In this document: positions 1 through 64,000 of the stretch, in pieces
How positions within the stretch are numbered: position 1 is the stretch's first letter
How the letters are laid out: the number at the start of each line of letters is the position of its first letter
NCBI RefSeq assembly: GCF_002874775.1
Contig: NZ_CP020991.1
Location: forward strand, 1,121,225-1,185,224
Source: Monoglobus pectinilyticus
GTDB lineage: Bacteria; Bacillota; Clostridia; Monoglobales; Monoglobaceae
Length of the DNA: 64,000 nt
Direction: 5' to 3'
Translations under genes and position numbers: made by a program
The notes under the pieces: generated by a model
What the model saw: only the letters and a program-made list of their open reading frames with translations
What the model was told of the DNA's origin: nothing
The model's database searches: none

Positions 1-182
1 ATCAATGATGCGGTGAACGTGAGCCGGGAAAGCTTTGACCCGGCCATGAATTAATGAAGCTACCGAGCTATGCAGTTTGTCAATGGACTGCACAGTAAGG
101 GAATTTTAACCATTGACTACGCTCGTAGTGCCTCTTGAGGATACTTCTTTGGACAGGGGTTCAATTCCCCTCACCTCCACCA
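1..182 (+). ncRNA. ssrA: tmRNA (ssrA), 3' part only
   Basis: The window opens inside a transfer-messenger RNA, which rescues stalled ribosomes. The 3' end shows a T-arm (AGGGG, a TTCAATT loop, CCCCT) followed by a tRNA-like acceptor end in CCACCA at 177-182. Upstream, CCGGG and CCCGG around position 30-40 form a pseudoknot-type stem. No ALAA-stop tag end is visible, so the tag reading frame and the 5' acceptor half lie before the window. A rho-independent terminator follows within 10 bp. The 3' end is confident; the remaining boundaries are unseen. Confidence 0.85.
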
Positions 183-190
183 AAATATAA

Positions 191-221
191 AAACCGGCAA
201 ATTAAGCCGGTTTAATTTTAT
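191..221 (+). terminator. Terminator of tmRNA
   Basis: Stem AAACCGGC (191-198) pairs with GCCGGTTT (206-213) and is followed by a T-rich stretch. It sits just after the CCA end of tmRNA. Confidence 0.75.
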
Positions 222-283
222 ATTTATAAATTAGTTTAAAGATATTATAGCCAGGCAAAGAACAAAATAAGGAATGAAAAATT

Positions 284-559
284 ATGAATCAGATAACATT
301 AGATTTAACCGGGTGCAAGTCACCATTAGAATTACATTTGATTATAAAAAATACTTTTGGATTTCCTGATTTTTATGGAAATAATCTGTCTGCACTATGG
401 GATAGCTTGTGGGAATATTGTCCTCCTGATACCGTCATTTATGTGAAAGGCGTTAATACTCTGCCAAAAGATTTTGATGAGTATATGAATAAGATATTTG
501 ATATATTCAAAAGATTAGAAGATGAAGATGAAAATATAAAATTTGAAATTATGTCTTAA
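284..559 (+). CDS. Barstar-family protein (ribonuclease-inhibitor fold)
   Basis: A 91-residue protein with the barstar pattern: an N-terminal strand, then the FGFPDFYGNNLSALWDSLWE segment near residues 26-45, which matches the helix and loop that barstar uses to plug barnase, then acidic helices to the C-terminus. Barstar inhibits secreted or contact-delivered ribonucleases by binding the active site. No ribonuclease toxin is encoded next to it, so it is either an orphan immunity gene or a housekeeping barstar-like protein as found in many Bacillota. The gene stands alone between two terminators. The ATG at 284 has only a weak upstream GGAATG site. Family assignment is confident, partner unknown. 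Confidence 0.8.
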   Translation: MNQITLDLTGCKSPLELHLIIKNTFGFPDFYGNNLSALWDSLWEYCPPDTVIYVKGVNTLPKDFDEYMNKIFDIFKRLEDEDENIKFEIMS

Positions 560-602
560 ATATAAATATAAGAAATAACTAGATTAATAAGGTAACAAAG
601 TA

Positions 603-630
603 AAACCACAGTTTTAGCTGTGGTTTTTAT
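603..630 (+). terminator. Terminator after barstar gene
   Basis: Stem AAACCACAG (603-611) pairs with CTGTGGTTT (619-627) and runs into a T tract. It is placed 44 bp after the barstar stop codon. Confidence 0.75.
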
Positions 631-669
631 TATTTTGATGTCTTTTTTATTACATATTTTTAAAATATT

Positions 670-945
670 TTAAATTTTATTCCATACATAATAATGAAAT
701 AATTTAATTATAAACGAAGACATGTCATCAGGTTGTTCTATACCATTTTCTATAAATAGATCACACAGGACACTATCTTTAGGGTATATTAAATTATTTC
801 TTATCCATGTACCTAATCCAAAATGGTACCGATATAAGTCAATAATTCTAGTATTTTTAAATTTTAATAAGTCTTTTTCTGAAAACAGACTTTCAAGTGT
901 TGGAAATATATTTTCAATTTCACTGTATAAATTCAAATTAATCAC
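670..945 (-). CDS. DUF6794-like small protein
   Basis: A 91-residue soluble protein. Residues about 40-80 contain HFGLGTWIRNNL followed by a GIEQPDDMSSFI block. I recall this combination as the signature of the DUF6794 family, whose small proteins are often found in accessory or immunity-like clusters. No function is established. The gene is convergent with the barstar gene and lies just upstream of an XRE regulator on the other strand, in a low-GC accessory stretch. The start at 945 is preceded by a GAGGTGATT ribosome site. Family recall has not been checked by a search. Confidence 0.6.
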   Translation of the reverse strand: MINLNLYSEIENIFPTLESLFSEKDLLKFKNTRIIDLYRYHFGLGTWIRNNLIYPKDSVLCDLFIENGIEQPDDMSSFIIKLFHYYVWNKI

Positions 946-1067
946 CTCAAAATAGTAATATCTTAAAATCAGATAAAAGTGAATACGAAATTAAACTTTA
1001 TGTTAAGCTATAAAAAAGCAATCAAATATAATATAAATAATTTTAAAGTAGATTGAGGGGAGAAAAA

Positions 1068-1391
1068 ATGTATGAGGAATATATAAGGAAAAGAATAACA
1101 GAATTGCGGATGAGAAAAAATGTATCAGAAAGATGTATGAGTTTAGATATGGGACGTTCTGAAGGATATATAAATCATATAACATCAGAAAAAGCGATGC
1201 CGTCCATGAAAGAATTTTTTGAAATATGCAGATATTTTGGAATAACGCCTTACGAATTTTTTAATGAAAATATGAAGTACCCTGAACAAATACATAAAAT
1301 AATAAAAGGATTAAAAAAACTTAATGAAAAGGATACAGAATTGATAATTAATTTAATAGAAAGTTATAAAGATGATAATAAAAGATATTAA
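1068..1391 (+). CDS. XRE-family transcriptional regulator
   Basis: About 107 residues. An N-terminal Cro/C1 helix-turn-helix spans residues 5-60: RKRITELR, then SLDMGRSEGYINHI as helices 2-3, then a PSMKEFFEICRYF helix and a GITPYEFF end. A charged helical tail follows. The start is placed at ATG 1068 because GAGGGGAG lies 7 bp upstream; the longer TTG start at 1053 would overlap that site. It is a close relative of the two regulators at 23.1-23.8 kb, and like them it abuts the intergenic repeat. Target unknown; the nearby repeat may contain operators (inference). Confidence 0.8.
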   Translation: MYEEYIRKRITELRMRKNVSERCMSLDMGRSEGYINHITSEKAMPSMKEFFEICRYFGITPYEFFNENMKYPEQIHKIIKGLKKLNEKDTELIINLIESYKDDNKRY

Positions 1392-1404
1392 CACATCTGC
1401 GACT

Positions 1405-1539
1405 TCGCACCTCACAAGGCGGATTTCATCTGCATTGATACATATTAATGACACTGTAGGTTGTAAAGAAATGAGTAGGTATATATAACATACACTTTTT
1501 AAGAAAAGTGTGGTCACACTCGCAAGAAAAAGAAATGGT
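1405..1539 (-). repeat. Partial inverted copy of the intergenic repeat family (R1)
   Basis: Read on the minus strand this stretch matches the interior of copy R3 at 22.59-22.71 kb: GTGTGACCACAC, a T-rich spacer, a CATTA-type block, then GCAGATGAAATC. Its far end holds CGCAAGAAAAAGAAATGGTT, which is the hairpin arm found in all longer copies. It begins right after the XRE gene and ends inside a truncated HTH gene, so it appears to have replaced that gene's 5' half. Confidence 0.65.
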
Positions 1540-1692
1540 TTATATACATATTCTCAATACGAAATTGGTGTATTGAATTATCCTATTGAAACTCTAATAA
1601 AATTGGCAATTTTCTATAACACAAGTGTGGATTATCTTCTTAGATTAACTGATAATCCTACACCATATGAACGCAGTAAGTCAAAGAATTAG
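1510..1692 (+). pseudogene. Truncated XRE-type HTH regulator (C-terminal part)
   Basis: Only the C-terminal half of a Cro/C1-type DNA-binding domain is left: the YSQYEIGVLNYPIETLIKL recognition-helix region and the typical FYNTSVDYLLRLTDNPTPY end. The first two helices are missing. The first ten codons of the open frame (to about 1539) are repeat sequence rather than gene sequence, so a start at GTG 1510 would make a chimera. This looks like a regulator gene broken by the repeat family next to it. Confidence 0.6.
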
Positions 1693-1725
1693 ATAGGTTA
1701 TTATATATTGTTTTAAATTATTTTC

Positions 1726-2195
1726 TTTGTATATGACCCCATTAAAAAATTTTATTATTACATAATAATGGTGTTTGAACCATTTCTTTTTCTCGTAAGA
1801 AAAAGAAACGCTTCACCTGTGACCACACCTGCAAGGTGTGTGTAATATAAAGTATCTTGTTTTGCCATTACCTACAATGTCAATAATATGTATACGCAAA
1901 GAAAGAAAAAGTGCTTGCTCGCTTAGGTCGCCTACGGCTCCAAGGGGCGCTCGCACCCCGCTCATTTCACCATGAAGCGTGGCTTCATGATGAAAAAAGC
2001 CCTGTTACTTTCCCGTTGACTTTGTGTACTACCGTGAAAATAGATATTCCGAGTTACAATTGATTTAATTATTAAAAAATTGAAGGTTTAATTTTATTTA
2101 ACACAAAAATCAGGGTTTTTAGTGAACATCGGTAGGGCAAACGTAGTTTGCCGCGTTAGGTGAACTATCATCTGAACACGCAGTGTTCAATATAC
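1726..2195 (+). repeat. Intergenic repeat copy R2 (full unit, ~470 bp)
   Basis: The unit begins with TTTGTATATGACCCC and ends with GAACAC-loop-GTGTTC followed by AATATA, the same termini as copies R3-R6. In order it holds a TTTCTTTTTCT/AGAAAAAGAAA hairpin, a GTGTG-rich block, a GC-rich block near 1918-1965, a TTCATGATGAA-type palindrome, a CGTTGACTTTGTGTACT block, a variable hairpin (GGCAAAC at 2136-2142 with GTTTGCC at 2146-2152) and the terminal hairpin. No transposase or open frame is inside. Confidence 0.8.
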
Positions 2196-2268
2196 AATTA
2201 TTTTATTAAAACTATATAATTTATGATAATAAACTATTAAACTTAGTTATTATAAAACATTAATACAT

Positions 2269-2306
2269 AAGCCCGCCGGTTTTATATGAAAACCGGCGGG
2301 CTTTTT
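2269..2306 (+). terminator. Strong GC-rich terminator
   Basis: AAGCCCGCCGGTTTT pairs with AAAACCGGCGGGCTT and is followed by a T run on the plus strand. It would stop rightward transcription out of the repeat before the convergent fucosidase gene, and the stem may also slow leftward transcription. Confidence 0.8.
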
Positions 2307-2344
2307 ACTTTTAATCTAGAATTTTATTAAAATTCGTCCTTAAC

Positions 2345-5300
2345 TTAAACGGATACCTTAGCTTCATATGGAGTATCCACTAACGGCGTCATATTAGTCA
2401 CATCATCCCATACCATAACTTTTAGATTTCCGTTCGCCGCAGGAGCATATACCGCCGTGTTTGTCTCTGGCGTCACACCTGCACTCTTTATGTCAATCAA
2501 TACGCCTTCATCGTTATAAAGCGCAAATATAACTGTCGCATTTGCGCGTCCGTCAAACACATTCGAACTTACGGCGGCTGTGTAATTTCCTTCCGCTTCA
2601 GTTACTTCTAATCCGCTGTCTGCAGATGGCGTTGCGCTCGGAGCAACATCCGGAGTTGCGCTTGCGTCCGGGTCAGGATTATAATTCGGATTTTTAACCT
2701 CATATACTCCGTGCAAAGTCTTTACATTCGCTACCCACTTATCTTTAACATTTCCTTCTGTATAAAATACTGCATAAAGGTCGTGTTTTCCTGTCACGCC
2801 TTCAGGAACAGTAATCTTGCCCAAATCCTGCGCGCTGTACCCGGTTGCTGTAACCATACTATGTGCGATTTCAGGACCGTCCTTCGAATCCAGTCTTATA
2901 GAAACATATCCGTCAGTCTTAGCACGGGTATCCAATTCAAGCGAAAGACTCTTAAGTCTATCCATAGTACAGTCCGGATAATAATATCCAACTTCACCTG
3001 CTACTCCGCCGTGAGCGGGATAATATGTGTTATATATAAATCCCACATTGCCGGTTTTACTCTCTATTTTAGGCAATTGTGAATCGTTGACAGTATTAAA
3101 GAACCCTTTAGCATCCGTAGCTAAACTATCCCATGTCGCTTCTATATATTCCTTTTCGGTCTCGCCGAAGTTGTCAATTGTATACGTCTTACCAGCTGTC
3201 GCGTTAAATGAAAGCAAAGTCTCGTCCTGATTAAGTGTTCCGGTCACTACGTTTCCTTCGCTGTCCTTTACAACAGCTGTTCCCATGTACTTATTGCGGA
3301 CTTTTAACTCTCCGTCTGTTGCTGCAGTAACCTTTGCTTCAACAGGTTTGCCTTCACTCCAAGTCAGATCAACTGTAGCTCCGCCGAGTGCTTTAAGCCC
3401 CTTAAAGCTTCCTGCCTGCCAATCTGAAGGTATTGCCGGAATGAGGTTGATTGAACCATCATGGCTCTGCATAACCATCTCTGTTATACCGCTTGCCGCA
3501 CCATAGTTTCCGTCTATTTGGAAGTTAGGATGCTGGTCAAATAAGTTTGGTGATGTACGGGTTGTAAACAACTGATTAAGCAATGTCGATGCAAAGTCGC
3601 CGTTAAGCGCACGCGCATTTAAATTGATTCTCCATGCGACACCCCAGCCCTGACCGCTGCCGGCTCCGCGTCCGCTGACAGAACTCTGATATGCCTTAAA
3701 TATATCCTGCTCGCTTTCATTTTCGCTGTAAGCGCTCAAATGCTTGCCCGGGAACATCTCCCAAAGCTGTGAACAATGTCTGTGTCCGTTATTATTGTTT
3801 GCAATATGCTCATTTATGCTTGTTGACGCACCTGTAAACGGGTTAATTATATTCTTATATTTTCCGCTTCCATCAGCAACCGTCGAGAAGTCAAAAGCAA
3901 CATCTCCGCGTGCCCACTCTTTAATAAGGCCTTTTTCGTCAATAAGATTCGGCGCAACCTTACCCGGCTCATCTGCCAAATAACTTGACGGCATCTGTTC
4001 TGCTATCTTAGCCAGCAAATCAGCGTCTTCTGTCTCTTTGCCCAAAACTTTAGCCGCTTTTTGAACAGTGTCGTAAAGGTTTCTAACCAACTGTGTATCC
4101 ATTGCCGGTCCCGGCTGAACTCCGCCCTGTTCAGGCGAGCATGACGCCGCTGTAATTAAATATCCGGTTACAGGGTCTTTAACCAAGTACTTTGTAAAGA
4201 ATGATGCAGCACCCTTAATATATGGATAAACTTCTGCCAAATACTCGGTATCCAAATTATACTGATAATACTGCCAAGCATGGTCAAGCAGCCATACTCC
4301 TCCGGTAGGCCATAAGCCTGCTGTTGCGTTGTCTATAGGCATAGTACCGCGCCACAAGTCATAGTTATGGTGCATTACCCATGGGTCTCCCGGCTGATAT
4401 GTGTCATCGCCTCGGTCGTTATATATACCGTACTGGTTTGCAGCAGTTATAGAACCGCCCTGTGCCAATGAGGCAAAAGTTTCTATCAGCGGCTTTTCAT
4501 TTTCAGCCAAATTGAGCGGCTGTGCCGGCCAATAGTTCATTTCAGTATTAATATTTATAGTATACTTTCCGCCCCACGAAGCGCTTCTGCTTGCGTTCCA
4601 TTTTCCCGCAAGGGTCAGAGGCTGACTTATTTGTATTGGAATATCTCCGGTTGCGGCATTACCATCACGTCCCGGTCTCGAACCGGATATGAGCAGATAC
4701 TTTCCATAATTGAACTCCAGTGCCGCCAGCTGGTTATCACCGTCTCCATAAGCGCTGTATACGCCGTTTGCATTAGCCTTTGAAAGTGAGCTGTCTGCTC
4801 CTACTTTATAACCGCTGTCACCGTTTACATCTTTTCTGATCCTCTTCTCTGTAGGAACATTAGAATTATTAACGCCTTCTTTATTTGCAAGAGATAAAGA
4901 TGTGCGGGTAAACTGCTCACTGAAATCTGCGAGGTGTCTGCTCTTTATTGTCTGATAATCTTTTGATTTAACGTTGCTTACGTAAACCGCACAGTCGTTT
5001 GCCGGCTTAGCGTTGTCAACATTCAGATAGTCCACATAATTCGAAGCTCCGACAACATAGATTGTAGCTGTCTTTCCTCCGCTTATATTAATTGTGGTAT
5101 TATCATCAGAAACTGTTAAAACCGCTCCCGGCTCGCTGTCCACTATCATGTGAGCTTCAAAGCGTATAACGTTAGGACCGCCCGGCTCATTGCTCTTTCC
5201 TCCGTCTGTAACGCGCGCGGTAAGCTTAAGTTCATTATCGCTTACTTTTTCAAACTTATAGGCTGACGCGTCTTGATTATGGTATGTATGGAAAGCAGCG

Positions 5301-6259
5301 TCAAAATTGAGGTCGCCGTCTGATTCTATATGCGTAGCCACTGTTTGGTCCGGATAGCTGGCAAAGCTTTCTCTTGTAAAGTGATTGCCGTTATAATCAT
5401 AGTCAACAGTAACGGTACCGGTTTCCATATCCAAAGCTTTTGTATAATTTGTTACGTCCTTATGACTTTGATTAAAGTCAAGATATACTTCAACAAACGA
5501 CTTGAAAACTTTCTGTGATTTTGGATTTCCCAAGAATGTTGATTCCACCATGCGTTCCATACTGTATCTGTTTTGAACCGCTTCGTTCGTAGCAGAGTTA
5601 TCATTGTTTAAAGCCTGATTTGAGATACTCTTATTGGCAAACGCCGGGAAGTTAGTTCTAAATGTTTCATCTCCGACAACAGCGTCAGCCGAACCTATTT
5701 CTGCCGGATTTCCGTTTGCGTCAGCACCGCGGAAATATCTCCAGCCGCCCTCTTTGCTTCCGCTTGTCTGGTTAACTGCCGAAATACGCTCTGCATTAGC
5801 GATAGCAGTAGTATCCGTGTTTGAATTGTTTGATACAATTTCGCCATTCTCATTCTGCAAATCCGCATAGGGAGAACCGCTCCAAATGGTATCCTCATTG
5901 ATTTGAATGATTTCTTTGTCGATAGCTCCGGCTACCATACCACCCATTCTGCCGTTGCCTATAGGATATGCGTGAGTCCATAGGAACTCAGCATATGACC
6001 ACTTATCTAACTTTTCACCCGGTTTCGCATATGGACTTTGAACGTCGCTCTTGTCCTTATTGCTCCAGTTTGGATCCATGCTTGAGTAATTTTCATCCAC
6101 ATTTTCAACCATATTATTTGTCCACATTACAGTTTCAGGGTCAAAGTTCTTTGCCGCCGAAACATCTGAGGACTGCGACAGAACCACACCGCCGAAAGCT
6201 GCAGCGGTTAAACTAACGCCCACCGCAAAACTTAACAATCTTTTCCAGACTTTTCTCAT
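2345..6259 (-). CDS. Secreted GH95 glycoside hydrolase (alpha-L-fucosidase/galactosidase type)
   Basis: A 1304-residue exported enzyme. Residues 1-35 form a signal peptide. The GH95 N-terminal beta domain starts near residue 88 (FLWTHAYPIGNGRMGGMVAG, then INEDTIWSG). The (alpha/alpha)6 catalytic barrel follows with MNYWPAQPLNLAE, HHNYDLWRGTMPIDNA, HRHCSQLWEMFPG and QIDGNYG, where the Asp and Asn positions match those used by GH95 enzymes. GH95 members remove alpha-1,2-linked fucose, or alpha-L-galactose, from glycans by inversion. Residues ~1040-1190 look like a carbohydrate-binding module, then a Pro/Ala-rich linker and a last beta domain. AGGAGG sits before the ATG. A MocR regulator is divergent. 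Exact sugar specificity is not readable. Confidence 0.88.
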   Translation of the reverse strand: MRKVWKRLLSFAVGVSLTAAAFGGVVLSQSSDVSAAKNFDPETVMWTNNMVENVDENYSSMDPNWSNKDKSDVQSPYAKPGEKLDKWSYAEFLWTHAYPIGNGRMGGMVAGAIDKEIIQINEDTIWSGSPYADLQNENGEIVSNNSNTDTTAIANAERISAVNQTSGSKEGGWRYFRGADANGNPAEIGSADAVVGDETFRTNFPAFANKSISNQALNNDNSATNEAVQNRYSMERMVESTFLGNPKSQKVFKSFVEVYLDFNQSHKDVTNYTKALDMETGTVTVDYDYNGNHFTRESFASYPDQTVATHIESDGDLNFDAAFHTYHNQDASAYKFEKVSDNELKLTARVTDGGKSNEPGGPNVIRFEAHMIVDSEPGAVLTVSDDNTTINISGGKTATIYVVGASNYVDYLNVDNAKPANDCAVYVSNVKSKDYQTIKSRHLADFSEQFTRTSLSLANKEGVNNSNVPTEKRIRKDVNGDSGYKVGADSSLSKANANGVYSAYGDGDNQLAALEFNYGKYLLISGSRPGRDGNAATGDIPIQISQPLTLAGKWNASRSASWGGKYTININTEMNYWPAQPLNLAENEKPLIETFASLAQGGSITAANQYGIYNDRGDDTYQPGDPWVMHHNYDLWRGTMPIDNATAGLWPTGGVWLLDHAWQYYQYNLDTEYLAEVYPYIKGAASFFTKYLVKDPVTGYLITAASCSPEQGGVQPGPAMDTQLVRNLYDTVQKAAKVLGKETEDADLLAKIAEQMPSSYLADEPGKVAPNLIDEKGLIKEWARGDVAFDFSTVADGSGKYKNIINPFTGASTSINEHIANNNNGHRHCSQLWEMFPGKHLSAYSENESEQDIFKAYQSSVSGRGAGSGQGWGVAWRINLNARALNGDFASTLLNQLFTTRTSPNLFDQHPNFQIDGNYGAASGITEMVMQSHDGSINLIPAIPSDWQAGSFKGLKALGGATVDLTWSEGKPVEAKVTAATDGELKVRNKYMGTAVVKDSEGNVVTGTLNQDETLLSFNATAGKTYTIDNFGETEKEYIEATWDSLATDAKGFFNTVNDSQLPKIESKTGNVGFIYNTYYPAHGGVAGEVGYYYPDCTMDRLKSLSLELDTRAKTDGYVSIRLDSKDGPEIAHSMVTATGYSAQDLGKITVPEGVTGKHDLYAVFYTEGNVKDKWVANVKTLHGVYEVKNPNYNPDPDASATPDVAPSATPSADSGLEVTEAEGNYTAAVSSNVFDGRANATVIFALYNDEGVLIDIKSAGVTPETNTAVYAPAANGNLKVMVWDDVTNMTPLVDTPYEAKVSV

Positions 6260-6333
6260 TTTCTTTTCCTCCTATTTATTAGGTAAACATATTATACCTC
6301 GAAAATAATTTATTTTATAGAACCGCTTTAATG

Positions 6334-6362
6334 TTGATTTTTTGGTACCAATTTTGTATAAT
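6334..6362 (+). promoter_or_regulatory. Promoter of the MocR gene with a palindrome in the spacer
   Basis: TTGATT (6334-6339) and TATAAT (6357-6362) are 17 bp apart. The spacer holds the 10-bp perfect palindrome TTGGTACCAA (6342-6351), a likely operator. Because the gene downstream encodes a MocR regulator, autoregulation and control of the divergent fucosidase gene are plausible. Confidence 0.65.
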
Positions 6363-6433
6363 ACTATTAGTTATATTTTTGTAAAAAAACTTAAATAAAA
6401 AAGCAGGATAAATCATTGTTTTGGAGGCAAATT

Positions 6434-7816
6434 ATGGATAACCTTGAGTTCTACCCTGACCCAAATTCAAAACTTCCTCTTTATAAGCAGCTCTATAACC
6501 ATATAAAAGACGGTATTATCTCCGGGAAAATTACCGGCGGAGAACGGCTTCCGTCACGCCGTAAATTAGCTCAGAAGCTTAACATAAGCACAAATACCGT
6601 GCTCGGCGCATATCAGCTTCTCGAAAGTGAAGGTTATATTGTCCCCAAGGCCTCAAGCGGATTTTATGTTAATCCTGACTATAATCTTTTTCAAGACTCC
6701 GTTCATCTCGATTGGGAGACGCAGAGCGATGCAAAATATATATTCAGCCAAAACGGTCTTGAACTCTCCAAAATTCCGAAAAAATCTCTCGCCAGGATTT
6801 ACCGCAACGCCATATACGACCAGCCGGACTTATTTTCTCACGGAGAAAAGCCCGGAGACCCATGTTTAAGACAAGCGGTTGCAAAGTATTTGTATGCGGT
6901 CAGAGGTATAAAATGCGACGAAAATCAAATTATTATAGGCGCGGGAATTGATTACATTCTTACATGTCTTTGCCGCGTTCTCGGAAAAGATACAATTTGG
7001 GGATTGGAAAATCCGTGCTACCGCCGCTCTTTCAGCAGCATTCAAGACAGCGTTTCAGAAACAAGATTATTAAATATAGGTTTTGATGGATTCGATGTAA
7101 AAAATTTATTAAACAGTGATATTGACGTGCTGTATTTTATGCCTAATCATCAGTTTCCGGTCGGCCAGATTATCAGTGAGGATAGACGCCGTGAAATTCT
7201 TGACTGGGCAAAGATGGGCAACCATTATATAGTTGAAGACGATTATGACGGAAGCTTTATATACCAAAAAAACGCGCCTAGATCTTTATTCACTATGGAT
7301 GATTCCGAGAGAGTAATTCTCATGGGTGATTTTTCCCGCAGCCTCGCCCCTGGAATAAAAATTGCCTATTTAGTTATGCCAAAACCGCTGATAGAAAAAT
7401 GGAGCCTTAAACTTCCGTTTTATAATTGCCTTGCCTCACGGGCAGAACAATTTGCTGTAGCGGAGCTTATTAAAGACGGACACGCTATCAAATATGTTAA
7501 TTCCTTAAGAAAGATATACAAAGAAAAACAAGATATTTTGATATCCGCCCTAAACAATCTTCCATTCGCAAACCGGTTAACAATACATGGAGACAACGGC
7601 GGAACGCACCTTTTAGTAACTTTTAAAACTGAAAAAACAGAACAGGAACTCAAAAAATCAGCATATAAGGCCGGAGTAAAAATAATGCCGCTTTCAGCCT
7701 TCCTTTTTAAACAGTCTGACAAACTCCCGGATAAAACATTCATATTCGGTTATGGAGGACTTACAAACAACGAGATAGAAGAAGGAATTGCCGCTCTTTC
7801 ACATTTGCTTGATTAG
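6434..7816 (+). CDS. MocR-type regulator (GntR HTH fused to aminotransferase fold)
   Basis: About 460 residues. Residues 10-80 are a GntR winged helix (LPLYKQLYNHIKDGIISGKI, then LPSRRKLAQKL and TVLGAYQLLESEGY). The rest is a class-I aminotransferase-like fold that binds PLP: IVEDDYDG near residue 275 and the DFSRSLAPGIKIAYL segment near 310, which contains no lysine at the usual Schiff-base place (the Lys follows in PGIK). MocR proteins usually sense PLP or amino compounds and activate a neighbouring gene. Start ATG 6434 is chosen because GGAGG lies 8 bp upstream. It is divergent from the GH95 gene, about 175 bp away. Target not proven. Confidence 0.85.
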   Translation: MDNLEFYPDPNSKLPLYKQLYNHIKDGIISGKITGGERLPSRRKLAQKLNISTNTVLGAYQLLESEGYIVPKASSGFYVNPDYNLFQDSVHLDWETQSDAKYIFSQNGLELSKIPKKSLARIYRNAIYDQPDLFSHGEKPGDPCLRQAVAKYLYAVRGIKCDENQIIIGAGIDYILTCLCRVLGKDTIWGLENPCYRRSFSSIQDSVSETRLLNIGFDGFDVKNLLNSDIDVLYFMPNHQFPVGQIISEDRRREILDWAKMGNHYIVEDDYDGSFIYQKNAPRSLFTMDDSERVILMGDFSRSLAPGIKIAYLVMPKPLIEKWSLKLPFYNCLASRAEQFAVAELIKDGHAIKYVNSLRKIYKEKQDILISALNNLPFANRLTIHGDNGGTHLLVTFKTEKTEQELKKSAYKAGVKIMPLSAFLFKQSDKLPDKTFIFGYGGLTNNEIEEGIAALSHLLD

Positions 7817-7951
7817 AATATATATTATCAACAGTAAATAGATAAAATTAGTTTGGAAAATATTTCTTATCACAAGTGTATAACAAATATTATATTGTCA
7901 ATAATAAGTATAGGTGATAATATGAATAACAATGAGGAAGGAGCAAAAAAA

Positions 7952-8134
7952 ATGCTGGATTATAACAATATTCCTGTTGGTCTGAGCATGGCGCTTGCAC
8001 AGAACACCGGAGCTCTTGAGCATTTTGCAAAAATGACTGACGCGGAAAGACACAGCGTAATAAACAAAGCCCGCTGTGTTCAGACAAAACATGAAATGCA
8101 GGATTTGGTTGCCGGGCTGAGCGACAATTTTTAA
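7952..8134 (+). CDS. Small conserved clostridial protein, function unknown
   Basis: A 60-residue acidic protein with the pattern NIPVGLSMALAQNTGALEHF, then a TDAERHSVINKA helix and a short C-terminal EMQDLVAGL helix. Similar small proteins of this layout (ALAQN..A...F followed by R..VI..) are common in Clostridia, but I know of no function. The start is placed at ATG 7952 because GAGGAAGGAG lies directly upstream; an earlier in-frame ATG at 7922 has only a weak GGTGAT site. No signal peptide or membrane segment. A strong terminator follows. Confidence 0.65.
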   Translation: MLDYNNIPVGLSMALAQNTGALEHFAKMTDAERHSVINKARCVQTKHEMQDLVAGLSDNF

Positions 8135-8150
8135 GCTAACTTATATTCGA

Positions 8151-8192
8151 AAATATCCGAACATCATCACAGCGTGTTCGGATATTTTTATG
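8151..8192 (+). terminator. Terminator after the small protein gene
   Basis: AAATATCCGAACA (8151-8163) pairs with TGTTCGGATATTT (8175-8187), followed by T residues. Confidence 0.8.
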
Positions 8193-8223
8193 ATAAAAAC
8201 ACAAAAAATTTCCTGAAAAAGTA

Positions 8224-8252
8224 TTGATTTTAATTTCAATATATGCTATAAT
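8224..8252 (+). promoter_or_regulatory. Promoter of tRNA-Pro
   Basis: TTGATT (8224-8229) and TATAAT (8247-8252) with a 17-bp spacer, 33 bp before the mature tRNA start. Confidence 0.7.
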
Positions 8253-8285
8253 TCATTATTGTTGCAGATACATATAACAAGATAA

Positions 8286-8362
8286 CGGGGTGTGGCTCAG
8301 TTTGGTAGAGTACCTGAATGGGGTTCAGGTGGCCGCTGGTTCGAATCCAGTCACTCCGACCA
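8286..8362 (+). tRNA. tRNA-Pro (GGG anticodon)
   Basis: A full cloverleaf: acceptor CGGGGTG pairs with CACTCCG, D-arm GGCTCAG, anticodon stem CCTGA/TCAGG around loop ATGGGGT (anticodon GGG), T-arm CTGGTTCGAATCCAG, and an encoded CCA end. A promoter precedes it and a terminator follows immediately. Confidence 0.95.
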
Positions 8363-8363
8363 T

Positions 8364-8415
8364 ACCGAGTGTTCTTACAGGACTTGAAAAGTTCTGTAAG
8401 AACACTCGGTTTTTA
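8364..8415 (+). terminator. Terminator of tRNA-Pro
   Basis: A long stem, ACCGAGTGTTCTTACAG with CTGTAAGAACACTCGGT, directly after the tRNA and followed by TTTTT. Confidence 0.9.
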
Positions 8416-8731
8416 ATTTTTTGAATCACCAGTCTAATGAATATGCTTCACAACTACTGTCTGCAAATGGCGAGTTCCATTCACTTTAGCTGACATTCCT
8501 GCTGTGATAACTTTATGGAATTGTCCTATAACAATTTCTGCAAACCCATATTATACTGCCAAATCCATTATACACCTGATTTTATCAAATACCACTCTTT
8601 TCAAAAAATCAACCCTATAGTATTAATATTCACCTTTATTATAGCCTTTAATTTTTTGTGAAACATAATTGAAAGACTAATCGTTCTTGTAATATTTTTT
8701 TGTTCATGTTTCAATAATATTATTATAAATC
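8416..8731. other. Intergenic stretch without a supported gene
   Basis: No open gene is seen. On the minus strand there is a short coding-like stretch ending at about 8438 (AEIVIGQFHKVITAG) that is interrupted by a stop codon upstream. It could be a decayed gene fragment, but it matches nothing I recognise. Confidence 0.3.
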
Positions 8732-9139
8732 TTATTGATTTCTTTGTTCCTTAACTCCTAAAGAAATTATTTTGTTTAAAGCTTCTTTTGGTATGTCGCT
8801 TTCAATGATAATTTCTACTCCTACAACTAAAGTTTTGCTTGTATTTACCTTAATGTAAGTTCCCGGCTCATAATAATCTTCGGCATTTCCTTTTTTCTTA
8901 AACGATAGTTCTTTCCTTTCTCCATTCTGGTTATACCCAATAAGATTATATTCTTTTCCCTTTTCCTGATTTACTCCGTCCTTATTGACAAGCCATGAAT
9001 CTTCATTTACTTCATCTAACGGAATCTGTGTATAAAAACTATCCGATGCTACATAACGGTCATTATAATAGCCTTTAACCATAAACGCCCCGCACATAAC
9101 TATAACAATAGTAACTATGATAGTTATTATTTTTTTCAT
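8732..9139 (-). CDS. YxeA-family small exported protein
   Basis: A 135-residue protein with a single N-terminal hydrophobic segment (residues 4-22), followed by a small beta-rich extracellular domain. It has the YxeA/DUF1093 pattern: a YY.E.TY...N.. type segment near residue 91 (DYYEPGTYIKVNTSKTLVVG) and a VPKEAL-like motif (IPKEALNKI) near the end. Members are often encoded beside ABC exporters of the antimicrobial-peptide type, as here, where it is last in a cassette with permease, ATPase and regulator. Role unknown; it may sit at the outer face of the membrane with the transporter. Spacing to the permease gene is 13 bp, so they are probably co-transcribed. Confidence 0.7.
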   Translation of the reverse strand: MKKIITIIVTIVIVMCGAFMVKGYYNDRYVASDSFYTQIPLDEVNEDSWLVNKDGVNQEKGKEYNLIGYNQNGERKELSFKKKGNAEDYYEPGTYIKVNTSKTLVVGVEIIIESDIPKEALNKIISLGVKEQRNQ

Positions 9140-9152
9140 TTCAGCTTTCCTC

Positions 9153-9905
9153 CTAAAATTTCAATTCTTTTTTCTCAAAACTGAATACCGATATTACGAC
9201 AGGTAACACCACATAGACACTCAATGCTGCACACATCGTCGATGTGTCCCATGTTCCATTCTGCAAAAAGGCGCTGCGAATGCTATATAGCTGAGATGTA
9301 TAAAAATACTTTGTCATATCTCCAATCATATTTACAAATAATTCTTGTCCTAAAATCATAGTGGCAAGAAGCATTACAGTTCTTGATGAAAGCAGAACGT
9401 ATACTATTGTGCCGTTCACTGCATTTTGTGTATAAAAAACCGGTATCGCTGAAATACATATATATCCCACAGCTCGTAATGCTTCAACTATCACGCTAAG
9501 AATAAGCTCTATGACCTGCGTCTGATTCAAAGCAAGTCCCAATACCACAGGAGCTAATAATGTTAAAATACCAATACAGAAGATAGACGCAAAAATCAAC
9601 AAAATACTTTCAATGACCTTTGACAGAACAACTTTATGTCGTTGAAGTCCATATCCAATCGCCACCTGAATGGATTTACTTTTGAAATCATCATAAAACA
9701 CAGAAAGAAATACAGTCAAACCAACAAAGAGAGGAAAAAAACCTAAAAATATTGTCGTTTTTGCAACATAAGCATCCGCCGTATATGTAGGATTAAAATA
9801 TATAAACATCATTATACAAAACAACCCAATATATATTCCGATTGTCCTAAGAAACGATTTTTTATGACAAATACGTTTAATATCCGCTAAAACATAATTA
9901 CTCAC
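9153..9905 (-). CDS. ABC-2 type transporter permease
   Basis: A 250-residue membrane protein with about six hydrophobic segments (near residues 18-38, 54-74, 103-128, 138-160, 165-190 and 225-243). It fits the ABC-2 permease family that pairs with BcrA-type ATPases for bacitracin/lantibiotic self-resistance or small-peptide export. Its 5' end overlaps the ATPase gene by 8 bp, which signals translational coupling and a common complex. No substrate can be read from the sequence. The C-terminus ends in a charged cytoplasmic tail (FEKKELKF). Confidence 0.75.
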   Translation of the reverse strand: MSNYVLADIKRICHKKSFLRTIGIYIGLFCIMMFIYFNPTYTADAYVAKTTIFLGFFPLFVGLTVFLSVFYDDFKSKSIQVAIGYGLQRHKVVLSKVIESILLIFASIFCIGILTLLAPVVLGLALNQTQVIELILSVIVEALRAVGYICISAIPVFYTQNAVNGTIVYVLLSSRTVMLLATMILGQELFVNMIGDMTKYFYTSQLYSIRSAFLQNGTWDTSTMCAALSVYVVLPVVISVFSFEKKELKF

Positions 9906-10701
9906 ATCTTTTTCCTCCTACCAAATCAAAATAATAATCTTCCAAAGATTTATAAGCCGAGGATTCCTGCAAAACAGGAATGTTGTTTTGTTTTAAAACA
10001 GAACGTGCCTTTTCCAAATCTCCTACATAAATTTGAACCGCGCTTCTTTTTACTTTCAAATCATCATGTGTAATTTCCTTTAACACAGTTCCCTGATGAA
10101 CAAACCCAAATTTATTTGCGGTGTGTTCCAATTCACCGAGAATGTGAGAAGAAACAATAATCGTCATATTTTGCTTCCTATTCAAGCTTACAATAAGAGT
10201 CCTTATATCAGCAATACCTTGAGGGTCAAGACCATTAATAGGTTCATCTAACAGCAGAATTTCAGGGCTTCCGAGCAAAGCATTTGCAATTCCCAGTCTT
10301 TGCTTCATTCCCATAGAAAAAGAACCGTATTTAGACGTTACGCCTTCCAATCCCACAAGATTTAAAACACGTTTTACTTCTTCTTTGTCTTTAATATCTT
10401 TCAACTGCCTGTAATAGTGCAAATTTTCTTCTGCTGTCAGGTAATCATAGAAATTATTTCCTATAAAAAAACCTATTTTTTTACGTTTCTGCGGCAATTC
10501 TGTTTTTTTCTTACTGCCGGCAATACACAGCGTTCCGCTTTCAAATTCAGTTAATCCTAAAATAATTTTAAAAATCGTTGTCTTCCCGGCACCATTTTTC
10601 CCAATCAAGCCATAAATCTCCCCTTTTGCTACATGAAGATTGACATCCTTCAAAACTTTAAGATTATCATAATTCTTATATATTTTTGATAATGTAATCA
10701 T
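9898..10701 (-). CDS. ABC transporter ATP-binding protein (BcrA/CcmA type)
   Basis: A 267-residue ATPase. The Walker A motif is GKNGAGKTT near residue 37, the signature is FSMGMKQRLGIANAL near 133-148, Walker B is ILLLDEPINGLDP near 155, and the H-loop is SSHIL near 187. The C-terminal ~60 residues form a short domain typical of peptide or bacitracin exporters. It powers the overlapping permease at the inner face of the membrane. The cassette, with an XRE regulator upstream and a YxeA protein downstream, resembles immunity modules against cell-wall-active peptides. Substrate inferred only by context. Confidence 0.85.
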   Translation of the reverse strand: MITLSKIYKNYDNLKVLKDVNLHVAKGEIYGLIGKNGAGKTTIFKIILGLTEFESGTLCIAGSKKKTELPQKRKKIGFFIGNNFYDYLTAEENLHYYRQLKDIKDKEEVKRVLNLVGLEGVTSKYGSFSMGMKQRLGIANALLGSPEILLLDEPINGLDPQGIADIRTLIVSLNRKQNMTIIVSSHILGELEHTANKFGFVHQGTVLKEITHDDLKVKRSAVQIYVGDLEKARSVLKQNNIPVLQESSAYKSLEDYYFDLVGGKRCE

Positions 10702-10739
10702 CTTTACCTTTCTCCTGTTTATACATTTTTATATTGTTC

Positions 10740-11135
10740 TTACTTTTTTTCTTTGGAATTTTTTTGGCAACCAGCATTTGTACTTCTTAATAGTTCCTCA
10801 GAAGATACGCCATATAATTCTGCAATAGCAATCAAGTTTGAGGTGCTTGGATCAGATGTTCCATTTTCCCATTTAGAAACTGCCTGTCTGCTAACTCCTA
10901 ATGTTTCTGATACAAATTCCTGCGTCATTTTACAGCGAAGTCTGTTTTCCTTTAGCACTTCTCCCAAAGATTTTCGTATTGATTTCTTTTCTTCTCTTAT
11001 TTCTTTTGTATTGATATATTTTTTCAGTGCTCTGACAACCAACACAAAAAGATAAACGGCTGCTCCCGCAACTGCTATCCAAAAAAAACAATATAGCAGA
11101 GCAACTGTTACAGTTAAAAATCTAGTCGTATTCAT
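10740..11135 (-). CDS. Membrane-anchored XRE regulator of the ABC cassette
   Basis: 131 residues in an unusual order: residues 8-33 form one transmembrane helix, a charged linker follows, and a Cro/C1 HTH lies at residues 55-115 (KENRLRCKMTQEFVSETLGV, then SRQAVSKWENGTSDPS). The TM helix is N-terminal and the DNA-binding domain is C-terminal. Starts at ATG 11135 after AAGGAG. It is 38 bp upstream of the ATPase gene on the same strand, so it is likely the cassette's own regulator and could sense membrane state or transporter activity (inference). Confidence 0.78.
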   Translation of the reverse strand: MNTTRFLTVTVALLYCFFWIAVAGAAVYLFVLVVRALKKYINTKEIREEKKSIRKSLGEVLKENRLRCKMTQEFVSETLGVSRQAVSKWENGTSDPSTSNLIAIAELYGVSSEELLRSTNAGCQKNSKEKK

Positions 11136-11391
11136 TTATTCTCCTTTCAATTTGCTTTTTGTGAAAAACATCGTTTCATTTGCTTTTCTGTACATATTCT
11201 ATCGAAAACTCATGGTTGCTTCCACCAACTATTCCGCAATTTTTAGTTGCATTTGCAGTTTACATGGTGTTTCATGGCTTTTACATAAAGTTATTTAATA
11301 ATTTCTTTTAATCCATAAATTATTATACTTCAATACAACAATCTATACAAGTGCTCCTTCCAATAAAAACTTTCACACTCGTTTTCTTTTA

Positions 11392-11604
11392 TTAGTTACA
11401 CATTGAACAAATCTTACCGTTATAATAATTCAGGTGAGACCAAAGCAGTTTTTTGTCGTTAAGCAAATATACATCTTTCTCTGTTTTGGATTCAGGAGAT
11501 AGCTGTTTTGCATTTTTAATATTTATTTTAAATACATTTCCTTTCGTAATATAACTTGAATCCTTAATAAAATATACAATGGCAAATAGAGCAAAAACTG
11601 CGTT
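11392..11604 (-). pseudogene. 5'-truncated small membrane/exported protein remnant
   Basis: Seventy codons stay open on the minus strand, ending in TAA at 11392. The frame starts with a hydrophobic stretch (VFALFAIVYFI), then a soluble part (VFKINIKNAKQLSPESK) and a C-terminal KICSMCN with a CxxC-like end. No start codon or ribosome site is present, and a TGA lies directly upstream. It looks like the 3' part of a small exported-protein gene whose front has been lost. Function unknown. Confidence 0.4.
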
Positions 11605-11616
11605 TCAGAGCGCAAA

Positions 11617-11646
11617 AATGCTCCGACTTTCTTACGTCAGAGCATT
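11617..11646 (-). terminator. Hairpin terminator on the minus strand
   Basis: AATGCTCCGAC (11617-11627) pairs with GTCAGAGCATT (11636-11646) with one G-U pair. Read on the minus strand it is followed by TTT. It lies about 180 bp past phoR and may end the phosphate operon. Confidence 0.5.
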
Positions 11647-11822
11647 ATAAAAATATTTAATTTTGAGGTTAATACTGACTACTGATAATCAAAAATCTTT
11701 ATTTTACTGAGTTTTTAAATAAGTTCTATAAGAACACCAGTTCACCAAAATAGAGGTTCCTTTTTGAAACCACCTTCTTTTGCTGTTAGTTTAATACAGC
11801 AAAAATTTTTTTGAAGATATAA

Positions 11823-13511
11823 TTAAAATGTTACCGTTATTTTCGTGCCTTTTGAAACCTCACTGTTCATAGTTATTTTTCCATTATGAATTAAAACAGT
11901 ATGTTTTACTATTGACAGTCCCAGACCCGTACCTCCGGTCTCTTTTGAATGACTTTTATCTACTCTGTAAAACCTCTCAAACACTCTGTCCTGTTCTTCT
12001 TTTGGTATGCCTATACCGTTATCCTCCACTGATATAAATTTTTTATCTCCTGATTTACCTACTGTTATCTTTACTTTTCCGCCCTCCTTATTATATCTGA
12101 TAGAGTTATCGCAAAGATTAAATATCATCTCATGAATCAGGCGCTCGTTTCCTTCAATACTTTGGCTGCTCCCCTCAAGCTCAAGAGTAATCTTACTCTG
12201 TTTTGCCTTCATCTCCAGCTCGTTTAATACGTCCCCGGAAACTTTGTATAAATCCACATCACTCATCTCAATGCCATTACCCTCGTCAAGGCTTGACAAT
12301 CGTATAATATCATCTATTAAAGCTAACAAACGTTTTGCTTCAGAATTTATCTGACCTAAAAATCTCGGCATATCCTCAGGTTTGGCTATTCCGGCTTTCA
12401 TAATTTCACTGCATCCCATTATAGAAGTCAGAGGGGTCTTAAGCTCATGTGAAACATTAGCTGAAAATTCTCTTCGCATTTGTTCTGACGCTTCTCTCTC
12501 AGTCACGTCATGTATAAACATTAAAACAGCATATATTTTATCATTTCCATTCCCCGCAGAAAAATCTTTTGCAACAGATGATACTGATATTCTGTATATA
12601 CGTTCTCCGCGTTCCAGCGTAATATCCCCTGATATTCCATGAAACGCCTTTTCTACGGCCTCCATATACTTTTTATCACGGCATATGCTTAGGTAATTTA
12701 TCTTTCCGTTATTACTGCTGACATTATCAAAATCAAATATTTTTTTTGCCGCCATATTAGCCGAAATAATATGTCCGCCGCTGCTAATGATTATTAATCC
12801 GTCATTCATATGCTGCGTTATAAATTCATTTTCTCTCTGAGTGTCATAAATTGTGCTTATCTGCTCAATCATTTCCTTGTTTTGAGTATCGATTTTTACA
12901 AGTAAAGGCGAAAGTTCATCATAAGCCTTTGCCGCGGTGGGATTATCTATATCAAGCTCATTTATAGGGTTTACTATAGTTTTGGTAAGGAATCCGGCGA
13001 CTGACATAGCTATAGCAAGCAAAATTATAATTGAGAACAATATTCCCGGCATAGCCTTAAAAATTACTCCAAACATACTGGATGTTTCACATGCAACACG
13101 AAGTATGTCGCCTGAACTTAGTCTTACGGCGTAGTAATATGTCTTTTTACCGAATGTGTCAGACGTTCTGGTACTCTCGCCGCTCCCTTTTTCAAGCGCG
13201 TCCTGTACCTCAGGTCTCCCAATATGGTTTTCCATATCATTAAAGTCGCTGTAGTTGTCATACTTAACCGTTCCGTCAGAACCTATAAGGGTTATACGGT
13301 TCTGTCCCCTATTTCCCAGCCGGCTTATGTCCATAGTCACAGGAGAAATATTCTGAATTTCACTTATATATTCAGCTTCGTTTTTTATTTGTGTTTTTGT
13401 TTCATTTGATAGATTGTTATATAAAAGTCCGGCGACTATAACTGTTGTGAAAACAACACTTATTAACGTTGTTAATATAATTCCTCCAAAAATTCTGCTG
13501 CTCAGTTTCAT
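11823..13511 (-). CDS. phoR: Phosphate-sensing histidine kinase PhoR
   Basis: A 562-residue membrane kinase. Transmembrane helices lie near residues 8-30 and 152-172, enclosing an extracellular sensor domain. A PAS domain follows at ~220-330, then HisKA with the phospho-acceptor His in FSANVSHELKTPLTS near residue 355. The HATPase domain has NLCDNSIRYN (N box), VEDNGIGIP (G1) and GTGLGLSIVKH (G2). PhoR phosphorylates the response regulator encoded 60 bp upstream. Position at the end of the pst-phoU-phoB-phoR run makes the phosphate role secure. In related systems PhoU and the Pst transporter restrain the kinase when phosphate is plentiful. Confidence 0.88.
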   Translation of the reverse strand: MKLSSRIFGGIILTTLISVVFTTVIVAGLLYNNLSNETKTQIKNEAEYISEIQNISPVTMDISRLGNRGQNRITLIGSDGTVKYDNYSDFNDMENHIGRPEVQDALEKGSGESTRTSDTFGKKTYYYAVRLSSGDILRVACETSSMFGVIFKAMPGILFSIIILLAIAMSVAGFLTKTIVNPINELDIDNPTAAKAYDELSPLLVKIDTQNKEMIEQISTIYDTQRENEFITQHMNDGLIIISSGGHIISANMAAKKIFDFDNVSSNNGKINYLSICRDKKYMEAVEKAFHGISGDITLERGERIYRISVSSVAKDFSAGNGNDKIYAVLMFIHDVTEREASEQMRREFSANVSHELKTPLTSIMGCSEIMKAGIAKPEDMPRFLGQINSEAKRLLALIDDIIRLSSLDEGNGIEMSDVDLYKVSGDVLNELEMKAKQSKITLELEGSSQSIEGNERLIHEMIFNLCDNSIRYNKEGGKVKITVGKSGDKKFISVEDNGIGIPKEEQDRVFERFYRVDKSHSKETGGTGLGLSIVKHTVLIHNGKITMNSEVSKGTKITVTF

Positions 13512-13572
13512 AATGACGCCCCCTTTCTTTCAAATACAATTTACTGTGCCGCCCAACAGTTAACTCAATATA

Positions 13573-14253
13573 TCATTCCTCCGCCCGGTATCCTACGCCC
13601 CGAATAGTCTTTATTATATTTCCTCCGTGACCCAGTTTTTGACGAAGGGTTCTTATATGTACGTCGACAGTTCTGGTCTCGCCGTCAAAATCATATCCCC
13701 ATATCTGTTCGAGCAGTATATCCCTGGTTATTACCGTTCCTTGATTTTTCATAAGCAGGCGCAATACTTCAAACTCCTTTAACGTCAGTTCGACACTATT
13801 TCCGTCGACCTCAACAGAGTGCTTTTTTGTGTTAAGTGTTATGCAGCCGATGTTATATACACAGTCGTCTGAGACAGTTCCCTCATGACCGCATCTTCTT
13901 AAAACCGCTTTAATTCTGGAGATTAACTCCATAATTCCAAACGGTTTTGCAACATAATCGTCTGCGCCGCTGTCTAGACCGATAACCTTATCATACTCGG
14001 AATCTTTGGCGGTCAGAAGAATAACCGGCAAGTTCCTGGTCTTGGGATTGGCACGCAGCTTTTTAAGTATACTGACTCCGTCTTCACCGGGCAGCATTAT
14101 ATCAAGCAGCACCATATCCGGCAGACTGCTCTCATCCAATCCGTCAAAAAACTGTTTTCCATTTTCAAAGCCTTTAGCCGAAAATCCTGTATTTTCAAGG
14201 CTGTATACAACCAATTCCCGAATCCCGCTGTCATCCTCAACACAATAAATCAT
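13573..14253 (-). CDS. phoB: Phosphate response regulator PhoB/PhoP
   Basis: 226 residues in OmpR/PhoB layout. The receiver domain (1-120) has the acidic pair EDD near residue 6, the phospho-accepting Asp in VLLDIMLPGEDG at about residue 51, the Thr in LLTAKDS and Lys in VAKPFG. The winged-helix domain (about 130-225) includes LTLKEFEVLRLL and RTVDVHIRTLRQKLG. It binds Pho boxes, and a candidate array lies upstream of pstS. The gene lies 12 bp after phoU. The name could equally be phoP in Gram-positive usage. Confidence 0.88.
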   Translation of the reverse strand: MIYCVEDDSGIRELVVYSLENTGFSAKGFENGKQFFDGLDESSLPDMVLLDIMLPGEDGVSILKKLRANPKTRNLPVILLTAKDSEYDKVIGLDSGADDYVAKPFGIMELISRIKAVLRRCGHEGTVSDDCVYNIGCITLNTKKHSVEVDGNSVELTLKEFEVLRLLMKNQGTVITRDILLEQIWGYDFDGETRTVDVHIRTLRQKLGHGGNIIKTIRGVGYRAEE

Positions 14254-14265
14254 TTTTTATCCTCA

Positions 14266-14907
14266 CTATTCTCTATGAACTCCGGTGATAGAAAATTCTA
14301 CCCACTCAGCTATGTTTACCGCGTGGTCCCCAATTCTCTCCAAATACTTTGAAGTCATCATCAAATCAAGTGCAGCCGAAGCATTCTGGGGATTTTCAGT
14401 TATATATTTTATTAAATCATTATTTACTTCTATAAATAAATCATCCACTTCATCATCTCTGTTTATTACATCCTGGGCTAACTCCAGATTGCTTCCGACA
14501 AATGCGTCAACGCTCTCAGTTACCATTTTGGAAACCGCTTTAGTCATTTTTTTAATATGCGCGCTGTTATATCCGTCCATTAACTCAGTGTGGATTACTA
14601 TCTCGGCTATATCTGCCGCCTGGTCTCCGATACGTTCCATATCCGTAATCATTTTCAAGGCCGCGGAAATCAATCTCAGGTCACTTGCCACAGGCTGCTG
14701 CTGAAGCAGGAGCTTCAAACACAAACCTTCAATGGCCTTTTCTATCTGATTAATCTCTTCCTCGATAGACAGAGTTTCATCAGCTGTTTCCTTATCATGA
14801 TTTAGCAAAGCCCGTATCGCACAGTCAATCGCATTTTCACACAGAGCACCCATCTCAATCAGCTCTCTGTTTAGTTTGTCAAGCTGTCTGTCAAATTTGC
14901 TTCTCAT
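14266..14907 (-). CDS. phoU: Phosphate signalling protein PhoU
   Basis: A 213-residue all-helical protein of two PhoU repeats. Each repeat has the metal-binding E/D motif: MERIGDQAADIAE near residue 78 and LERIGDHAVNIAEWV near 183. PhoU links the Pst transporter to PhoR and represses the regulon in high phosphate. The start is set at ATG 14907 because pstB stops at 14912; the open frame extends further back into pstB but without a proper start. A GGGAAGG site lies upstream. It sits between pstB and phoB in one operon. Confidence 0.9.
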   Translation of the reverse strand: MRSKFDRQLDKLNRELIEMGALCENAIDCAIRALLNHDKETADETLSIEEEINQIEKAIEGLCLKLLLQQQPVASDLRLISAALKMITDMERIGDQAADIAEIVIHTELMDGYNSAHIKKMTKAVSKMVTESVDAFVGSNLELAQDVINRDDEVDDLFIEVNNDLIKYITENPQNASAALDLMMTSKYLERIGDHAVNIAEWVEFSITGVHRE

Positions 14908-14911
14908 AGTA

Positions 14912-15661
14912 TCAACCAAACCTTCCCGTAATATAGTCTTCTGTTCTCTTATCCTTAGGAATTGAGAATATCTGTTCAGTATCTCCGAACTCAACCACTT
15001 CACCCAAAAGAAAAAATGCGGTCTTATCTGATATACGCGTTGCCTGCTGCATACTATGGGTCACTATGACGATAGTATAACGCTTTTTTAATTCAAGCGC
15101 AAGGTCTTCTATTTTTGAAGTTGAAATCGGGTCGAGAGCCGACGTGGGCTCGTCCATAAGCAACACCTCCGGTTCAACAGCCAGCGCCCTCGCTATACAC
15201 AATCTCTGCTGCTGTCCTCCTGACAGACCAAGCGCGCTTTTCTTTAATCTATCTTTTACTTCATTCCATATAGCGGCGCGCTCAAGCGACTTTTGGACTA
15301 TCTCGTCAAGCTTAGCCTTTGATTTTATCCCATGCGTTCTAGGACCATACGCTATATTGTCATAAATACTCATCGGAAAGGGATTAGGCTTTTGAAAAAC
15401 CATTCCCACCCGTTTGCGGAGCAAATTAGTATCCATGTCCTTATATATATTTATACCGTCAAGTTTTACCTCTCCGTCTATTCTGCAGCCCTCAACCAAA
15501 TCATTCATTCTATTAAGGGTTTTAAGCAATGTTGATTTGCCGCAGCCTGAAGGACCGATAAATGCGGTTATTTCATTTTTAGGTATTTCCATGTTTACAC
15601 TTTTTAAAGCATGAAAATCCCCGTAATGAAGATTTAAATCTTTAATGGATATCACACTCAT
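14912..15661 (-). CDS. pstB: Phosphate ABC transporter ATPase PstB
   Basis: A 249-residue ATPase with Walker [10 protein letters not shown] near residue 33, Q-loop [12 protein letters not shown], signature [15 protein letters not shown] near 147, Walker [14 protein letters not shown] and H-loop VTHSM. The QKPNPFP and IYDNIAYG segments are hallmarks of PstB. It couples ATP hydrolysis to phosphate import through PstC and PstA. It is followed at once by phoU, with 4 bp between the pstB stop and the phoU ATG. Confidence 0.95.
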
Positions 15662-15716
15662 AATTTTTTATCCTTATACTTAAATTTGGATTTTGCTGGA
15701 ATCCATAAACCCAATA

Positions 15717-16610
15717 TTATTTGCTGGAAATTTTCTTAGCCAATGCCGATGAAGCCGCGTTCAGTATCACTACTATAATAAGCAGCACAACGGCTGTAGC
15801 GTAGGATTGATTAGTGTTCAGCCCCTCGCTCCACAGAGCGTACATATGTACAGCGAGGGTTCTTCCTGAACCGAATAAACCGCTCGGAATCTGAGCTACT
15901 GTTCCTGCTGTATAAATTAAAGCCGCAGTCTCTCCCACAATTCTGCCGACAGATAAAACAACTCCGGCCAAAATCCCCGGCACCGCTGACGGCAGAACTA
16001 TTTTAAACACTGTTCTAAGCTTCCCGGCGCCTAAACCAAAACTGCCTTCACGAAAAGTATCCGGAACAGCTTTAAGAGCTTCCTCAGTGGTTCTCATTAT
16101 GACGGGCAGTATCATAATAACCAAAGTAAACGCTCCCGCAAGCAGGGAATATCCCCATGAAAATGCTGTGACAAACAAAAGGAATCCGAACAATCCATAA
16201 ACTATGGACGGTATTCCTGAAAGCGTCTCCGCAGTCAGTCTGATAAGACCAACTATTTTGTTTCCTCTCTTTGCATACTCAACAAGATATATAGCAGAAA
16301 ACACTCCCAAAGGCACCGCTATAACCAATGACAGAGCCGTCATAACAACTGTGTTTATCAAGGCCGGAAAAAGCGAGACATTTTCAGAGTTATATTCAAA
16401 ACTGAAAAGGTCTAGCGACAAGTTTGGAATTCCCTTTATCAATATATAAGCAATAAGACAAATAAGAACGCCGAATGTTATAAACGCCGCTGTATATACA
16501 AGAGTTCTTAAAATCACTGACTGTAGCTTTGATTTATTCATTCCGCTGCGCCTCCCGGCAAATCTTTGTTCCGCCGCTGCCTCGCCTGACGGTCTCAAAA
16601 TTATTCTCAT
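15717..16610 (-). CDS. pstA: Phosphate ABC permease PstA
   Basis: A 297-residue permease with six membrane segments and the binding-protein-dependent transport loop EALKAVPDTFREGSFGLGAGKLRT, in which EGSFGLGAG is the EAA-type contact with PstB. The ATG at 16610 overlaps the pstC stop (ATGA) and has AAGGAGGT 10 bp upstream; an internal Met 24 codons later is a second possible start. The first 23 residues are Arg/Ala-rich and atypical for PstA. Works with PstC as the channel heterodimer. Confidence 0.92.
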   Translation of the reverse strand: MRIILRPSGEAAAEQRFAGRRSGMNKSKLQSVILRTLVYTAAFITFGVLICLIAYILIKGIPNLSLDLFSFEYNSENVSLFPALINTVVMTALSLVIAVPLGVFSAIYLVEYAKRGNKIVGLIRLTAETLSGIPSIVYGLFGFLLFVTAFSWGYSLLAGAFTLVIMILPVIMRTTEEALKAVPDTFREGSFGLGAGKLRTVFKIVLPSAVPGILAGVVLSVGRIVGETAALIYTAGTVAQIPSGLFGSGRTLAVHMYALWSEGLNTNQSYATAVVLLIIVVILNAASSALAKKISSK

Positions 16611-17461
16611 TTATTTTCCGACCTCCTTTTCAAAACTGAAAAAGAGACGTTTATAATTAGGATAAACACAAACAGCACCACCGCGGTAGCTATAAGGGCC
16701 TCTCTGTGCAAATCTGCAGCATATCCCATTTCTAAAACAATGTTTGCAGTCATGGTTCTTACGCCGCTGAACAATCCTCTCGGCAAAGCCGCTTGGTTTC
16801 CCGCAACCATAATAACCGCCATAGTCTCTCCGATAGCGCGCCCGACGCCAAGTATCACGCCGGCCATAACTCCCGAAGCAGCAGCCGGCAGAACTACCCT
16901 GAATACGCTTCTCTCGTGACTTGCCCCAAGCGCCAGCGAACCTTCATAATAACTTTCAGGCACCGCTCTTATTGCAGACTCGCTGACGGATATTATAGTC
17001 GGCAGTATCATTATTCCCAACACAATTGACGCGGCTAACATACTCGTTCCGCTCCCGCCGAACAAATCACGAATCAGCGGAACTATTACCATAAGCCCAA
17101 AAAATCCGTACACAACCGATGGGATTCCCGCAAGCAAATCAACAGCCGGTTTAAGTATTTTATACAGCCATTTCGGACAAAACCTCGTCATGAAAACGGC
17201 CACAAGAATGCCTATTGGAACGCCTATTACAATAGCTCCGGCAGTAACATATATACTTCCCAATATCATCGGCAGTATTCCGTATATATTATTATTCGGC
17301 TTCCACTGTCTTCCCATCAGAAAGTCAAACAGACCGATTTCTTTCATAGCCGGTATGCCGTTCGCAAATAAAAAAACGCAAATCAGAAGAACCGCCAATA
17401 TTGATACGCACGCACAGAATAAAAACACACCGTGCATAAATTTTTCTTTAAATTTCGTCAT
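16607..17461 (-). CDS. pstC: Phosphate ABC permease PstC
   Basis: A 284-residue membrane protein with about six helices. It carries the conserved LLAGIPSVVYGFFGLMVIVP segment near residue 110 and the ESYYEGSLALGASHERS cytoplasmic loop near 165. The gene lies 28 bp downstream of pstS and overlaps pstA by 4 bp, so PstC and PstA are made together. Confidence 0.92.
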   Translation of the reverse strand: MTKFKEKFMHGVFLFCACVSILAVLLICVFLFANGIPAMKEIGLFDFLMGRQWKPNNNIYGILPMILGSIYVTAGAIVIGVPIGILVAVFMTRFCPKWLYKILKPAVDLLAGIPSVVYGFFGLMVIVPLIRDLFGGSGTSMLAASIVLGIMILPTIISVSESAIRAVPESYYEGSLALGASHERSVFRVVLPAAASGVMAGVILGVGRAIGETMAVIMVAGNQAALPRGLFSGVRTMTANIVLEMGYAADLHREALIATAVVLFVFILIINVSFSVLKRRSENK

Positions 17462-17488
17462 AATAAATACCCCATTATATGATTGGTA

Positions 17489-18364
17489 TTAATGAATATC
17501 ATCCCAACCGGTTGTCTCTCCGGTATAAATCTGTTTAACCTGCTCCGATGTAATATTATTTAAAGGATTTTCATTGTTAACTATAACCGCTATACCGTCC
17601 AGGGCTATTACCGTAGCACTTGCGCCCTTTTCCTTTTCGCTGTCCTTCAGCTCACGGCTTGCCATTCCAATGTCACATACTCCTGACAAAGCGTTGGTCA
17701 CTCCTGTTGTTGAGTCACTCTGCTGTATTTCAATTTCAGCGTTTGGATTTAAATCGGAATATGCTTCCTTCAACTTTTCCATAACCGGCGTAACTGAAGA
17801 TGATCCCGATACGACAATTTTGCCTGACGGTTTTGTACCCGCATAATTTCCGGTGTTCGCTTCCGAAATATAATGATTGTCTTCAACCACTTTTTGTCCT
17901 TCTTGGCTCTGGATAAACTTTATAAAGTCTCCTGTCACTTCCGAAACGTTATCTTTTGTCACTATATTAAATGGACGTGAAACCTTATACGTGCCGTTCT
18001 TTATATTTTCAGCCGTCGCTTCAGCGCCGTCCACGTTCAGCGCTTTAACGCTGTCATTAAGCGAACCCAGCGAAATATAACCTATTGCTCTCACATTGCC
18101 TGATACACTTGTCATCATTACAGAGGTGCTGTTTGTTATATCCGCTGTATCCACAGTCATGTCCATCTTTTCACCGTTAGTTATCTCCTCTATTCCAAAA
18201 AGTTCAATAAACGCTCCTCTTGTTCCCGAACCGTCTTCTCTTGAAATAACCGTAATATTTCCGCCTTTGCCGGCGGTATCAGAACCGCATGAAGTTAAAG
18301 CCATACATCCCAACACTAAAACCGATACAGCCGCCGCTAAGATAAACCCTCTTTTAATTTTCAT
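17489..18364 (-). CDS. pstS: Phosphate-binding lipoprotein PstS
   Basis: 291 residues. The signal peptide ends in the lipobox ALTSC, so the protein is lipid-anchored outside the cell. The mature part has the two-lobe binding-protein fold with ISREDGSGTRGAFIELFG and a second SGSSSVTPVMEKL lobe; such Ser/Thr/Arg/Asp loops bind phosphate in this family. The start is placed at ATG 18364 because AAAGGAGAG lies just upstream and the hydrophobic signal starts there. It is the first gene of the pst-pho operon, behind a Pho-box-like array. Confidence 0.92.
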   Translation of the reverse strand: MKIKRGFILAAAVSVLVLGCMALTSCGSDTAGKGGNITVISREDGSGTRGAFIELFGIEEITNGEKMDMTVDTADITNSTSVMMTSVSGNVRAIGYISLGSLNDSVKALNVDGAEATAENIKNGTYKVSRPFNIVTKDNVSEVTGDFIKFIQSQEGQKVVEDNHYISEANTGNYAGTKPSGKIVVSGSSSVTPVMEKLKEAYSDLNPNAEIEIQQSDSTTGVTNALSGVCDIGMASRELKDSEKEKGASATVIALDGIAVIVNNENPLNNITSEQVKQIYTGETTGWDDIH

Positions 18365-18463
18365 CTTTTTCTCTCCTTTTAATTGTTTTAAATCAACCGA
18401 TTTGATAATACCGCTGATTCCGTTAGCAAATTCTGCATTTCTTAACATATTTATATTATTACC

Positions 18464-18508
18464 CTAATGTTAAATCCAAAATCATGCTAATGTTAAATTT
18501 AGGTTAAC
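18464..18508 (-). promoter_or_regulatory. Candidate Pho-box array upstream of pstS
   Basis: Read on the minus strand three TTAAC-type half sites occur: GTTAAC (18503-18508), TTTAAC (18492-18497) and TTTAAC (18469-18474), the last two within a repeated ATTTAACATTAG. Spacings of 11 and 23 bp place them near one face of the helix. This is the layout expected for PhoB/PhoP binding. The regulator is encoded in the same operon. Confidence 0.6.
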
Positions 18509-18643
18509 TATTTTTATTGTTGTCCCTTAATTTAAAAATATTATAAGGTTTTAATACTCCAATCTAACTCTTTCAGCAGTATTTTACACAGTTGGTTTGT
18601 ATAATTAAGTCGCTTTTTGTAAAAAGGTTTAAGGCAAATTTTA

Positions 18644-18672
18644 TTGACAATAGGAATATTTTAAGCTACAAT
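18644..18672 (+). promoter_or_regulatory. Promoter of mreB-like gene
   Basis: TTGACA (18644-18649) and TACAAT (18667-18672) with 17 bp between them, about 60 bp before the start codon. Confidence 0.65.
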
Positions 18673-18731
18673 AATCATTGTGTTGCAATATAGTAACATA
18701 TCTGTAATATTTTGGAAGGAGAATCCTCATT

Positions 18732-19733
18732 ATGTTTGGGCAGGATATTGGAATAGATTTAGGAACGTCTACCGTTCTTGTTTATGTGAAAGGCAGAGGA
18801 ATAATAGACCGGGAGCCATGCGTTGTGGCGGTGGACTCCGGCACGGACAGAATAATAGCGGTCGGTGCTGAAGCTCAAAAAATGCTGGGCCGCACACCCG
18901 GAAACATCATAGCGGTAAAACCTCTTAAAGACGGTGTTATTTCTGACTATTCGACAGCTGAAAGAATGCTCAAGCATTTTGTTCAAAAATCGTCGGGACA
19001 CAGTTTTATCGGAGCGTTTATAAAACCGAGAATGGTTGTCAGCGTCCCAAGCAATATAACGGAGGTTGAAGAACGCGCCGTTATTGACGCCGGAATTCAG
19101 GCAGGCGCCGGAAGGGTCAGCCTGGTTGAGGAGCCTTTGGCGGCAGCTTTGGGAGTTGGGATAAACGTTGAGGAAGCAAAAGGAAACGTTGTCGTGGATA
19201 TAGGCGGCGGAACCTGCGATATTGCCGTTATATCTCTCGGCGGAATAGTGATAAGCAGTTCTATTAAAACAGCCGGAGACAGTTTTGACGACGCTATCAT
19301 AAGATATATCAGGAAAAAATATAACGTTCTGATAGGTGAAAGAACTGCGGAACAATTAAAGATAAAAATCGGCTGCGTCTATAAAAGGGACAAGCTTTTA
19401 GCAATGGAAGCACGCGGAAGAAGTTTGGTTTCAGGTCTGCCAAAGACAATTCAGGTCTCAAGCGATGAAATTTTAGACGCGCTTAAGGAATCCGCCGGAG
19501 CTATAGTTGACGCCATCAGAACGCTTCTTGAAAAAACTCCGCCTGAACTTATCGGTGATATTTGCAGAAACGGTATTGTACTCACAGGCGGATGCTCTAA
19601 AATTTACGGTATTACCAACCTTATCTGGCGTGAGCTCAATATGAAGGCCAAAGTCGCAGACGACCCTGAAACCTGCGTTGTAACCGGCCTCGGAAAAGCC
19701 ATGGATCACCCGGAGCTGTTAAAACGAAAATAA
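18732..19733 (+). CDS. MreB/Mbl-family actin-like cell-shape protein
   Basis: A 333-residue actin-fold ATPase. The phosphate-1 loop is GIDLGTSTVLVYV near residue 7, phosphate-2 is VVVDIGGGTCDIAVIS near 158, and the adenosine motif is GIVLTGGCSKI near 287. MreB paralogues polymerise under the membrane and guide wall synthesis. It is a single gene with its own promoter and without mreC or mreD nearby, so it is more likely an Mbl/MreBH-type paralogue than the mreBCD copy. AAGGAGAATCC precedes the ATG. Confidence 0.88.
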   Translation: MFGQDIGIDLGTSTVLVYVKGRGIIDREPCVVAVDSGTDRIIAVGAEAQKMLGRTPGNIIAVKPLKDGVISDYSTAERMLKHFVQKSSGHSFIGAFIKPRMVVSVPSNITEVEERAVIDAGIQAGAGRVSLVEEPLAAALGVGINVEEAKGNVVVDIGGGTCDIAVISLGGIVISSSIKTAGDSFDDAIIRYIRKKYNVLIGERTAEQLKIKIGCVYKRDKLLAMEARGRSLVSGLPKTIQVSSDEILDALKESAGAIVDAIRTLLEKTPPELIGDICRNGIVLTGGCSKIYGITNLIWRELNMKAKVADDPETCVVTGLGKAMDHPELLKRK

Positions 19734-19868
19734 AATCTTACTTAGAAAACTCCTGCACAATTTTATAAACGGCAGGTTACATGTTAAACCTTTGGTAATT
19801 ATAAAAAATAAAATTTGTTTTAAATCCTAATTATAAAAACAGATCAGCAAAATAAAGTTTAAATTAAA

Positions 19869-19900
19869 AAAGGAATGCGGCTAAACCGCATTCCTTTTAT
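19869..19900. terminator. Bidirectional terminator between mreB-like gene and HU
   Basis: AAAGGAATGCGG pairs with CCGCATTCCTTT with A residues before and T residues after, so it can stop both the plus-strand mreB-like transcript and the minus-strand HU transcript. Confidence 0.8.
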
Positions 19901-19914
19901 ATATTTTCTTAAAA

Positions 19915-20193
19915 TTACTTGTTGTTAACAAGATCCTTTAAAGCACGGCCAGCCTTAAAAGCCGGAACCTTTGCAGCAGGAATATTCATTTCTTCACCTG
20001 TGAGAGGGTTCTTTCCTGTTCTGGCAGCTCTGTCTCTAACTTCAAAGCTTCCAAATCCGATTAACTGAACTTTTTCACCCTTCTTGAGAGTATCCTGAAC
20101 TGTTTCAATAAAAGCTGCGAGTGCTGCCTCTGAATCCTTCTTTGTCAAACCTGATTTTTCAGCCATAGCTGAAAGTAATTCTTGCTTATTCAT
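19915..20193 (-). CDS. hup: DNA-binding protein HU
   Basis: A 92-residue nucleoid protein, the standard HU length. It has [20 protein letters not shown] at the N-terminus, [18 protein letters not shown] in the beta arm, in which the Arg and Pro at the tip intercalate into DNA, and a [12 protein letters not shown] end. HU bends DNA non-specifically and helps replication and repair. Single-gene unit with AGGAGG before the start and a shared terminator. Confidence 0.95.
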
Positions 20194-20622
20194 TTTTTGT
20201 CCTCCTAAAAAAATATATAAAATAATTATTTTTTCAAAGCTTTAAGTAGGGTTAATATCTGCATGTCTGTTTCAGGTTAACGTCTTAGAATGACCGTTTG
20301 CCACAACAATATAGTTATAGCCTATAAGCACTGCAAATACTCCCATCCCCTTAATCCACCAATACGTATTTATTTTACTACAAATAACTGCAAATTTCCA
20401 CACTATTTTTTTGATTTATAAAATATTTGTATAAATAAACAAATTTTTGAGCCTTTTGAGCCCTGAAAACATGAATTTATAGTAACTTTTCACCAAAAAA
20501 AGGAAGATATTTTTTTGTTCCAATTCAATTTTGAGTTCAGTCCACGTTTTCACGGCTTGCTTTATATCGTCATTTTGATGAATTTATAAGATTTTTCACT
20601 TAAAATCATTTTTAGCAATTCT
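20194..20622. other. Intergenic region between HU and guaB promoter
   Basis: AT-rich and without an open gene. The HU promoter must lie in the first part (about 20,400 and below) on the minus strand, but I see no strong match. Nothing else stands out. Confidence 0.4.
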
Positions 20623-20651
20623 TTGACAAATATTCAACTCTATGATATAAT
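20623..20651 (+). promoter_or_regulatory. Consensus promoter of guaB
   Basis: TTGACA (20623-20628) and TATAAT (20646-20651) with an exact 17-bp spacer. The start codon is 192 bp further on, leaving a leader of about 185 nt. Confidence 0.8.
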
Positions 20652-20700
20652 ATCTTATTAAAAAAACGACAATTAATTTTTAATTTATTATCTAACAAAA

Positions 20701-20779
20701 TTGCCGTAATATATGGATAAAATATCAGCTCATATATTGTTATATAAGACGCGTGATATTATACATTTTTTACCGGCAA
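20701..20779 (+). promoter_or_regulatory. Folded leader of guaB, possible regulatory RNA
   Basis: TTGCCGTAA (20701-20709) can pair with TTACCGGCAA (20770-20779, one bulge) to close the domain. Inside, AATATATG (20708-20715) pairs with CATATATT (20731-20738), with GATA/TATC extending that hairpin, and a second weaker AU-rich arm spans about 20740-20765. This gives a three-way junction, but it lacks the conserved joining-strand bases of the known purine riboswitch. Class unknown. Confidence 0.45.
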
Positions 20780-20843
20780 ACTTAAAATCTTAAATTTACT
20801 TACCATACTATTCACAATATTAATTTTATAGGAGGATATAAAT

Positions 20844-22346
20844 ATGGCTTATTATTACAAAGAACCATCTCACACATTCAGTGAATACTTGCTTGTACCG
20901 GGTTACTCTGATTCTAACTGCATTCCCGGCAACGTCTCTTTAAAAACACCGCTCGTTAAATATAAAAAAGGTGAGGAACCCGCATTATCTATGAACACTC
21001 CGCTTGTGTCCGCCATAATGCAGTCGGTTTCAGGCGTTGATATGGCTATTGCCCTCGCAAGAGAGGGAGGCGTATCCTTTATTTACGGCTCACAGCCTAT
21101 AGAAAAGCAGGCTGAAATGATTAGGAAAGTTAAAGCATACAAGGCCGGTTTTGTTGAGTCAGACTCAAATATAAGCCCGGACAAGACCTTAGCCGATATT
21201 CTTGCATTAAAGGCTGAAAGAGGCCACTCCACAATAGCTGTCACAGAAGACGGAACACAAAACGGCAAGCTTGTGGGTATAGTAACCAGCCGTGATTACA
21301 GGGTCAGCCGTATGTCGCCTGATGAAAAAATCTCAACTTTTATGACCCCGTTTGACAAGCTCATCACAGCTCCTGAGGGCACAACTCTAAAAGAAGCCAA
21401 CGACATATTATGGGAACATAAGCTCAATTCACTGCCCATTGTTAACGATGACGGAAGACTGGTGGCATTTGTATTCCGAAAGGATTACGAACAGCACAAA
21501 GAGAATCCTCTTGAACTGCTTGATTCACATAAGAGATACGTGGTTGGAGCAGGTATAAACACAAGAGATTACGAGGAGCGTGTGCCGGCTCTCGTAGAGG
21601 CAGGGGTAGACATTCTCTGCATAGATTCCAGTGAGGGTTATACTGAATGGCAGTCGAGAGTTATAAAATTTATACGTGAAAAATACGGCGACACAGTCAA
21701 AGTCGGAGCCGGCAATATAGTAGACAGAGAAGGCTTTAGATTCTTAGCTGAGGCGGGCGCAGACTTTATAAAGATAGGAATAGGCGGCGGAAGTATTTGT
21801 ATCACCCGTGAAACCAAAGGTATAGGACGGGGACAGGCTACTTCTGTCATAGAGGTAGCAGAGGCAAGAGACGAATATTTCAAAGAAACCGGAGTATATA
21901 TTCCGATATGTTCTGACGGCGGTATTGTTCTTGACTATCATATAACATTAGCGCTCGCTATGGGATGTGACTTCTGTATGCTAGGCAGATACTTTGCCAG
22001 ATTTGACGAAAGCCCGACCAATAAAGTTATGGTCAACGGCAGTTACATGAAGGAATACTGGGGTGAGGGAAGCGCAAGAGCGAGAAACTGGCAGAGGTAC
22101 GACCTCGGCGGCGCGGCAAAGCTCTCATTTGTAGAGGGAGTGGACTGTTATGTTCCATATGCCGGCTCACTGCACGATAATCTAACAACCACCCTGAGCA
22201 AGGTTCGCTCTACCATGTGCAACTGCGGAGCGACCAGCATTTCTGAATTCCAGAATAAAGCAAAGCTGACTTTGGTAAGCAGTGTATCGATTATTGAGGG
22301 CGGAGCCCATGACGTTGTAGTGAAGGATAATGTAAATCATGAGTAA
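20844..22346 (+). CDS. guaB: Inosine-5'-monophosphate dehydrogenase
   Basis: A 500-residue enzyme that oxidises IMP to XMP with NAD+, the committed step to GMP. The barrel holds the catalytic Cys in [19 protein letters not shown] near residue 315, the phosphate loop [10 protein letters not shown] near 355, and the flap region following [12 protein letters not shown]. Two CBS domains are inserted at ~115-230. Length and CBS layout are as in typical guaB. It has a consensus promoter, a long folded leader and AGGAGG before the ATG. A strong terminator follows. No purine-pathway gene is adjacent. Confidence 0.93.
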
Positions 22347-22347
22347 T

Positions 22348-22384
22348 AAAAATATCCCTGTCTAGTTTAGACAGGGATATTTTT
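22348..22384. terminator. Terminator of guaB
   Basis: AAAAATATCCCTGTCTA pairs with TAGACAGGGATATTTTT, a perfect stem with a 3-base loop directly after the guaB stop. Confidence 0.9.
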
Positions 22385-22487
22385 GTGTCCGTGTCCAATT
22401 AAGCCTGCGGCTTATTGGCAGAAATCGATTTTGTATATAATTCCATTTAATATATAGTTATTTTGCTTATTAAAAATTATAATTAAC

Positions 22488-22738
22488 TTTGTATATGACC
22501 CCATATAATATTTATTATTTTACTTATAATAGGTGTTTGAATCATTTAATTATTACACTAAAAAAGCGGGCTTTTCAGTGAACTTCGGTAGGTGTGACCA
22601 CACTTTTTTTAAAAGTGTGTGTGATACATACTAACTTGTTTTGCCATTACCTGCAATGTCATTAATATGTATACTCAATGCAGATGAAATCTGCCTCGTT
22701 AGGTGAGCTATCATCTGAACACGTAGTGTTCAATATAT
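22488..22738 (+). repeat. Intergenic repeat copy R3 (short variant)
   Basis: It has the family ends TTTGTATATGACCCC and GAACACGTAGTGTTC but lacks the GC-rich middle. Where longer copies carry a small variable hairpin after CGGTAGG, this one carries a longer insert: GTGTGACCACAC, a T-run, GTGTGTGTG, then the CAGATGAAATCTG palindrome. That same insert is what R1 contains. Confidence 0.7.
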
Positions 22739-22763
22739 CAAAAAGATATTTAACAAAATTAAC

Positions 22764-23117
22764 TTTGTATATGACCCCCTATAAAAAATTTATTATTACA
22801 TAATAATGGTGTTTGAACCATTTCTTTTTCTCACAAGAAAAAGAAACGCTTCACCAAAGAAAAAGTGCCTGCTCGCTTAGGTCGCCTACGGCTCCAAGGG
22901 GCGCTCGCCCCCGCTCATTTCATCATGAAGCATGCTTCATGATGAAAAAAGCCCTGTAACTTTCCCGTTGACTTTGTGTACTGCCGTGAAAATAGATATT
23001 CCGAGTTCCTATTAATTTAATCCACTATAAAAGTCGGTTTTTCAGTGAACATCGGTAGGCTTGCGATAGCAAGCGCGTTAGGTGAGCTATCATCTGAACA
23101 CGTAGTGTTCAATATAT
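22764..23117 (+). repeat. Intergenic repeat copy R4 (full unit)
   Basis: A full unit in direct tandem with R3. It contains the A/T-rich arm hairpin, the GC-rich CCTACGGCTCCAAGGGGCGC block, a long CATGAAGCATGCTTCATG palindrome near 22926, the variable hairpin GCTTGC (23059-23064)/GCAAGC (23069-23074) and the terminal GAACACGTAGTGTTC hairpin. It ends 28 bp from an XRE regulator gene. Confidence 0.8.
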
Positions 23118-23144
23118 AAATTTATCTAACAAATTATATTTTAA

Positions 23145-23453
23145 TTATTCTTTCAAACCTTTTGCTAGTGTTAACATACTTTCTATATATTCACTTTTTA
23201 AGCTTTTACATTCAGATATTAAATCATGCAAAAGTTTAGGGTATTCAACATCTTCACAAAAAAATTCTTGTGGTGTTATTTGAAAGTATTCGCATATATT
23301 TAATAACATACTTAACGATGGTAAGGATTTTCCATTCTCTATTGTATTTATATATCCTTCTGATTGTCCTAATGTTATGCTTAATTCTCGTGCGGAAATA
23401 TCCTCTTGAGTTCTTAACTTTGCAATTCTTTTACATATAAAATTTTCATCCAT
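23145..23453 (-). CDS. XRE-family regulator, repeat-linked
   Basis: A 102-residue Cro/C1 HTH protein: KRIAKLRTQEDISARELSIT, then LGQSEGYINTIENGKSLPS and FQITPQEFF, followed by a C-terminal helix. It is about 70% identical by eye to the next gene and clearly related to the regulator at 1068-1391. AGGAG lies before the ATG at 23453. Its stop faces repeat R4, as the 1.1 kb regulator's stop faces R1, so regulator and repeat recur as a pair. Target unknown. Confidence 0.8.
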   Translation of the reverse strand: MDENFICKRIAKLRTQEDISARELSITLGQSEGYINTIENGKSLPSLSMLLNICEYFQITPQEFFCEDVEYPKLLHDLISECKSLKSEYIESMLTLAKGLKE

Positions 23454-23491
23454 ATAGATTAACTCCTTATATTAAATTTGTAAAAATATTT

Positions 23492-23809
23492 CTATTTGTT
23501 TATTTTATTTATTAGAACAAGTATACTATCCAATGTTTCTTTATCTAAATCAGAACATCCACTCATTATGTCATGTAAGATTTTGGGATACTCTATATCT
23601 TCATTAAAAAACTCATGTGGTGTTATTTGAAAGTATTCACATATATTTAAAAATCCTCTTAATGAAGGAAGAGAGTTACCATTTTCAATTGAATTAATAT
23701 ATCCGCCTGATTGCCCAAGCCTAAATCCTAGTTCTCGTGCAGAAATATTTTCTTGTGTTCTTAACTTTGCAATTCTTTCACGTATAAATTGTGTATATAT
23801 TTTAATCAC
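23492..23809 (-). CDS. XRE-family regulator, paralogue of the gene downstream
   Basis: About 105 residues with the same HTH layout (RERIAKLRTQENISARELGF, then LGQSGGYINSIENGNSLPS and FQITPHEFF) as the gene 38 bp downstream, so the two arose by tandem duplication. Start choice is uncertain. The GTG at 23809 adds three residues; the position that aligns with the Met of both relatives reads ATA instead of ATG. Probably co-transcribed with its paralogue. Divergent from the SLOG-like gene, which may be its target (inference). Confidence 0.75.
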   Translation of the reverse strand: MIKIYTQFIRERIAKLRTQENISARELGFRLGQSGGYINSIENGNSLPSLRGFLNICEYFQITPHEFFNEDIEYPKILHDIMSGCSDLDKETLDSILVLINKINK

Positions 23810-23985
23810 CCACTTATGTATATATTATACAATAATAGTATACACATTATATATGATTATAGTTTTAATTTGCATTGATTTATCCGATTAAATATTATAT
23901 AATTGTAATATGCTACACATTAAGTTCTTTTTATAACTATTATTGTATTTGGGGAAATAAAAAATATTATGGCGGTGTTAAGAGT

Positions 23986-24429
23986 ATGAGTGAAAAATCC
24001 TGTTGTTTCTGTGGTCATAGATTTGTTTTTCAAAACATTAATGATAAGGTAAGAGAGATAATTACAGATTTAGTAGAAAATAAAGGGGTAACTGTTTTTT
24101 ATACCGGTCATATGGGAGATTTTGATGAACTTTGTGAAAGTATAGTAAGAAATTTAAAAAGTTGTCATAGAAATATTAAAATATATTGGGTAATTCCTTA
24201 TTATATGAAACGAATAAACGCTAATAAGGAACAATACTCCATATTGTTTGACGAAATTATTTCACCCGATTTCGGGGATGTTCATTATAAACAAGCGATA
24301 AAAATGCGAAATCAATGGCTTGTCGATAATTCAGATATAATTATTTGTTATGTAAAACAAGATGGAGGCGCATATAAAACAAAAAAATATGCTGAAAAAA
24401 CAAATATACAAATAATTAACTGCGTTTAA
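23986..24429 (+). CDS. SLOG-like nucleotide-binding protein (YpsA/DUF1273-like)
   Basis: 147 residues. It starts with CCFCGHRFVF, matching the CxxTGHR opening of the YpsA/DUF1273 group of the SLOG superfamily, then FYTGHMGDFDELCE (a glycine-rich turn), YWVIPYY, and a DNSDIIICYV strand ending in GGAYKTKKYA. SLOG proteins bind nucleotides or ligands, and several act as sensors in defence modules, although YpsA-type members are linked to cell division in Bacillus. The start is ATG 23986, preceded by a weak GGCGG site. It stands alone between two divergent regulators and a long inverted repeat. Function not established. Confidence 0.65.
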   Translation: MSEKSCCFCGHRFVFQNINDKVREIITDLVENKGVTVFYTGHMGDFDELCESIVRNLKSCHRNIKIYWVIPYYMKRINANKEQYSILFDEIISPDFGDVHYKQAIKMRNQWLVDNSDIIICYVKQDGGAYKTKKYAEKTNIQIINCV

Positions 24430-24439
24430 TTAATTATTC

Positions 24440-24540
24440 AAATATATATTCAGCGGATTCATCTAAAAAATTAACTAAATTATAAAATATGAGTCAAGAT
24501 TGAACAATCTGTTATTTTTGAATCCGCTGAATATATATTT
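24440..24540. repeat. 22-bp perfect inverted repeat with 57-bp loop
   Basis: The arms 24440-24461 and 24519-24540 are exact reverse complements (core ATTCAGCGGATTCA / TGAATCCGCTGAAT). They directly follow the SLOG-like gene. It could be a large terminator, but no T run follows, so a miniature mobile element is also possible. Confidence 0.7.
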
Positions 24541-24713
24541 GATATTAACATAAAACATTTAACTTTAATTATTTATGTTTTTTCTAAAACGTATATTGTT
24601 AATATTATGTATACTTACTGTGGGACTATATTTATTTGAGTTGTTACTAGTTTAAAACATGCGTAAAAGGAATATATAAAACAGACTTTAAATTTTAAAA
24701 AAGGTCAATAAGT

Positions 24714-25100
24714 TATATATTGAACACTATGTGTTCAGATGATAGTTCACCTAACGAGCTTGCTATCGCAAGCCTACCGATGTTCACTAAAAACCCAATT
24801 TTTTGTGTATTATAAAAGCTGAAAACTTAGTTTTTTGATAAGTTAAATTAATAGGAACTCGGAATATCTCTTATCACGGTAGTTCACAAAGTCAACGGGA
24901 AAGTTACAGGGCTTTTTTCATCATGAAGCCATGCTTCATGGTGAAATGAGCGGGGGCGAGCGCCCCTTGGAGCCGATAGGCGACCTAAGCGAGCAAGCAC
25001 TTTTTCTTTGGTGAAGCGTTTCTTTTTCTTGCGAGAAAAAGAAATGGTTCAAACACCTTATTATGTAATAATAAAATTTTTTATATGGGGTCATATACAT
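24714..25100 (-). repeat. Intergenic repeat copy R5 (full unit, inverted)
   Basis: Same unit as R4 on the opposite strand, from the terminal GAACACTATGTGTTC hairpin to GGGGTCATATACA. The variable hairpin is GCTTGC/GCAAGC (24758-24773), the same sequence as in R4. The terminal-hairpin loop differs from R4 (TAT versus GTA) while the stem is kept. Confidence 0.8.
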
Positions 25101-25172
25101 AGTATATAGATAGTTTTTTTTAGTTAAGTAAAATAATAAAAAAATTATATAATGTCATATGTAAGAAAATTG

Positions 25173-25252
25173 TATATTGAACACTGCGTGTTCAGATGAT
25201 AGCTCACCTAACGCGGCGCATAAATGCGCCCTACCGATGTTCACTGAAAACC
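25173..25252 (-). repeat. Intergenic repeat copy R6 (terminal part, inverted)
   Basis: Only the terminal third is present: GAACACTGCGTGTTC, AGGTGAGCTATCATCT in reverse, and a variable hairpin GGCGCAT/ATGCGCC (25215-25230) with a different stem sequence from the other copies but intact pairing. Confidence 0.7.
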
Positions 25253-25301
25253 TTTTTGTATATCTAATTAAATTTAGTCGGTATAGGTTTATATACAAAT
25301 T

Positions 25302-25336
25302 CAGCCGTACTTCATATTCATTGCGAGGTACGGCTG
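25302..25336. terminator. Hairpin, probable terminator
   Basis: CAGCCGTAC (25302-25310) pairs with GTACGGCTG (25328-25336), flanked by AT-rich sequence. It lies between repeat R6 and the phosphofructokinase gene. Orientation unclear. Confidence 0.5.
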
Positions 25337-25632
25337 ATATTTGTTAAGCTTTTAATTCATCTATATTAATACGTAAATTAATAATTCAAATAATACTATG
25401 CTTTCCGCACAGCCAATAATCGCATCCCTCAGTTCCTGCGGAGCTTTTATTAATAGCTGACATGCGCCGGCGCTTCTGACAAATCTCAGTATAACCTTAT
25501 AATAAAGAAACACACCATCTTAATTAAACAAGACCTTTAATTCCTTGTAATATCCAACTGTTATAGTCCTAACAAATTTAAATCTTATTATAATTTAAGT
25601 TAACAAATAATCTATATTATTCAAAGAACAAA

Positions 25633-26859
25633 TTAATCAAGGAACAAATGACGCGGCAGTCCGTCAACCATAAACGGAGTCAGTTCTCCTATTATAAGCG
25701 GACGGCAGTATGCCAAAAATTCATCCGAAACATATGTTCCGTCATTTATTATCCACTCGTCCGGAACAACCTTTTCAATATTGGCTATTTTATTTACATC
25801 ATATGTAGAGCATATTATATTATATGGCTCGTTTGACGTCCTGGTAAATATAATCATCTTGCCTGTCTCGCCGTTTAAGGCCGCCTGAACAGCCTCGCTC
25901 CCAGCCATAAAAGCCTCGGTAATGTCACGTCTTGACACTATGTGCGACGCACATCTCTGAAGCGTGCTGAACACAATACCCCTGGACTTAACACCTAAGT
26001 TGGCGCCAATAAAATCCGCCAAATATAAAGCGGTTCCGCCAAGTGATTTATGACCGAAAGAATCCTCGAATGTCGCCTGTTTATTGTCTTCACAAACATA
26101 TTCGCCGTTAGCCAGCTTTATTCCCTCCGAAACCGCAATAACTACAGAGGTTTTTTTCTTTTTAACAGCCTTCACCTGCTCTAAAAATCTGTCGTAGTCA
26201 AAAGTTACTTCCGGCAGATAAATTAGATCGGGTCCAGGACAGTCTTCAGCCCTTGAAAGAGCTGCCGCTGCAGTGAGCCAGCCGGCGTTTCTGCCCATAA
26301 TTTCCACAACCGTAACCGATTCGGTTGGATAAGTATTTACGTCGCGTATTATTTCTTTCAGCGCCGACGCTATATATTTTGCAGCGCTTCCATAACCCGG
26401 TGTGTGGTCTGTAACAGCCAGGTCGTTATCAATAGTTTTCGGCACTCCCATAAACCTAATATCGCTGCCTATTTCCTCGGCGTAATTTGACAGCTTTTTT
26501 ATAGTGTCCATAGAATCGTTTCCGCCTATATAGAAGAAATATTTTATATCAAGCTCTTCCATAATACTGAACAATAATTTATATGTTGCCTCGCTTTCCT
26601 CCACAGACGGCAGTTTAAAACGGCATGTACCCAAAAAAGACGACGGGGTGCGCTTTAGAAGCTCAATGTCCAGTTCATTTTTTACGTATTCGGACATATC
26701 AACGACTTTTTTATTTAAAAACCCTTCGATTCCGTTTCTCATACCATATATTTTTTCTACTCCCGCATCCTTTGCGGCTTTAAATACACCAACCAAACTT
26801 GAATTAATAACAGAGGTCGGACCCCCGGACTGACCTACAACAACATTGCCTTTTACCAA
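25633..26859 (-). CDS. 6-phosphofructokinase, PPi-dependent type
   Basis: A 408-residue glycolytic enzyme that phosphorylates fructose-6-phosphate. VVGQSGGPTSVINSS binds the phosphoryl donor. At ~residue 105, GGNDSMDT has Asp where ATP-enzymes have Gly, and MGVPKTIDND near 138 has the Lys that marks pyrophosphate users. MGRNAGWLTA near 188 binds the sugar phosphate. Both donor-site residues favour PPi as substrate, which makes the step reversible. Single-gene unit with GGGGATAATC before the start. Donor specificity is inferred from these residues only. Confidence 0.88.
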   Translation of the reverse strand: MVKGNVVVGQSGGPTSVINSSLVGVFKAAKDAGVEKIYGMRNGIEGFLNKKVVDMSEYVKNELDIELLKRTPSSFLGTCRFKLPSVEESEATYKLLFSIMEELDIKYFFYIGGNDSMDTIKKLSNYAEEIGSDIRFMGVPKTIDNDLAVTDHTPGYGSAAKYIASALKEIIRDVNTYPTESVTVVEIMGRNAGWLTAAAALSRAEDCPGPDLIYLPEVTFDYDRFLEQVKAVKKKKTSVVIAVSEGIKLANGEYVCEDNKQATFEDSFGHKSLGGTALYLADFIGANLGVKSRGIVFSTLQRCASHIVSRRDITEAFMAGSEAVQAALNGETGKMIIFTRTSNEPYNIICSTYDVNKIANIEKVVPDEWIINDGTYVSDEFLAYCRPLIIGELTPFMVDGLPRHLFLD

Positions 26860-27263
26860 AGTGATTATCCCCTTTCGACTAATTAATAACTTAAACCCTA
26901 AATTTTTTCAATATTATATAAAATACCCTCTCTATTTTATAATTTAAACATCAAAAACATTTAGGAGATAATAAATAAAAATATTTAACATATTAAATAA
27001 ATAATATAAAATTTATACAAATTATTATAGCAGATAAGCGCCTGATTTTCAATGTCATAATGGTAAAATTTTTCGCAGCAAAATTGGTAAAAAACACAAG
27101 AAACCTTTGTTTTTTTATTTAAAGTATATTTTAAGATATAAGTGGGAAATATATAATTGGGTCAATAGGCATTTTTTTATTTTCAATAACAACCGCAACA
27201 AATTTTAGAATAACGCCGCAGACAAAATACTAAGAATATAAGTATTTAAGGAGCTGAAGCTTT
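26860..27263. other. AT-rich intergenic region
   Basis: No gene seen. The promoter of the phosphofructokinase gene should lie on the minus strand near 26.9-27.05 kb, but no clear -35/-10 pair was found. The last 25 bp contain the AAGGAG ribosome site of the next small gene. Confidence 0.4.
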
Positions 27264-27440
27264 ATGAAAGAATTTGAAAAAAGAAAAAAGCTTAAAGATA
27301 TAGAAGGAAAGTTTAACCTCGGAAACGCCTGCAGCAGCGGTGACTGCACCGGTCTTATCCAGGTTGAGCCTATAACCGACGCAGAACTTGAGTCGTATTA
27401 TGAAATTTATAATTTCGGCCCGCCTGATATATCTGAATAA
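27264..27440 (+). CDS. Small Cys-containing protein, function unknown
   Basis: A 58-residue protein with a basic start (MKEFEKRKKLKDIEG), then FNLGNACSSGDCTGLIQVEP with two cysteines spaced CxxxxC, and an acidic end rich in Tyr and Glu. The gene has AAGGAG 10 bp before the ATG and its composition is coding-like. Small proteins with a CTGLIP-like motif occur in Clostridia to my recollection, but I cannot name a role. The conserved-looking Cys pair suggests metal or thiol chemistry, or a precursor peptide. No maturation enzyme is adjacent. Confidence 0.55.
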   Translation: MKEFEKRKKLKDIEGKFNLGNACSSGDCTGLIQVEPITDAELESYYEIYNFGPPDISE

Positions 27441-27543
27441 AAGTTTAACTGTTTCCGGTAACCGTGATTAGGTTTATGCAGGCAGAACAAAAAATGAACA
27501 ACACCATTAAAAACTGTAATTAAAACGGTCAGCAAAAAAACGG

Positions 27544-27579
27544 CCCCCTTATGGCAGAACAAAAACTACCATAAGGGGG
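27544..27579 (-). terminator. Terminator of thrS
   Basis: CCCCCTTATGG and CCATAAGGGGG pair. Read on the minus strand the stem is followed by a T run, right after the thrS stop. Confidence 0.8.
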
Positions 27580-27593
27580 TTTTAACAGTTATT

Positions 27594-29357
27594 TTATAAT
27601 CTTTTTGTTATCTCATACTGTATACGTTCAGCAAATTCCTGAAAGGTCATACTTTCCGTTTGGTCTGTTGCTCTGTCCCTGACCGAAACGGTTTTATTTT
27701 CTGCTTCTCTTCCGCCGATAATCAGCATATACGGAACCCTGTCTATCTGCCTTGCCTCTCGTATCATATACCCTATTTTTTCGTTTCTGGAATCCAATTC
27801 ACAGCGTATTCCAAGTTCCGACAGCTTCTGATATACTTTTTCAGCATATTCCAAATTTTTGTCAGATACCGCTAACACCTTTACCTGCACCGGAGCAAGC
27901 CAAACCGGGAATTTCCCCGCATAATGCTCTGTTAAAATACCTATAAAGCGTTCTATAGAGCCGAAACACACCCTGTGTATCATAACCGGACGCTGTTTTG
28001 ACCCATTCTCATCTATATACTCAAGCTGAAAATTCAGCGGCATTTGAAAATCAAGCTGTATGGTTCCGCACTGCCATGTACGCCCTAAGCTGTCTTCCAA
28101 ATGAAAATCTATTTTAGGGCCGTAAAACGCTCCGTCTCCCTCATTAACCTCATACGGCAGCCCTTTGCTCTCAAGCGCTGTTATAAGCGCATTTGTTGCG
28201 TTCTCCCAGTCCTCGTCGCTTCCCATGCTGTCATCCGGCCTTGTTGATAGTTCTACAGTATACTTAAACCCAAACTTTGTATAAACCTCGCTTATTAGGT
28301 CAATAACGCTGACAATCTCATCCTTAATCTGTTCTTTCTTCATAAAAATATGCGCGTCGTCCTGAGTGAAACAGCGAACCCGGAAAAGACCATGAAGCGC
28401 GCCGCGCATTTCATGGCGGTGAACTAACCCAAGTTCGCCCAATCTAATCGGAAGTTCGCGATAGCTGTGAGGTCTGCTTTTATAAACCAAAACGCCGCCC
28501 GGACAGTTCATTGGTTTGACGCAATAATCCTCACCGTCAATCCGCGTCGTATACATATTATCCTTATAATGCTCCCAGTGACCGCTGGTTTCCCACAAAC
28601 TTCTGCTCATAATCATAGGGGTCGAAACTTCTGAATAACTGCTCCTGTTATGAATTTCGTGCCAGTACTCTATTAAAGCGTTTTTTAACTCCATACCTTT
28701 TGGAAGAAAGAACGGAAATCCAGGCCCCTCGTCACTGAACATAAACAGCTCCATTTCTTTGCCGATTTTTCTGTGGTCACGCCTCTCCGCTTCCTCACGC
28801 AGTTTCAAATATTCCTCCAGTTCGGCCTGATTTTTAAAAGCTATTCCATTTATTCGGGTCAGCATCCTGTTATTCTTATCACCGCGCCAATACGCCCCTG
28901 ACTGCTGTGTTATTTTAAAAGCTTTTAAAGCCTTTGTATAGCAGAGGTGGGGACCCACGCACATATCTATATATTCGCCCTGCTGATAAAAGCTTATTAC
29001 GGCGTCTTCAGACAAATCGTCTATATGTTCAAGCTTATACTTTTCGTTTCTCTCTTTCAGCAATTCAGCCGCCTCTTCCCAAGACAATATAAACGGTTTT
29101 ATGGGCAGATTTTCTTTTACTATACGGCGCATTTCATCTTCGATTTTTAAAAGGTCCTCGTCGGTAAGCTTTGTATCTCCTAAATCCACATCATAATAAA
29201 AACCACGTTCTGTCGCCGGCCCAAAAGCAAAATCGGCTTCGGGGTAAAGCCGTTTTATTGCCTGAGCCATTACATGCGCCGCAGTATGCCGCAGAACATG
29301 AAGCTCTTGCTCCGGCTCGCATTCTTTTACAGTTCCGTCTCTCTCAATAATCTTCAT
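27594..29357 (-). CDS. thrS: Threonyl-tRNA synthetase
   Basis: 587 residues. It charges tRNA-Thr. The editing domain has HVLRHTAAHVMAQAI near residue 25 and MCVGPHLC near 132. The class II core holds MKPMNCPGG-type motif (VKPMNCPGGVLVY, zinc Cys), the motif 2 loop RHEMRGALHGLFRVRCFTQDD and motif 3 VCFGSIERFIGIL. The anticodon domain fills the C-terminus. It is shorter than the usual ~640 residues because the N-terminal TGS domain is nearly absent, a form known in some Clostridia. AGGAGAG precedes the ATG, and a T-box leader and terminator control it. Confidence 0.95.
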   Translation of the reverse strand: MKIIERDGTVKECEPEQELHVLRHTAAHVMAQAIKRLYPEADFAFGPATERGFYYDVDLGDTKLTDEDLLKIEDEMRRIVKENLPIKPFILSWEEAAELLKERNEKYKLEHIDDLSEDAVISFYQQGEYIDMCVGPHLCYTKALKAFKITQQSGAYWRGDKNNRMLTRINGIAFKNQAELEEYLKLREEAERRDHRKIGKEMELFMFSDEGPGFPFFLPKGMELKNALIEYWHEIHNRSSYSEVSTPMIMSRSLWETSGHWEHYKDNMYTTRIDGEDYCVKPMNCPGGVLVYKSRPHSYRELPIRLGELGLVHRHEMRGALHGLFRVRCFTQDDAHIFMKKEQIKDEIVSVIDLISEVYTKFGFKYTVELSTRPDDSMGSDEDWENATNALITALESKGLPYEVNEGDGAFYGPKIDFHLEDSLGRTWQCGTIQLDFQMPLNFQLEYIDENGSKQRPVMIHRVCFGSIERFIGILTEHYAGKFPVWLAPVQVKVLAVSDKNLEYAEKVYQKLSELGIRCELDSRNEKIGYMIREARQIDRVPYMLIIGGREAENKTVSVRDRATDQTESMTFQEFAERIQYEITKRL

Positions 29358-29390
29358 AATAATCTCTCCTAAAAATTATTAAACATAAAA

Positions 29391-29660
29391 GAAAAGCACC
29401 CTTGAACACATAGATAACCTATGTGTCCTAAGGGTGCATAAAGTTCAATGCACGGTTCCACCTCAGAATTTTAACTTTAGGTTCAATCAAACCCTATCCT
29501 TTAACGCAGGCGTACGGCAAATCTTACTATAAGTTCAGATATGCGGCTCCGGAGTGGTTTTCACAAATATCTTCCATAAGGGACTCTCAGCAAACGTCCC
29601 TCTCTCTGAATGGTTAATAAAAGCTACTCTCTCCTTCTCAGCTTTTCTATTATGTTTTAA
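29391..29660 (-). promoter_or_regulatory. T-box riboswitch of thrS
   Basis: Read on the minus strand: a long stem I with CAGAGAG motifs and an ACCACT stretch that can serve as a Thr specifier, then the T-box core GGTGGAACCGTGC (29449-29463) and a terminator, GCACCCTT paired with AAGGGTGC around a loop stem, followed by TTTTCTTTT (29391-29437). Uncharged tRNA-Thr would stabilise the antiterminator and allow thrS expression. Confidence 0.9.
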
Positions 29661-29663
29661 GTA

Positions 29664-29692
29664 ATTATATCATGCGCTCTGCTGTTTGTCAA
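29664..29692 (-). promoter_or_regulatory. Promoter of thrS
   Basis: On the minus strand TTGACA (29687-29692) and TATAAT (29664-29669) with a 17-bp spacer, directly before the T-box. Confidence 0.8.
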
Positions 29693-29718
29693 CTCTTCTT
29701 AAACTAAGTAGACTATAG

Positions 29719-31143
29719 CTATCTGTTTCCAAACTTATTAAAATACTTCTTGGTTTCTGACGCAATAACGCCGCTTAAAGCCACTATCGCTATAAGGTTA
29801 GGAAGCGCCATAAGACCGTTAAATATATCGGCTATTGTCCAAACGGCAGATATGGTCATATAAGGCCCGAAGAAGACAGCTAATATGTAAATCCATCTAT
29901 AGACCTTTACAGCCTTTAAATTTCCACCCGAAAGATACTCCAGACACTTTTCACTGTAATAATCCCAGCCGAGAATAGTAGTAAATGCAAAAAATACCAG
30001 ACACAGCATGATTATAAAGGCCGGCACTGCACCGGGCAGAAAAAACAGTCCATTTTGAAAAGCGTATGTAGTAACGCCTACCCCCTCAAGCGCCAATTCA
30101 GGTCTCCATGCTCCGGTGATAACTATACACAGTCCGGTCATAGTGCAGATAACGATTGTATCAATAAATGTTCCGGTCATAGTGACAAGACCCTGACGCG
30201 CCGGTTCCTTTGTTTGGGCTGCCGCCGCCGCTATAGGCGCGGAACCCAAGCCCGCTTCGTTTGAGAATATTCCTCTGGCTACGCCTTTCTGCATAGCCAA
30301 AACCATTGCCCCAAGCATACCTCCGGCGGCTGCTTTAAAACCGAACGCTCCGGCTATAATCTCCCCGAACGCCGCCGGTATCGCCTTTATATTTACAATA
30401 AGAATAATTACGCAGACCGTAACATATAAGATTGCCATAAACGGAACGACAAATTCTGATACTGTTGAAATTCTCTTTATTCCACCGATGATTACAAGTC
30501 CTGTACAAACAGTAACAATAATTCCGGTTATAATAACAGTCCATGAATATTCCATTCCGAATATTTTAACCGTATTGCTCATGTTAGGGTCAAAAAAATT
30601 GTTTACAGCAGAAGATATTCCATTTATCTGAGTGAATGTTCCAAGTCCCAGCAGACCCACGCAGACGCCGAAAAACGCGAACAACTTTGCCAGCCACTTC
30701 CACTTTTTGCCCATTCCGTGTTCTATATAATAAAACGGGCCGCCCAAAACATGTCCGTCCGGCTCAATCACCCTATACTTAATCGCCAAAAGACCCTCTG
30801 AATATTTTGTCGCCATACCAAACAGTGCGGCAATAACCATCCAAAAAAGCGCGCCCGGACCTCCGGCACAAATTGCAGTCGCCACACCAACAATATTTCC
30901 GGTTCCTATAGTCGCCGACAAAGCGGTGCACAAAGCCGCAAAACTTGACACTTCTCCGTCGCCGTTCTCTTCGTTTTTTACTATAAATTTCAGCGCTTTG
31001 GGCAAATGTTTAATTTGCAGACCCCTGAGCCGAACAGTCAAATAAATACCAACTGCAATAATTAAAAGTATAAGAGGAAGCCCCCATACAAAATCATCTA
31101 TTTTTGTTAAAACCCGACCTACGTTTTCAAGCATAATTTCCAC
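29719..31143 (-). CDS. Sodium:alanine/glycine symporter (AGCS family)
   Basis: A 474-residue transporter with about eleven membrane helices. AGCS hallmarks are present: AALCTALSATIGTGNIVGVATAI near residue 70, GGPGALFWMVIAALFGMATKYSE near 95, and GIFSNEAGLGSAPIAAAAA near 290. It imports alanine, glycine or a related neutral amino acid with Na+. Single-gene unit with a short GTGG-type ribosome site. Substrate cannot be narrowed. The 500 bp upstream hold no gene or recognised riboswitch. Confidence 0.88.
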   Translation of the reverse strand: MEIMLENVGRVLTKIDDFVWGLPLILLIIAVGIYLTVRLRGLQIKHLPKALKFIVKNEENGDGEVSSFAALCTALSATIGTGNIVGVATAICAGGPGALFWMVIAALFGMATKYSEGLLAIKYRVIEPDGHVLGGPFYYIEHGMGKKWKWLAKLFAFFGVCVGLLGLGTFTQINGISSAVNNFFDPNMSNTVKIFGMEYSWTVIITGIIVTVCTGLVIIGGIKRISTVSEFVVPFMAILYVTVCVIILIVNIKAIPAAFGEIIAGAFGFKAAAGGMLGAMVLAMQKGVARGIFSNEAGLGSAPIAAAAAQTKEPARQGLVTMTGTFIDTIVICTMTGLCIVITGAWRPELALEGVGVTTYAFQNGLFFLPGAVPAFIIMLCLVFFAFTTILGWDYYSEKCLEYLSGGNLKAVKVYRWIYILAVFFGPYMTISAVWTIADIFNGLMALPNLIAIVALSGVIASETKKYFNKFGNR

Positions 31144-31639
31144 CCTGTCTAATTCCCAAATAATCTACTTATAACCGGGATACCAATCAAATATATTTAA
31201 AAATTCAGTTATTAAAATATAAAACTTGCTTTATAACAACACTTATAATTTTAATAATGATTCGCAATCAAACGTCTATACAACATAAATGACGAGAGTA
31301 TTTTAAAATATTGCTTCCGCCATTATAAAAAATTTTAACATAACAAGGTGAATTATTCAAGAAGAATTTAGAAATACAAAAGTGAATACTATAATTTTTA
31401 TAAATGCTGTTGGATACTTTACAATTTATAAACTATATTTAAAAAATAAAAATATCTTCATCTTTCTGCTTAAAAAGGTTTAAAATTTTTATGCTTTGTT
31501 TAGTATTTATTATTCTATGTGCGGTTATGAATATAACTATTTACTTTATATTCTAAATAATCAAACCTTTCAAGTAACAATTTTTTGTAAAGCAATCTAT
31601 TTTTGATATTACAACTATAATTATATAAAAAACTTTCGC
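31144..31639. other. AT-rich intergenic region upstream of the symporter gene
   Basis: No open gene, tRNA or recognisable riboswitch was found on either strand. Several runs of A and T and weak hairpins only. Confidence 0.4.
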
Positions 31640-32521
31640 CTATAATCTTCTTTTACACCGATAATTTGATTTGTTAAATATACATTCACCCAATACCGCT
31701 CCTCCTATTATCAGCAAAGCTCCGATAGCTTGCGTAAACGTCATAACTTCCTTTAAAAATATAACAGAAAATATAACTGCTGACAAAGGTTCTATATACC
31801 CCAGAATTGCTACAGTCTGTATCGGCAGTTTGCCTATGGATGAAAAATAAAGATAACATCCAATACCTGTATTGCATAAACCCAAAATTAAAATAAACGG
31901 CAGACTTGAAATATTAGTCTTTATTACAAAACCTTGTTTAAGACAGACAAACACGGCGACAGTAATAAAACTAAATAATAATTGCAGCATTGAATTTTCT
32001 AACCCTTTTATATCCAACGCCTTTTTATTAAAGATAACCATTACGGCATATACTAGCGCTGACATAAGACCGCAAAACAACCCCCAAAGGTTTTTTTGTT
32101 CTCCAATTGTATACCCGTTTATCAAAAACAATCCGCAAACGACAATAACGAACCCTAGCCCTTTAGTAAAACTCAATTTTTCCTTAAATATTATAGGCGA
32201 CAGCGCCATAACTATAACAGGTCCGCAGTAATATTCAAGAGATGCAACACTTATACCAATCTGTTGATACGCTTCATATAGAAATATCCAGCTTGTTCCC
32301 ATTGCAGCTCCGGATATAACAACATATAAAAATTGCTTTTTATGTTTATAAAACGTCAGCCTTCCTCCGGCGATAAAAGATATAGATATAAGAAACAAAC
32401 TTCCTATTAAAGTTCTAAAAAATACTATCTCATAGCTGCTTAAATTAATGAAACTTGCCACTATCCCATTTGACCCAAACAGCAAAAGAGCAAATATATA
32501 CTTAACATACGAAAATTTCAT
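31640..32521 (-). CDS. EamA/DMT-family transporter
   Basis: A 293-residue membrane protein with ten predicted helices in two EamA repeats. Repeat 1 has SYEIVFFRTLIGSLFLISISF near residue 28 and the SLEYYCGPVIVMALSPIIF segment near 92; repeat 2 has AILGYIEPLSAVIFSVIFL near 240. Such proteins export or import amino acids and other metabolites. Its ATG lies 4 bp past the original proB stop, so the two form an operon. The LysR gene is divergent from them and may control it. Substrate unknown. Confidence 0.8.
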   Translation of the reverse strand: MKFSYVKYIFALLLFGSNGIVASFINLSSYEIVFFRTLIGSLFLISISFIAGGRLTFYKHKKQFLYVVISGAAMGTSWIFLYEAYQQIGISVASLEYYCGPVIVMALSPIIFKEKLSFTKGLGFVIVVCGLFLINGYTIGEQKNLWGLFCGLMSALVYAVMVIFNKKALDIKGLENSMLQLLFSFITVAVFVCLKQGFVIKTNISSLPFILILGLCNTGIGCYLYFSSIGKLPIQTVAILGYIEPLSAVIFSVIFLKEVMTFTQAIGALLIIGGAVLGECIFNKSNYRCKRRL

Positions 32522-32565
32522 AGTCTAATCCTTTCCCACAAACAATGTGCCTGCGTTTTCACCGT

Positions 32566-33312
32566 CTAAAATTTTATAAAGAATATCAGGTGATTTACCA
32601 TTTGTACAGTGTTAATCCCTTTGGAAACAGCCAGCTTTGCCGCTTTCAGCTTGGTTCTCATACCTCCTGTACCAAAACTCGCTCCGCCTGCCGCCTGCAT
32701 AACATTTTTATCTATTTTTGTAACTTTTCTTATTAGTTTCGCATCTTCCCACAAATGAGGGTCTTTATCGTAAAATACATCAACATCAGAAAGAATGATA
32801 AGCCTGCCCGCCTTACATAAAACAGCAACAACGGCAGATAAAATATCATTGTCACCAAAAACTTTTTCTTTTGATTCTATTTCTGTATATCCCACGGAAT
32901 CGTTTTCATTTACTATAGGAATAATATTCATTTTAAGCAATGTATTAAAAGTTTTTATCAAATTTTCTCTTTTTTGCTGATTTGCAACATCTTCAGCATT
33001 TAATAAAATTTGTGCGGCTGTAATTCCATGCTTTTTTAAAAATAGGTCGTACAAATACATTATCCTGCATTGACCAACCGCCACAAATGCTTGTTTTAAT
33101 CTTAAGTTATTATAGTTTCTTTCATTTTTTAACTTATGTTTACCAATTGCCACTGCCCCGGATGATACCACAATTATTTCATATCCTTTTTTCTGTATTT
33201 CAGAAAGTGTCTCTGCTATCTTTGCAAACGAATTTAAATTACTCTTCTCTTTAGGATACGTCAAAGTCGATGTTCCCACTTTAATAACAACGCGATTATT
33301 ATGTAAGCTCAT
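32566..33312 (-). CDS. proB: Glutamate 5-kinase (C-terminally frameshifted)
   Basis: 248 residues as read. The amino-acid-kinase fold includes VVIKVGTSTLT, VVSSGAVAIG near residue 48, IVNENDSVG near 138, GDNDILSAVVA near 156 and ASFGTGGMRTKLKAA near 213. It phosphorylates glutamate, the first step to proline. No PUA domain. After INTV the frame changes: the expected tail NGKSPDILYKILDGENAG continues in another frame to a stop at 32525, next to the eamA start. A missing base near 32605-32608 explains this. proA and proC are not present here. Confidence 0.82.
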   Translation of the reverse strand: MSLHNNRVVIKVGTSTLTYPKEKSNLNSFAKIAETLSEIQKKGYEIIVVSSGAVAIGKHKLKNERNYNNLRLKQAFVAVGQCRIMYLYDLFLKKHGITAAQILLNAEDVANQQKRENLIKTFNTLLKMNIIPIVNENDSVGYTEIESKEKVFGDNDILSAVVAVLCKAGRLIILSDVDVFYDKDPHLWEDAKLIRKVTKIDKNVMQAAGGASFGTGGMRTKLKAAKLAVSKGINTVQMVNHLIFFIKF

Positions 33313-33463
33313 ATTTATACCCCACTTATTTCAAAAGATTTATTATCCCTTTTATGTTGACAAATTCTATATGTTATTATATCATTTTTATATCACTTCC
33401 AAAAGAGAATGTTTATAATGTTTTACATTACTAATTAGAATGAATAAGGACGGAGCTTTACTA

Positions 33464-34324
33464 ATGAATATATCTAAATATATGGCCTTTGTTGCCGCGG
33501 TGGAATACGGAAGCTTTACTAAAGCCGGCGATATGCTCAGTTATTCTCAGTCGGCTGTTAGCAAAATGATTAACGACTTAGAAGACGAGTGGAAAATTTC
33601 AATCCTTGAACGGAGCAAATCAGGCGTTAAGCTCACATCGGACGGTTTAAAAATTTTTCCATATGCTAAATCCGTCTGTGAAGAGTATGAAAAACTTCAA
33701 ATGCAGATAGATGAATTAAACGGACTTCAATCAGGGCTTATAAGAATTGGAACTTTTTCAAGTGTAGCCACTCACTGGCTTCCCAATATAATAAAAGAAT
33801 TTCAAAAGGATTACCCAAATATAGATTATGAATTATTACTGGGAGACTACACTGAAATAGAAAACTGGATATCAGAAGGACGCGTCGACTGCGGTTTTTT
33901 GCGTCTTCCAACCCGTTCTGAATTTGACGCGTTATATTTGGAAAGCGACAGGCTTTTGGCTGTACTGCCTGAAAATCATGAGTTATCCAGGAACAAAAAT
34001 GTCCCGGTCTCAGCTCTTTGCAAAGAGCCTTTTATGCTTCTGGAAAAGGGCGCAAAAGCCGAAGTATCGGAGATATTTGAAAATAATGATTTAACCCCGT
34101 CTGTTCATTTCACCACCTGGGACGACTACGCAATAATGTCTATGATAGAAAGCGGATTAGGCGTCAGCATTTTACCTGAACTGATACTAAAAAGGGTTCC
34201 ATATAATATTATAATAAAAGAACTCGATGTACCGGCACACCGAGATATCGGGATTGCAATGAAGGACAGAAAAACTGCTTCGCTTGCAGTAAATAAGTTT
34301 ATTGAGTATTTAAAATTTAGATAA
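33464..34324 (+). CDS. LysR-family transcriptional regulator
   Basis: About 286 residues. The winged HTH is at residues 1-60: YMAFVAAVEYGSFTKAGDML, then YSQSAVSKMINDLEDEW. The effector domain follows from residue ~90 (IRIGTFSSVATHWLPNII). The start is set at ATG 33464, preceded by GGACGGAG; an upstream ATG at 33440 has no good site. It is divergent from proB-eamA, the classic LysR arrangement, so that operon is its likely target and an amino acid the likely effector (inference). Confidence 0.85.
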   Translation: MNISKYMAFVAAVEYGSFTKAGDMLSYSQSAVSKMINDLEDEWKISILERSKSGVKLTSDGLKIFPYAKSVCEEYEKLQMQIDELNGLQSGLIRIGTFSSVATHWLPNIIKEFQKDYPNIDYELLLGDYTEIENWISEGRVDCGFLRLPTRSEFDALYLESDRLLAVLPENHELSRNKNVPVSALCKEPFMLLEKGAKAEVSEIFENNDLTPSVHFTTWDDYAIMSMIESGLGVSILPELILKRVPYNIIIKELDVPAHRDIGIAMKDRKTASLAVNKFIEYLKFR

Positions 34325-34342
34325 CAAATATATTCTGATACA

Positions 34343-34371
34343 ATAAAAAACCTCCCAAACAATGGGAGGTT
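34343..34371 (-). terminator. Terminator on the minus strand, displaced end of the rpsI operon
   Basis: AACCTCCC (34349-34356) and GGGAGGTT (34364-34371) pair, and the T run is on the minus-strand side. No minus-strand gene ends here now: proB starts farther left and the element's genes near this end run rightward. The stem lies 17 bp outside attL, where the sequence downstream of rpsI would be without the insertion. Confidence 0.7.
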
Positions 34372-34387
34372 AAAATTATATTTCTGA

Positions 34388-34404
34388 TTATCTCTTTGAG
34401 AACT
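34388..34404. repeat. attL, 17-bp direct repeat
   Basis: TTATCTCTTTGAGAACT, identical to 56665-56681 at the rpsI 3' end. It marks the left boundary of the mobilizable element. Confidence 0.85.
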
Positions 34405-34889
34405 TTTGTCTCACTAAGAAGCTCAATTTTACGGGGTTTTTACTCGTTTTTGTTACTTGTGTGTTATTTGCGTAGGACTTCTGATTGCTACAGAATGCTA
34501 TAATTCATATAAGAAACTGATGAATGACAGAAAGTTTGTAAATGCAGATCTTCTATTAATTGTCATCGTTATTCATTGTTAAGTCGTGAAACGAAGGTGT
34601 TAATGGAGGTGATACAATATAAAAAAGTAATTAAAAAAAGAGGCTTGTTGATAAATAAATAAAAAATAGATATGTTTAGAAAAAATGAATGTAACTATAA
34701 AACTGAAAATATTAATATAACTTTTAAATATTCTAAGAGACAATCTTTTAAAACTTAAAATATAGTTTACCTGAAGGAACAAATCCTACTTTATTTGTAA
34801 ATTATATTAGTTGTGCAACATAATTAATATTAGGTGTAGAAAAAATACGACAACTAAATGTATCTAACATACTAATTTCAGTATAATTA
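34405..34889. other. Left terminal region of the element, no gene
   Basis: No gene is seen. Close to the end lie TACGGGGTTTTT (34430-34441), found inverted at 56617-56628, and CTTGTGTGTTA (34456-34466), found in direct orientation at 56561-56571. These are candidate integrase arm sites. The rest is AT-rich. Confidence 0.55.
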
Positions 34890-34918
34890 TTGACATTTTA
34901 ACAATTATAAAGTATAAT
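34890..34918 (+). promoter_or_regulatory. Consensus promoter of the left XRE gene and BREX island
   Basis: TTGACA (34890-34895) and TATAAT (34913-34918) with 17 bp between. A near-palindrome ACTAAATTAGT (34923-34933) covers the expected transcription start, a likely repressor operator. Confidence 0.7.
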
Positions 34919-34980
34919 ATATACTAAATTAGTTTGTCATTTGCCTTTGGTTTTAGTAATTTTTCGAAGGAGTATTGTAG

Positions 34981-35187
34981 ATGAAAATATGTTATAAAAA
35001 ACTTCAGAAACTTATGATAGACAATCAGATGAAAAGAGTTGATTTGATGAGAGCCGCTGAATTCTCTCCTTATGTAGCTACAAAATTAAATAAAAATGAA
35101 CCAGTATCGCTTGATGTATTGATAAAAATATGTAAAGTTTTCCATTGTGATATCGGTGATATTTGTGAAGTGATATTAGATGAATAA
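34981..35187 (+). CDS. Small XRE/Cro-type regulator at the head of the island
   Basis: A 68-residue HTH protein of the short YKKLQKLMIDNQMKRVDLMR type, with LDVLIKICKVFHCDIGDICEV at the end. This is a common stand-alone Cro-like family in Bacillota mobile elements. Start ATG 34981 has AAGGAG upstream. It follows a consensus promoter with an operator-like palindrome and precedes the BREX genes on the same strand, so it may repress itself and them. The DNA between it and the next gene contains a perfect 20-bp hairpin. Confidence 0.75.
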   Translation: MKICYKKLQKLMIDNQMKRVDLMRAAEFSPYVATKLNKNEPVSLDVLIKICKVFHCDIGDICEVILDE

Positions 35188-35295
35188 TTAGAGAGGATTA
35201 TCATGGTGAAACTAAAATGTGAAATTGAATCCAATCGATGAAAGAAAAAACAAAATATCATTTTTTGTTAAATATAATACGATAAAGGAAGGAAT

Positions 35296-35342
35296 CATTT
35301 CATTAAGGACTTCTTACGTTTAAAGAAGTCCTTAATGAAATG
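35296..35342 (+). promoter_or_regulatory. Perfect 20-bp hairpin in the BREX leader
   Basis: The arms 35296-35315 and 35323-35342 are exact reverse complements with a 7-base loop (core AAGGACTTCTT / AAGAAGTCCTT). No T run follows, so an attenuator, an mRNA-stability stem or an operator fits better than a plain terminator. Confidence 0.65.
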
Positions 35343-35407
35343 TTTGAATTATAGGTGTTAAAAAACAATGGAATAAATATGAAGCAGTCATCCTGCTCGA
35401 TTATTAT

Positions 35408-35626
35408 TTGCATTATTTAGATGGAAAATTATCACGAAAAGAAGCAATTCAAATAGTGTCTGTAAAATTAAGAGAATTAGCAAAAAAACAAAATGTTTTT
35501 ATCGATGATGTATATAGAAATGTTAATGGAATTACATTTCAAATGCATAGTATGGAGTCGGCATATAAAGGTTACACGGTAGTTAAGCCGGCTTCTAACT
35601 ATTTATTGAAACTGTTAAACTATTAA
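35408..35626 (+). CDS. N-terminal module of the first BREX-island gene (split by frameshift)
   Basis: The open frame actually continues upstream to about 35350 (KQWNKYEAVILLDYYL) without an ATG; a TTG at 35408 is the first usual start. The module has SRKEAIQIVSVKLRELAKK, then IDDVYRNVNGITFQMHSMESAY, a pattern I recall as an N-terminal domain of various large clostridial proteins. After KPAS the frame ends, while the expected continuation (LFIETVKLLREDRRQFDKLL) runs in the frame of the 860-residue gene that follows. One missing base in the AA run near 35600 would join them. Probably not a separate gene. Confidence 0.6.
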   Translation: MHYLDGKLSRKEAIQIVSVKLRELAKKQNVFIDDVYRNVNGITFQMHSMESAYKGYTVVKPASNYLLKLLNY

Positions 35627-35673
35627 GAGAAGATAGAAGGCAGTTTGATAAACTACTGGAGGAGGCGAAGAAA

Positions 35674-38256
35674 ATGATTGAAGCAACTGAAAAAGATAAC
35701 CGAGAGCGTTATGTCGATTGGTTATCCCAAAAGGTATCTCCTGCTCAGTTATCCGAACTGTATATGTCGTATGAAGTTATAGATGAATTCTGCATCAAAA
35801 CAAAAGTATTAAAGCAATCACTTCTCAAGACGACAGATATAGACATAATAAAAATGGCTCAAAAAACTGTTGAGCAAAATAAATTATTCCGCTATCAGCA
35901 TAAAAGAGAAATCAGTAAAATTTGTTCTGCTATGCGATATTATATTACATACATAAAAGAAAATATTTCAGCGAAAAGTGAGAATAAAAGTTCAATGGGG
36001 ATAGGACTCGAAACAATATCTAAAACAGAATTACCGATTCCTGAAACTGAAATAAAGAAAAATACGGCTAATGTTGTCGCTGCTCATCTTATTGAAGATG
36101 AGAATGCTGATAACCCCCAAGCAATTAAAGAGCTTTCATTTTCTGAAATATCTGACCTAGCATATACAAAACCTATATATGCATCATATTTTGGTGATGA
36201 AATTCAAGGTTTTTCTTCTTGGAAACAACTTTATATAAAGGTATTCAAAAAACTATATGATGACTACGCTGATGTCATACCTTTGAACAAATCATTCAAC
36301 ACCGTCAACGGAAGAATGGATTTTTGCACAAGTGAGCATTACGGTTTAATGGTTGCTCCAAAAGAAATATTGAATGAGAAATACTTGGAAACAAACTTAA
36401 GTGCAATAGATATTGTTCGTAAAATTAAAAGTTTACTCGATATATGCTTGGTCGATGAAGAAAATTTGATAATCAAGTACGAAAAGAAAGCAGATATCCA
36501 CCCATCTGAAGAATTGAAATCTTCAAAAAGAATCAAGAATAACGCTAACGGAGAAGCTTTTTTTAATTGGCTTAATAATGAACAAGGTATGGCGATTCCT
36601 ACTTGTCGCAGTTATGTCTCTGCTGTAAACACTGCTGAACAATATGCTATAGATAATGAATTTGTTAATTGTCGACTTTATTCGGATAATTATCATGAAG
36701 CCAAAGCAACTGCTGATGAATTGTTTAGCAATAAATTTTTTATGGAATATAACGACAAACAACATAATCGCTTTAGAGCTGGAATAAACAAGTTATTGCT
36801 ATACATTAGCAGTAGCGGAAACACTATTGTGACACCAACAATATCTATTAACATTGAACCATTTACCGAAATCCTTATTGAAAAATTTTCAAAAGGATAT
36901 AGAATAAACTCTCCTCTTGAACTTAGAAAGTTTAAAAAGTATTGGGAAAAATATCACGACAGTATGATTGATATGGATGATGATAACATCACAAAGTGTA
37001 TTCAACAGTGTGGAATTATCCACGAAGAAAAGGTATATATACCAGAAAAAATTCTTGATGAAGATACACGAATGAAATTATTCTCGTTTATTAACGATAA
37101 CTTTCAATCAGGGAAGACAGTTATTTACTATGAAGCTTTATTTAAAGAATTTTCAGATGATTTTCTTGACCATTGTATGTATAATGCAAGTATGTTAAAA
37201 GCTTACTTGACATATATGAATGATGGTAATTATTACATCGGTAAAAACTTCATATCTAAAGATGCCAATGTTAGTACTACACTTTATGATGAAATAAAAA
37301 ATTGTCTTGTTCAACAAACGTCTCCAATGGAAGATAGTGAAATGTTTTCAATTCTTTCTCATATTCCAGAGCAGAAGATTAAAACAGTACTCAACCAGTA
37401 TGGCGAATTCATCAGTAATAGTCGTGGCGAACATTTTCATATTAGTGCTGTTACACTTAGCTACGACGAGCTGGAAGATATAGCAACAATTATTCAACAC
37501 TCAATTGATGAAAAACGATTTATAAGTGGTAATGAGTTGATTGATATTATAAAGAAAAAATATCCTTATATCATTGAGCAAAACACTTTAATATCTGATA
37601 AAGGTTTGAGAGATGCTATTGGCTTTAAATTAAGAAGCAGATTTTCATTTAAAGGAAATATTATTAGTTCTAAAGGACAAGCACTGTCAATGATGGAGGT
37701 ATTTGCAGACTTCTGTAAACATAAAGATTCATTTACTCTTGATGAATTGAAAATACTTAAACAAGAATTAGATACAGTAATTTATTTTGAAGCAGTTTAT
37801 GACAATTCCCTAAGAATAAACAAAAATGAATTTGTCACAAAATTTCACGCTTCTTTTAACCTTGCAAAAACAGATGAAGCGATAGACCGTTTTTGTATTG
37901 GAGATTATATTGCTATTGGGGAAATTAAACAATTTGGATTGTTTCCAGACGCAGGATTTAACTGGAATAGTTTTCTGCTTGAACACTATGTTGCAAAGTA
38001 CAGTCCAAATTACAAACTGGTACACTCTAGCTATAATGAAGGCGTTTGTGTCGGTGCCATTGTAAAAAAAATCTCTGACATAGATACACTAGATGAATTA
38101 GTAATAGATGTGCTTGCCAAAAATGGACTTCCTTTACAAAAGGAAACAGCTTTGCAATATTTGTGTGATAAGGGTTATTTAGCTCGACGGAGTTATTCTG
38201 GTATTGAACAACTACTTATCAAGGCAAAAGAACTAAGAAACCAGAAGGGATTTTAA
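35674..38256 (+). CDS. Large uncharacterised protein at the head of the BREX type 4 island
   Basis: 860 residues as read, about 950 with the frame-split N-terminal module. I do not recognise a catalytic domain. Residues ~288-375 (FFNWLNNEQGMAIPTCRSYV onward) resemble the SAM-like core-binding fold seen in integrases and McrB-type N-termini. The C-terminal half reads as a row of winged-helix-like units (for example DELVIDVLAKNGLPLQKETA near 812). No Walker, methylase or nuclease motif is seen. It is 4 bp before brxP and part of the same transcript. A DNA-binding or target-recognition role is a guess from layout; it is not among the BREX core genes I know. Confidence 0.6.
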   Translation: MIEATEKDNRERYVDWLSQKVSPAQLSELYMSYEVIDEFCIKTKVLKQSLLKTTDIDIIKMAQKTVEQNKLFRYQHKREISKICSAMRYYITYIKENISAKSENKSSMGIGLETISKTELPIPETEIKKNTANVVAAHLIEDENADNPQAIKELSFSEISDLAYTKPIYASYFGDEIQGFSSWKQLYIKVFKKLYDDYADVIPLNKSFNTVNGRMDFCTSEHYGLMVAPKEILNEKYLETNLSAIDIVRKIKSLLDICLVDEENLIIKYEKKADIHPSEELKSSKRIKNNANGEAFFNWLNNEQGMAIPTCRSYVSAVNTAEQYAIDNEFVNCRLYSDNYHEAKATADELFSNKFFMEYNDKQHNRFRAGINKLLLYISSSGNTIVTPTISINIEPFTEILIEKFSKGYRINSPLELRKFKKYWEKYHDSMIDMDDDNITKCIQQCGIIHEEKVYIPEKILDEDTRMKLFSFINDNFQSGKTVIYYEALFKEFSDDFLDHCMYNASMLKAYLTYMNDGNYYIGKNFISKDANVSTTLYDEIKNCLVQQTSPMEDSEMFSILSHIPEQKIKTVLNQYGEFISNSRGEHFHISAVTLSYDELEDIATIIQHSIDEKRFISGNELIDIIKKKYPYIIEQNTLISDKGLRDAIGFKLRSRFSFKGNIISSKGQALSMMEVFADFCKHKDSFTLDELKILKQELDTVIYFEAVYDNSLRINKNEFVTKFHASFNLAKTDEAIDRFCIGDYIAIGEIKQFGLFPDAGFNWNSFLLEHYVAKYSPNYKLVHSSYNEGVCVGAIVKKISDIDTLDELVIDVLAKNGLPLQKETALQYLCDKGYLARRSYSGIEQLLIKAKELRNQKGF

Positions 38257-38260
38257 AAAT

Positions 38261-40582
38261 ATGTATTCATACGAATGGGATTTAGAAACTGGTGGTCTGC
38301 TATTAAATAGTTCTCCACTATCTTTTAGTAAGGAGCCAAGACCGGTTTATTATAAGGAATTAGATATTCTAGGATTTGATAAATACTGGAATTACGATAA
38401 GAACGACACCTATCCATATATGTGGGTAGAGGCAAATAATTATTGGTATAGAGGAAGGCTTGTCGCAAAAACAAAAGGAGGCTCGTTATATTCTGCACCG
38501 GAGCTGATAATTGTAGATGAGCCCGAACCAAACAATGAGCCATTGCGATTTGTAGACATTCCGGGAATGGTAGAAAAAAACAAAGACCTGTTAGAAAAAC
38601 TTACGCAGGATACAATAAAAAAAGTGTTTAACACTTATGTTGAATACAAAGATAGAGTCGATGTTTTCTACATTGCATTTAGCGGAGGTAAAGACAGTAT
38701 TGTAACCCTTGATATTGTACAAAGAGCGTTACCTCATAATACATTTAAAGTATTGTTTGGTGATACAGGAATGGAGTTTCCTGATACATATGATGCTGTA
38801 AATAAAATTGAAGATGAATGCCATAATAATGGGATTGAGTTTATTAGGGCGAAATCTGATTTTACCCCAAATGAATCTTGGAGAAAATTTGGTCCGCCAG
38901 CAACTGTAACAAGATGGTGTTGTAGCGTACATAAGACAGCGCCACAAGTTCTTGCATTGAGAGAATTAACTGGAAAACCAAATTTTACAGGTATGGCATT
39001 TATAGGTGTTAGAGCGAGTGAGAGTTTATCTCGTAGCGAATATGACTATGTGAGCTTAGGAGAAAAACATAAAGGGCAATACAGTTGCAACCCTATCCTT
39101 GAGTGGAACTCTGCTGAGTTGTATTTATATATATATTCAGAAGGCATTCTTTTAAGTGAAGCTTACAAAAAAGGAAATCGTAGAGCGGGATGTCTTGTAT
39201 GTCCAAGAGCTGCTGAGAGAAATGACTATATGGCAAGAATTTGGTACACAAAAGAATTTGATTCATTGATTGATGCTGTAAAGTGTATGTATAAAAAAAG
39301 CTTTACTTCAGAAGCACAGCTGGACGACTTTATAGCAAACGGTGGTTGGAAAGCAAGGAAAAACGGTAGGGATATTGATATGCAGATGAACTATGTAGAA
39401 TCGACAGGTAAAGATGTACATTCTATAAAAATTACAAATGCAAAAACACCGTGGAAGGAATGGATTAAGACAATTGGTATTTTATTAAACGATACTTCCC
39501 CTTATAAAATAATGTTTAGAAATGAACAATATGAAGTTCAGGTTATTGAAAAAAATGATAATATCGAAGTAAGGTATGATGCTTCATTACCAAAACAAAA
39601 TCCATTATTCATAAAACTCTTAAAAAGTGTTTTTAGAAAATCAGCGTGTTGTGTCAAATGTAGAGAATGTGAAGCAGACTGCCATAATGGATGCATCACA
39701 ATGAAAGATGGTGTATTTGAAATAAATGATAAATGTGTTCATTGCTCGCAATGTCACAAAGTCGAAAAAGGATGTTTAGTATATAAATCATTAGAAATGC
39801 CAAAAGGAGGACTAAAAATGTCTGCAACAAAAAGTTTAAATTGCTATTCACATCACGCTCCTAAGATGGAGTGGTTTCAACAATACTTCAGTTATAAAAA
39901 TGATTTTGATGATAGACACTCTCTTGGATCGCAAATGTACAGTTTCTTTAAAAGATTTTTGAGAGATGCTGAACTGTTAGATGAAACAGGATTTAGCAAA
40001 ACTGCTCAAGTTATTGACAAATTAGGACTTGATTCAGACTCAGCTTGGGCGATTATGTTGTCAAATCTAGCATATACTCCTCAATTTAATTGGTTGATTA
40101 AACGAATGAATATGAATGAAACCTATGGCAAGGATTATACTATTTCTTTATTGGTTTCGGATGGAGCTAAGGAAAGTTGGGTAAAGGATATTTGGAGTTC
40201 TTTCTCAAGATTTGTAGAACTGCCATTCAGCGAGGTGGGATTTGGATTTGCAACAAAAGAAAAAAATAAACTAATATCAATTACTAGAATGCCGTGGCAA
40301 AATCCTGACCCTCGTGTAATTCTTTATAGTTTGTATAAGTTTGCTGAGAGCTGCGGTGATTACTATCAGTTTACCCTTTCTCGCCTACTAAATCACGATA
40401 TAGATAGTGATGGTGTAAGTCCGACAGAAATCTTTGGTATTGAACGTGAGCAGATGGAAAAAATTCTTAATGGTTTATCTGTAAACTATCCAGAATTCAT
40501 TACAAGTTCATTCACATTGGACTTGGATAATATCACTTTGCGAAACGATAAAACATCAAAAGATGTTCTTGAGTTGTTCTAA
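38261..40582 (+). CDS. brxP: BrxP: PAPS-reductase/DndC-like protein with ferredoxin and DUF4007-like domains
   Basis: 773 residues. At ~150 FSGGKDSIVTLDIV is the PP-loop of the PAPS-reductase/DndC fold, which activates by adenylation. RWCCSVHK near 222 and GCLVCPRAAERNDY near 308 supply Cys residues that can hold an Fe-S cluster. Residues ~465-505 form a two-cluster ferredoxin (CVKCRECEADCHNGC, then CVHCSQCHKVEKGC). The C-terminal ~250 residues resemble DUF4007. In BREX type 4 this protein takes the place of the methylase PglX. With the island's cysteine desulfurase it suggests sulfur transfer onto DNA (inference). Confidence 0.82.
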   Translation: MYSYEWDLETGGLLLNSSPLSFSKEPRPVYYKELDILGFDKYWNYDKNDTYPYMWVEANNYWYRGRLVAKTKGGSLYSAPELIIVDEPEPNNEPLRFVDIPGMVEKNKDLLEKLTQDTIKKVFNTYVEYKDRVDVFYIAFSGGKDSIVTLDIVQRALPHNTFKVLFGDTGMEFPDTYDAVNKIEDECHNNGIEFIRAKSDFTPNESWRKFGPPATVTRWCCSVHKTAPQVLALRELTGKPNFTGMAFIGVRASESLSRSEYDYVSLGEKHKGQYSCNPILEWNSAELYLYIYSEGILLSEAYKKGNRRAGCLVCPRAAERNDYMARIWYTKEFDSLIDAVKCMYKKSFTSEAQLDDFIANGGWKARKNGRDIDMQMNYVESTGKDVHSIKITNAKTPWKEWIKTIGILLNDTSPYKIMFRNEQYEVQVIEKNDNIEVRYDASLPKQNPLFIKLLKSVFRKSACCVKCRECEADCHNGCITMKDGVFEINDKCVHCSQCHKVEKGCLVYKSLEMPKGGLKMSATKSLNCYSHHAPKMEWFQQYFSYKNDFDDRHSLGSQMYSFFKRFLRDAELLDETGFSKTAQVIDKLGLDSDSAWAIMLSNLAYTPQFNWLIKRMNMNETYGKDYTISLLVSDGAKESWVKDIWSSFSRFVELPFSEVGFGFATKEKNKLISITRMPWQNPDPRVILYSLYKFAESCGDYYQFTLSRLLNHDIDSDGVSPTEIFGIEREQMEKILNGLSVNYPEFITSSFTLDLDNITLRNDKTSKDVLELF

Positions 40583-40594
40583 GGAGGAAAAAAT

Positions 40595-42094
40595 ATGGCA
40601 TTTGATAAATATCGTCATTATTTTGACATAGACCCAGACTACTTTCCGGCGGTAAATGAAGCTGTTATTAACAACAATCCTGATATGTGGAAAAAATATT
40701 ATCCACACGCTACATTCATTAAATTAGTTAAGGATACGGTTAATGTGCTTCGTAAGGAGCAAAAGCGTTCAATTTGGGTTGAGGGGGCTTACGGAACTGG
40801 TAAATCACACGCCGTACTAACTTTGAAAAAACTGCTTGATGCTTCTGAAGAAGAAACAAAGGAATATTTCGAAAAATTTCAAATGGATAATGACCTTTTT
40901 AACAAACTTCAAGGGGCAAAGAATAGTGGAGAAATTCTCACTGTACATAGATATGGTTCTTCCTCTATTCGTGGTGACCACAATCTCGTGTTTGCTATTC
41001 AGGAAAGCATTGAAAAAGCTTTTAAAGATAAAGGCATAGAAAATAAAGGCAATAGCGCCCTTAAAGGAGCTATTATTAAATGGCTTGAAGACTCTGCAAA
41101 TAAAAATTATTTTAATTCTCTTGTAACTGGAGAATATTCAAACCTATTCGGTGGAGATAATGCGGATGATATTCTTGAAAAATTAAACACTTTATCAGGT
41201 GATGCCCTGATTGCTCTTATGGATAAAATTTTCAAGGTTGCTGATGAACGTCAAATAAAAGTATTATCTTTAGACACCACAGGTCTTGTAGCTTGGATTA
41301 AAGAGATTATAAAAGCTAATAACCTTAAAGCCATTGTATTTATTTGGGACGAATTTACAGAATTTTTTAATAATAACACTAGAAGTCTCACTGGTTTTCA
41401 AGAAATTGCTGAAATTAGTGAAACAGACCCATTTTATTTGATAATTGTAACTCATAAGAGCGCAGGCTTGTTTGATGATGCTGATAAAGATAAGTCAAAG
41501 ATTCTTGACCGTTTTATTAAACCTACTTGTATTATTGAGCTTCCTGAAAATATGGCGTTCCAACTTATGGGTGCTGCTATGGAGAAAAATCAGGATGAAG
41601 CTGTTCTTGATGATTGGGAGATGACTGTTGATGACCTTTATGATAGAACTTACGACTCCAGAAAAATTGTAAAAGCCAGTGCAAATATATCGGACAAGGA
41701 ATTGAAAGATATTCTTCCAATTCATCCTTATACTGCACTATTGTTAAAACATATTTCTTCTGCGTTTGACTCTAATCAACGTAGTATGTTTGACTTCATC
41801 AAAAATGATAGAGGTGATGAAATCAAAGGCTTTCAATGGTTTATTGATAACTACGGTCCGGATGATGATAATCCGCTGCTTACTATAGATATGCTATGGG
41901 AATTCTTCTATGAAAAAGGCAAAGAATATCTTTCTCACGATATTCGCTCTATCTTAGATTGCTATTCTCGTGCAGCAACAAAACAGCTTAGTAACGAAGA
42001 AAAAAAGTATTACAGACAGTTCTTCTTTTGCAAGCAATATCTCAAAAAGTTGGCGATTCGGTTGAACTTTTTATTCCTAATGAAAAGAATATAA
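40595..42094 (+). CDS. brxC: BrxC-type ATPase, N-terminal part (frame break after ~residue 470)
   Basis: 499 residues as read; the authentic part ends at about residue 471. It contains the AAA+ core of BrxC/PglY: Walker A EGAYGTGKSHAV near residue 69 and Walker B AIVFIWDEFTEFF near 249, plus a LIIVTHKSAG sensor segment. AAGGAGG lies before the ATG. From 42,007 the proper sequence (VLQTVLLLQAISQKVGDS) continues in the -1 frame, while this frame runs into unrelated residues and stops. The break lies on the heptamer A AAA AAG. Full-length BrxC would be ~1,400 residues, the usual size. It is a core BREX ATPase. Confidence 0.82.
   Translation: MAFDKYRHYFDIDPDYFPAVNEAVINNNPDMWKKYYPHATFIKLVKDTVNVLRKEQKRSIWVEGAYGTGKSHAVLTLKKLLDASEEETKEYFEKFQMDNDLFNKLQGAKNSGEILTVHRYGSSSIRGDHNLVFAIQESIEKAFKDKGIENKGNSALKGAIIKWLEDSANKNYFNSLVTGEYSNLFGGDNADDILEKLNTLSGDALIALMDKIFKVADERQIKVLSLDTTGLVAWIKEIIKANNLKAIVFIWDEFTEFFNNNTRSLTGFQEIAEISETDPFYLIIVTHKSAGLFDDADKDKSKILDRFIKPTCIIELPENMAFQLMGAAMEKNQDEAVLDDWEMTVDDLYDRTYDSRKIVKASANISDKELKDILPIHPYTALLLKHISSAFDSNQRSMFDFIKNDRGDEIKGFQWFIDNYGPDDDNPLLTIDMLWEFFYEKGKEYLSHDIRSILDCYSRAATKQLSNEEKKYYRQFFFCKQYLKKLAIRLNFLFLMKRI
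42001..42007 (+). other. A AAA AAG slippery heptamer at the brxC frame break
   Basis: Zero-frame codons read GAA AAA AAG with the heptamer in phase, and the downstream brxC frame is exactly -1. Slipping here yields full-length BrxC. A seven-A tract that was once eight would look the same. No clear downstream stem or upstream ribosome-like spacer was found. Confidence 0.5.
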
Positions 42095-44790
42095 ACAACG
42101 CATTTGAAGGCTCCGATATGGACAGTGGAGCTGCCGGAAGATGTGCGGAGAAGCTTGTACGTGATGAAATTCTTTATAAAAAACCTCTTGGTGGTGGTAA
42201 AACGCAATACTCCGCTTTAGTAAATGCTGGAGATATGGCAGCTATCGAGAAATTCAAAGAAGAAGTAAAGAAAAAGACAACCTCAACACTGGTCAACGAA
42301 GGACAGGTATCTGAGGCTGTAACATTAGGTGGTGCATTAAAGTTACGTTATGAAATGAGATATGTTTCATCTTCTGATTTTGATTCGACTATCAAGTTAT
42401 TACGCAATCAGGAAAGTAACTATATTAACAAGATTGTCGCTGTTGTATCTTTTGCAAAAGATGATAGCGAAAGTGTTGTTCTCGGCAAAAAAATTAAGAA
42501 TGCATTAAAAGACGGTAGTTACAAAATGATATTTGTTGATGCGTCTACTACCCCACTAGGAAAAGATGGATACGAGCAATATTGTGAAAATATGGCTCAG
42601 GCAATGTATCATCAAGGCAAAGATAACAACTTGGCTCGTCAGTATGAAACAAATGCAAAAGAAGCTTTGAAAAAGTGGAAGAATCGTATTTCCGGCGGTG
42701 AATTTATTGTTTACACTTCCGAAAAACAAGATGGTGAAAGAGCTACAACGATTGAGATGTTATACTCCACGCTTTCCGACATTAACAAAACTAAGTACAA
42801 GAATTGTTTAGAAGGGACTTATAATGTTACTGATAATATGTATATGCCTAGTTCTTTGAAACAAGGTGTTGCTTGTGGTGTTAAACAAGAAGTTCAAGGA
42901 ACATTTAAATCCGCAAACCCTGCAACAAAACTTGAAAATGCGTTGGGTGAAGCTTGGAAGTACGAAGGAAAATACTGGGTAGACAAACCTCATCTTTTGA
43001 TTTCTAAAATAAAGATTAGTGTAGAAAAGATTATCAAAGATGCTTTCGATAATGGCGGTCGTATTTCTATTGCAAGAATATATGATGAATTAAAGGCAGA
43101 ACCTTTTGGTTTTATGCCTTGTAACCTCTCGGCATTTGTCTTAGGCTTTGTATTAAAGGAATATGTTGATGGTACATTCAGTTGGAGTGATGGTTTGACT
43201 AACGATGTGCTGAGTATCAATAAATTGCAAGAGATGGTTGATGAAATTATCAAATTGCAGATTACCCCTAACCCGAGATATAAAGATAAATATATTGTTG
43301 CAATGACTGAAGATGAAAAAGCGTTCAACGAAGCAACATCTATTGCATTCGAAATATCGAAAAGTCTTTGTACATCTATTGAACAAACTAGAGAACGTAT
43401 TCGCAGTAAAATGAAAGAATACACATTCCCTATTTGGACTATTAAATCTATTATTTCTGACGTAGAAACTCAAACAAATAAGGATATTCTTATAAAAATT
43501 CTTGATTATTATTGTGGTATTGCGAATAGTAACAATATGGGAGCTGGCAGCACAAGTGATAATGATATTGCTTATGCGATTGGTAAACTTTGCATTGAGA
43601 ACAAGGAAGCTGCAAATGACTTAAAGATACTTCTGAACAAAGAGAAATGTACTGAAGGTATGAAGGCTTATCTAAAAGAATTTGATAATGGCGAACTGAT
43701 TACATTAGCTGAAAAGGCTGGAGATAGTGGACAGTATATCAATATTCTCCGTAAAAAATTTGATGCAGATGCAGCAAACTGGGTATGGAATGTTGAAACT
43801 GCACAGCAGAAAATCCGAGAAGTCATACTCGAATACAAGATTATTGTTGAGAGCAATAAAGTTATTTCTAAAAGCACAACATTTGAAAATACCGTGAGAG
43901 AATGGTGCGACAAATGTCAGTATATTAGAATTTCTTACCCTGCTGCAAAAAATTATTTGGATGGATTTAGTGCCTTCTTGGAAGTTCTTTACAATGTAAA
44001 AAAATCCGGAGTAATCTTAGATTCTCAAAAACAAAAATTCTATGATTTGCTCATTGCTAATGCAGACAATTTTAGAACACTCTATGGTAACCAAATTGAT
44101 TTATTCAAGAAAGTTTGCGAGTTCTATCTTGAAGGATTTACCGATGAAGAAATCAAAGAAATTTATAATACTATTCCTACTGGTTCATTTACGAAGGATA
44201 AGACAGAGTATACAAATATAATCAATAACAAGGTCGAAGAATACAAGAGGAACAGTAAATCTGCGAAACTGAAAAAAATATGGAAAGAAAAAACTAATAC
44301 AGATACACCAAGAGAATGGTCTAAAAAATATAAGATGCCTATTTTGTGTATGGTTGAAGATAAGGAAATTCAAATAGCGAAAGCTGCATTTGGCGCTGTA
44401 AACAAAGCGCATCCTGATGAGGCTTCCATCGACAAAGCTATTGCTTATTTTTCAACAGCTACTTTCTTCACAAAATTAGATGATGAAAATGCTCGCAATA
44501 AGGCATTTGTTGATTCGATTATTAAAAATTATGATGTAATGCTTACCAATCTAGATGAAGTAAAACAATATTTGGATAGCCGAATTACGGCAGACGCATA
44601 TGATTGGTTTGGTTTGCCAGAAGTTGAAAAGAAGCTGAGACAAATGGCAGAAGCAAAATACAATCAAGGTGGATGCGATAAGGCTCTTGAGAAAATTGAC
44701 AATATGATTTTAGAAGATGTTAAAAGATACTTAAAAGACCTTATCAAAGACGATATGATAGTTGGTATGGCAATCATAAAAGATAATTAA
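42028..44790 (+). CDS. brxC: BrxC-type protein, C-terminal part
   Basis: 920 residues in the frame -1 to the N-terminal part. It starts within QAISQKVGDSVELFIPNEKN, typical mid-protein BrxC sequence, so the Met at 42028 is not a natural start. The segment is mostly helical, with long charged regions and no second Walker motif, as in the large C-terminal body of BrxC/PglY. The reading frame is intact for 2.76 kb and keeps coding composition. This argues that BrxC is made by frameshifting, or that the break is recent or a base error. It ends 11 bp before pglZ. Confidence 0.82.
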   Translation: MQAISQKVGDSVELFIPNEKNINNAFEGSDMDSGAAGRCAEKLVRDEILYKKPLGGGKTQYSALVNAGDMAAIEKFKEEVKKKTTSTLVNEGQVSEAVTLGGALKLRYEMRYVSSSDFDSTIKLLRNQESNYINKIVAVVSFAKDDSESVVLGKKIKNALKDGSYKMIFVDASTTPLGKDGYEQYCENMAQAMYHQGKDNNLARQYETNAKEALKKWKNRISGGEFIVYTSEKQDGERATTIEMLYSTLSDINKTKYKNCLEGTYNVTDNMYMPSSLKQGVACGVKQEVQGTFKSANPATKLENALGEAWKYEGKYWVDKPHLLISKIKISVEKIIKDAFDNGGRISIARIYDELKAEPFGFMPCNLSAFVLGFVLKEYVDGTFSWSDGLTNDVLSINKLQEMVDEIIKLQITPNPRYKDKYIVAMTEDEKAFNEATSIAFEISKSLCTSIEQTRERIRSKMKEYTFPIWTIKSIISDVETQTNKDILIKILDYYCGIANSNNMGAGSTSDNDIAYAIGKLCIENKEAANDLKILLNKEKCTEGMKAYLKEFDNGELITLAEKAGDSGQYINILRKKFDADAANWVWNVETAQQKIREVILEYKIIVESNKVISKSTTFENTVREWCDKCQYIRISYPAAKNYLDGFSAFLEVLYNVKKSGVILDSQKQKFYDLLIANADNFRTLYGNQIDLFKKVCEFYLEGFTDEEIKEIYNTIPTGSFTKDKTEYTNIINNKVEEYKRNSKSAKLKKIWKEKTNTDTPREWSKKYKMPILCMVEDKEIQIAKAAFGAVNKAHPDEASIDKAIAYFSTATFFTKLDDENARNKAFVDSIIKNYDVMLTNLDEVKQYLDSRITADAYDWFGLPEVEKKLRQMAEAKYNQGGCDKALEKIDNMILEDVKRYLKDLIKDDMIVGMAIIKDN

Positions 44791-44801
44791 GGAGGACAGG
44801 G

Positions 44802-47072
44802 ATGAAACTTGATGCTTGTATAAAAAAGATAACTAAATATTTGGCATCAGAAATTGCTCAACCGTTACTTGTAAATGTTCAAAATGGTGATGATTTAGAT
44901 AGAATAGTAACCCATTTCTCCGTGGATGATAATGACATTATTGATGCTTCTGAATTTTGCAATAAAGATGAGCTTCCTCGTATAGAAACCCTGTTAGCCA
45001 ATATTTCAACCGAAAAGAAAAAATGTTTTCTTGTAGGGTTGACTTCATTTTTAAGATTCTACGGAGAAGAAGAAATAAAAAAATATTTAGTAAGCATCAT
45101 CAATATGACTATTTCCGGTCACGTTGTAGTTATGACATATCAATGTGAGAAACAATTGAACTTTTCTGACCCAAGATTATCACGCAGTATTTGTTTGATT
45201 GATGGAGATGAGACGTCATTACCCCAAATAGTCTTTGTGTCGAGGGAACTACCAGTTCCTTCGGACGAATGTATCGTTGATGGAATTGAAAAGGTTGTCA
45301 AAAAAATTGAAAATTCAAATGAAGAAAAGATTTTTGTGATAACAACAAAACATAAGGATACATACCCAAAATCTATTTATACAATAGTAGATATGAGCAA
45401 AGCGTATGAGGTCATCATTGGAAAAGATGTTGTTTTATCTTCACTTGATGAAACATTCGGAACTTCAAGTCAATGGGACTATTTACTTACTAAAATGAAT
45501 TCAGGGAAATCATTTACTGAAATATGTGACAGTGAGTTTGGCAGTCATCAAAGTCTTGAGATAGCAATCCCAAGTTATAGCGGATATTCTGAACAGAAAA
45601 AATGGTTATATTATATTGCATTAAAACTCTTTGGAGCCAAAAACAATAATTGTTTGTCAATGGCAGCAAATAATTCTAAAACATATTCGCAGTTAATAAG
45701 AGAAGTGTTTAGAAGCATATTGGAAAAGAAACATACAGATTATGATTTCAACGAGTTCTATCAACAAAGAAAATCTTTGCTAATGGCTTTCGGAAATCCA
45801 TTAAATGAGGTTGTTGATTTTTGCAAGGTTGTTTTGCAAAAAGAAGAACAAGCTATTTATTACTTAACAGATAATACAAGGCAAGAAAAGGAACTTATAA
45901 TAACCTTGCTTGAAAAGTATTATCAAAACACTTCTAAAAATGAAATAGAGAAAATACTCTCCCTCGTATATCCTGACCTATATGCTTATATTCGTGATTA
46001 TAGATACAATGTGCCTTTATTGGATAATTACTTTTCTATGTATACATATAGCAAAGTAATTAACAAAGTAATTCCGGAATTAGAGGAACTAATGACACAG
46101 CAGGCAAGACTTCGAGAGTATAATTTGATACTTGAACCTCGAACTGCAAAAATGGATAAGATTGATAAAACTGATTCACAGCTATACTTTATGGATGCGA
46201 TGGGTGTCGAATATCTGTCATATATTCTTGCTAAGTGTAAAGAGAAAGAACTGATGGCTAATACAACAATCTGTTGTGCTAATTTACCATCTATCACAAG
46301 TAAGAACAAAGAATTTGTAAGTGATTTCGAAACAAGAGGACTTTTAGTAAATTCAATAAAAGAACTGGATGAAATCAAACATCACGGCACTAACGATTAC
46401 GATTACAGACAGAGAAAACAACCTATTCACATAATACGAGAGCTAGAAATTATTGACGAAACGCTTGATAATATCAAATTAAAGCTAACTCAAGGGAACT
46501 GTGAAAAAGCTATTATGGTATCAGACCACGGTGCTAGTAGATTGGCAGTAATACACGAAACTGAAAATATGTGGGAAATGCAGTCAAAGGGAGAACACTC
46601 TGGAAGATGTTGCCCTAAAACCGATGCAGATGTGAAAAGTGAATTTGCAACAGAAGAAGATGGTTTTTGGGTTATTGCTAATTATGACCGCTTCAAAGGT
46701 GGCAGAAAAGCAAATGTTGAGGTGCACGGAGGTGCTACTTTAGAAGAGGTTGTAGTGCCTATTATTGAAATCACTAAATTTGCTGAGGATATTGAAGTGT
46801 CTATTATCGAAAAAGTTATTACAGTTAGCTTTAGGAAAAAAGCAGCTATAAGACTATTTTCTAAGACAAAACTACAAAACGTTGCGGTTCTTATTGACGG
46901 AAAGTATTATGACGCTAAAGAACAAGATAATAATATGTACCTTGTAGATATGCCACAGTTAAAAAAAGCTAAGAGATATAGTGTTGATGTTTATGCATCA
47001 AATAATTTAATTGCTACCGGCTTATCTTTTGAAATTAAGAAAGAAAGCTCACAAGAAAAAGATTTGCTATAA
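44802..47072 (+). CDS. pglZ: PglZ-domain protein (BREX core)
   Basis: 756 residues. The C-terminal half has the PglZ fold of the alkaline phosphatase superfamily: YFMDAMGVEYLSYILAK near residue 465 carries the metal-binding Asp, AIMVSDHGASRLAVI near 572 the Asp-His pair, and VEVHGGATLEEVVVPII near 645 the final His. The N-terminal half is a variable helical domain. PglZ is the hallmark of all BREX systems; it is needed for host DNA marking and phage block. GGAGG lies before the ATG. Genes on both sides are separated by only 11-12 bp. Confidence 0.87.
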   Translation: MKLDACIKKITKYLASEIAQPLLVNVQNGDDLDRIVTHFSVDDNDIIDASEFCNKDELPRIETLLANISTEKKKCFLVGLTSFLRFYGEEEIKKYLVSIINMTISGHVVVMTYQCEKQLNFSDPRLSRSICLIDGDETSLPQIVFVSRELPVPSDECIVDGIEKVVKKIENSNEEKIFVITTKHKDTYPKSIYTIVDMSKAYEVIIGKDVVLSSLDETFGTSSQWDYLLTKMNSGKSFTEICDSEFGSHQSLEIAIPSYSGYSEQKKWLYYIALKLFGAKNNNCLSMAANNSKTYSQLIREVFRSILEKKHTDYDFNEFYQQRKSLLMAFGNPLNEVVDFCKVVLQKEEQAIYYLTDNTRQEKELIITLLEKYYQNTSKNEIEKILSLVYPDLYAYIRDYRYNVPLLDNYFSMYTYSKVINKVIPELEELMTQQARLREYNLILEPRTAKMDKIDKTDSQLYFMDAMGVEYLSYILAKCKEKELMANTTICCANLPSITSKNKEFVSDFETRGLLVNSIKELDEIKHHGTNDYDYRQRKQPIHIIRELEIIDETLDNIKLKLTQGNCEKAIMVSDHGASRLAVIHETENMWEMQSKGEHSGRCCPKTDADVKSEFATEEDGFWVIANYDRFKGGRKANVEVHGGATLEEVVVPIIEITKFAEDIEVSIIEKVITVSFRKKAAIRLFSKTKLQNVAVLIDGKYYDAKEQDNNMYLVDMPQLKKAKRYSVDVYASNNLIATGLSFEIKKESSQEKDLL

Positions 47073-47084
47073 GGAGGACAAGAA

Positions 47085-48530
47085 ATGCAAGAAAAACTTA
47101 GAGAATGCTTTGATGAAATGGTTGTTTATAAAGACCTTAAAAAAAGCAATTTCTTTTCGGCTTTAAGTTTACCGTCTTTCCTTCGAGATTGGTTGTTAAA
47201 AAAATTTGGTGACGATGAAGGTAATTTTGATATAGACGAACTTACAGATTTTATTCACACTTATCTCCCCCGTAAGGATGAGTGGATAAGTATAAAAAAT
47301 CGAATCATTGTAGAAAACGAACGAGTAAAGATTCTTACAAAGATTACGGTCGATATTAACATTAAAAATCAAGAAATCACATTTGCTTTACCGGACTTTG
47401 GCTTAACAAATAAAGAAACGATCATTGAACCATATGTTTGGGAAGAGTGCAAAGATGAATTGGTTAAAGGAAAAGAGACTTGGGGTGTTGTCGAATTAGG
47501 CTACAGGTTGCCGGATGAAGAACTAAAGATGCCGGGTAAAATCAAGTTGACTAATTTCACTAATTTTTGTCCGTATACAATAGATCTTGATTATTACAAA
47601 GATGTAAGAAGCGAATTTACTGTCAGTGAATGGATTGATGTTTTATTGGGGGCAATTGACTATAATGCTGATGGCTATGAAGATGAACATCAAAAGTTAG
47701 CTATGCTAACTCGATTGTTGCCATTTATTGAAAAAAGACTCAACTTGATAGAACTTGCACCAAAGGGTACTGGTAAATCATACTTGTTTGGGCGAGTAAG
47801 TAAATTTGGATGGCTTTCTTCTGGTGGAGTAATGTCCAGAGCAAAAATGTTTTATGACATTAGCAAAAGGACACAAGGACTTGTGTGCAATAACGACTAT
47901 GTAGCATTAGATGAAGTTCAGACCATTTCCTTTACTGATATAGATGAAATGAGAGCAGCACTAAAAGGCTATATGGAGTCTGGCGTTTTTACGGTAGGAA
48001 ATTATGAAGGTGTGGCAGATTCAGGAATTATTCTGTTAGGAAATATTAGTCAGGATAATATGGACGAATATAAAAGTATGTTTTCCGAATTACCTACTGC
48101 TTTTCACGAAAGTGCATTATTAGACAGATTCCACGGTTTTATTAAAGGATGGGATATTCCAAGAATGCACGATGATTTAAAAATTTCCAGTTGGGCATTA
48201 AACTCAGAGTATTTTTGTACGATTATGCATATGCTTCGTGATGATGCCAGTTATCGTGCTATTGTTGATAAATTGGTAGAAGTTCCGGAACATTCTGACA
48301 CAAGAGATACTGAAGCTGTAAAAAGAATATGTACTGCGTATCTAAAACTCTTGTTCCCTAATGTTCGTTCTGTTGATGATGTAAATGTTCGTGAATTTAA
48401 TCGCTATTGTTTAAGACCTGCTACAAAAATGAGAGGAATTATAAAGATTCAGCTCGGTATTCTTGATTCTGAATTTAAGGGTAAAAATGTACCAAGTTTT
48501 TCGGTGAGGGATATTAGTAATGAAAATTGA
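47085..48530 (+). CDS. brxL: BrxL-type AAA+ protein (short form without Lon protease domain)
   Basis: 481 residues. The AAA+ core has Walker A LAPKGTGKSYLFGR near residue 224, then WLSSGGVMSRAKMFYDI, and Walker B YVALDEVQTISF near 272, the pattern of the BrxL/TIGR02688 family. The C-terminus ends soon after the AAA+ lid, so the Lon-like S16 protease part of longer BrxL proteins is missing. BrxL assembles into rings on DNA and is needed for BREX defence in studied systems. AAGGAGG lies before the ATG. It overlaps the next gene by 11 bp. Confidence 0.83.
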   Translation: MQEKLRECFDEMVVYKDLKKSNFFSALSLPSFLRDWLLKKFGDDEGNFDIDELTDFIHTYLPRKDEWISIKNRIIVENERVKILTKITVDINIKNQEITFALPDFGLTNKETIIEPYVWEECKDELVKGKETWGVVELGYRLPDEELKMPGKIKLTNFTNFCPYTIDLDYYKDVRSEFTVSEWIDVLLGAIDYNADGYEDEHQKLAMLTRLLPFIEKRLNLIELAPKGTGKSYLFGRVSKFGWLSSGGVMSRAKMFYDISKRTQGLVCNNDYVALDEVQTISFTDIDEMRAALKGYMESGVFTVGNYEGVADSGIILLGNISQDNMDEYKSMFSELPTAFHESALLDRFHGFIKGWDIPRMHDDLKISSWALNSEYFCTIMHMLRDDASYRAIVDKLVEVPEHSDTRDTEAVKRICTAYLKLLFPNVRSVDDVNVREFNRYCLRPATKMRGIIKIQLGILDSEFKGKNVPSFSVRDISNEN

Positions 48531-48717
48531 TTGTGTTATTTGCGGAAAAAATGATTTAGAAAAAGATACGATTGGTATAAATAAAAAGCTTTTGGGAATT
48601 GATATTACCAATTTTTATTGTATGGATTGTCTTGCAGAGTATTTAGGTTGTACAGTTGAGGAATTGTTGGATAAAATCGAAGAATTTAAAGAGGAAGGTT
48701 GTACTCTGTTTTTGTAA
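48520..48717 (+). CDS. Small CxxC...CxxC zinc-ribbon protein of the island
   Basis: 65 residues. Two Cys pairs, CVICGKND at residue 5 and FYCMDCLAEYLGC near residue 33, form a zinc-ribbon or small Fe-S site, and the rest is an acidic helix. The gene overlaps brxL by 11 bp, so it is translationally coupled to it. It is next to the cysteine desulfurase, so a sulfur-relay or adaptor role is possible, but there is no direct evidence. A third Cys lies near the end (EEGCTLFL). Confidence 0.65.
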   Translation: MKIDCVICGKNDLEKDTIGINKKLLGIDITNFYCMDCLAEYLGCTVEELLDKIEEFKEEGCTLFL

Positions 48718-48764
48718 ATCAAAACGAAAACAAAGTGCTTTCAAAAGTATTAAAGGATGTGTTT

Positions 48765-49892
48765 ATGAAAAAATTGGTTTACGCTGATAATGCAGCAACA
48801 ACAAAACTTGATGATGAAGCTTTCGAAGCTATGAAACCATATTTGCTAAACGATTATGGCAATGCTTCACAACCCTATTCATTTTCAAGAGCAAGTAAAA
48901 AAGCTTTAAAAAATGCAAGGCAAATAATTGCAGAATGTATTAACGCCCAACCAGAAGAAATCTACTTTACTTCTGGTGGTACAGAAAGCGATAATTGGGC
49001 AATAAAAGGAACATTTTTCTTAAATAATAAAGGTAGAATTATTACATCTGAAATAGAACATCACGCTATTTTAAACAGCACTAAAGCTATTGAGAGTATG
49101 GGATGTGAAGTGGTCTATCTCAAACCAACAAAAGAAGGTTTAATAACAATAGATGAATTGTCTAAAGCAGTTACAAAACAAACAAGTTTAGTATCTGTAA
49201 TGTTTGCAAATAATGAAATTGGTACTATACAACCAATTAAAGAATTAGCGAAAATTGCACATAAGTCGGGGGCGTTGTTTCACACTGATGCTGTACAAGC
49301 TGTTGGACATATAAAGCTCGATGTGAAAGACTTAGATGTTGATATGTTATCTGCATCTGCCCATAAATTTAACGGTCCTAAAGGAATAGGATTTCTATAC
49401 ATAAAGAACGGAACTCCGCTTATCCCCTATATTGACGGCGGAGCTCAAGAATCATCATTAAGAGCAGGTACAGAAAATATTGCCTCTATTGTTGGTATGG
49501 CTTATGCATTAAAGAAGAACTGTGAACAAATAGAAAAAAACACGAGTAAGGTAAGGGAACTGGAAAAAGATTTATTAGATTTACTTGGAGTTTCAAATAA
49601 TAAGGAAATCATAAAAAATGGTGGCAATAATACACTACCGGGGACTATTAGTCTTTCATTTAAAAATCAGAATGGTGAAGCTATGCTCCATCGTTTAGAC
49701 TTAAAGGGAATATGTGTTTCTACTGGTTCAGCTTGTGATGGTAAAGATACTAATATTTCTCACGTATTAAAAGCAATAAAATTAGACGAGAAATATGCGA
49801 ACGGCACCATTAGAATTTCTTTGAGTAAAAATAACACAAAAGATGAAATTATGATAATTTATGAAGAAATTAAAAGAATTCTGCAAAAATAG
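48765..49892 (+). CDS. Cysteine desulfurase (IscS/NifS/DndA-type)
   Basis: 375 residues. This PLP enzyme takes sulfur from cysteine onto an active-site Cys. YADNAATTKL opens the fold, FTSGGTESDNWAI near residue 73 and HTDAVQAVGH bind PLP, SAHKFNGPKGIGFLY near 200 has the Schiff-base Lys, and STGSACDGKD near 322 the catalytic Cys. Start ATG 48765 is chosen because AAGGATG lies just upstream. In dnd and ssp clusters a desulfurase of this family feeds sulfur to a DndC-like partner for DNA phosphorothioation. Here brxP would be that partner (inference). No iscU or tRNA-thiolation gene is nearby. Confidence 0.85.
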   Translation: MKKLVYADNAATTKLDDEAFEAMKPYLLNDYGNASQPYSFSRASKKALKNARQIIAECINAQPEEIYFTSGGTESDNWAIKGTFFLNNKGRIITSEIEHHAILNSTKAIESMGCEVVYLKPTKEGLITIDELSKAVTKQTSLVSVMFANNEIGTIQPIKELAKIAHKSGALFHTDAVQAVGHIKLDVKDLDVDMLSASAHKFNGPKGIGFLYIKNGTPLIPYIDGGAQESSLRAGTENIASIVGMAYALKKNCEQIEKNTSKVRELEKDLLDLLGVSNNKEIIKNGGNNTLPGTISLSFKNQNGEAMLHRLDLKGICVSTGSACDGKDTNISHVLKAIKLDEKYANGTIRISLSKNNTKDEIMIIYEEIKRILQK

Positions 49893-49914
49893 AAAATGAT
49901 ATTGAGGTACAAAT

Positions 49915-50895
49915 ATGGCAGAATATAATAAACCAAGAATTTTATATCTCAAAAGAATATTAGAAGAAAAAACTGACGAGGAACATCCGCTAACTACAAG
50001 TCAGCTTATAGAAATATTAAATACAGAGTTTGGTATCTATGCCCATCGAACCACTATATCAAAAGATATTGCTGCCCTCGTAGACTTTGGGATGGACATC
50101 GTGACCATTCATTCGACTCAAAGCAAATATTTTGTTGCAAGCCGTAAGTTTGAGTTGCCGGAGTTGAAGCTGTTGATTGATGCAGTTGAATCTTCAAAGT
50201 TTATTACAGAAAAGAAAAGCAGAGCGTTAATTGACAAAATTCATTCTTTGACAAGCGAAGGTCAAGTATCTAAACTCAAAAGAAACAACTATGTAGCCGA
50301 ACGGATTAAACCGGATAATGAGCAGATTTATTACATAGTGGATACCATAAATGACGCAATCAATGAAGGAAAAAAGATTTCATTTCAATATTATGACTAT
50401 ACCGGGCTGAAGAAAAAGGTACTGAAAAATAAAGGCGAAATCTATACCCTCAGTCCATATCACCTTGTTTGGAGCGGAGATTACTATTATGTAATGGGCT
50501 ACTCCGATAAGAAGAATAAGGTTGTCACCTTCCGAGTAGACCGTATTGCTGCAAATCCGAAAATTATAGAAGCGGATATTGTACCTCAGCCGGATAACTT
50601 TGAGCTTGCTGATGTTATCAAAAAAGTGTTTAATATGTATGATGGTCAGGAAGTAACCGTTGACCTGCGCTGTGATAACAGTCTGATGAAAAAGATGATT
50701 GATCGTTTCGGGGAAGATGTTAAAATTCTTGCTTATGATATGACTTCATTCAGGCTTCTTACAGATATTTCTGTCAGCCCTAACTTTTTCGGATGGGTGT
50801 TTGGTTTCGGTGGCAAGGTTCAGATACTTGCACCTAAAGAAGTCAAAGAGCAGTATAGACAAATGATTATTCACACAGCAGAAGAATTTGAGTGA
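49915..50895 (+). CDS. HTH-WYL transcriptional regulator of the island
   Basis: 326 residues. The N-terminal winged HTH is at residues 8-60 (ILYLKRILEEKTDEEHPLTT, then AHRTTISKDIAALVDFGMDI). The WYL domain is at ~130-230 with FQYYDYTG, LSPYHLVWSGDYYYVMGYSD and VTFRVDRI, and a WCX-type C-terminal domain follows. WYL regulators (BrxR/CapW type) control BREX and other defence operons, probably by sensing nucleotide ligands. Here it is the last gene of the island rather than the first. GAGG lies before the ATG. The upstream gap to the desulfurase gene is 22 bp. Confidence 0.83.
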   Translation: MAEYNKPRILYLKRILEEKTDEEHPLTTSQLIEILNTEFGIYAHRTTISKDIAALVDFGMDIVTIHSTQSKYFVASRKFELPELKLLIDAVESSKFITEKKSRALIDKIHSLTSEGQVSKLKRNNYVAERIKPDNEQIYYIVDTINDAINEGKKISFQYYDYTGLKKKVLKNKGEIYTLSPYHLVWSGDYYYVMGYSDKKNKVVTFRVDRIAANPKIIEADIVPQPDNFELADVIKKVFNMYDGQEVTVDLRCDNSLMKKMIDRFGEDVKILAYDMTSFRLLTDISVSPNFFGWVFGFGGKVQILAPKEVKEQYRQMIIHTAEEFE

Positions 50896-51126
50896 GAGAA
50901 AATCACAGCGTATTAAAGTTTCACTAGCTGGAGTAGGGGTGCGGACATAATCTTGGAGTTGTTTTTTTAGCAAATCGGCTATGTCAGTATCTCTAGATCC
51001 TTGCGTTATTGTTATAACGGATAAATTCCAGCAAAAATATCAGTTTGTTTAATAGCCAAGCCAAGCACCGAATATTATACGATTTGATTTTGCTCTTGCC
51101 TCGTAATATCATAAGCTGTTTTGCGC
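50896..51126. other. Junction between the defence island and the mobilization genes
   Basis: No gene seen. This is where rightward BREX genes and leftward mobilization genes converge. I find no clear terminator; GC content is higher than in the flanks. Confidence 0.35.
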
Positions 51127-51279
51127 TTATGTAAGCACATCAGATATAAAAATTTCAGCAACAAGCACACAATCTTCCGAAAGGTGCAGAACTTCCGACT
51201 CTATCGGTACGTCTGTAGCATTTGTAGTTGACGTAGTGATTAAAGTAATTCCAAGTATTACAATTATAGATTTAAACAC
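51127..51279 (-). CDS. Possible small exported protein downstream of the relaxase
   Basis: A 50-residue open frame from GTG 51279, 8 bp after the relaxase stop. It has Lys followed by a hydrophobic stretch (SIIVILGITLITT) like a signal peptide, then an acidic short mature part (VPIESEVLHLSEDCVLVAEI). The ribosome site would be the AGGT at the end of the relaxase gene. It could be a tiny secreted or membrane protein of the element. No family recognised; coding status uncertain. Confidence 0.4.
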   Translation of the reverse strand: MFKSIIVILGITLITTSTTNATDVPIESEVLHLSEDCVLVAEIFISDVLT

Positions 51280-51287
51280 TTTCGTAA

Positions 51288-52622
51288 TTACCTATTTTTT
51301 GTCATATAGGCTATGCCTTTTCTTTTATTTTCGTTTTCTCGCTTTGAATCTTCTTCAAGCTCTAAAGCTCTTTTGTATCTTTCACTTATACGCTTTGAAT
51401 CAACCTCAATATTTTTACACATACGCACATCCTTGCGAAGTTTCTCTAGTCTTTTGTTGATTTTGGATCTCTCATTGTCCTTTTCGGGATTGCCATATAT
51501 TGTTTTTCGTTTGCTTATCAATTCTTCAATTTCAGCTTGTGCAGATATTTTTCGGTTTTGCAGCTGTTCCGTTGTTTCCAAATCATTATCATACAGAAAA
51601 CGAAACTGCTTTTGATAACGCTCAAATTTGATGAGTTCATCACGCATATAAAACGATACTCTCTGCGGTGTTTCTCTTTTGCGTATTCGTCCAAACAGAT
51701 ACAGATAATGATAATACAAGGCCTTAAATCCTTTAAGCTTTACAGGTTCATATTTCTTAAGCCAAAAATTATAATCCAGTGTAGGTGCATAAAATTCTTT
51801 TATACCATTACGAGCATTGGATATACGCTGTTTTATTGCTTCTGCTGTGTATCTCTCGCCAAGGTTATCAATTCGTAAATATCTTTCTGCAAATGTGGGC
51901 TTAACAGCAATATACTTTCTGCAATCTTTAATTTCATAACCTCGCTTTTTGAGCGTTTTCCAAAATATATCCATTGTATACGACATCTTGATTATTTCAT
52001 CAATTTCATCTCTTACCTGACCTCGTATTGTGGGATATCCATTATTTTCGGCATACCACTCTGCATAATGTTTGGCTTTACCTTTTGGATTTCGTATTAC
52101 TGACAGATTATGTTCCTCGCAAAGTCTGTCCGACACCTTTCGCATACGATTATAATTAGCAGTATTATCGTAATACTTCTTGCCATCAACAAACGAAACA
52201 GAATTAATTACAAAGTGATTATGTATATGCTCTTTGTTAAGGTGAGTTGCAACTACCACCTCAAATCTATCTCCCCAAATTTCCTTTGCAAGCTTTACAC
52301 CAACACTATGAGCAATTTCAGGAGTTACCTCGCCAGGTTTAAAGCTCTGTATGGCATGGAATGCAATTATACCATTCGTTTTACCAAATCTTAATTTCGT
52401 TTGTTGCATTTTATGTGTTGCAGTATCGGGTGTAACATTGACACCCGATACAAACAATCTTTTTTCCGTTTTATAATCATCCGAAGCATATTCCATAATA
52501 TCATGCAAAGCTTGTATCTGTTTTTCTGAAAATTTATTATTGTCTGTTTTCTCAGGATTTGCTGCATAATTGATAAGGGAGTCAAGTCTGCCTTTTATAT
52601 CCCATATTTTTGTTGTAGCTAT
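51288..52622 (-). CDS. Relaxase/mobilization nuclease (MobA/VirD2 type)
   Basis: About 444 residues. It nicks the transfer origin and leads the strand during mobilization. The relaxase domain shows the two conserved motifs VVVATHLNKEHIHNHFVIN near residue 125 (the His triad) and the N-terminal INYAANPEKT. The rest is a charged coiled C-terminus. The conserved start (ATTKIWDIKGRLDSL) extends upstream of TTG 52508 to 52622, where the codon aligning with ATG is ATA, overlapping the mobC stop; AGAAGG is at the right distance. It is either a rare ATA start or a start-codon mutation. No coupling protein is encoded. Confidence 0.85.
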   Translation of the reverse strand: MATTKIWDIKGRLDSLINYAANPEKTDNNKFSEKQIQALHDIMEYASDDYKTEKRLFVSGVNVTPDTATHKMQQTKLRFGKTNGIIAFHAIQSFKPGEVTPEIAHSVGVKLAKEIWGDRFEVVVATHLNKEHIHNHFVINSVSFVDGKKYYDNTANYNRMRKVSDRLCEEHNLSVIRNPKGKAKHYAEWYAENNGYPTIRGQVRDEIDEIIKMSYTMDIFWKTLKKRGYEIKDCRKYIAVKPTFAERYLRIDNLGERYTAEAIKQRISNARNGIKEFYAPTLDYNFWLKKYEPVKLKGFKALYYHYLYLFGRIRKRETPQRVSFYMRDELIKFERYQKQFRFLYDNDLETTEQLQNRKISAQAEIEELISKRKTIYGNPEKDNERSKINKRLEKLRKDVRMCKNIEVDSKRISERYKRALELEEDSKRENENKRKGIAYMTKNR

Positions 52623-52969
52623 TTCAAAGCACCTTCTTTTAATTTGATTTTATCCGGCACGGTATAAAATTTGTTTATTATTAAAATTGCTTCGTCAAAT
52701 TTTTTTACTTGTTTTTCAAGCTTATCTACATCAAGCTTGCCCGTAGATTTTGCTATACCTAAAATTCCATACAGCTCATTTCCGATTTCCGTTAAAAGTG
52801 TTATGAATTTATTGTATTCATTTGGCGGTCGCTCTTTTGGTAAATATCGGTTGGCTGTTTTTCTTACAAATTCAGATTTAGTTATACCGCATTTTTTGAT
52901 TGCTTTTTCAAGATTTTCAAATTCTTTTTCACTTAATCTTACAGAAAAAGTCTTTGTTCTATTCCTCAT
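52619..52969 (-). CDS. mobC: MobC-type relaxosome accessory protein
   Basis: 116 residues. The N-terminus (TKTFSVRLSEKEFENLEKAI) is a ribbon-helix-helix DNA-binding domain, followed by ITKSEFVRKTANRY and a helical tail. MobC opens the oriT for the relaxase. It sits directly upstream of and overlaps the relaxase start. The candidate oriT lies just before it. AGGCGGG precedes the ATG. Confidence 0.83.
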   Translation of the reverse strand: MRNRTKTFSVRLSEKEFENLEKAIKKCGITKSEFVRKTANRYLPKERPPNEYNKFITLLTEIGNELYGILGIAKSTGKLDVDKLEKQVKKFDEAILIINKFYTVPDKIKLKEGALK

Positions 52970-52984
52970 AATTTCACCCGCCTT

Positions 52985-53040
52985 TCTACGTTTGGGGTGT
53001 TAGGGGCATCCCTTAAAAATCGAATTTGTAATGCCAAATT
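52985..53040 (-). other. Candidate origin of transfer (oriT)
   Basis: Upstream of mobC, read on the minus strand, GGCATTACAAATTCG is followed by TTTTTAAGGGATGCC, an imperfect inverted repeat (GGCAT/ATGCC), then CCTAACACCCC. Position directly before mobC-relaxase is the usual oriT place for such elements. Nick site not identified. Confidence 0.45.
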
Positions 53041-53057
53041 CAGTGCTTGTTATAACA

Positions 53058-53414
53058 TTAAATATAAATTATCTCGCTAAAGATAATTTCCTCTGCATAT
53101 GCCTTTGCGTTATTAAAATGTCCAATCCATTCCATTTGATGTGTAGCCTTGTCGGGAGCAGTCAGCTCTGCCGACTTAATAAATTGGTCTAAAATTTGCT
53201 GTGCCTGCTCATCAACCTCATGCAAATGGTCAAACAGTTTTCCGGTTATAAGAAGCATGCTGTATTGACAAGGTTTGTTTGATTTCAAATATTGCTTTCT
53301 TAATCTTCCGTACTTTCCAATCTCGTACTTACACTCAGGAACTTTCAAATTGGGGATATAATAATCTCCTTTTTTTACATACTCAATTCCGTTTTCTATA
53401 AATCTTTCTTTCAT
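53058..53414 (-). CDS. TnpV-like transposon-encoded protein
   Basis: 118 residues. The pattern GDYYIPNLKVPECKYEIGKY followed by RLRKQYLKSNKPCQYSML and a C-terminal HQMEWIGHFNNAKAYAEEI matches the TnpV family of clostridial mobilizable transposons. The family's role is unknown; it is a reliable marker of integrative elements. AAGGAGG lies before the ATG. It is preceded by a perfect CACAGAGCCG hairpin. Confidence 0.75.
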   Translation of the reverse strand: MKERFIENGIEYVKKGDYYIPNLKVPECKYEIGKYGRLRKQYLKSNKPCQYSMLLITGKLFDHLHEVDEQAQQILDQFIKSAELTAPDKATHQMEWIGHFNNAKAYAEEIIFSEIIYI

Positions 53415-53461
53415 TGATAGATTCCTCCTTAAAATTATTATTTATTTTCTCTAACCATCTC

Positions 53462-53485
53462 CACAGAGCCGTGTACGGCTCTGTG
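53462..53485. repeat. Perfect 10-bp hairpin upstream of tnpV
   Basis: CACAGAGCCG (53462-53471) pairs with CGGCTCTGTG (53476-53485) with a 4-base loop. Not followed by a T run on the minus strand, so its role is unclear. Confidence 0.55.
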
Positions 53486-53512
53486 AAAATGATTAGTATA
53501 ATTCTCCTTTAC

Positions 53513-53866
53513 TTACCCTCTGAATGTTTGTCTGAATAACCGCTCTATGTACGCATTGTAGTTTATAAGAGTTCCCAAAATAACACTTGCAAGATATGCT
53601 GTTTCAGATTTTACGTCTTTAGCTTCACGATAAACCTCTACGGCTCTATCTAAAATTTCAGGCATCATTTTGTCTATGAGTTTTTGTCGAATCTCTTGAT
53701 TTTGGTATGTAATCGCGTTAATAACTATGCTTTCCTTGTTCCAAAGTAGCTCCATAGCCTTTCTTACTAAATTCTTTTCGGTTTCAGAAGAAAATTCCTT
53801 ATCTCGTTCGGGATGAAAATAACATTCATCAAGATAATAGTAAAAGTTTTTTGTGCTGTAATCCAC
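53513..53866 (-). CDS. Unrecognised element protein
   Basis: A 117-residue, mostly helical, soluble protein with no motif I can name. It has an acidic N-terminus (YYLDECYFHPERDKEFSSET) and a helical end (NYNAYIERLFRQTFRG). It lies between the TnpV gene and an HTH protein on the same strand, 50 bp apart, in the region where related elements carry replication-associated genes. Confidence 0.55.
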   Translation of the reverse strand: MDYSTKNFYYYLDECYFHPERDKEFSSETEKNLVRKAMELLWNKESIVINAITYQNQEIRQKLIDKMMPEILDRAVEVYREAKDVKSETAYLASVILGTLINYNAYIERLFRQTFRG

Positions 53867-53916
53867 AACCTCACCTTCTTGTTGTAGTGGTTTTTGATAA
53901 ATGAGTATTGATATAT

Positions 53917-54282
53917 TTATTCTTGATTATTACCCTCTTTGTCAGATAGGGAGTGGGTATCTATTATAGAGGCACTCCCTCTATATTGTGTAGGCAGTGG
54001 CTCTATGACATAGATGTTACTTGTTTGATGCTTCTTACCATTTTGCGTATTCTTATATCGCTTGATTTTTGTAATCAACCCTTTTTCCTCTAAAGAGGCT
54101 GTAACCTTATGCACCTGAGCTTTGCTCATATTACAAGCCGAAGCGATTGTTCCCACAGTCGGGTAACAGTTCATGGTTTTTCTGTCCGCTTTCATCATAA
54201 GGTACGAATACACAGTAAACTCGTAGGGGGTTATATCACCATTAAAAATATCATTACTCATCATAAAGAAATTACCACTCAC
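53917..54282 (-). CDS. HTH_36-type DNA-binding protein (replication-initiator-like)
   Basis: 121 residues with a winged HTH: DITPYEFTVYSYLMMKADRK, then YPTVGTIASACNMSKAQVHK and LEEKGLITKIKRYK. This is the N-terminal domain found in plasmid and element replication initiators and replisome organisers. The C-terminal part that would contact a helicase is short or absent. It may be a regulator or a truncated initiator. AGGAGGTGG precedes the start. Confidence 0.65.
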   Translation of the reverse strand: MSGNFFMMSNDIFNGDITPYEFTVYSYLMMKADRKTMNCYPTVGTIASACNMSKAQVHKVTASLEEKGLITKIKRYKNTQNGKKHQTSNIYVIEPLPTQYRGSASIIDTHSLSDKEGNNQE

Positions 54283-54327
54283 ATAGAACCACCTCCTAAC
54301 CTATATATAAAGTTTTTCAGAATAAAT

Positions 54328-54564
54328 TTACTTTGCAGTATCTCTAAAATATCCCGTTTCTTCCCAAACCTTTTTATCGGGGCAATAGTAGTTGAATTCA
54401 CTTGAATTTTCAAGCTTCATTGCATAACCGAATTTTAAGATACCTTGCTGCAAACCGATGCGTATATACTGAGCATCTTTTCCTATTGCTTTTGCTATTT
54501 CTGTTATAGGAACATTTCTTCCCGTAAAATTAGGGATTTCAATAAATGTTCTTTGATCGTTCAT
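54328..54564 (-). CDS. Excisionase-like small HTH protein
   Basis: 78 residues. MNDQRTFIEIPNFTGRNVPI is followed by ITEIAKAIGKDAQYIRIGLQ, a helix-turn-helix of the excisionase/MerR kind, then a short beta end. The start is set at ATG 54564 because GAAGGTAATACGT lies upstream. It is the first leftward gene, divergent from the XRE repressor, a typical place for an excisionase that directs the integrase. Role inferred from size, fold and place. Confidence 0.6.
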   Translation of the reverse strand: MNDQRTFIEIPNFTGRNVPITEIAKAIGKDAQYIRIGLQQGILKFGYAMKLENSSEFNYYCPDKKVWEETGYFRDTAK

Positions 54565-54611
54565 ACGTATTACCTTCTTATAAAATTTACGTACTCTCAA
54601 TACGCATTATC

Positions 54612-54712
54612 ATTATACACGAACTTTTACGACTTGTCAATACCTTTTTAATAAAAATATGCAATTAAAATTCGTAAATGTACTTGAAATTCATAAATAG
54701 ATGTGTTATAAT
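54612..54712. promoter_or_regulatory. Divergent promoters and candidate repressor operators
   Basis: Leftward: TTGACA (54635-54640) and TATAAT (54612-54617). Rightward: TTGAAA (54684-54689) and TATAAT (54707-54712). Both have 17-bp spacers. Copies of a CGTAAA-type half site lie at 54670-54679 (ATTCGTAAAT), 54689-54698 (ATTCATAAAT) and, on the other strand, near 54623. The layout is like a phage CI operator. Confidence 0.7.
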
Positions 54713-54732
54713 GTCCTCAGAGGTGATTAAAA

Positions 54733-55374
54733 GTGAACGAATTAAATAAACTTGTTGGCGAACGAATTGCCCAAATTCGTAAGTATAATCGAATAAATCA
54801 ATCAGATTTAGCGGATAAGCTTGGTAAATCACTAAGGACGGTTCAAAAGTACGAAAGCGGAGAAATTGACATTCCTCTTTCGACATTAGCAGAAATTGCG
54901 GAAGTATTGAATACTACACTTAATTATTTGATAGGGTATGATGCATCTCATATAAAAGTTGAAACCTTATCTGATGTTCTTGCATTTTTCTTTGAAATGG
55001 ATAGAAAAAATGAAATTTCTTATAATATGGAAATTAAAAGAGTTGGTAAAGACGGGAAATGGCAATGCTCTTTTACATTTGATGGTCAAGATGAGGAAGC
55101 TATGTACAACGCTGATTTCTGCATTGTTATGGAAACATTTTTAAATAACAGAGAGGCGTTAAAAACTTATTGGATGGACTATGAAGCATATCAAGCATGG
55201 GAAGATATGAAAATTGAATCATACAGTAAATGCACCCTTACAGATAAGGTATATGAAAAATTGGATAGAAGAACATTTATAGAACGCCGTAATGAATTGG
55301 ATAGGCAAAAATTACAAAAGCTTCGTGAAGAAGAGGCAAAAAAAGCACTACAAAATGATGATGACGAGCAATAA
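54733..55374 (+). CDS. XRE-family repressor of the element
   Basis: 213 residues. The N-terminal Cro/C1 HTH is at residues 8-65 (RIAQIRKYNRINQSDLADKL, then SLRTVQKYESGEIDIPLSTL). A ~100-residue ligand or dimerisation domain follows, then a highly charged coiled-coil end (EERRNELDRQKLQKL-type). GTG start with GAGGTGATT upstream. It is divergent from the mobilization genes and directly before the integrase gene, the standard place for the element's master repressor. No catalytic Ser/Lys pair of self-cleaving repressors is seen. Confidence 0.8.
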   Translation: MNELNKLVGERIAQIRKYNRINQSDLADKLGKSLRTVQKYESGEIDIPLSTLAEIAEVLNTTLNYLIGYDASHIKVETLSDVLAFFFEMDRKNEISYNMEIKRVGKDGKWQCSFTFDGQDEEAMYNADFCIVMETFLNNREALKTYWMDYEAYQAWEDMKIESYSKCTLTDKVYEKLDRRTFIERRNELDRQKLQKLREEEAKKALQNDDDEQ

Positions 55375-55419
55375 GCTCTTTATCATAAATAATCTTAATT
55401 AGAAGGAGGTTTAGGAGAA

Positions 55420-56472
55420 TTGAGATTCCCCAACGGATATGGGAGCGTCGTAAAACTATCCGGCAAAAGAAGAAATCCTTATGTAGTCAGAAAGACGGCA
55501 GGCTGGCGATACGATAAGGAAAAGGACAAACAGGTGCAGGAATATATTATAATAGGTTATGCGCCTACAAAGGCAGACGGACTTCAAATGCTTGCAGAGT
55601 ATAACAAAAATCCATTTGATGTATCTTCCTCAAAAATTACTTTCCAAGAGATTTTTGAAAAGTGGTCCGCAAGCAAATTTCCCACAATATCAGATTCTAA
55701 TGTAAAAGGGTATAAGGCTTCATATAAACTATGCGGAACATTATATAACAAAGTATTTAAAGAAATTAAGCTTGCAGATTTGCAGTATGTAGTAGATACT
55801 TGTGGTAAGAATTTCCCTACATTAAGAAAGCTAAAGGTATTATTCGGTCAAATGTATGAATACGCATTAAAAAATGATGTGTGCAATAAGAATTACGCTG
55901 AATTTGTAGATATATTAAAATACAAAGACCGCAATCCTAACAGGAGAGATAGGAATAAATTTGACAAATATGAGCTTGACCGCATTTGGATGCAGCAAGA
56001 GGATAAATATTATCAAATTGTTCTTATGCTGATTTATTCGGGGGTCCGTATTTCTGAAATGCTTGATTTACTGAAAAGTGATGTTTACTTGGATGAACAA
56101 TACTTTGATGTCATTGACAGTAAAACAGAAAATGGCACAAGAAAAGTCCCCATTGCAGATAAGGTATTACCATTCTTTAAAGCTTGGTATGATGATACCG
56201 ATAGTGAATACCTTTTACATACTGAAAATGGAGAACAATTCAAATATCGTAATTACTACGACAGCTATTTTATACCTTTAATGGTAAACTTAGGCTTTGA
56301 CAAGACCACACATTGTTGCCGTCATACTTGTATATCAATGCTTGCAGAAGCAAAAGTTTCCCAAACCACAATCAAAAAAATTGTAGGACATTCCGGTGCT
56401 ATGACGCTCACCGAAAAAGTTTATACTCATTTAGATGTTAGGGAGTTAATAGATGCAATTAATAAAATCTGA
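55420..56472 (+). CDS. int: Tyrosine recombinase (element integrase)
   Basis: 350 residues. The catalytic domain has Arg in YSGVRISEML near residue 211, HCCRHTCISML near 305 (His-x-x-Arg), GHSG near 332 and the nucleophile Tyr in KVYTHLD near 342. The SAM-like core-binding domain is at ~70-165, and a short AP2-like N-terminus binds arm sites. TTG start with AAGGAGG upstream. It lies 193 bp from the right attachment repeat and should recombine attP with the rpsI 3' end. Confidence 0.9.
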   Translation: MRFPNGYGSVVKLSGKRRNPYVVRKTAGWRYDKEKDKQVQEYIIIGYAPTKADGLQMLAEYNKNPFDVSSSKITFQEIFEKWSASKFPTISDSNVKGYKASYKLCGTLYNKVFKEIKLADLQYVVDTCGKNFPTLRKLKVLFGQMYEYALKNDVCNKNYAEFVDILKYKDRNPNRRDRNKFDKYELDRIWMQQEDKYYQIVLMLIYSGVRISEMLDLLKSDVYLDEQYFDVIDSKTENGTRKVPIADKVLPFFKAWYDDTDSEYLLHTENGEQFKYRNYYDSYFIPLMVNLGFDKTTHCCRHTCISMLAEAKVSQTTIKKIVGHSGAMTLTEKVYTHLDVRELIDAINKI

Positions 56473-56482
56473 GAAAACAAAG

Positions 56483-56520
56483 AAAGAGATGTCTTTCTTT
56501 TACGAAAAACATCTCTTTTA
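56483..56520 (+). terminator. Terminator of the integrase gene
   Basis: AAAGAGATG (56483-56491) pairs with CATCTCTTT (56510-56518), followed by T residues. Confidence 0.65.
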
Positions 56521-56560
56521 AAATCTTTGTATTTCAGATAACTTTGTTGCATATGTGTTG

Positions 56561-56628
56561 CTTGTGTGTTACTTATCTCACACTTTTTGCAACTTTTCAC
56601 AACATCTGACAACTCCAAAAACCCCGTA
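56561..56628. repeat. Right-end candidate integrase arm sites
   Basis: CTTGTGTGTTA (56561-56571) is a direct copy of 34456-34466 and AAAAACCCCGTA (56617-56628) is an inverted copy of 34430-34441. Both pairs lie inside the 17-bp terminal repeats. Confidence 0.55.
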
Positions 56629-56664
56629 AATAAAGGCTTTCAATAGTCGTGAGAAGTTTGAATG

Positions 56665-56681
56665 TTATCTCTTTGAGAACT
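56665..56681. repeat. attR, 17-bp direct repeat in the rpsI 3' end
   Basis: TTATCTCTTTGAGAACT. It includes the rpsI stop codon and last codons (Phe-Ser-Lys-Arg), so insertion keeps the gene intact. The identical copy is at 34388-34404. Confidence 0.85.
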
Positions 56682-57060
56682 GTGGTGCACGGCGGGCTGC
56701 TTTGAGTCCGTATTTCTTTCTTTCCTTCATACGTGGGTCACGTGTGAGGTATCCTGCACTCTTTAAAACAGGTCTGAACTCATCATCAACTTCAAGAAGA
56801 GCTCTTGCTATACCATGACGGATAGCTCCGGCCTGTCCTGTAAATCCTCCGCCGTTAACATTAATCAAAACATCAAACTTGCCTAAGGTTTTTGTAGCGT
56901 CCAGCGGCTGGCGAACTACAACCTTCAGAGTTTCAAGACCAAAGTAATCGTCAATATCTCTCTTGTTTATTGTAATCTTACCTGTGCCGGGCACCAATCT
57001 AACCCTGGCAACAGAACTCTTTCTTCTGCCTGTTCCGTAATACTGTACTGAATCTGCCAT
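56665..57060 (-). CDS. rpsI: 30S ribosomal protein S9
   Basis: 131 residues with the standard uS9 pattern: [20 protein letters not shown] at the start, [21 protein letters not shown] near residue 69 and the basic tail [13 protein letters not shown], which touches the P-site tRNA. Full length. It follows rplM by 20 bp on the same strand. The final codons serve as the integration target of the element, and its former downstream terminator is now 22 kb away, so transcription may read into the element's right end. Confidence 0.96.
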
Positions 57061-57080
57061 AATTATATAAGTCCCCTTTC

Positions 57081-57515
57081 TTAAAACTCACGTGTCCACT
57101 CAATCGGTGACTGAGCAGCATGTTCGTGTTTGTCGTCTGCGTAAATTCTAAGTTTCTTTAATTCTTTTCTGCCAAGACTGTTATGCGGAATCATGCCTGT
57201 AACAGCTAATTCCATAGCTTTTTCAGGTCTTTGCTCCATTAAGTCCTTATAAGAAACTTCTTTAAGGTGACCAATATAACCGGTATGTCTGTACCATTTC
57301 TTTTGAAGAAGCTTGTTTCCGGTAAGAACAGCGTCTTTAGCGTTGATTATGATAACATATTCGCCGCAGTCAACACCCGGAGTATATTCCGGACGGTGTT
57401 TTCCTCTCAGGATTGTAGCAGCCTGAGCTGCAACTCTACCCAGAGGTTTGCCGGCAGCATCGATAATGTACCATTTCTTTTCGATTTCATTAGCTTTAGC
57501 CATATAAGTTGACAT
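57081..57515 (-). CDS. rplM: 50S ribosomal protein L13
   Basis: 144 residues, the normal uL13 length, with [20 protein letters not shown] near residue 14, [20 protein letters not shown] near 49 and [13 protein letters not shown]. It forms the usual rplM-rpsI operon. A hairpin leader and a consensus promoter lie upstream. AGGAGG precedes the ATG. Confidence 0.96.
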
Positions 57516-57569
57516 AGTAATGAATACCTCCTAAATTTATAATTAAGTTAATAAGTTTACAAAATAAAT

Positions 57570-57589
57570 GACGTCTCCTTAAAGACGTC
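57570..57589 (-). promoter_or_regulatory. Hairpin in the rplM leader (L13-leader-like)
   Basis: GACGTCT (57570-57576) pairs with AGACGTC (57583-57589) in the 5' leader of rplM. The place fits the autoregulatory L13 leaders of Bacillota, in which L13 binds its own mRNA; the sequence has not been matched to a known family. Confidence 0.45.
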
Positions 57590-57608
57590 CTCTCTAACTT
57601 GCTTAGCT

Positions 57609-57637
57609 ATTATAATACGGTTTCATAATTTTGTCAA
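57609..57637 (-). promoter_or_regulatory. Promoter of rplM-rpsI
   Basis: On the minus strand TTGACA (57632-57637) and TATAAT (57609-57614) with a 17-bp spacer. Confidence 0.8.
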
Positions 57638-57850
57638 GACTTTTTTGCAAAAAATTAATTTAGCTAAACACAAACTCTTTATTTTAGCTATTTTCTCTCT
57701 TTATCTCGTGTTTGCTCATTTGCCATTTACGATTTTGTATAATTTATACAAACATAATAAAAGCTTTATATTTATACTGCTATATTGTTATTAGGAATGA
57801 TGTATGGTATAATAAGTATGAAATGAATATCCTTTTAGGAGGAACACATT

Positions 57851-59071
57851 ATGAAAAAAATGGCTTTTATTTTTGCTTTAACTATCGTTTTAACTTTTTT
57901 ATGGAGCTATACCGCAAATGCAGATACAGTAGAAAAAGAAGAACCGATTTTTATAAAAGACGGTCTTGAAACTGAATTTACCGATATAAAGCCTTTTATT
58001 ATAGAACCGGGTATAACGTATGTCCCTGCTTCTTGTTGTAATAAGATTTTTAATTCCGGTTTTTCATATGAAATAACAGATGAAACTATTAAGCTTATAC
58101 AAAAAGGCTTAGAATATGATACAACTTTAACTGCCGGAGTTAACCGCAATACGATTTTTGTCAATAACAAAAAAACAAAGATTGATTATGAGCCATTAAC
58201 TATTGACGGAGAAATTTATATTCCTTTAAGTTCTATAGCCGAAGCTTTGGGATACAAAGTATATTATAATGAAATTATCTATTTTGATAAAGCGGCATCT
58301 AAGAATGTTGCTAAAGACTCTATTCAGTTAAATTATATTCTTGCAGATGTTTATATATGGAATGAAGATCCTAATTCATCTGTAGATGGTATACGATATG
58401 CTGTTACTCAACATAATGACAGCCAAACAAACATAACTGATATATATAATAGAAAAACTTCTAACAAAGAAGATATATTTAATATATTAAATATTGAAAA
58501 AGGTTCATTAGTTAATTTATACTCTCTTTATCAAACAGAAGGCTATAGAGTGCCATGTGGATATTGGGGAGAATTAATGCAGAATTTACGTGACCAAAAC
58601 TATAATCCAATACTAACTGAAAGATGGATTGGTGATAGTTCTTCTTCTGATATGATAATCTTAGGGATAGGTGAAAATTCAGATCCTGCTATCTCTTCCA
58701 TACTCAAAAGTTTGGGGGAGGATAATCTTCGCCAAAATAATGGAGAAGTTTACCGACTATCATATTTCGGCACCTTTAGCGGCAATTATGTTTTAAGAAT
58801 CAACCTCAATTCTGACGGTACTTCAACCGTAAAATATGTTTATAATTTAACTTTGTCAAAAATTGATAATACAAATGAAATCCAAGAAAAAACATTGACT
58901 AAAGAAGAAACTCAGTTAGTAACGAAAAAATTCTTTGAAACTGATTTTTGGAATATGCCGCTAAAGGTTCACCGCAGCGGAGCTGATGGGATGGATATAA
59001 TAATTGAAGCAGTAAAAAATGGAAATTATTATGGCATACCGCTGGACGCCTGTAAGCGGCAGTTTTTTTGA
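57851..59071 (+). CDS. Secreted protein with copper-amine-oxidase stalk domain
   Basis: 406 residues as read. Signal peptide at 1-24 (FALTIVLTFLWSYTANA). Residues ~35-150 have the Cu-amine-oxidase N-terminal-like fold: TYVPASCCNKIF, FVNNKKTKIDYEPLTIDGEIYIPLSSIAEALGY. The C-terminal domain is unrecognised. The last ~10 residues look wrong: in the +1 frame the sequence continues as YRWTPVSGSFFELYEQLESL to a stop at 59122, so one extra base near 59036 probably shifts the frame. Likely anchored or wall-associated. AGGAGG precedes the ATG. Confidence 0.7.
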   Translation: MKKMAFIFALTIVLTFLWSYTANADTVEKEEPIFIKDGLETEFTDIKPFIIEPGITYVPASCCNKIFNSGFSYEITDETIKLIQKGLEYDTTLTAGVNRNTIFVNNKKTKIDYEPLTIDGEIYIPLSSIAEALGYKVYYNEIIYFDKAASKNVAKDSIQLNYILADVYIWNEDPNSSVDGIRYAVTQHNDSQTNITDIYNRKTSNKEDIFNILNIEKGSLVNLYSLYQTEGYRVPCGYWGELMQNLRDQNYNPILTERWIGDSSSSDMIILGIGENSDPAISSILKSLGEDNLRQNNGEVYRLSYFGTFSGNYVLRINLNSDGTSTVKYVYNLTLSKIDNTNEIQEKTLTKEETQLVTKKFFETDFWNMPLKVHRSGADGMDIIIEAVKNGNYYGIPLDACKRQFF

Positions 59072-59141
59072 ACTTTATGAACAGCTTGAAAGTCTCCGTA
59101 TAAATCTATTCGGCGAAGAGTAAAAAAGATTATTAAACAAA

Positions 59142-59170
59142 AAACCACTGCTTTTTAGCAGCGGTTTAAT
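59142..59170 (+). terminator. Terminator after the secreted protein gene
   Basis: AAACCACTGCT pairs with AGCAGCGGTTT with one A-C mismatch, right after the shifted reading frame's stop. Confidence 0.65.
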
Positions 59171-59180
59171 ATTAAATTTC

Positions 59181-59256
59181 TGGAGCTGGTGATGGGACTC
59201 GAACCCGCGACCTGCTGATTACAAATCAGCTGCTCTACCAACTGAGCTACACCAGC
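59181..59256 (-). tRNA. tRNA-Thr (TGT anticodon)
   Basis: Minus strand: acceptor GCTGGTG, D-arm AGCTCAGTTGGTAGAGC, anticodon stem GCTGA/TCAGC around TTTGTAA (anticodon TGT), T-arm CGGGTTCGAGTCCC, CCA encoded. Confidence 0.95.
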
Positions 59257-59438
59257 ACAGCTGCCGTTAAAATATTTTAACGCGTCAACGAATGATATAT
59301 TACCACAGAATTTAATGCTTGTCAACACTTTTTTTAAAATTTTTTAAAAAATATATTTTTGGCAAGTGTTGCATGAGAATTTTTAATATAGTATAATTTT
59401 AAAATACAATTATATTCTTTACACTTAGGACAAAATTT

Positions 59439-60623
59439 ATGAATATTATCAAGATAGAAAATTTAAACAAGTCATTTATAAAATCCAAAAGTCCATTTAA
59501 AAAAATTTTTGGTTCTTTATTTGGTTCTCAAAAACTTAACTCTGCAGAACTTTTTTATGCTCTCAACGATATAAATTTTTGTGTCAAACCCGGAGAATGC
59601 GTCGGAGTCATTGGAAAAAACGGCTCGGGCAAATCCACACTGCTGAAAATCTTATCAGGAATTTCCGGCTATGACAATGGATCATGCGAAGTAAAAGGTT
59701 CAGTTTCCTCCCTGCTGGAGCTCGGCGTTGGATTCAACCCGGAATATACAGGCATAGAAAACATATACTTAAACGGTACTGTTAATGGTCTCAGTAAAAA
59801 TTTTATTACCCGAGATATTGATAAAATTTTGAATTTTGCGGAAATCTCACCTGAATTTGCCAGATTGCCTGTTAGAACATACTCTTCCGGAATGCTGGTG
59901 CGTTTGGGTTTTGCGTCCATGATATGGCTAGATACAGATATTATTTTAGTTGATGAAGCCCTGGCTGTCGGTGATTACCGTTTTCAAACAAAATGTTTTA
60001 AAAAATTTGAGGAGCTTAAGAAAATTGGCAAGACAATTCTTTATGTTTCGCACGACATTGATTCAGTCCGCAGATTCTGCACCAGAGCAATTTGGTTAGA
60101 TAACGGTAAAATTATTGCAAACGGCGACGTTGCAACTGTTACATCAAAATATATTGAAAGCTGCGTAAATCCCGGCAATAAAGCTCACGGTCAAAAACAG
60201 AGACTCACCGGTGCCTTAAACCATTACGGCAGCCATATTGGAGCAATAAAAAACATTTCTATACCAAAAAACGTGGAGTTTTATCTGCATGAAAACGTTA
60301 GGATTACAGTCGATGTATATATTTCCGATGATATAAGCCTTGATAGTCTTGGCGTGTCTATAGCGCTAAAAGACAAATTTGGTCTTGATTTGATAGTTTT
60401 TCAAACTGACGAACCGCTTCATTACGGAACCAATCAAATAAATTTTTGTTTTGAAAACCGCCTTAACTCAGGCAAGTACACAATAGCGGCAGGTCTTGAA
60501 AACAAGAACAGTCTCCCCATCACTTATTACGAGTATATTGAAGGAGCAGCGGAAATTAAATCAATTGCTCCTCCGCAAACTTTTGGATTAATATCCGCTC
60601 CATGCAAAATTTATGTGAGGTGA
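59439..60623 (+). CDS. Wzt/TagH-like polysaccharide-export ABC ATPase
   Basis: 394 residues. The N-terminal half is an ABC ATPase: Walker A GKNGSGKSTLL near residue 66, signature RTYSSGMLVRLGFA near 148 and Walker B IILVDEALAVGD near 168. The C-terminal ~150 residues match the Wzt carbohydrate-binding domain (beta sandwich; FCFENRLNSGKYTIAAGL near 350), which recognises the glycan end in O-antigen exporters. The usual permease (wzm/tagG) is not next to it, but two GT2 genes follow. Probably part of a cell-surface glycan pathway. The ATG has only a weak upstream AGGACA site. Confidence 0.83.
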   Translation: MNIIKIENLNKSFIKSKSPFKKIFGSLFGSQKLNSAELFYALNDINFCVKPGECVGVIGKNGSGKSTLLKILSGISGYDNGSCEVKGSVSSLLELGVGFNPEYTGIENIYLNGTVNGLSKNFITRDIDKILNFAEISPEFARLPVRTYSSGMLVRLGFASMIWLDTDIILVDEALAVGDYRFQTKCFKKFEELKKIGKTILYVSHDIDSVRRFCTRAIWLDNGKIIANGDVATVTSKYIESCVNPGNKAHGQKQRLTGALNHYGSHIGAIKNISIPKNVEFYLHENVRITVDVYISDDISLDSLGVSIALKDKFGLDLIVFQTDEPLHYGTNQINFCFENRLNSGKYTIAAGLENKNSLPITYYEYIEGAAEIKSIAPPQTFGLISAPCKIYVR

Positions 60624-60627
60624 TAAT

Positions 60628-61689
60628 TTGAAACGCAGAAAGAAGCCCACAATGACTTTGTTAAACGCCGCCGGCGGAAAAATTATCAATATTCGTTTAT
60701 GGATTAAAAAACTTATATGCGATCTTAAAAGCTATAAGCGCCGTAACATCAAAACGACGCCGCCGCGGCTTATTGCCGATAACAAATACCCACTGGATAT
60801 ATCCGTTATTGTGTGCACATACAATCGGCCTAAAAAACTTGCCAATGCTGTAAAGTCACTTTGCGGTCAAACCCTTCCGTCGGAGAAATATGAAATTATT
60901 ATTGTAAACAACGGCGAGGAACTTAACAATACCTTTGAAGAATACAATGACTGCAATATAAAAATAATTAAAGAAGAACGAAAAGGATTGACTTATGCAA
61001 GAAATTTGGGTGCGTCAGTATCCAACGGAAAATACCTTGTCTATATTGATGACGACGCTATTGCAGAACCGCGTCTGCTTGAAACAATAAAAAATGCTTT
61101 TGACGCACACAGCAATGCCGGAATAATCGGAGGACAAATAATTCTTAAAACACCGGAACCCAAACCAAATATTATACTTGAGGGAAAAGAAACTTTATGG
61201 AGTGAATACACCGTTCCTTACACCAAATACCGTGAGATAAACAAGCAATATGAATTTCCGTTCGGGGCTAACTTTTCAGTTAGACACAATATATTTAATG
61301 CTGTCGGCGGTTTTGATGAAAGCTATGGGCGTGTGGGGAACAACTATGCAGGAGGAGAGGAAACCGTTCTATGCTTTAAAGTATTAAACTGCGGCTGCAA
61401 AATAGGCATAGAGCCAAAAGCAGTTGTCTATCATGACGTTGATAAAACCCGTTATACCAAAGAACACATAAAAGAGACCATAAAAGCCGGAATATTTACC
61501 ACTTACCGTCTGTACAAAGATGGATACAGCCCGGCGGCTTGGGATAAAAGCTATGCGTTGGAAAGAATAAAAATAGCAGAATGTGAAATTGAAAAATTAA
61601 TTAAAAGCAACGCTGACGAGCTGGAATTATACTATAAGGAATGTGAAAAAAATGGCTTTATTGAATTGGCTGACTCGATTTGCGAATAA
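60628..61689 (+). CDS. Family 2 glycosyltransferase
   Basis: 353 residues. The GT-A fold starts at ~60 (ISVIVCTYNRPKKLANAVKS) with a nucleotide-sugar binding region near 130 and the metal-binding DxD as VYIDDDA near 140. FDESYGRVGNNYAGGEETVL near 227 is the acceptor-side GGEE motif. A basic N-terminus precedes the domain. TTG start with GAGGTGATAA upstream, 4 bp after the ABC gene. Sugar unknown. Confidence 0.85.
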   Translation: MKRRKKPTMTLLNAAGGKIINIRLWIKKLICDLKSYKRRNIKTTPPRLIADNKYPLDISVIVCTYNRPKKLANAVKSLCGQTLPSEKYEIIIVNNGEELNNTFEEYNDCNIKIIKEERKGLTYARNLGASVSNGKYLVYIDDDAIAEPRLLETIKNAFDAHSNAGIIGGQIILKTPEPKPNIILEGKETLWSEYTVPYTKYREINKQYEFPFGANFSVRHNIFNAVGGFDESYGRVGNNYAGGEETVLCFKVLNCGCKIGIEPKAVVYHDVDKTRYTKEHIKETIKAGIFTTYRLYKDGYSPAAWDKSYALERIKIAECEIEKLIKSNADELELYYKECEKNGFIELADSICE

Positions 61690-62632
61690 GAATAATGACA
61701 TACATCATTTAACTTTCTCCGAGTATAAAAACAAATTTAATAATATTTATAATATTTCTGTAAGAGACCTTAAAAACTTAGGAGAAACTGGGCTGGTCTC
61801 AATTGTGTTACCTGTGTATAATGGTGAAAAATACCTAAAACATGCAATAAATTCAGTAATATCACAGAGCTATAAAAAAATAGAATTAATTATTGTCGAT
61901 GATGGTTCAGATGATAAAAGCGGCAGTATTGCCGAAGAATACGCAAAAAATTATAACAATATATTTGTTATTTCTCATAATGCTAACCGCCTCCTTCCGG
62001 CCGCACTTAATTCAGGTTTTAAAATGGCAAAAGGCGAGTATTTAACATGGATAAGCCATGACAATATTTTGCTTCCGAAATTCATAGAAAAAATGGTACA
62101 GGAACTTGATTATTATAAAGACGCCGCTATGGTTTACGGAAATATGAAATTGATTGACAAAAATGGAAACGTATTAAGAGGGAAAGGCTGGTATGAGTAT
62201 CCGCCCATGAGCGGCAATGTAATACTTCCAACCGGAACGGATAATCTAAATATAACTGCCAATAATACTATTGGCGCGGCATTTATGTACAGAGCATCTG
62301 TTGCGGATTTAATCGGCGAGTATTCAGACGATAGGTTTGGTATAGAAGATTATGACTACTGGATGAGAATAAATGAAATTTTCCCCATAAGGCATACTGA
62401 GTTCTCAGAACCTCTTTATCTTTATCGATTTCATGACGATTCGCTGACTTCCAAAGACGAAGAGTTGGGAATAACACTGAACCGGCCTAAGCTCATGGAA
62501 TTTGATGAACTCAGACGAAACTTCCTGCTTCTTCAAAATCAGAAGGACGCTTTAGATGGGAAAGAACTGCTTAAATCAAAGATTGATAAACTTAATTCAA
62601 TAACTTTGGACGAGTTAAAAAAACTTTTATAA
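61643..62632 (+). CDS. Family 2 glycosyltransferase, second
   Basis: 329 residues. VSIVLPVYNGEKYLKHAINS near residue 51 and ELIIVDDGSDDKS near 77 bind the donor. The usual DxD site reads WISHDN near 135, a variant that keeps one Asp. The C-terminus has GIEDYDYWMRINE near 233, the typical ED motif of bactoprenol-linked glycan transferases. Overlaps the previous gene by 47 bp. Start could be GTG 61643 or ATG 61652; the ribosome site AAGGAA suits either. Likely works in the same surface-glycan pathway. Confidence 0.82.
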   Translation: MKKMALLNWLTRFANKNNDIHHLTFSEYKNKFNNIYNISVRDLKNLGETGLVSIVLPVYNGEKYLKHAINSVISQSYKKIELIIVDDGSDDKSGSIAEEYAKNYNNIFVISHNANRLLPAALNSGFKMAKGEYLTWISHDNILLPKFIEKMVQELDYYKDAAMVYGNMKLIDKNGNVLRGKGWYEYPPMSGNVILPTGTDNLNITANNTIGAAFMYRASVADLIGEYSDDRFGIEDYDYWMRINEIFPIRHTEFSEPLYLYRFHDDSLTSKDEELGITLNRPKLMEFDELRRNFLLLQNQKDALDGKELLKSKIDKLNSITLDELKKLL

Positions 62633-63013
62633 CTATTTTGAAAATATTTGAAATTAATTTTTTTATTTGTACATATTTTAATTTAGGTCATAATATTATT
62701 GATACAGAATTGTCAAATAATTTTTACTGTATTAAATATAAATTTCTGTTTAAAATCTCAAATTTTTTGTTGATTTTGGCAAAAGTTAAAAAAAAGTTTC
62801 TCCAACCACAAGATATGACGTTTTTTGCTCATATTAAATAATATTATTTATCAATACGTACAAAAATGAAAAGTATATTTTGTGCAACTTTCTGAGCATT
62901 TAAAATAGACAAAAATTTCTAATTATGATAAAATAAACTTGTATAAAATATATAATAATTCTATAAGTATTGTTTTAATATGGAGCAGAATAAATTTTTA
63001 GGAGAACACAATT
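62633..63013. other. AT-rich intergenic region
   Basis: No supported gene. A 67-residue Phe-rich open frame lies here but has no ribosome site. The end holds TTTTTAGGAG, the ribosome site of the branching enzyme gene. Confidence 0.45.
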
Positions 63014-64000
63014 ATGAATGATTTTGACATTTACAAAAACGGAAAAAAGAGGGATGCCGGAACCTATATAGACGATGCTCCAATGTATTTGTTTAACCAG
63101 GGAGTAAACTACGAATCCTACCGTATGCTGGGAGCCCACAGGGGCAAGTCATTTTCCGGAAAAGACGGTTATTTGTTTGCTGTTTGGGCGCCTCATGCAA
63201 AAAGCGTATCCGTAGTTTGTGACGGAAACGGATGGGACAGAAACAAGGGCAGAATGTACAAACATATGGATTTTGGGATATGGGAAGTTTTTTTGGAAGG
63301 AATTGAACCGGGACAGTGCTATAAATATAGTATTGAAACATTCCGCGGAGATATATTTCTTAAATCAGACCCATACGCATTCTATAGCGAAGTCAGACCG
63401 GCCAACGCATCTATCACAACTGAACTTGACTATGAATGGAATGACAAAAAATGGATAGATAAACGGACAAAAACAGAGCCTTATGACAAACCTATAAACA
63501 TTTATGAAATGCACTTTTCATCATGGAAAACGCACGAGGACGGAAGCTATTTAACTTATACCGAAATGGCGGACGAACTTATTCCGTATGTGAAAAAGAT
63601 GGGCTACACGCATATTGAGGTTATGCCTCTCTCAGAATATCCGTTTGACGCATCATGGGGATACCAGGTTACAGGTTATTACAGCGCAAACAGCCGGTTT
63701 GGAAGACCTGAAGAACTCAAATACTTTATCGACAAATGCCATCAAAATGATATTGGGGTAATAATGGACTGGGTTCCGGCACATTTTCCGAAAGACGGCT
63801 TTGCCCTTGCCAAATTTGACGGCGAATGCCTGTTTGAACATCCTGACAGCAGGAGAGGCGAACATAAAGAATGGGGCACCTTAGTATTTGACTGGACAAA
63901 GACAGAAATTTGGTCATTTCTAATTTCCAACGCCTTATTTTGGCTGCAGGAATTCCATTTCGACGGCTTGAGAGTTGACGCCGTATCCAGCATGTTATAT
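63014..64000 (+). CDS. glgB: 1,4-alpha-glucan branching enzyme (partial, runs off the window)
   Basis: 329 codons to the window edge, no stop. It makes alpha-1,6 branches in glycogen. The N-terminal CBM48 domain is at about residues 35-115 (GYLFAVWAPHAKSVSVV), and the GH13 barrel begins with NIYEMHFSSWK near 160. Catalytic-region motifs seen are DWVPAHFPKDG near 252, with the glucosidase-conserved Asp and His, and FDGLRVDAVSSMLY at the very end, which includes the nucleophile Asp. AGGAG lies 9 bp before the ATG. Neighbouring glycogen genes would lie beyond 64 kb. Confidence 0.9.
   Translation, partial: MNDFDIYKNGKKRDAGTYIDDAPMYLFNQGVNYESYRMLGAHRGKSFSGKDGYLFAVWAPHAKSVSVVCDGNGWDRNKGRMYKHMDFGIWEVFLEGIEPGQCYKYSIETFRGDIFLKSDPYAFYSEVRPANASITTELDYEWNDKKWIDKRTKTEPYDKPINIYEMHFSSWKTHEDGSYLTYTEMADELIPYVKKMGYTHIEVMPLSEYPFDASWGYQVTGYYSANSRFGRPEELKYFIDKCHQNDIGVIMDWVPAHFPKDGFALAKFDGECLFEHPDSRRGEHKEWGTLVFDWTKTEIWSFLISNALFWLQEFHFDGLRVDAVSSMLY

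Follow-up and report, generated by a model that had tools for sequence, protein, structure and literature searches.

The window analysed here, a stretch of 64,000 nucleotides from Monoglobus pectinilyticus (GCF_002874775.1, NZ_CP020991.1, 1,121,225-1,185,224, forward strand), contains an operon at positions 38,261 to 49,892, the feature under study, that is a type 4 BREX phage-defence system with its own sulfur-supplying enzyme. All genes are encoded on the plus strand, in the 5´ to 3´ order brxP (38261..40582), brxC in two fragments, pglZ of type 4 (44802..47072), brxL (47085..48530), a gene for a small CxxC/CxxC protein that overlaps the brxL stop (48520..48717) and a cysteine desulfurase of the NifS/IscS type (48765..49892), the latter identified by model matches, an alignment of homologues and a tree. 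The first brxC fragment (40595..42094) covers positions 3-467 of the 1376 positions of the PADLOC BrxC profile, and the second, in another frame (42028..44790), covers positions 472-1373. BrxP and PglZ match type 4 models and BrxC and BrxL match their respective families (PADLOC, NCBIfam), with 814.5 bits over PADLOC profile positions 1-774 of 779 for BrxP, 483.5 bits for PglZ (NCBIfam BREX_PglZ_4, cut-off 140) and 762 bits for BrxL (PADLOC; 415 bits for NCBIfam TIGR02688, cut-off 329). No methyltransferase was matched among the ten window proteins scanned with PADLOC; in this set BrxP, which is PAPS-reductase-like (Pfam PAPS_reduct, 104.8 bits), stands in its place. Upstream of brxP, also on the plus strand, lies a gene for an 860-amino-acid protein of a little-known family (35674..38256), the 5´ part of which is found in a different frame (35340..35673). 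For comparison, we used 40 further BrxP loci, labelled with L-numbers.

The operon is probably cargo of an element of about 22 kb located in the 3´ end of rpsI. An exact 17-bp direct repeat is present at 34388..34404, the probable attL, and again at 56665..56681, where it coincides with the 3´ terminus of rpsI (56665-57060, minus strand); apart from this pair, the exact matches found reach a length of 13 at most. The rpsI frame matches ribosomal protein S9 from end to end (best E 3e-62). Genes were also found for a MobA/VirD2-type relaxase (51288..52508, minus strand; Pfam Relaxase, 139.6 bits), a NikA-like mobilization protein (52619..52969, minus strand; Pfam PF21983, 49.3 bits) and a tyrosine integrase (55420..56472, plus strand; Pfam Phage_integrase, 64.1 bits), so that an integrase, a relaxase and a flanking repeat at the end of the target gene, as expected for an integrative mobilizable element, are all seen. 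When relatives were compared for an empty site, counterparts of the left-flank gene were nearly absent from 11 other genomes of the genus, and in the six rpsI neighbourhoods compared the left-flank genes are missing, save for one weak LysR match.

A WYL-domain regulator gene downstream of the desulfurase (49915..50895, plus strand; Pfam WYL) was considered as a part of the system and rejected, and probably lies outside the cassette. The similarity to the close relative L004 ends at 49948, just inside the start of this gene, and the L004 sequence extends about 630 bp further; the sole WYL match among the 40 loci is located upstream, in L015, most loci ending less than about 1 kb past the desulfurase.

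BrxP and its counterparts in phosphorothioation systems

BrxP had been described in a preliminary description as a combination of a PP-loop SGGKDS domain, CxxC clusters, a two-cluster ferredoxin and a DUF4007-like end, and the comparison with other copies bears this out. In an alignment of 34 BrxP proteins (the window copy and 33 of the 40 loci) the SGGKDS loop (141-146), the APS-reductase-like cysteines C220-C221 and C311-xx-C314 and the eight ferredoxin cysteines (464, 467, 470, 474, 492, 495, 498 and 505) are all invariant. Pfam DUF4007 does not reach the window BrxP itself and matches seven of the 34 proteins at E<=1 (best 1.7e-8). In addition, the tails of 11 BrxP proteins are collinear with three stand-alone SspB proteins over 218 columns (hhalign probability 61%, E 8e-5), which agrees with a DUF4007-like end. 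No full BrxP was found in the other 59 genomes compared, which belong to the same genus, family, order or class and include many incomplete ones: 57 of the 60 genomes, its own included, match at E<=0.001, and all matches but its own are partial, with at most 36 bits versus 815. The plasmid collection yielded two distant BrxP records, which are two versions of one accession, and the phage collection two unannotated records, the better one showing 47% identity over the whole protein.

The gene set, the BrxP domain layout, the desulfurase and the small CxxC gene are the same as in the available parts of the accounts of type 4 BREX (brxPCZL; PMC12839542; Yuan et al. 2026), whereas the split brxC and the rpsI-integrated carrier element distinguish the window from the published systems. 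In the Ssp system (SspABCD), SspD, SspC and SspB are the counterparts of BrxP, BrxC and the BrxP end, respectively, according to the part of PMC12839542 available; however, SspB is a separate protein there, while here the SspB-like end is fused to BrxP, and no DUF4007 match for a separate SspB was found in the same genome at E<=1e-8. Locus L109 carries a BrxP-like SspD together with SspB, SspC and a desulfurase. A search with the window proteins found neither PglZ nor BrxL in L108-L110, and the desulfurases of L109 and L110 are only 24-26% identical to the one in the window. The Dnd system (DndABCDE) likewise pairs a NifS-like desulfurase with a PP-loop enzyme, but DndB, DndC and DndD were not found in the genome of M. 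pectinilyticus at the E thresholds used (E<=0.001 for the DndB and DndD models, E<=1e-60 for DndC); the absence of DndB and DndD had been noted before and holds for the whole genome. BrxP itself reaches only 17 bits with the PADLOC DndC model.

That such a BREX system marks its host DNA with sulfur instead of methyl is a sound idea that has been published before. The making of phosphorothioates by type 4 BREX has been reported (Yuan et al., Nat Commun 2026;17:1717), as has phosphorothioation by brxPCZL (PMC11931770), and the pairing of the desulfurase with a small zinc-finger protein has been reported for 255 of 457 taxa (Rakesh and Krishnan 2026, PMC12839542), as far as the accessible portions of these papers go. 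Thus, the locus described here is a further instance of a sulfur-writing BREX, an idea already established by others.

Taken as a whole, it is very probable that the locus is a type 4 BREX system with a dedicated desulfurase, carried as cargo by an rpsI-integrated mobilizable element and working by a sulfur mark. Gene content, motifs, linkage and the desulfurase branch are seen here, and the synthesis of phosphorothioates is taken from the published work. As for the order of reactions and the division of labour, we infer that the desulfurase would take the sulfur of cysteine as a persulfide, that the PP-loop ATPase domain of BrxP would activate the DNA backbone and that its Fe-S domains would be used to exchange oxygen for sulfur. 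The modification sites might be chosen with the SspB/DUF4007-like end of BrxP together with BrxC, and PglZ and BrxL would act on unmarked phage DNA.

The split brxC and the state of this copy

The full BrxC content is present in the window, but it is split between two frames (40595-42094 and 42028-44790), a break that the preliminary description had passed over. In 33 of 35 loci, brxC is open in one frame; this test covers the matched stretch only, some stretches are ended by contig ends, and L041, in which brxC matches only in parts, was left out of these 35 of the 40 loci. The window and L004 are 98.2% identical over 14,680 bp (35274 to 49948), a stretch that takes in everything between the upstream gene and a point shortly downstream of the desulfurase, and two frame-breaking length differences separate them: one in brxC and one in the 5´ part of the upstream gene, which is continuous in L004 as a 968-amino-acid frame. 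This second break had also been missed earlier.

Because of the split brxC and the broken 5´ part of the upstream gene, a DNA mark should not be assumed for this strain. Either the cassette is inactive here or the brxC break is a sequencing error, and unless the latter applies this strain may lack the sulfur mark. The earlier proposal, in which the desulfurase feeds a PP-loop sulfurtransferase and a phosphorothioate replaces the methyl mark, is in line with the gene content and the literature; it is supported in part, the split having been overlooked. It is quite possible that this copy is a decaying remnant that confers neither mark nor defence: it differs by two frame breaks from a relative that is 98% identical, and brxC is open in one frame in nearly all loci tested. 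On the other hand, the reading frames of brxP, pglZ, brxL, the small CxxC protein and the desulfurase are all open and have the same lengths as in L004, and a homopolymer run, a common place for sequencing errors, is found close to the brxC break.

The desulfurase and the small CxxC protein

The desulfurase frame as listed begins with a TTG at 48699, and homologues match from the ATG at 48765. Its best models are NifS in NCBIfam and SspA and DndA in PADLOC; its scores lie below the NCBIfam NifS cut-off (449.3 versus 530.75 bits) and below that of the DndA equivalog TIGR03235 (340.1 versus 480 bits). A CxxC gene followed by a desulfurase with intact lysine and cysteine had been proposed, and this was confirmed: K201 and C324, which we take to be the PLP lysine and the catalytic cysteine, do not vary among 23 aligned desulfurases (the window copy and 22 of the 25 loci having one). 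The desulfurase gene adjoins brxL in 25 of 29 informative loci. Four loci (L022, L034, L035 and L039) have no adjacent desulfurase, showing that the enzyme is not indispensable in cis; the genome of M. pectinilyticus encodes two more NifS-type desulfurases, which are candidate substitutes.

Judged by its sequence, the desulfurase is a member of a BREX-linked lineage. The BREX-linked enzymes form one branch, spanning several phyla, against 22 other NifS-type desulfurases, two from the same genome and 20 from 12 BREX genomes (13 genomes in all), with a support of 96/92 and in 98% of 200 bootstrap trees. Of the 58 rows assembled for this tree, 10 were identical copies and were removed, which left 48; contig ends shorten two rows (L032 and L038), eight of the 38 desulfurase matches are left out, and DndA, SspA and SufS-type sequences are not part of it.

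Alternatively, the desulfurase and the small CxxC protein might be needed for Fe-S assembly in general or for loading the BrxP clusters, with a housekeeping enzyme providing the sulfur of any mark. In BrxP there are many cluster cysteines that must be loaded, NifS is the best NCBIfam model of the desulfurase, this enzyme is closer to several structures of general desulfurases and of IscS than to SspA or DndA, and the adjacent gene is missing from the four loci named above; in addition, the title of a reference cited in the available part of PMC10853773 has DndA assembling the DndC cluster. We nevertheless regard this explanation as rather unlikely, as the BREX-tied branch stands apart from the other desulfurases compared from the same genomes. 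Such a separate branch fits a dedicated role, although it does not tell sulfur donation from cluster loading.

In 29 of 29 loci brxL is followed by the small CxxC gene, the four without an adjacent desulfurase among them. That it accompanies the operon even there is a checkable addition to the picture of this system. The protein has a fifth invariant cysteine near its C-terminus (GCxLF), and G60, C61 and F64 are the same in all 25 aligned sequences. Members of the same family are also found beside alpha-galactosidase-like genes (in 12 of 14 such loci when judged by motifs, and in all four checked with Pfam); all 14 of these members retain the cysteine, and 12 have the GCxLF end unchanged. A role as a sulfur-relay carrier between desulfurase and BrxP, to which the constant presence of the gene and the invariant residues would point, is therefore very unlikely, since the same cysteine is found beside genes for which no sulfur chemistry is apparent.

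The gene upstream of brxP

The family of the upstream protein was found in 36 of the 37 BrxP loci with upstream sequence. Its C-terminal part of about 470 residues is conserved and its N-terminus is variable. At E<=0.001 the window protein matches nothing in Pfam, PADLOC or NCBIfam, and the plasmid collection contains no match for it; integrase-SAM-like or HARE-HTH matches are seen in some members of the family. One of 32 members matches the PADLOC candidate-defence model PDC-S57 (E 1.2e-8), and weak matches to the NCBIfam models for a tyrosine recombinase and for FliZ were obtained for one member each, so the family is not entirely unrecorded. In the portion of PMC12839542 available, the account of type 4 BREX leaves the gene upstream of brxP unnamed.

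Distant members of the family adjoin a Dnd/Pbe phosphorothioate locus and also an NgoFVII-type restriction gene, and the weaker matches include loci without a recognisable defence gene. We tentatively suggest that the upstream protein could be a further, little-known core protein of type 4 BREX, and that it may be a DNA-sensing or regulating part common to different sulfur-marking systems.

Two cases count against a core component. The family is missing in L039, the sole exception among the 37, and the genome G295 has the small gene, brxL and the desulfurase and yields no match to the family at E<=1e-5. As the family accompanies nearly every type 4 BREX locus examined and also a Dnd-type locus, it is a candidate for sensing or reading DNA.

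Type 4 BREX identity and the predicted sulfur mark

The locus is a genuine type 4 BREX system and had been correctly identified as such in the preliminary description. The genome consists of one contig of 2.76 Mb, and the genes described at 35674-49892 are tightly packed and all located on the plus strand, in the order 860-aa protein, BrxP, BrxC (two frames), PglZ, BrxL, 65-aa CxxC protein and cysteine desulfurase. In PADLOC and NCBIfam, BrxP and PglZ match type-4 models and BrxL its own models, each over nearly the full length. PADLOC, Pfam and NCBIfam together name every operon product except the 860-aa protein and the 65-aa CxxC protein, the latter having no match above curated cut-off.

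The domains listed earlier for BrxP (a PP-loop, CxxC motifs, a two-cluster ferredoxin and a DUF4007-like end) were borne out by alignment and Pfam. The SGGKDS PP-loop, a CC pair with a CxxC about 90 residues further on and eight ferredoxin cysteines are invariant in all 34 aligned BrxP proteins (the window's and those of 33 of the 40 BrxP-bearing loci compared); we take the CC...CxxC arrangement to be the 4Fe-4S signature of APS reductases. At E ≤ 1, PAPS_reduct matches 34/34, dicluster ferredoxin models up to 23 of 34 and DUF4007 7/34 (best 1.7e-8). The window's own BrxP is not among these seven, and the DUF4007-like character of its end is taken from its relatives. Furthermore, the final ~240 residues of BrxP (11 sequences) are collinear with SspB of three Ssp-like loci in an alignment of probability 61% and E 8e-5. 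The arrangement differs in one Ssp-like locus (L109:7057-14503), where a BrxP-like SspD begins with extra CxxC motifs and is followed by separate SspB and SspC and a distant desulfurase.

The preliminary description predicted that this system marks host DNA with sulfur, as phosphorothioate, rather than methyl. Passages of PMC11931770 count brxPCZL among three known phosphorothioate-making families, parts of PMC12839542 report a type 4 BREX desulfurase in 255/457 taxa as well as a small zinc-finger protein, a ferredoxin-like region and the SspB correspondence, and type IV BREX phosphorothioate systems are also mentioned in a passage of PMC12707154. Thus, the prediction is already in print, and the sulfur mark of type 4 BREX is already known as a kind. 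Yuan et al. (Nat Commun 2026;17:1717) appear in the reference list of PMC13326643. To this the present analysis adds a BREX-linked branch of the desulfurase, the presence of the small gene at all loci examined for it, a protein family encoded upstream of brxP, a probable carrier element and the split of brxC.

The desulfurase and the small CxxC gene

The desulfurase frame (48699-49892) starts with TTG, and homologue matches begin at the ATG at 48765. Its score is below the NCBIfam cut-offs for both NifS and DndA; among structures, several general desulfurases and IscS proteins resemble it more than do SspA (6m4j) and DndA (3vax). We counted linkage over the 29 loci that have the brxL end plus at least 1.2 kb past it: the small CxxC gene lies directly 3´ of brxL in all 29, and the desulfurase is the next gene in 25, being absent there in L022, L034, L035 and L039. 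In a tree of 48 rows, one branch (96/92) splits the 26 BREX-linked copies from 22 other NifS-type desulfurases (two from the window's genome, 20 from 12 BREX genomes); the tree is unrooted, making this a branch and not a proven clade. The records of the 26 copies are labelled Bacillota, Mycoplasmatota, Fibrobacterota and Hydrogenedentota. The desulfurase is a BREX-linked lineage rather than a chance neighbour.

C5, C8, K23, C34, C37, G60, C61 and F64 are invariant in 25 aligned small CxxC proteins (the window's and those of 24 of the 29 loci). Of 391 genomes of the class, 20 have a member of the wider family, and five of these 20 loci, the window's among them, are flanked by brxL and the desulfurase. 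In 12 of 14 further loci of the same class (L142-L147, L149-L156), an alpha-galactosidase-like frame, recognised by motif reading, adjoins the small gene; all four such neighbours tested match Pfam Melibiase_2. The small proteins of these 14 loci all keep the C-terminal cysteine, 12 with the exact GCxLF end. This fifth cysteine is therefore no mark of sulfur chemistry.

The upstream family and the broken brxC

Of the 37 loci whose sequence extends upstream of brxP, 36 encode a member of the little-known family of the 860-aa protein directly 5´ of brxP (exception L039). In these proteins the C-terminal ~470 residues are conserved and the N-terminus is of variable length. At E ≤ 0.01, Pfam integrase SAM-like domains match at most three of 32 members, and HARE-HTH and a PADLOC candidate model one of 32 each. 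The family profile matched 22 of 391 class genomes, five strongly (>360 bits) and the others weakly (≤211 bits); four of the five strong ones are shared with the set of five genomes in which the small gene adjoins brxL, and the remaining one is genome G286. Two weak relatives match RNA-polymerase alpha-CTD and sigma-70 region 4: the one in L186 (hhalign probability 99.3%) adjoins PbeA, PbeC, DndB and DndC, and the one in L185 adjoins a C5-methylase/NgoFVII gene on the opposite strand. Dnd and Pbe components are covered in part of PMC10853773. Section 34 and further passages of PMC12839542 do not name the upstream protein, which may nonetheless already be published.

The matched brxC stretch is a single open frame in 33 of 35 loci tested (exceptions L024 and L036). 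In the window, two reading frames (40595-44790) cover profile positions 3-467 and 472-1373. The near-identical relative L004 (98.2% identity over 14,680 bp) has brxC and the upstream gene each in one frame, thus unbroken copies exist; relative to L004, length differences that shift the reading frame occur within the window's brxC and the 5´ part of its upstream gene (35340-38256). The split brxC and the broken upstream gene may reflect either decay or sequencing error.

A probable carrier element at rpsI

The BREX cassette is most likely carried by an integrative mobilizable element of ~22.3 kb (34388-56681). An exact 17-bp repeat is found at 34388-34404 and at 56665-56681, the 3´ end of rpsI, whose frame matches ribosomal protein S9 over its full length; otherwise, the longest match found measured 13 bp. 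Between the 400 bases concerned and the window, about 0.0015 chance 17-mers are expected at equal base frequencies, and more in AT-rich DNA. The two repeats enclose a tyrosine-type integrase, a Cro-like regulator, a relaxase and a NikA-like protein. No empty site emerged from comparison with relatives: apart from a single 68-bp match, the left flank has no conserved counterpart in 11 other genomes of the genus, and six rpsI neighbourhoods are without left-flank genes, barring one weak LysR match. None of 59 other relatives searched has a full-length BrxP.

A few kb 5´ of another type 4 BREX operon, in L005 (5477-6160), there is a relaxase-like match with 35% identity to the window relaxase, suggesting that this operon is carried on a mobile element too.

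Elsewhere in the window, a T-box leader (29427-29648, minus strand) lies on the 3´ side of a sodium:alanine symporter gene and would therefore lead whichever gene follows below 29427.
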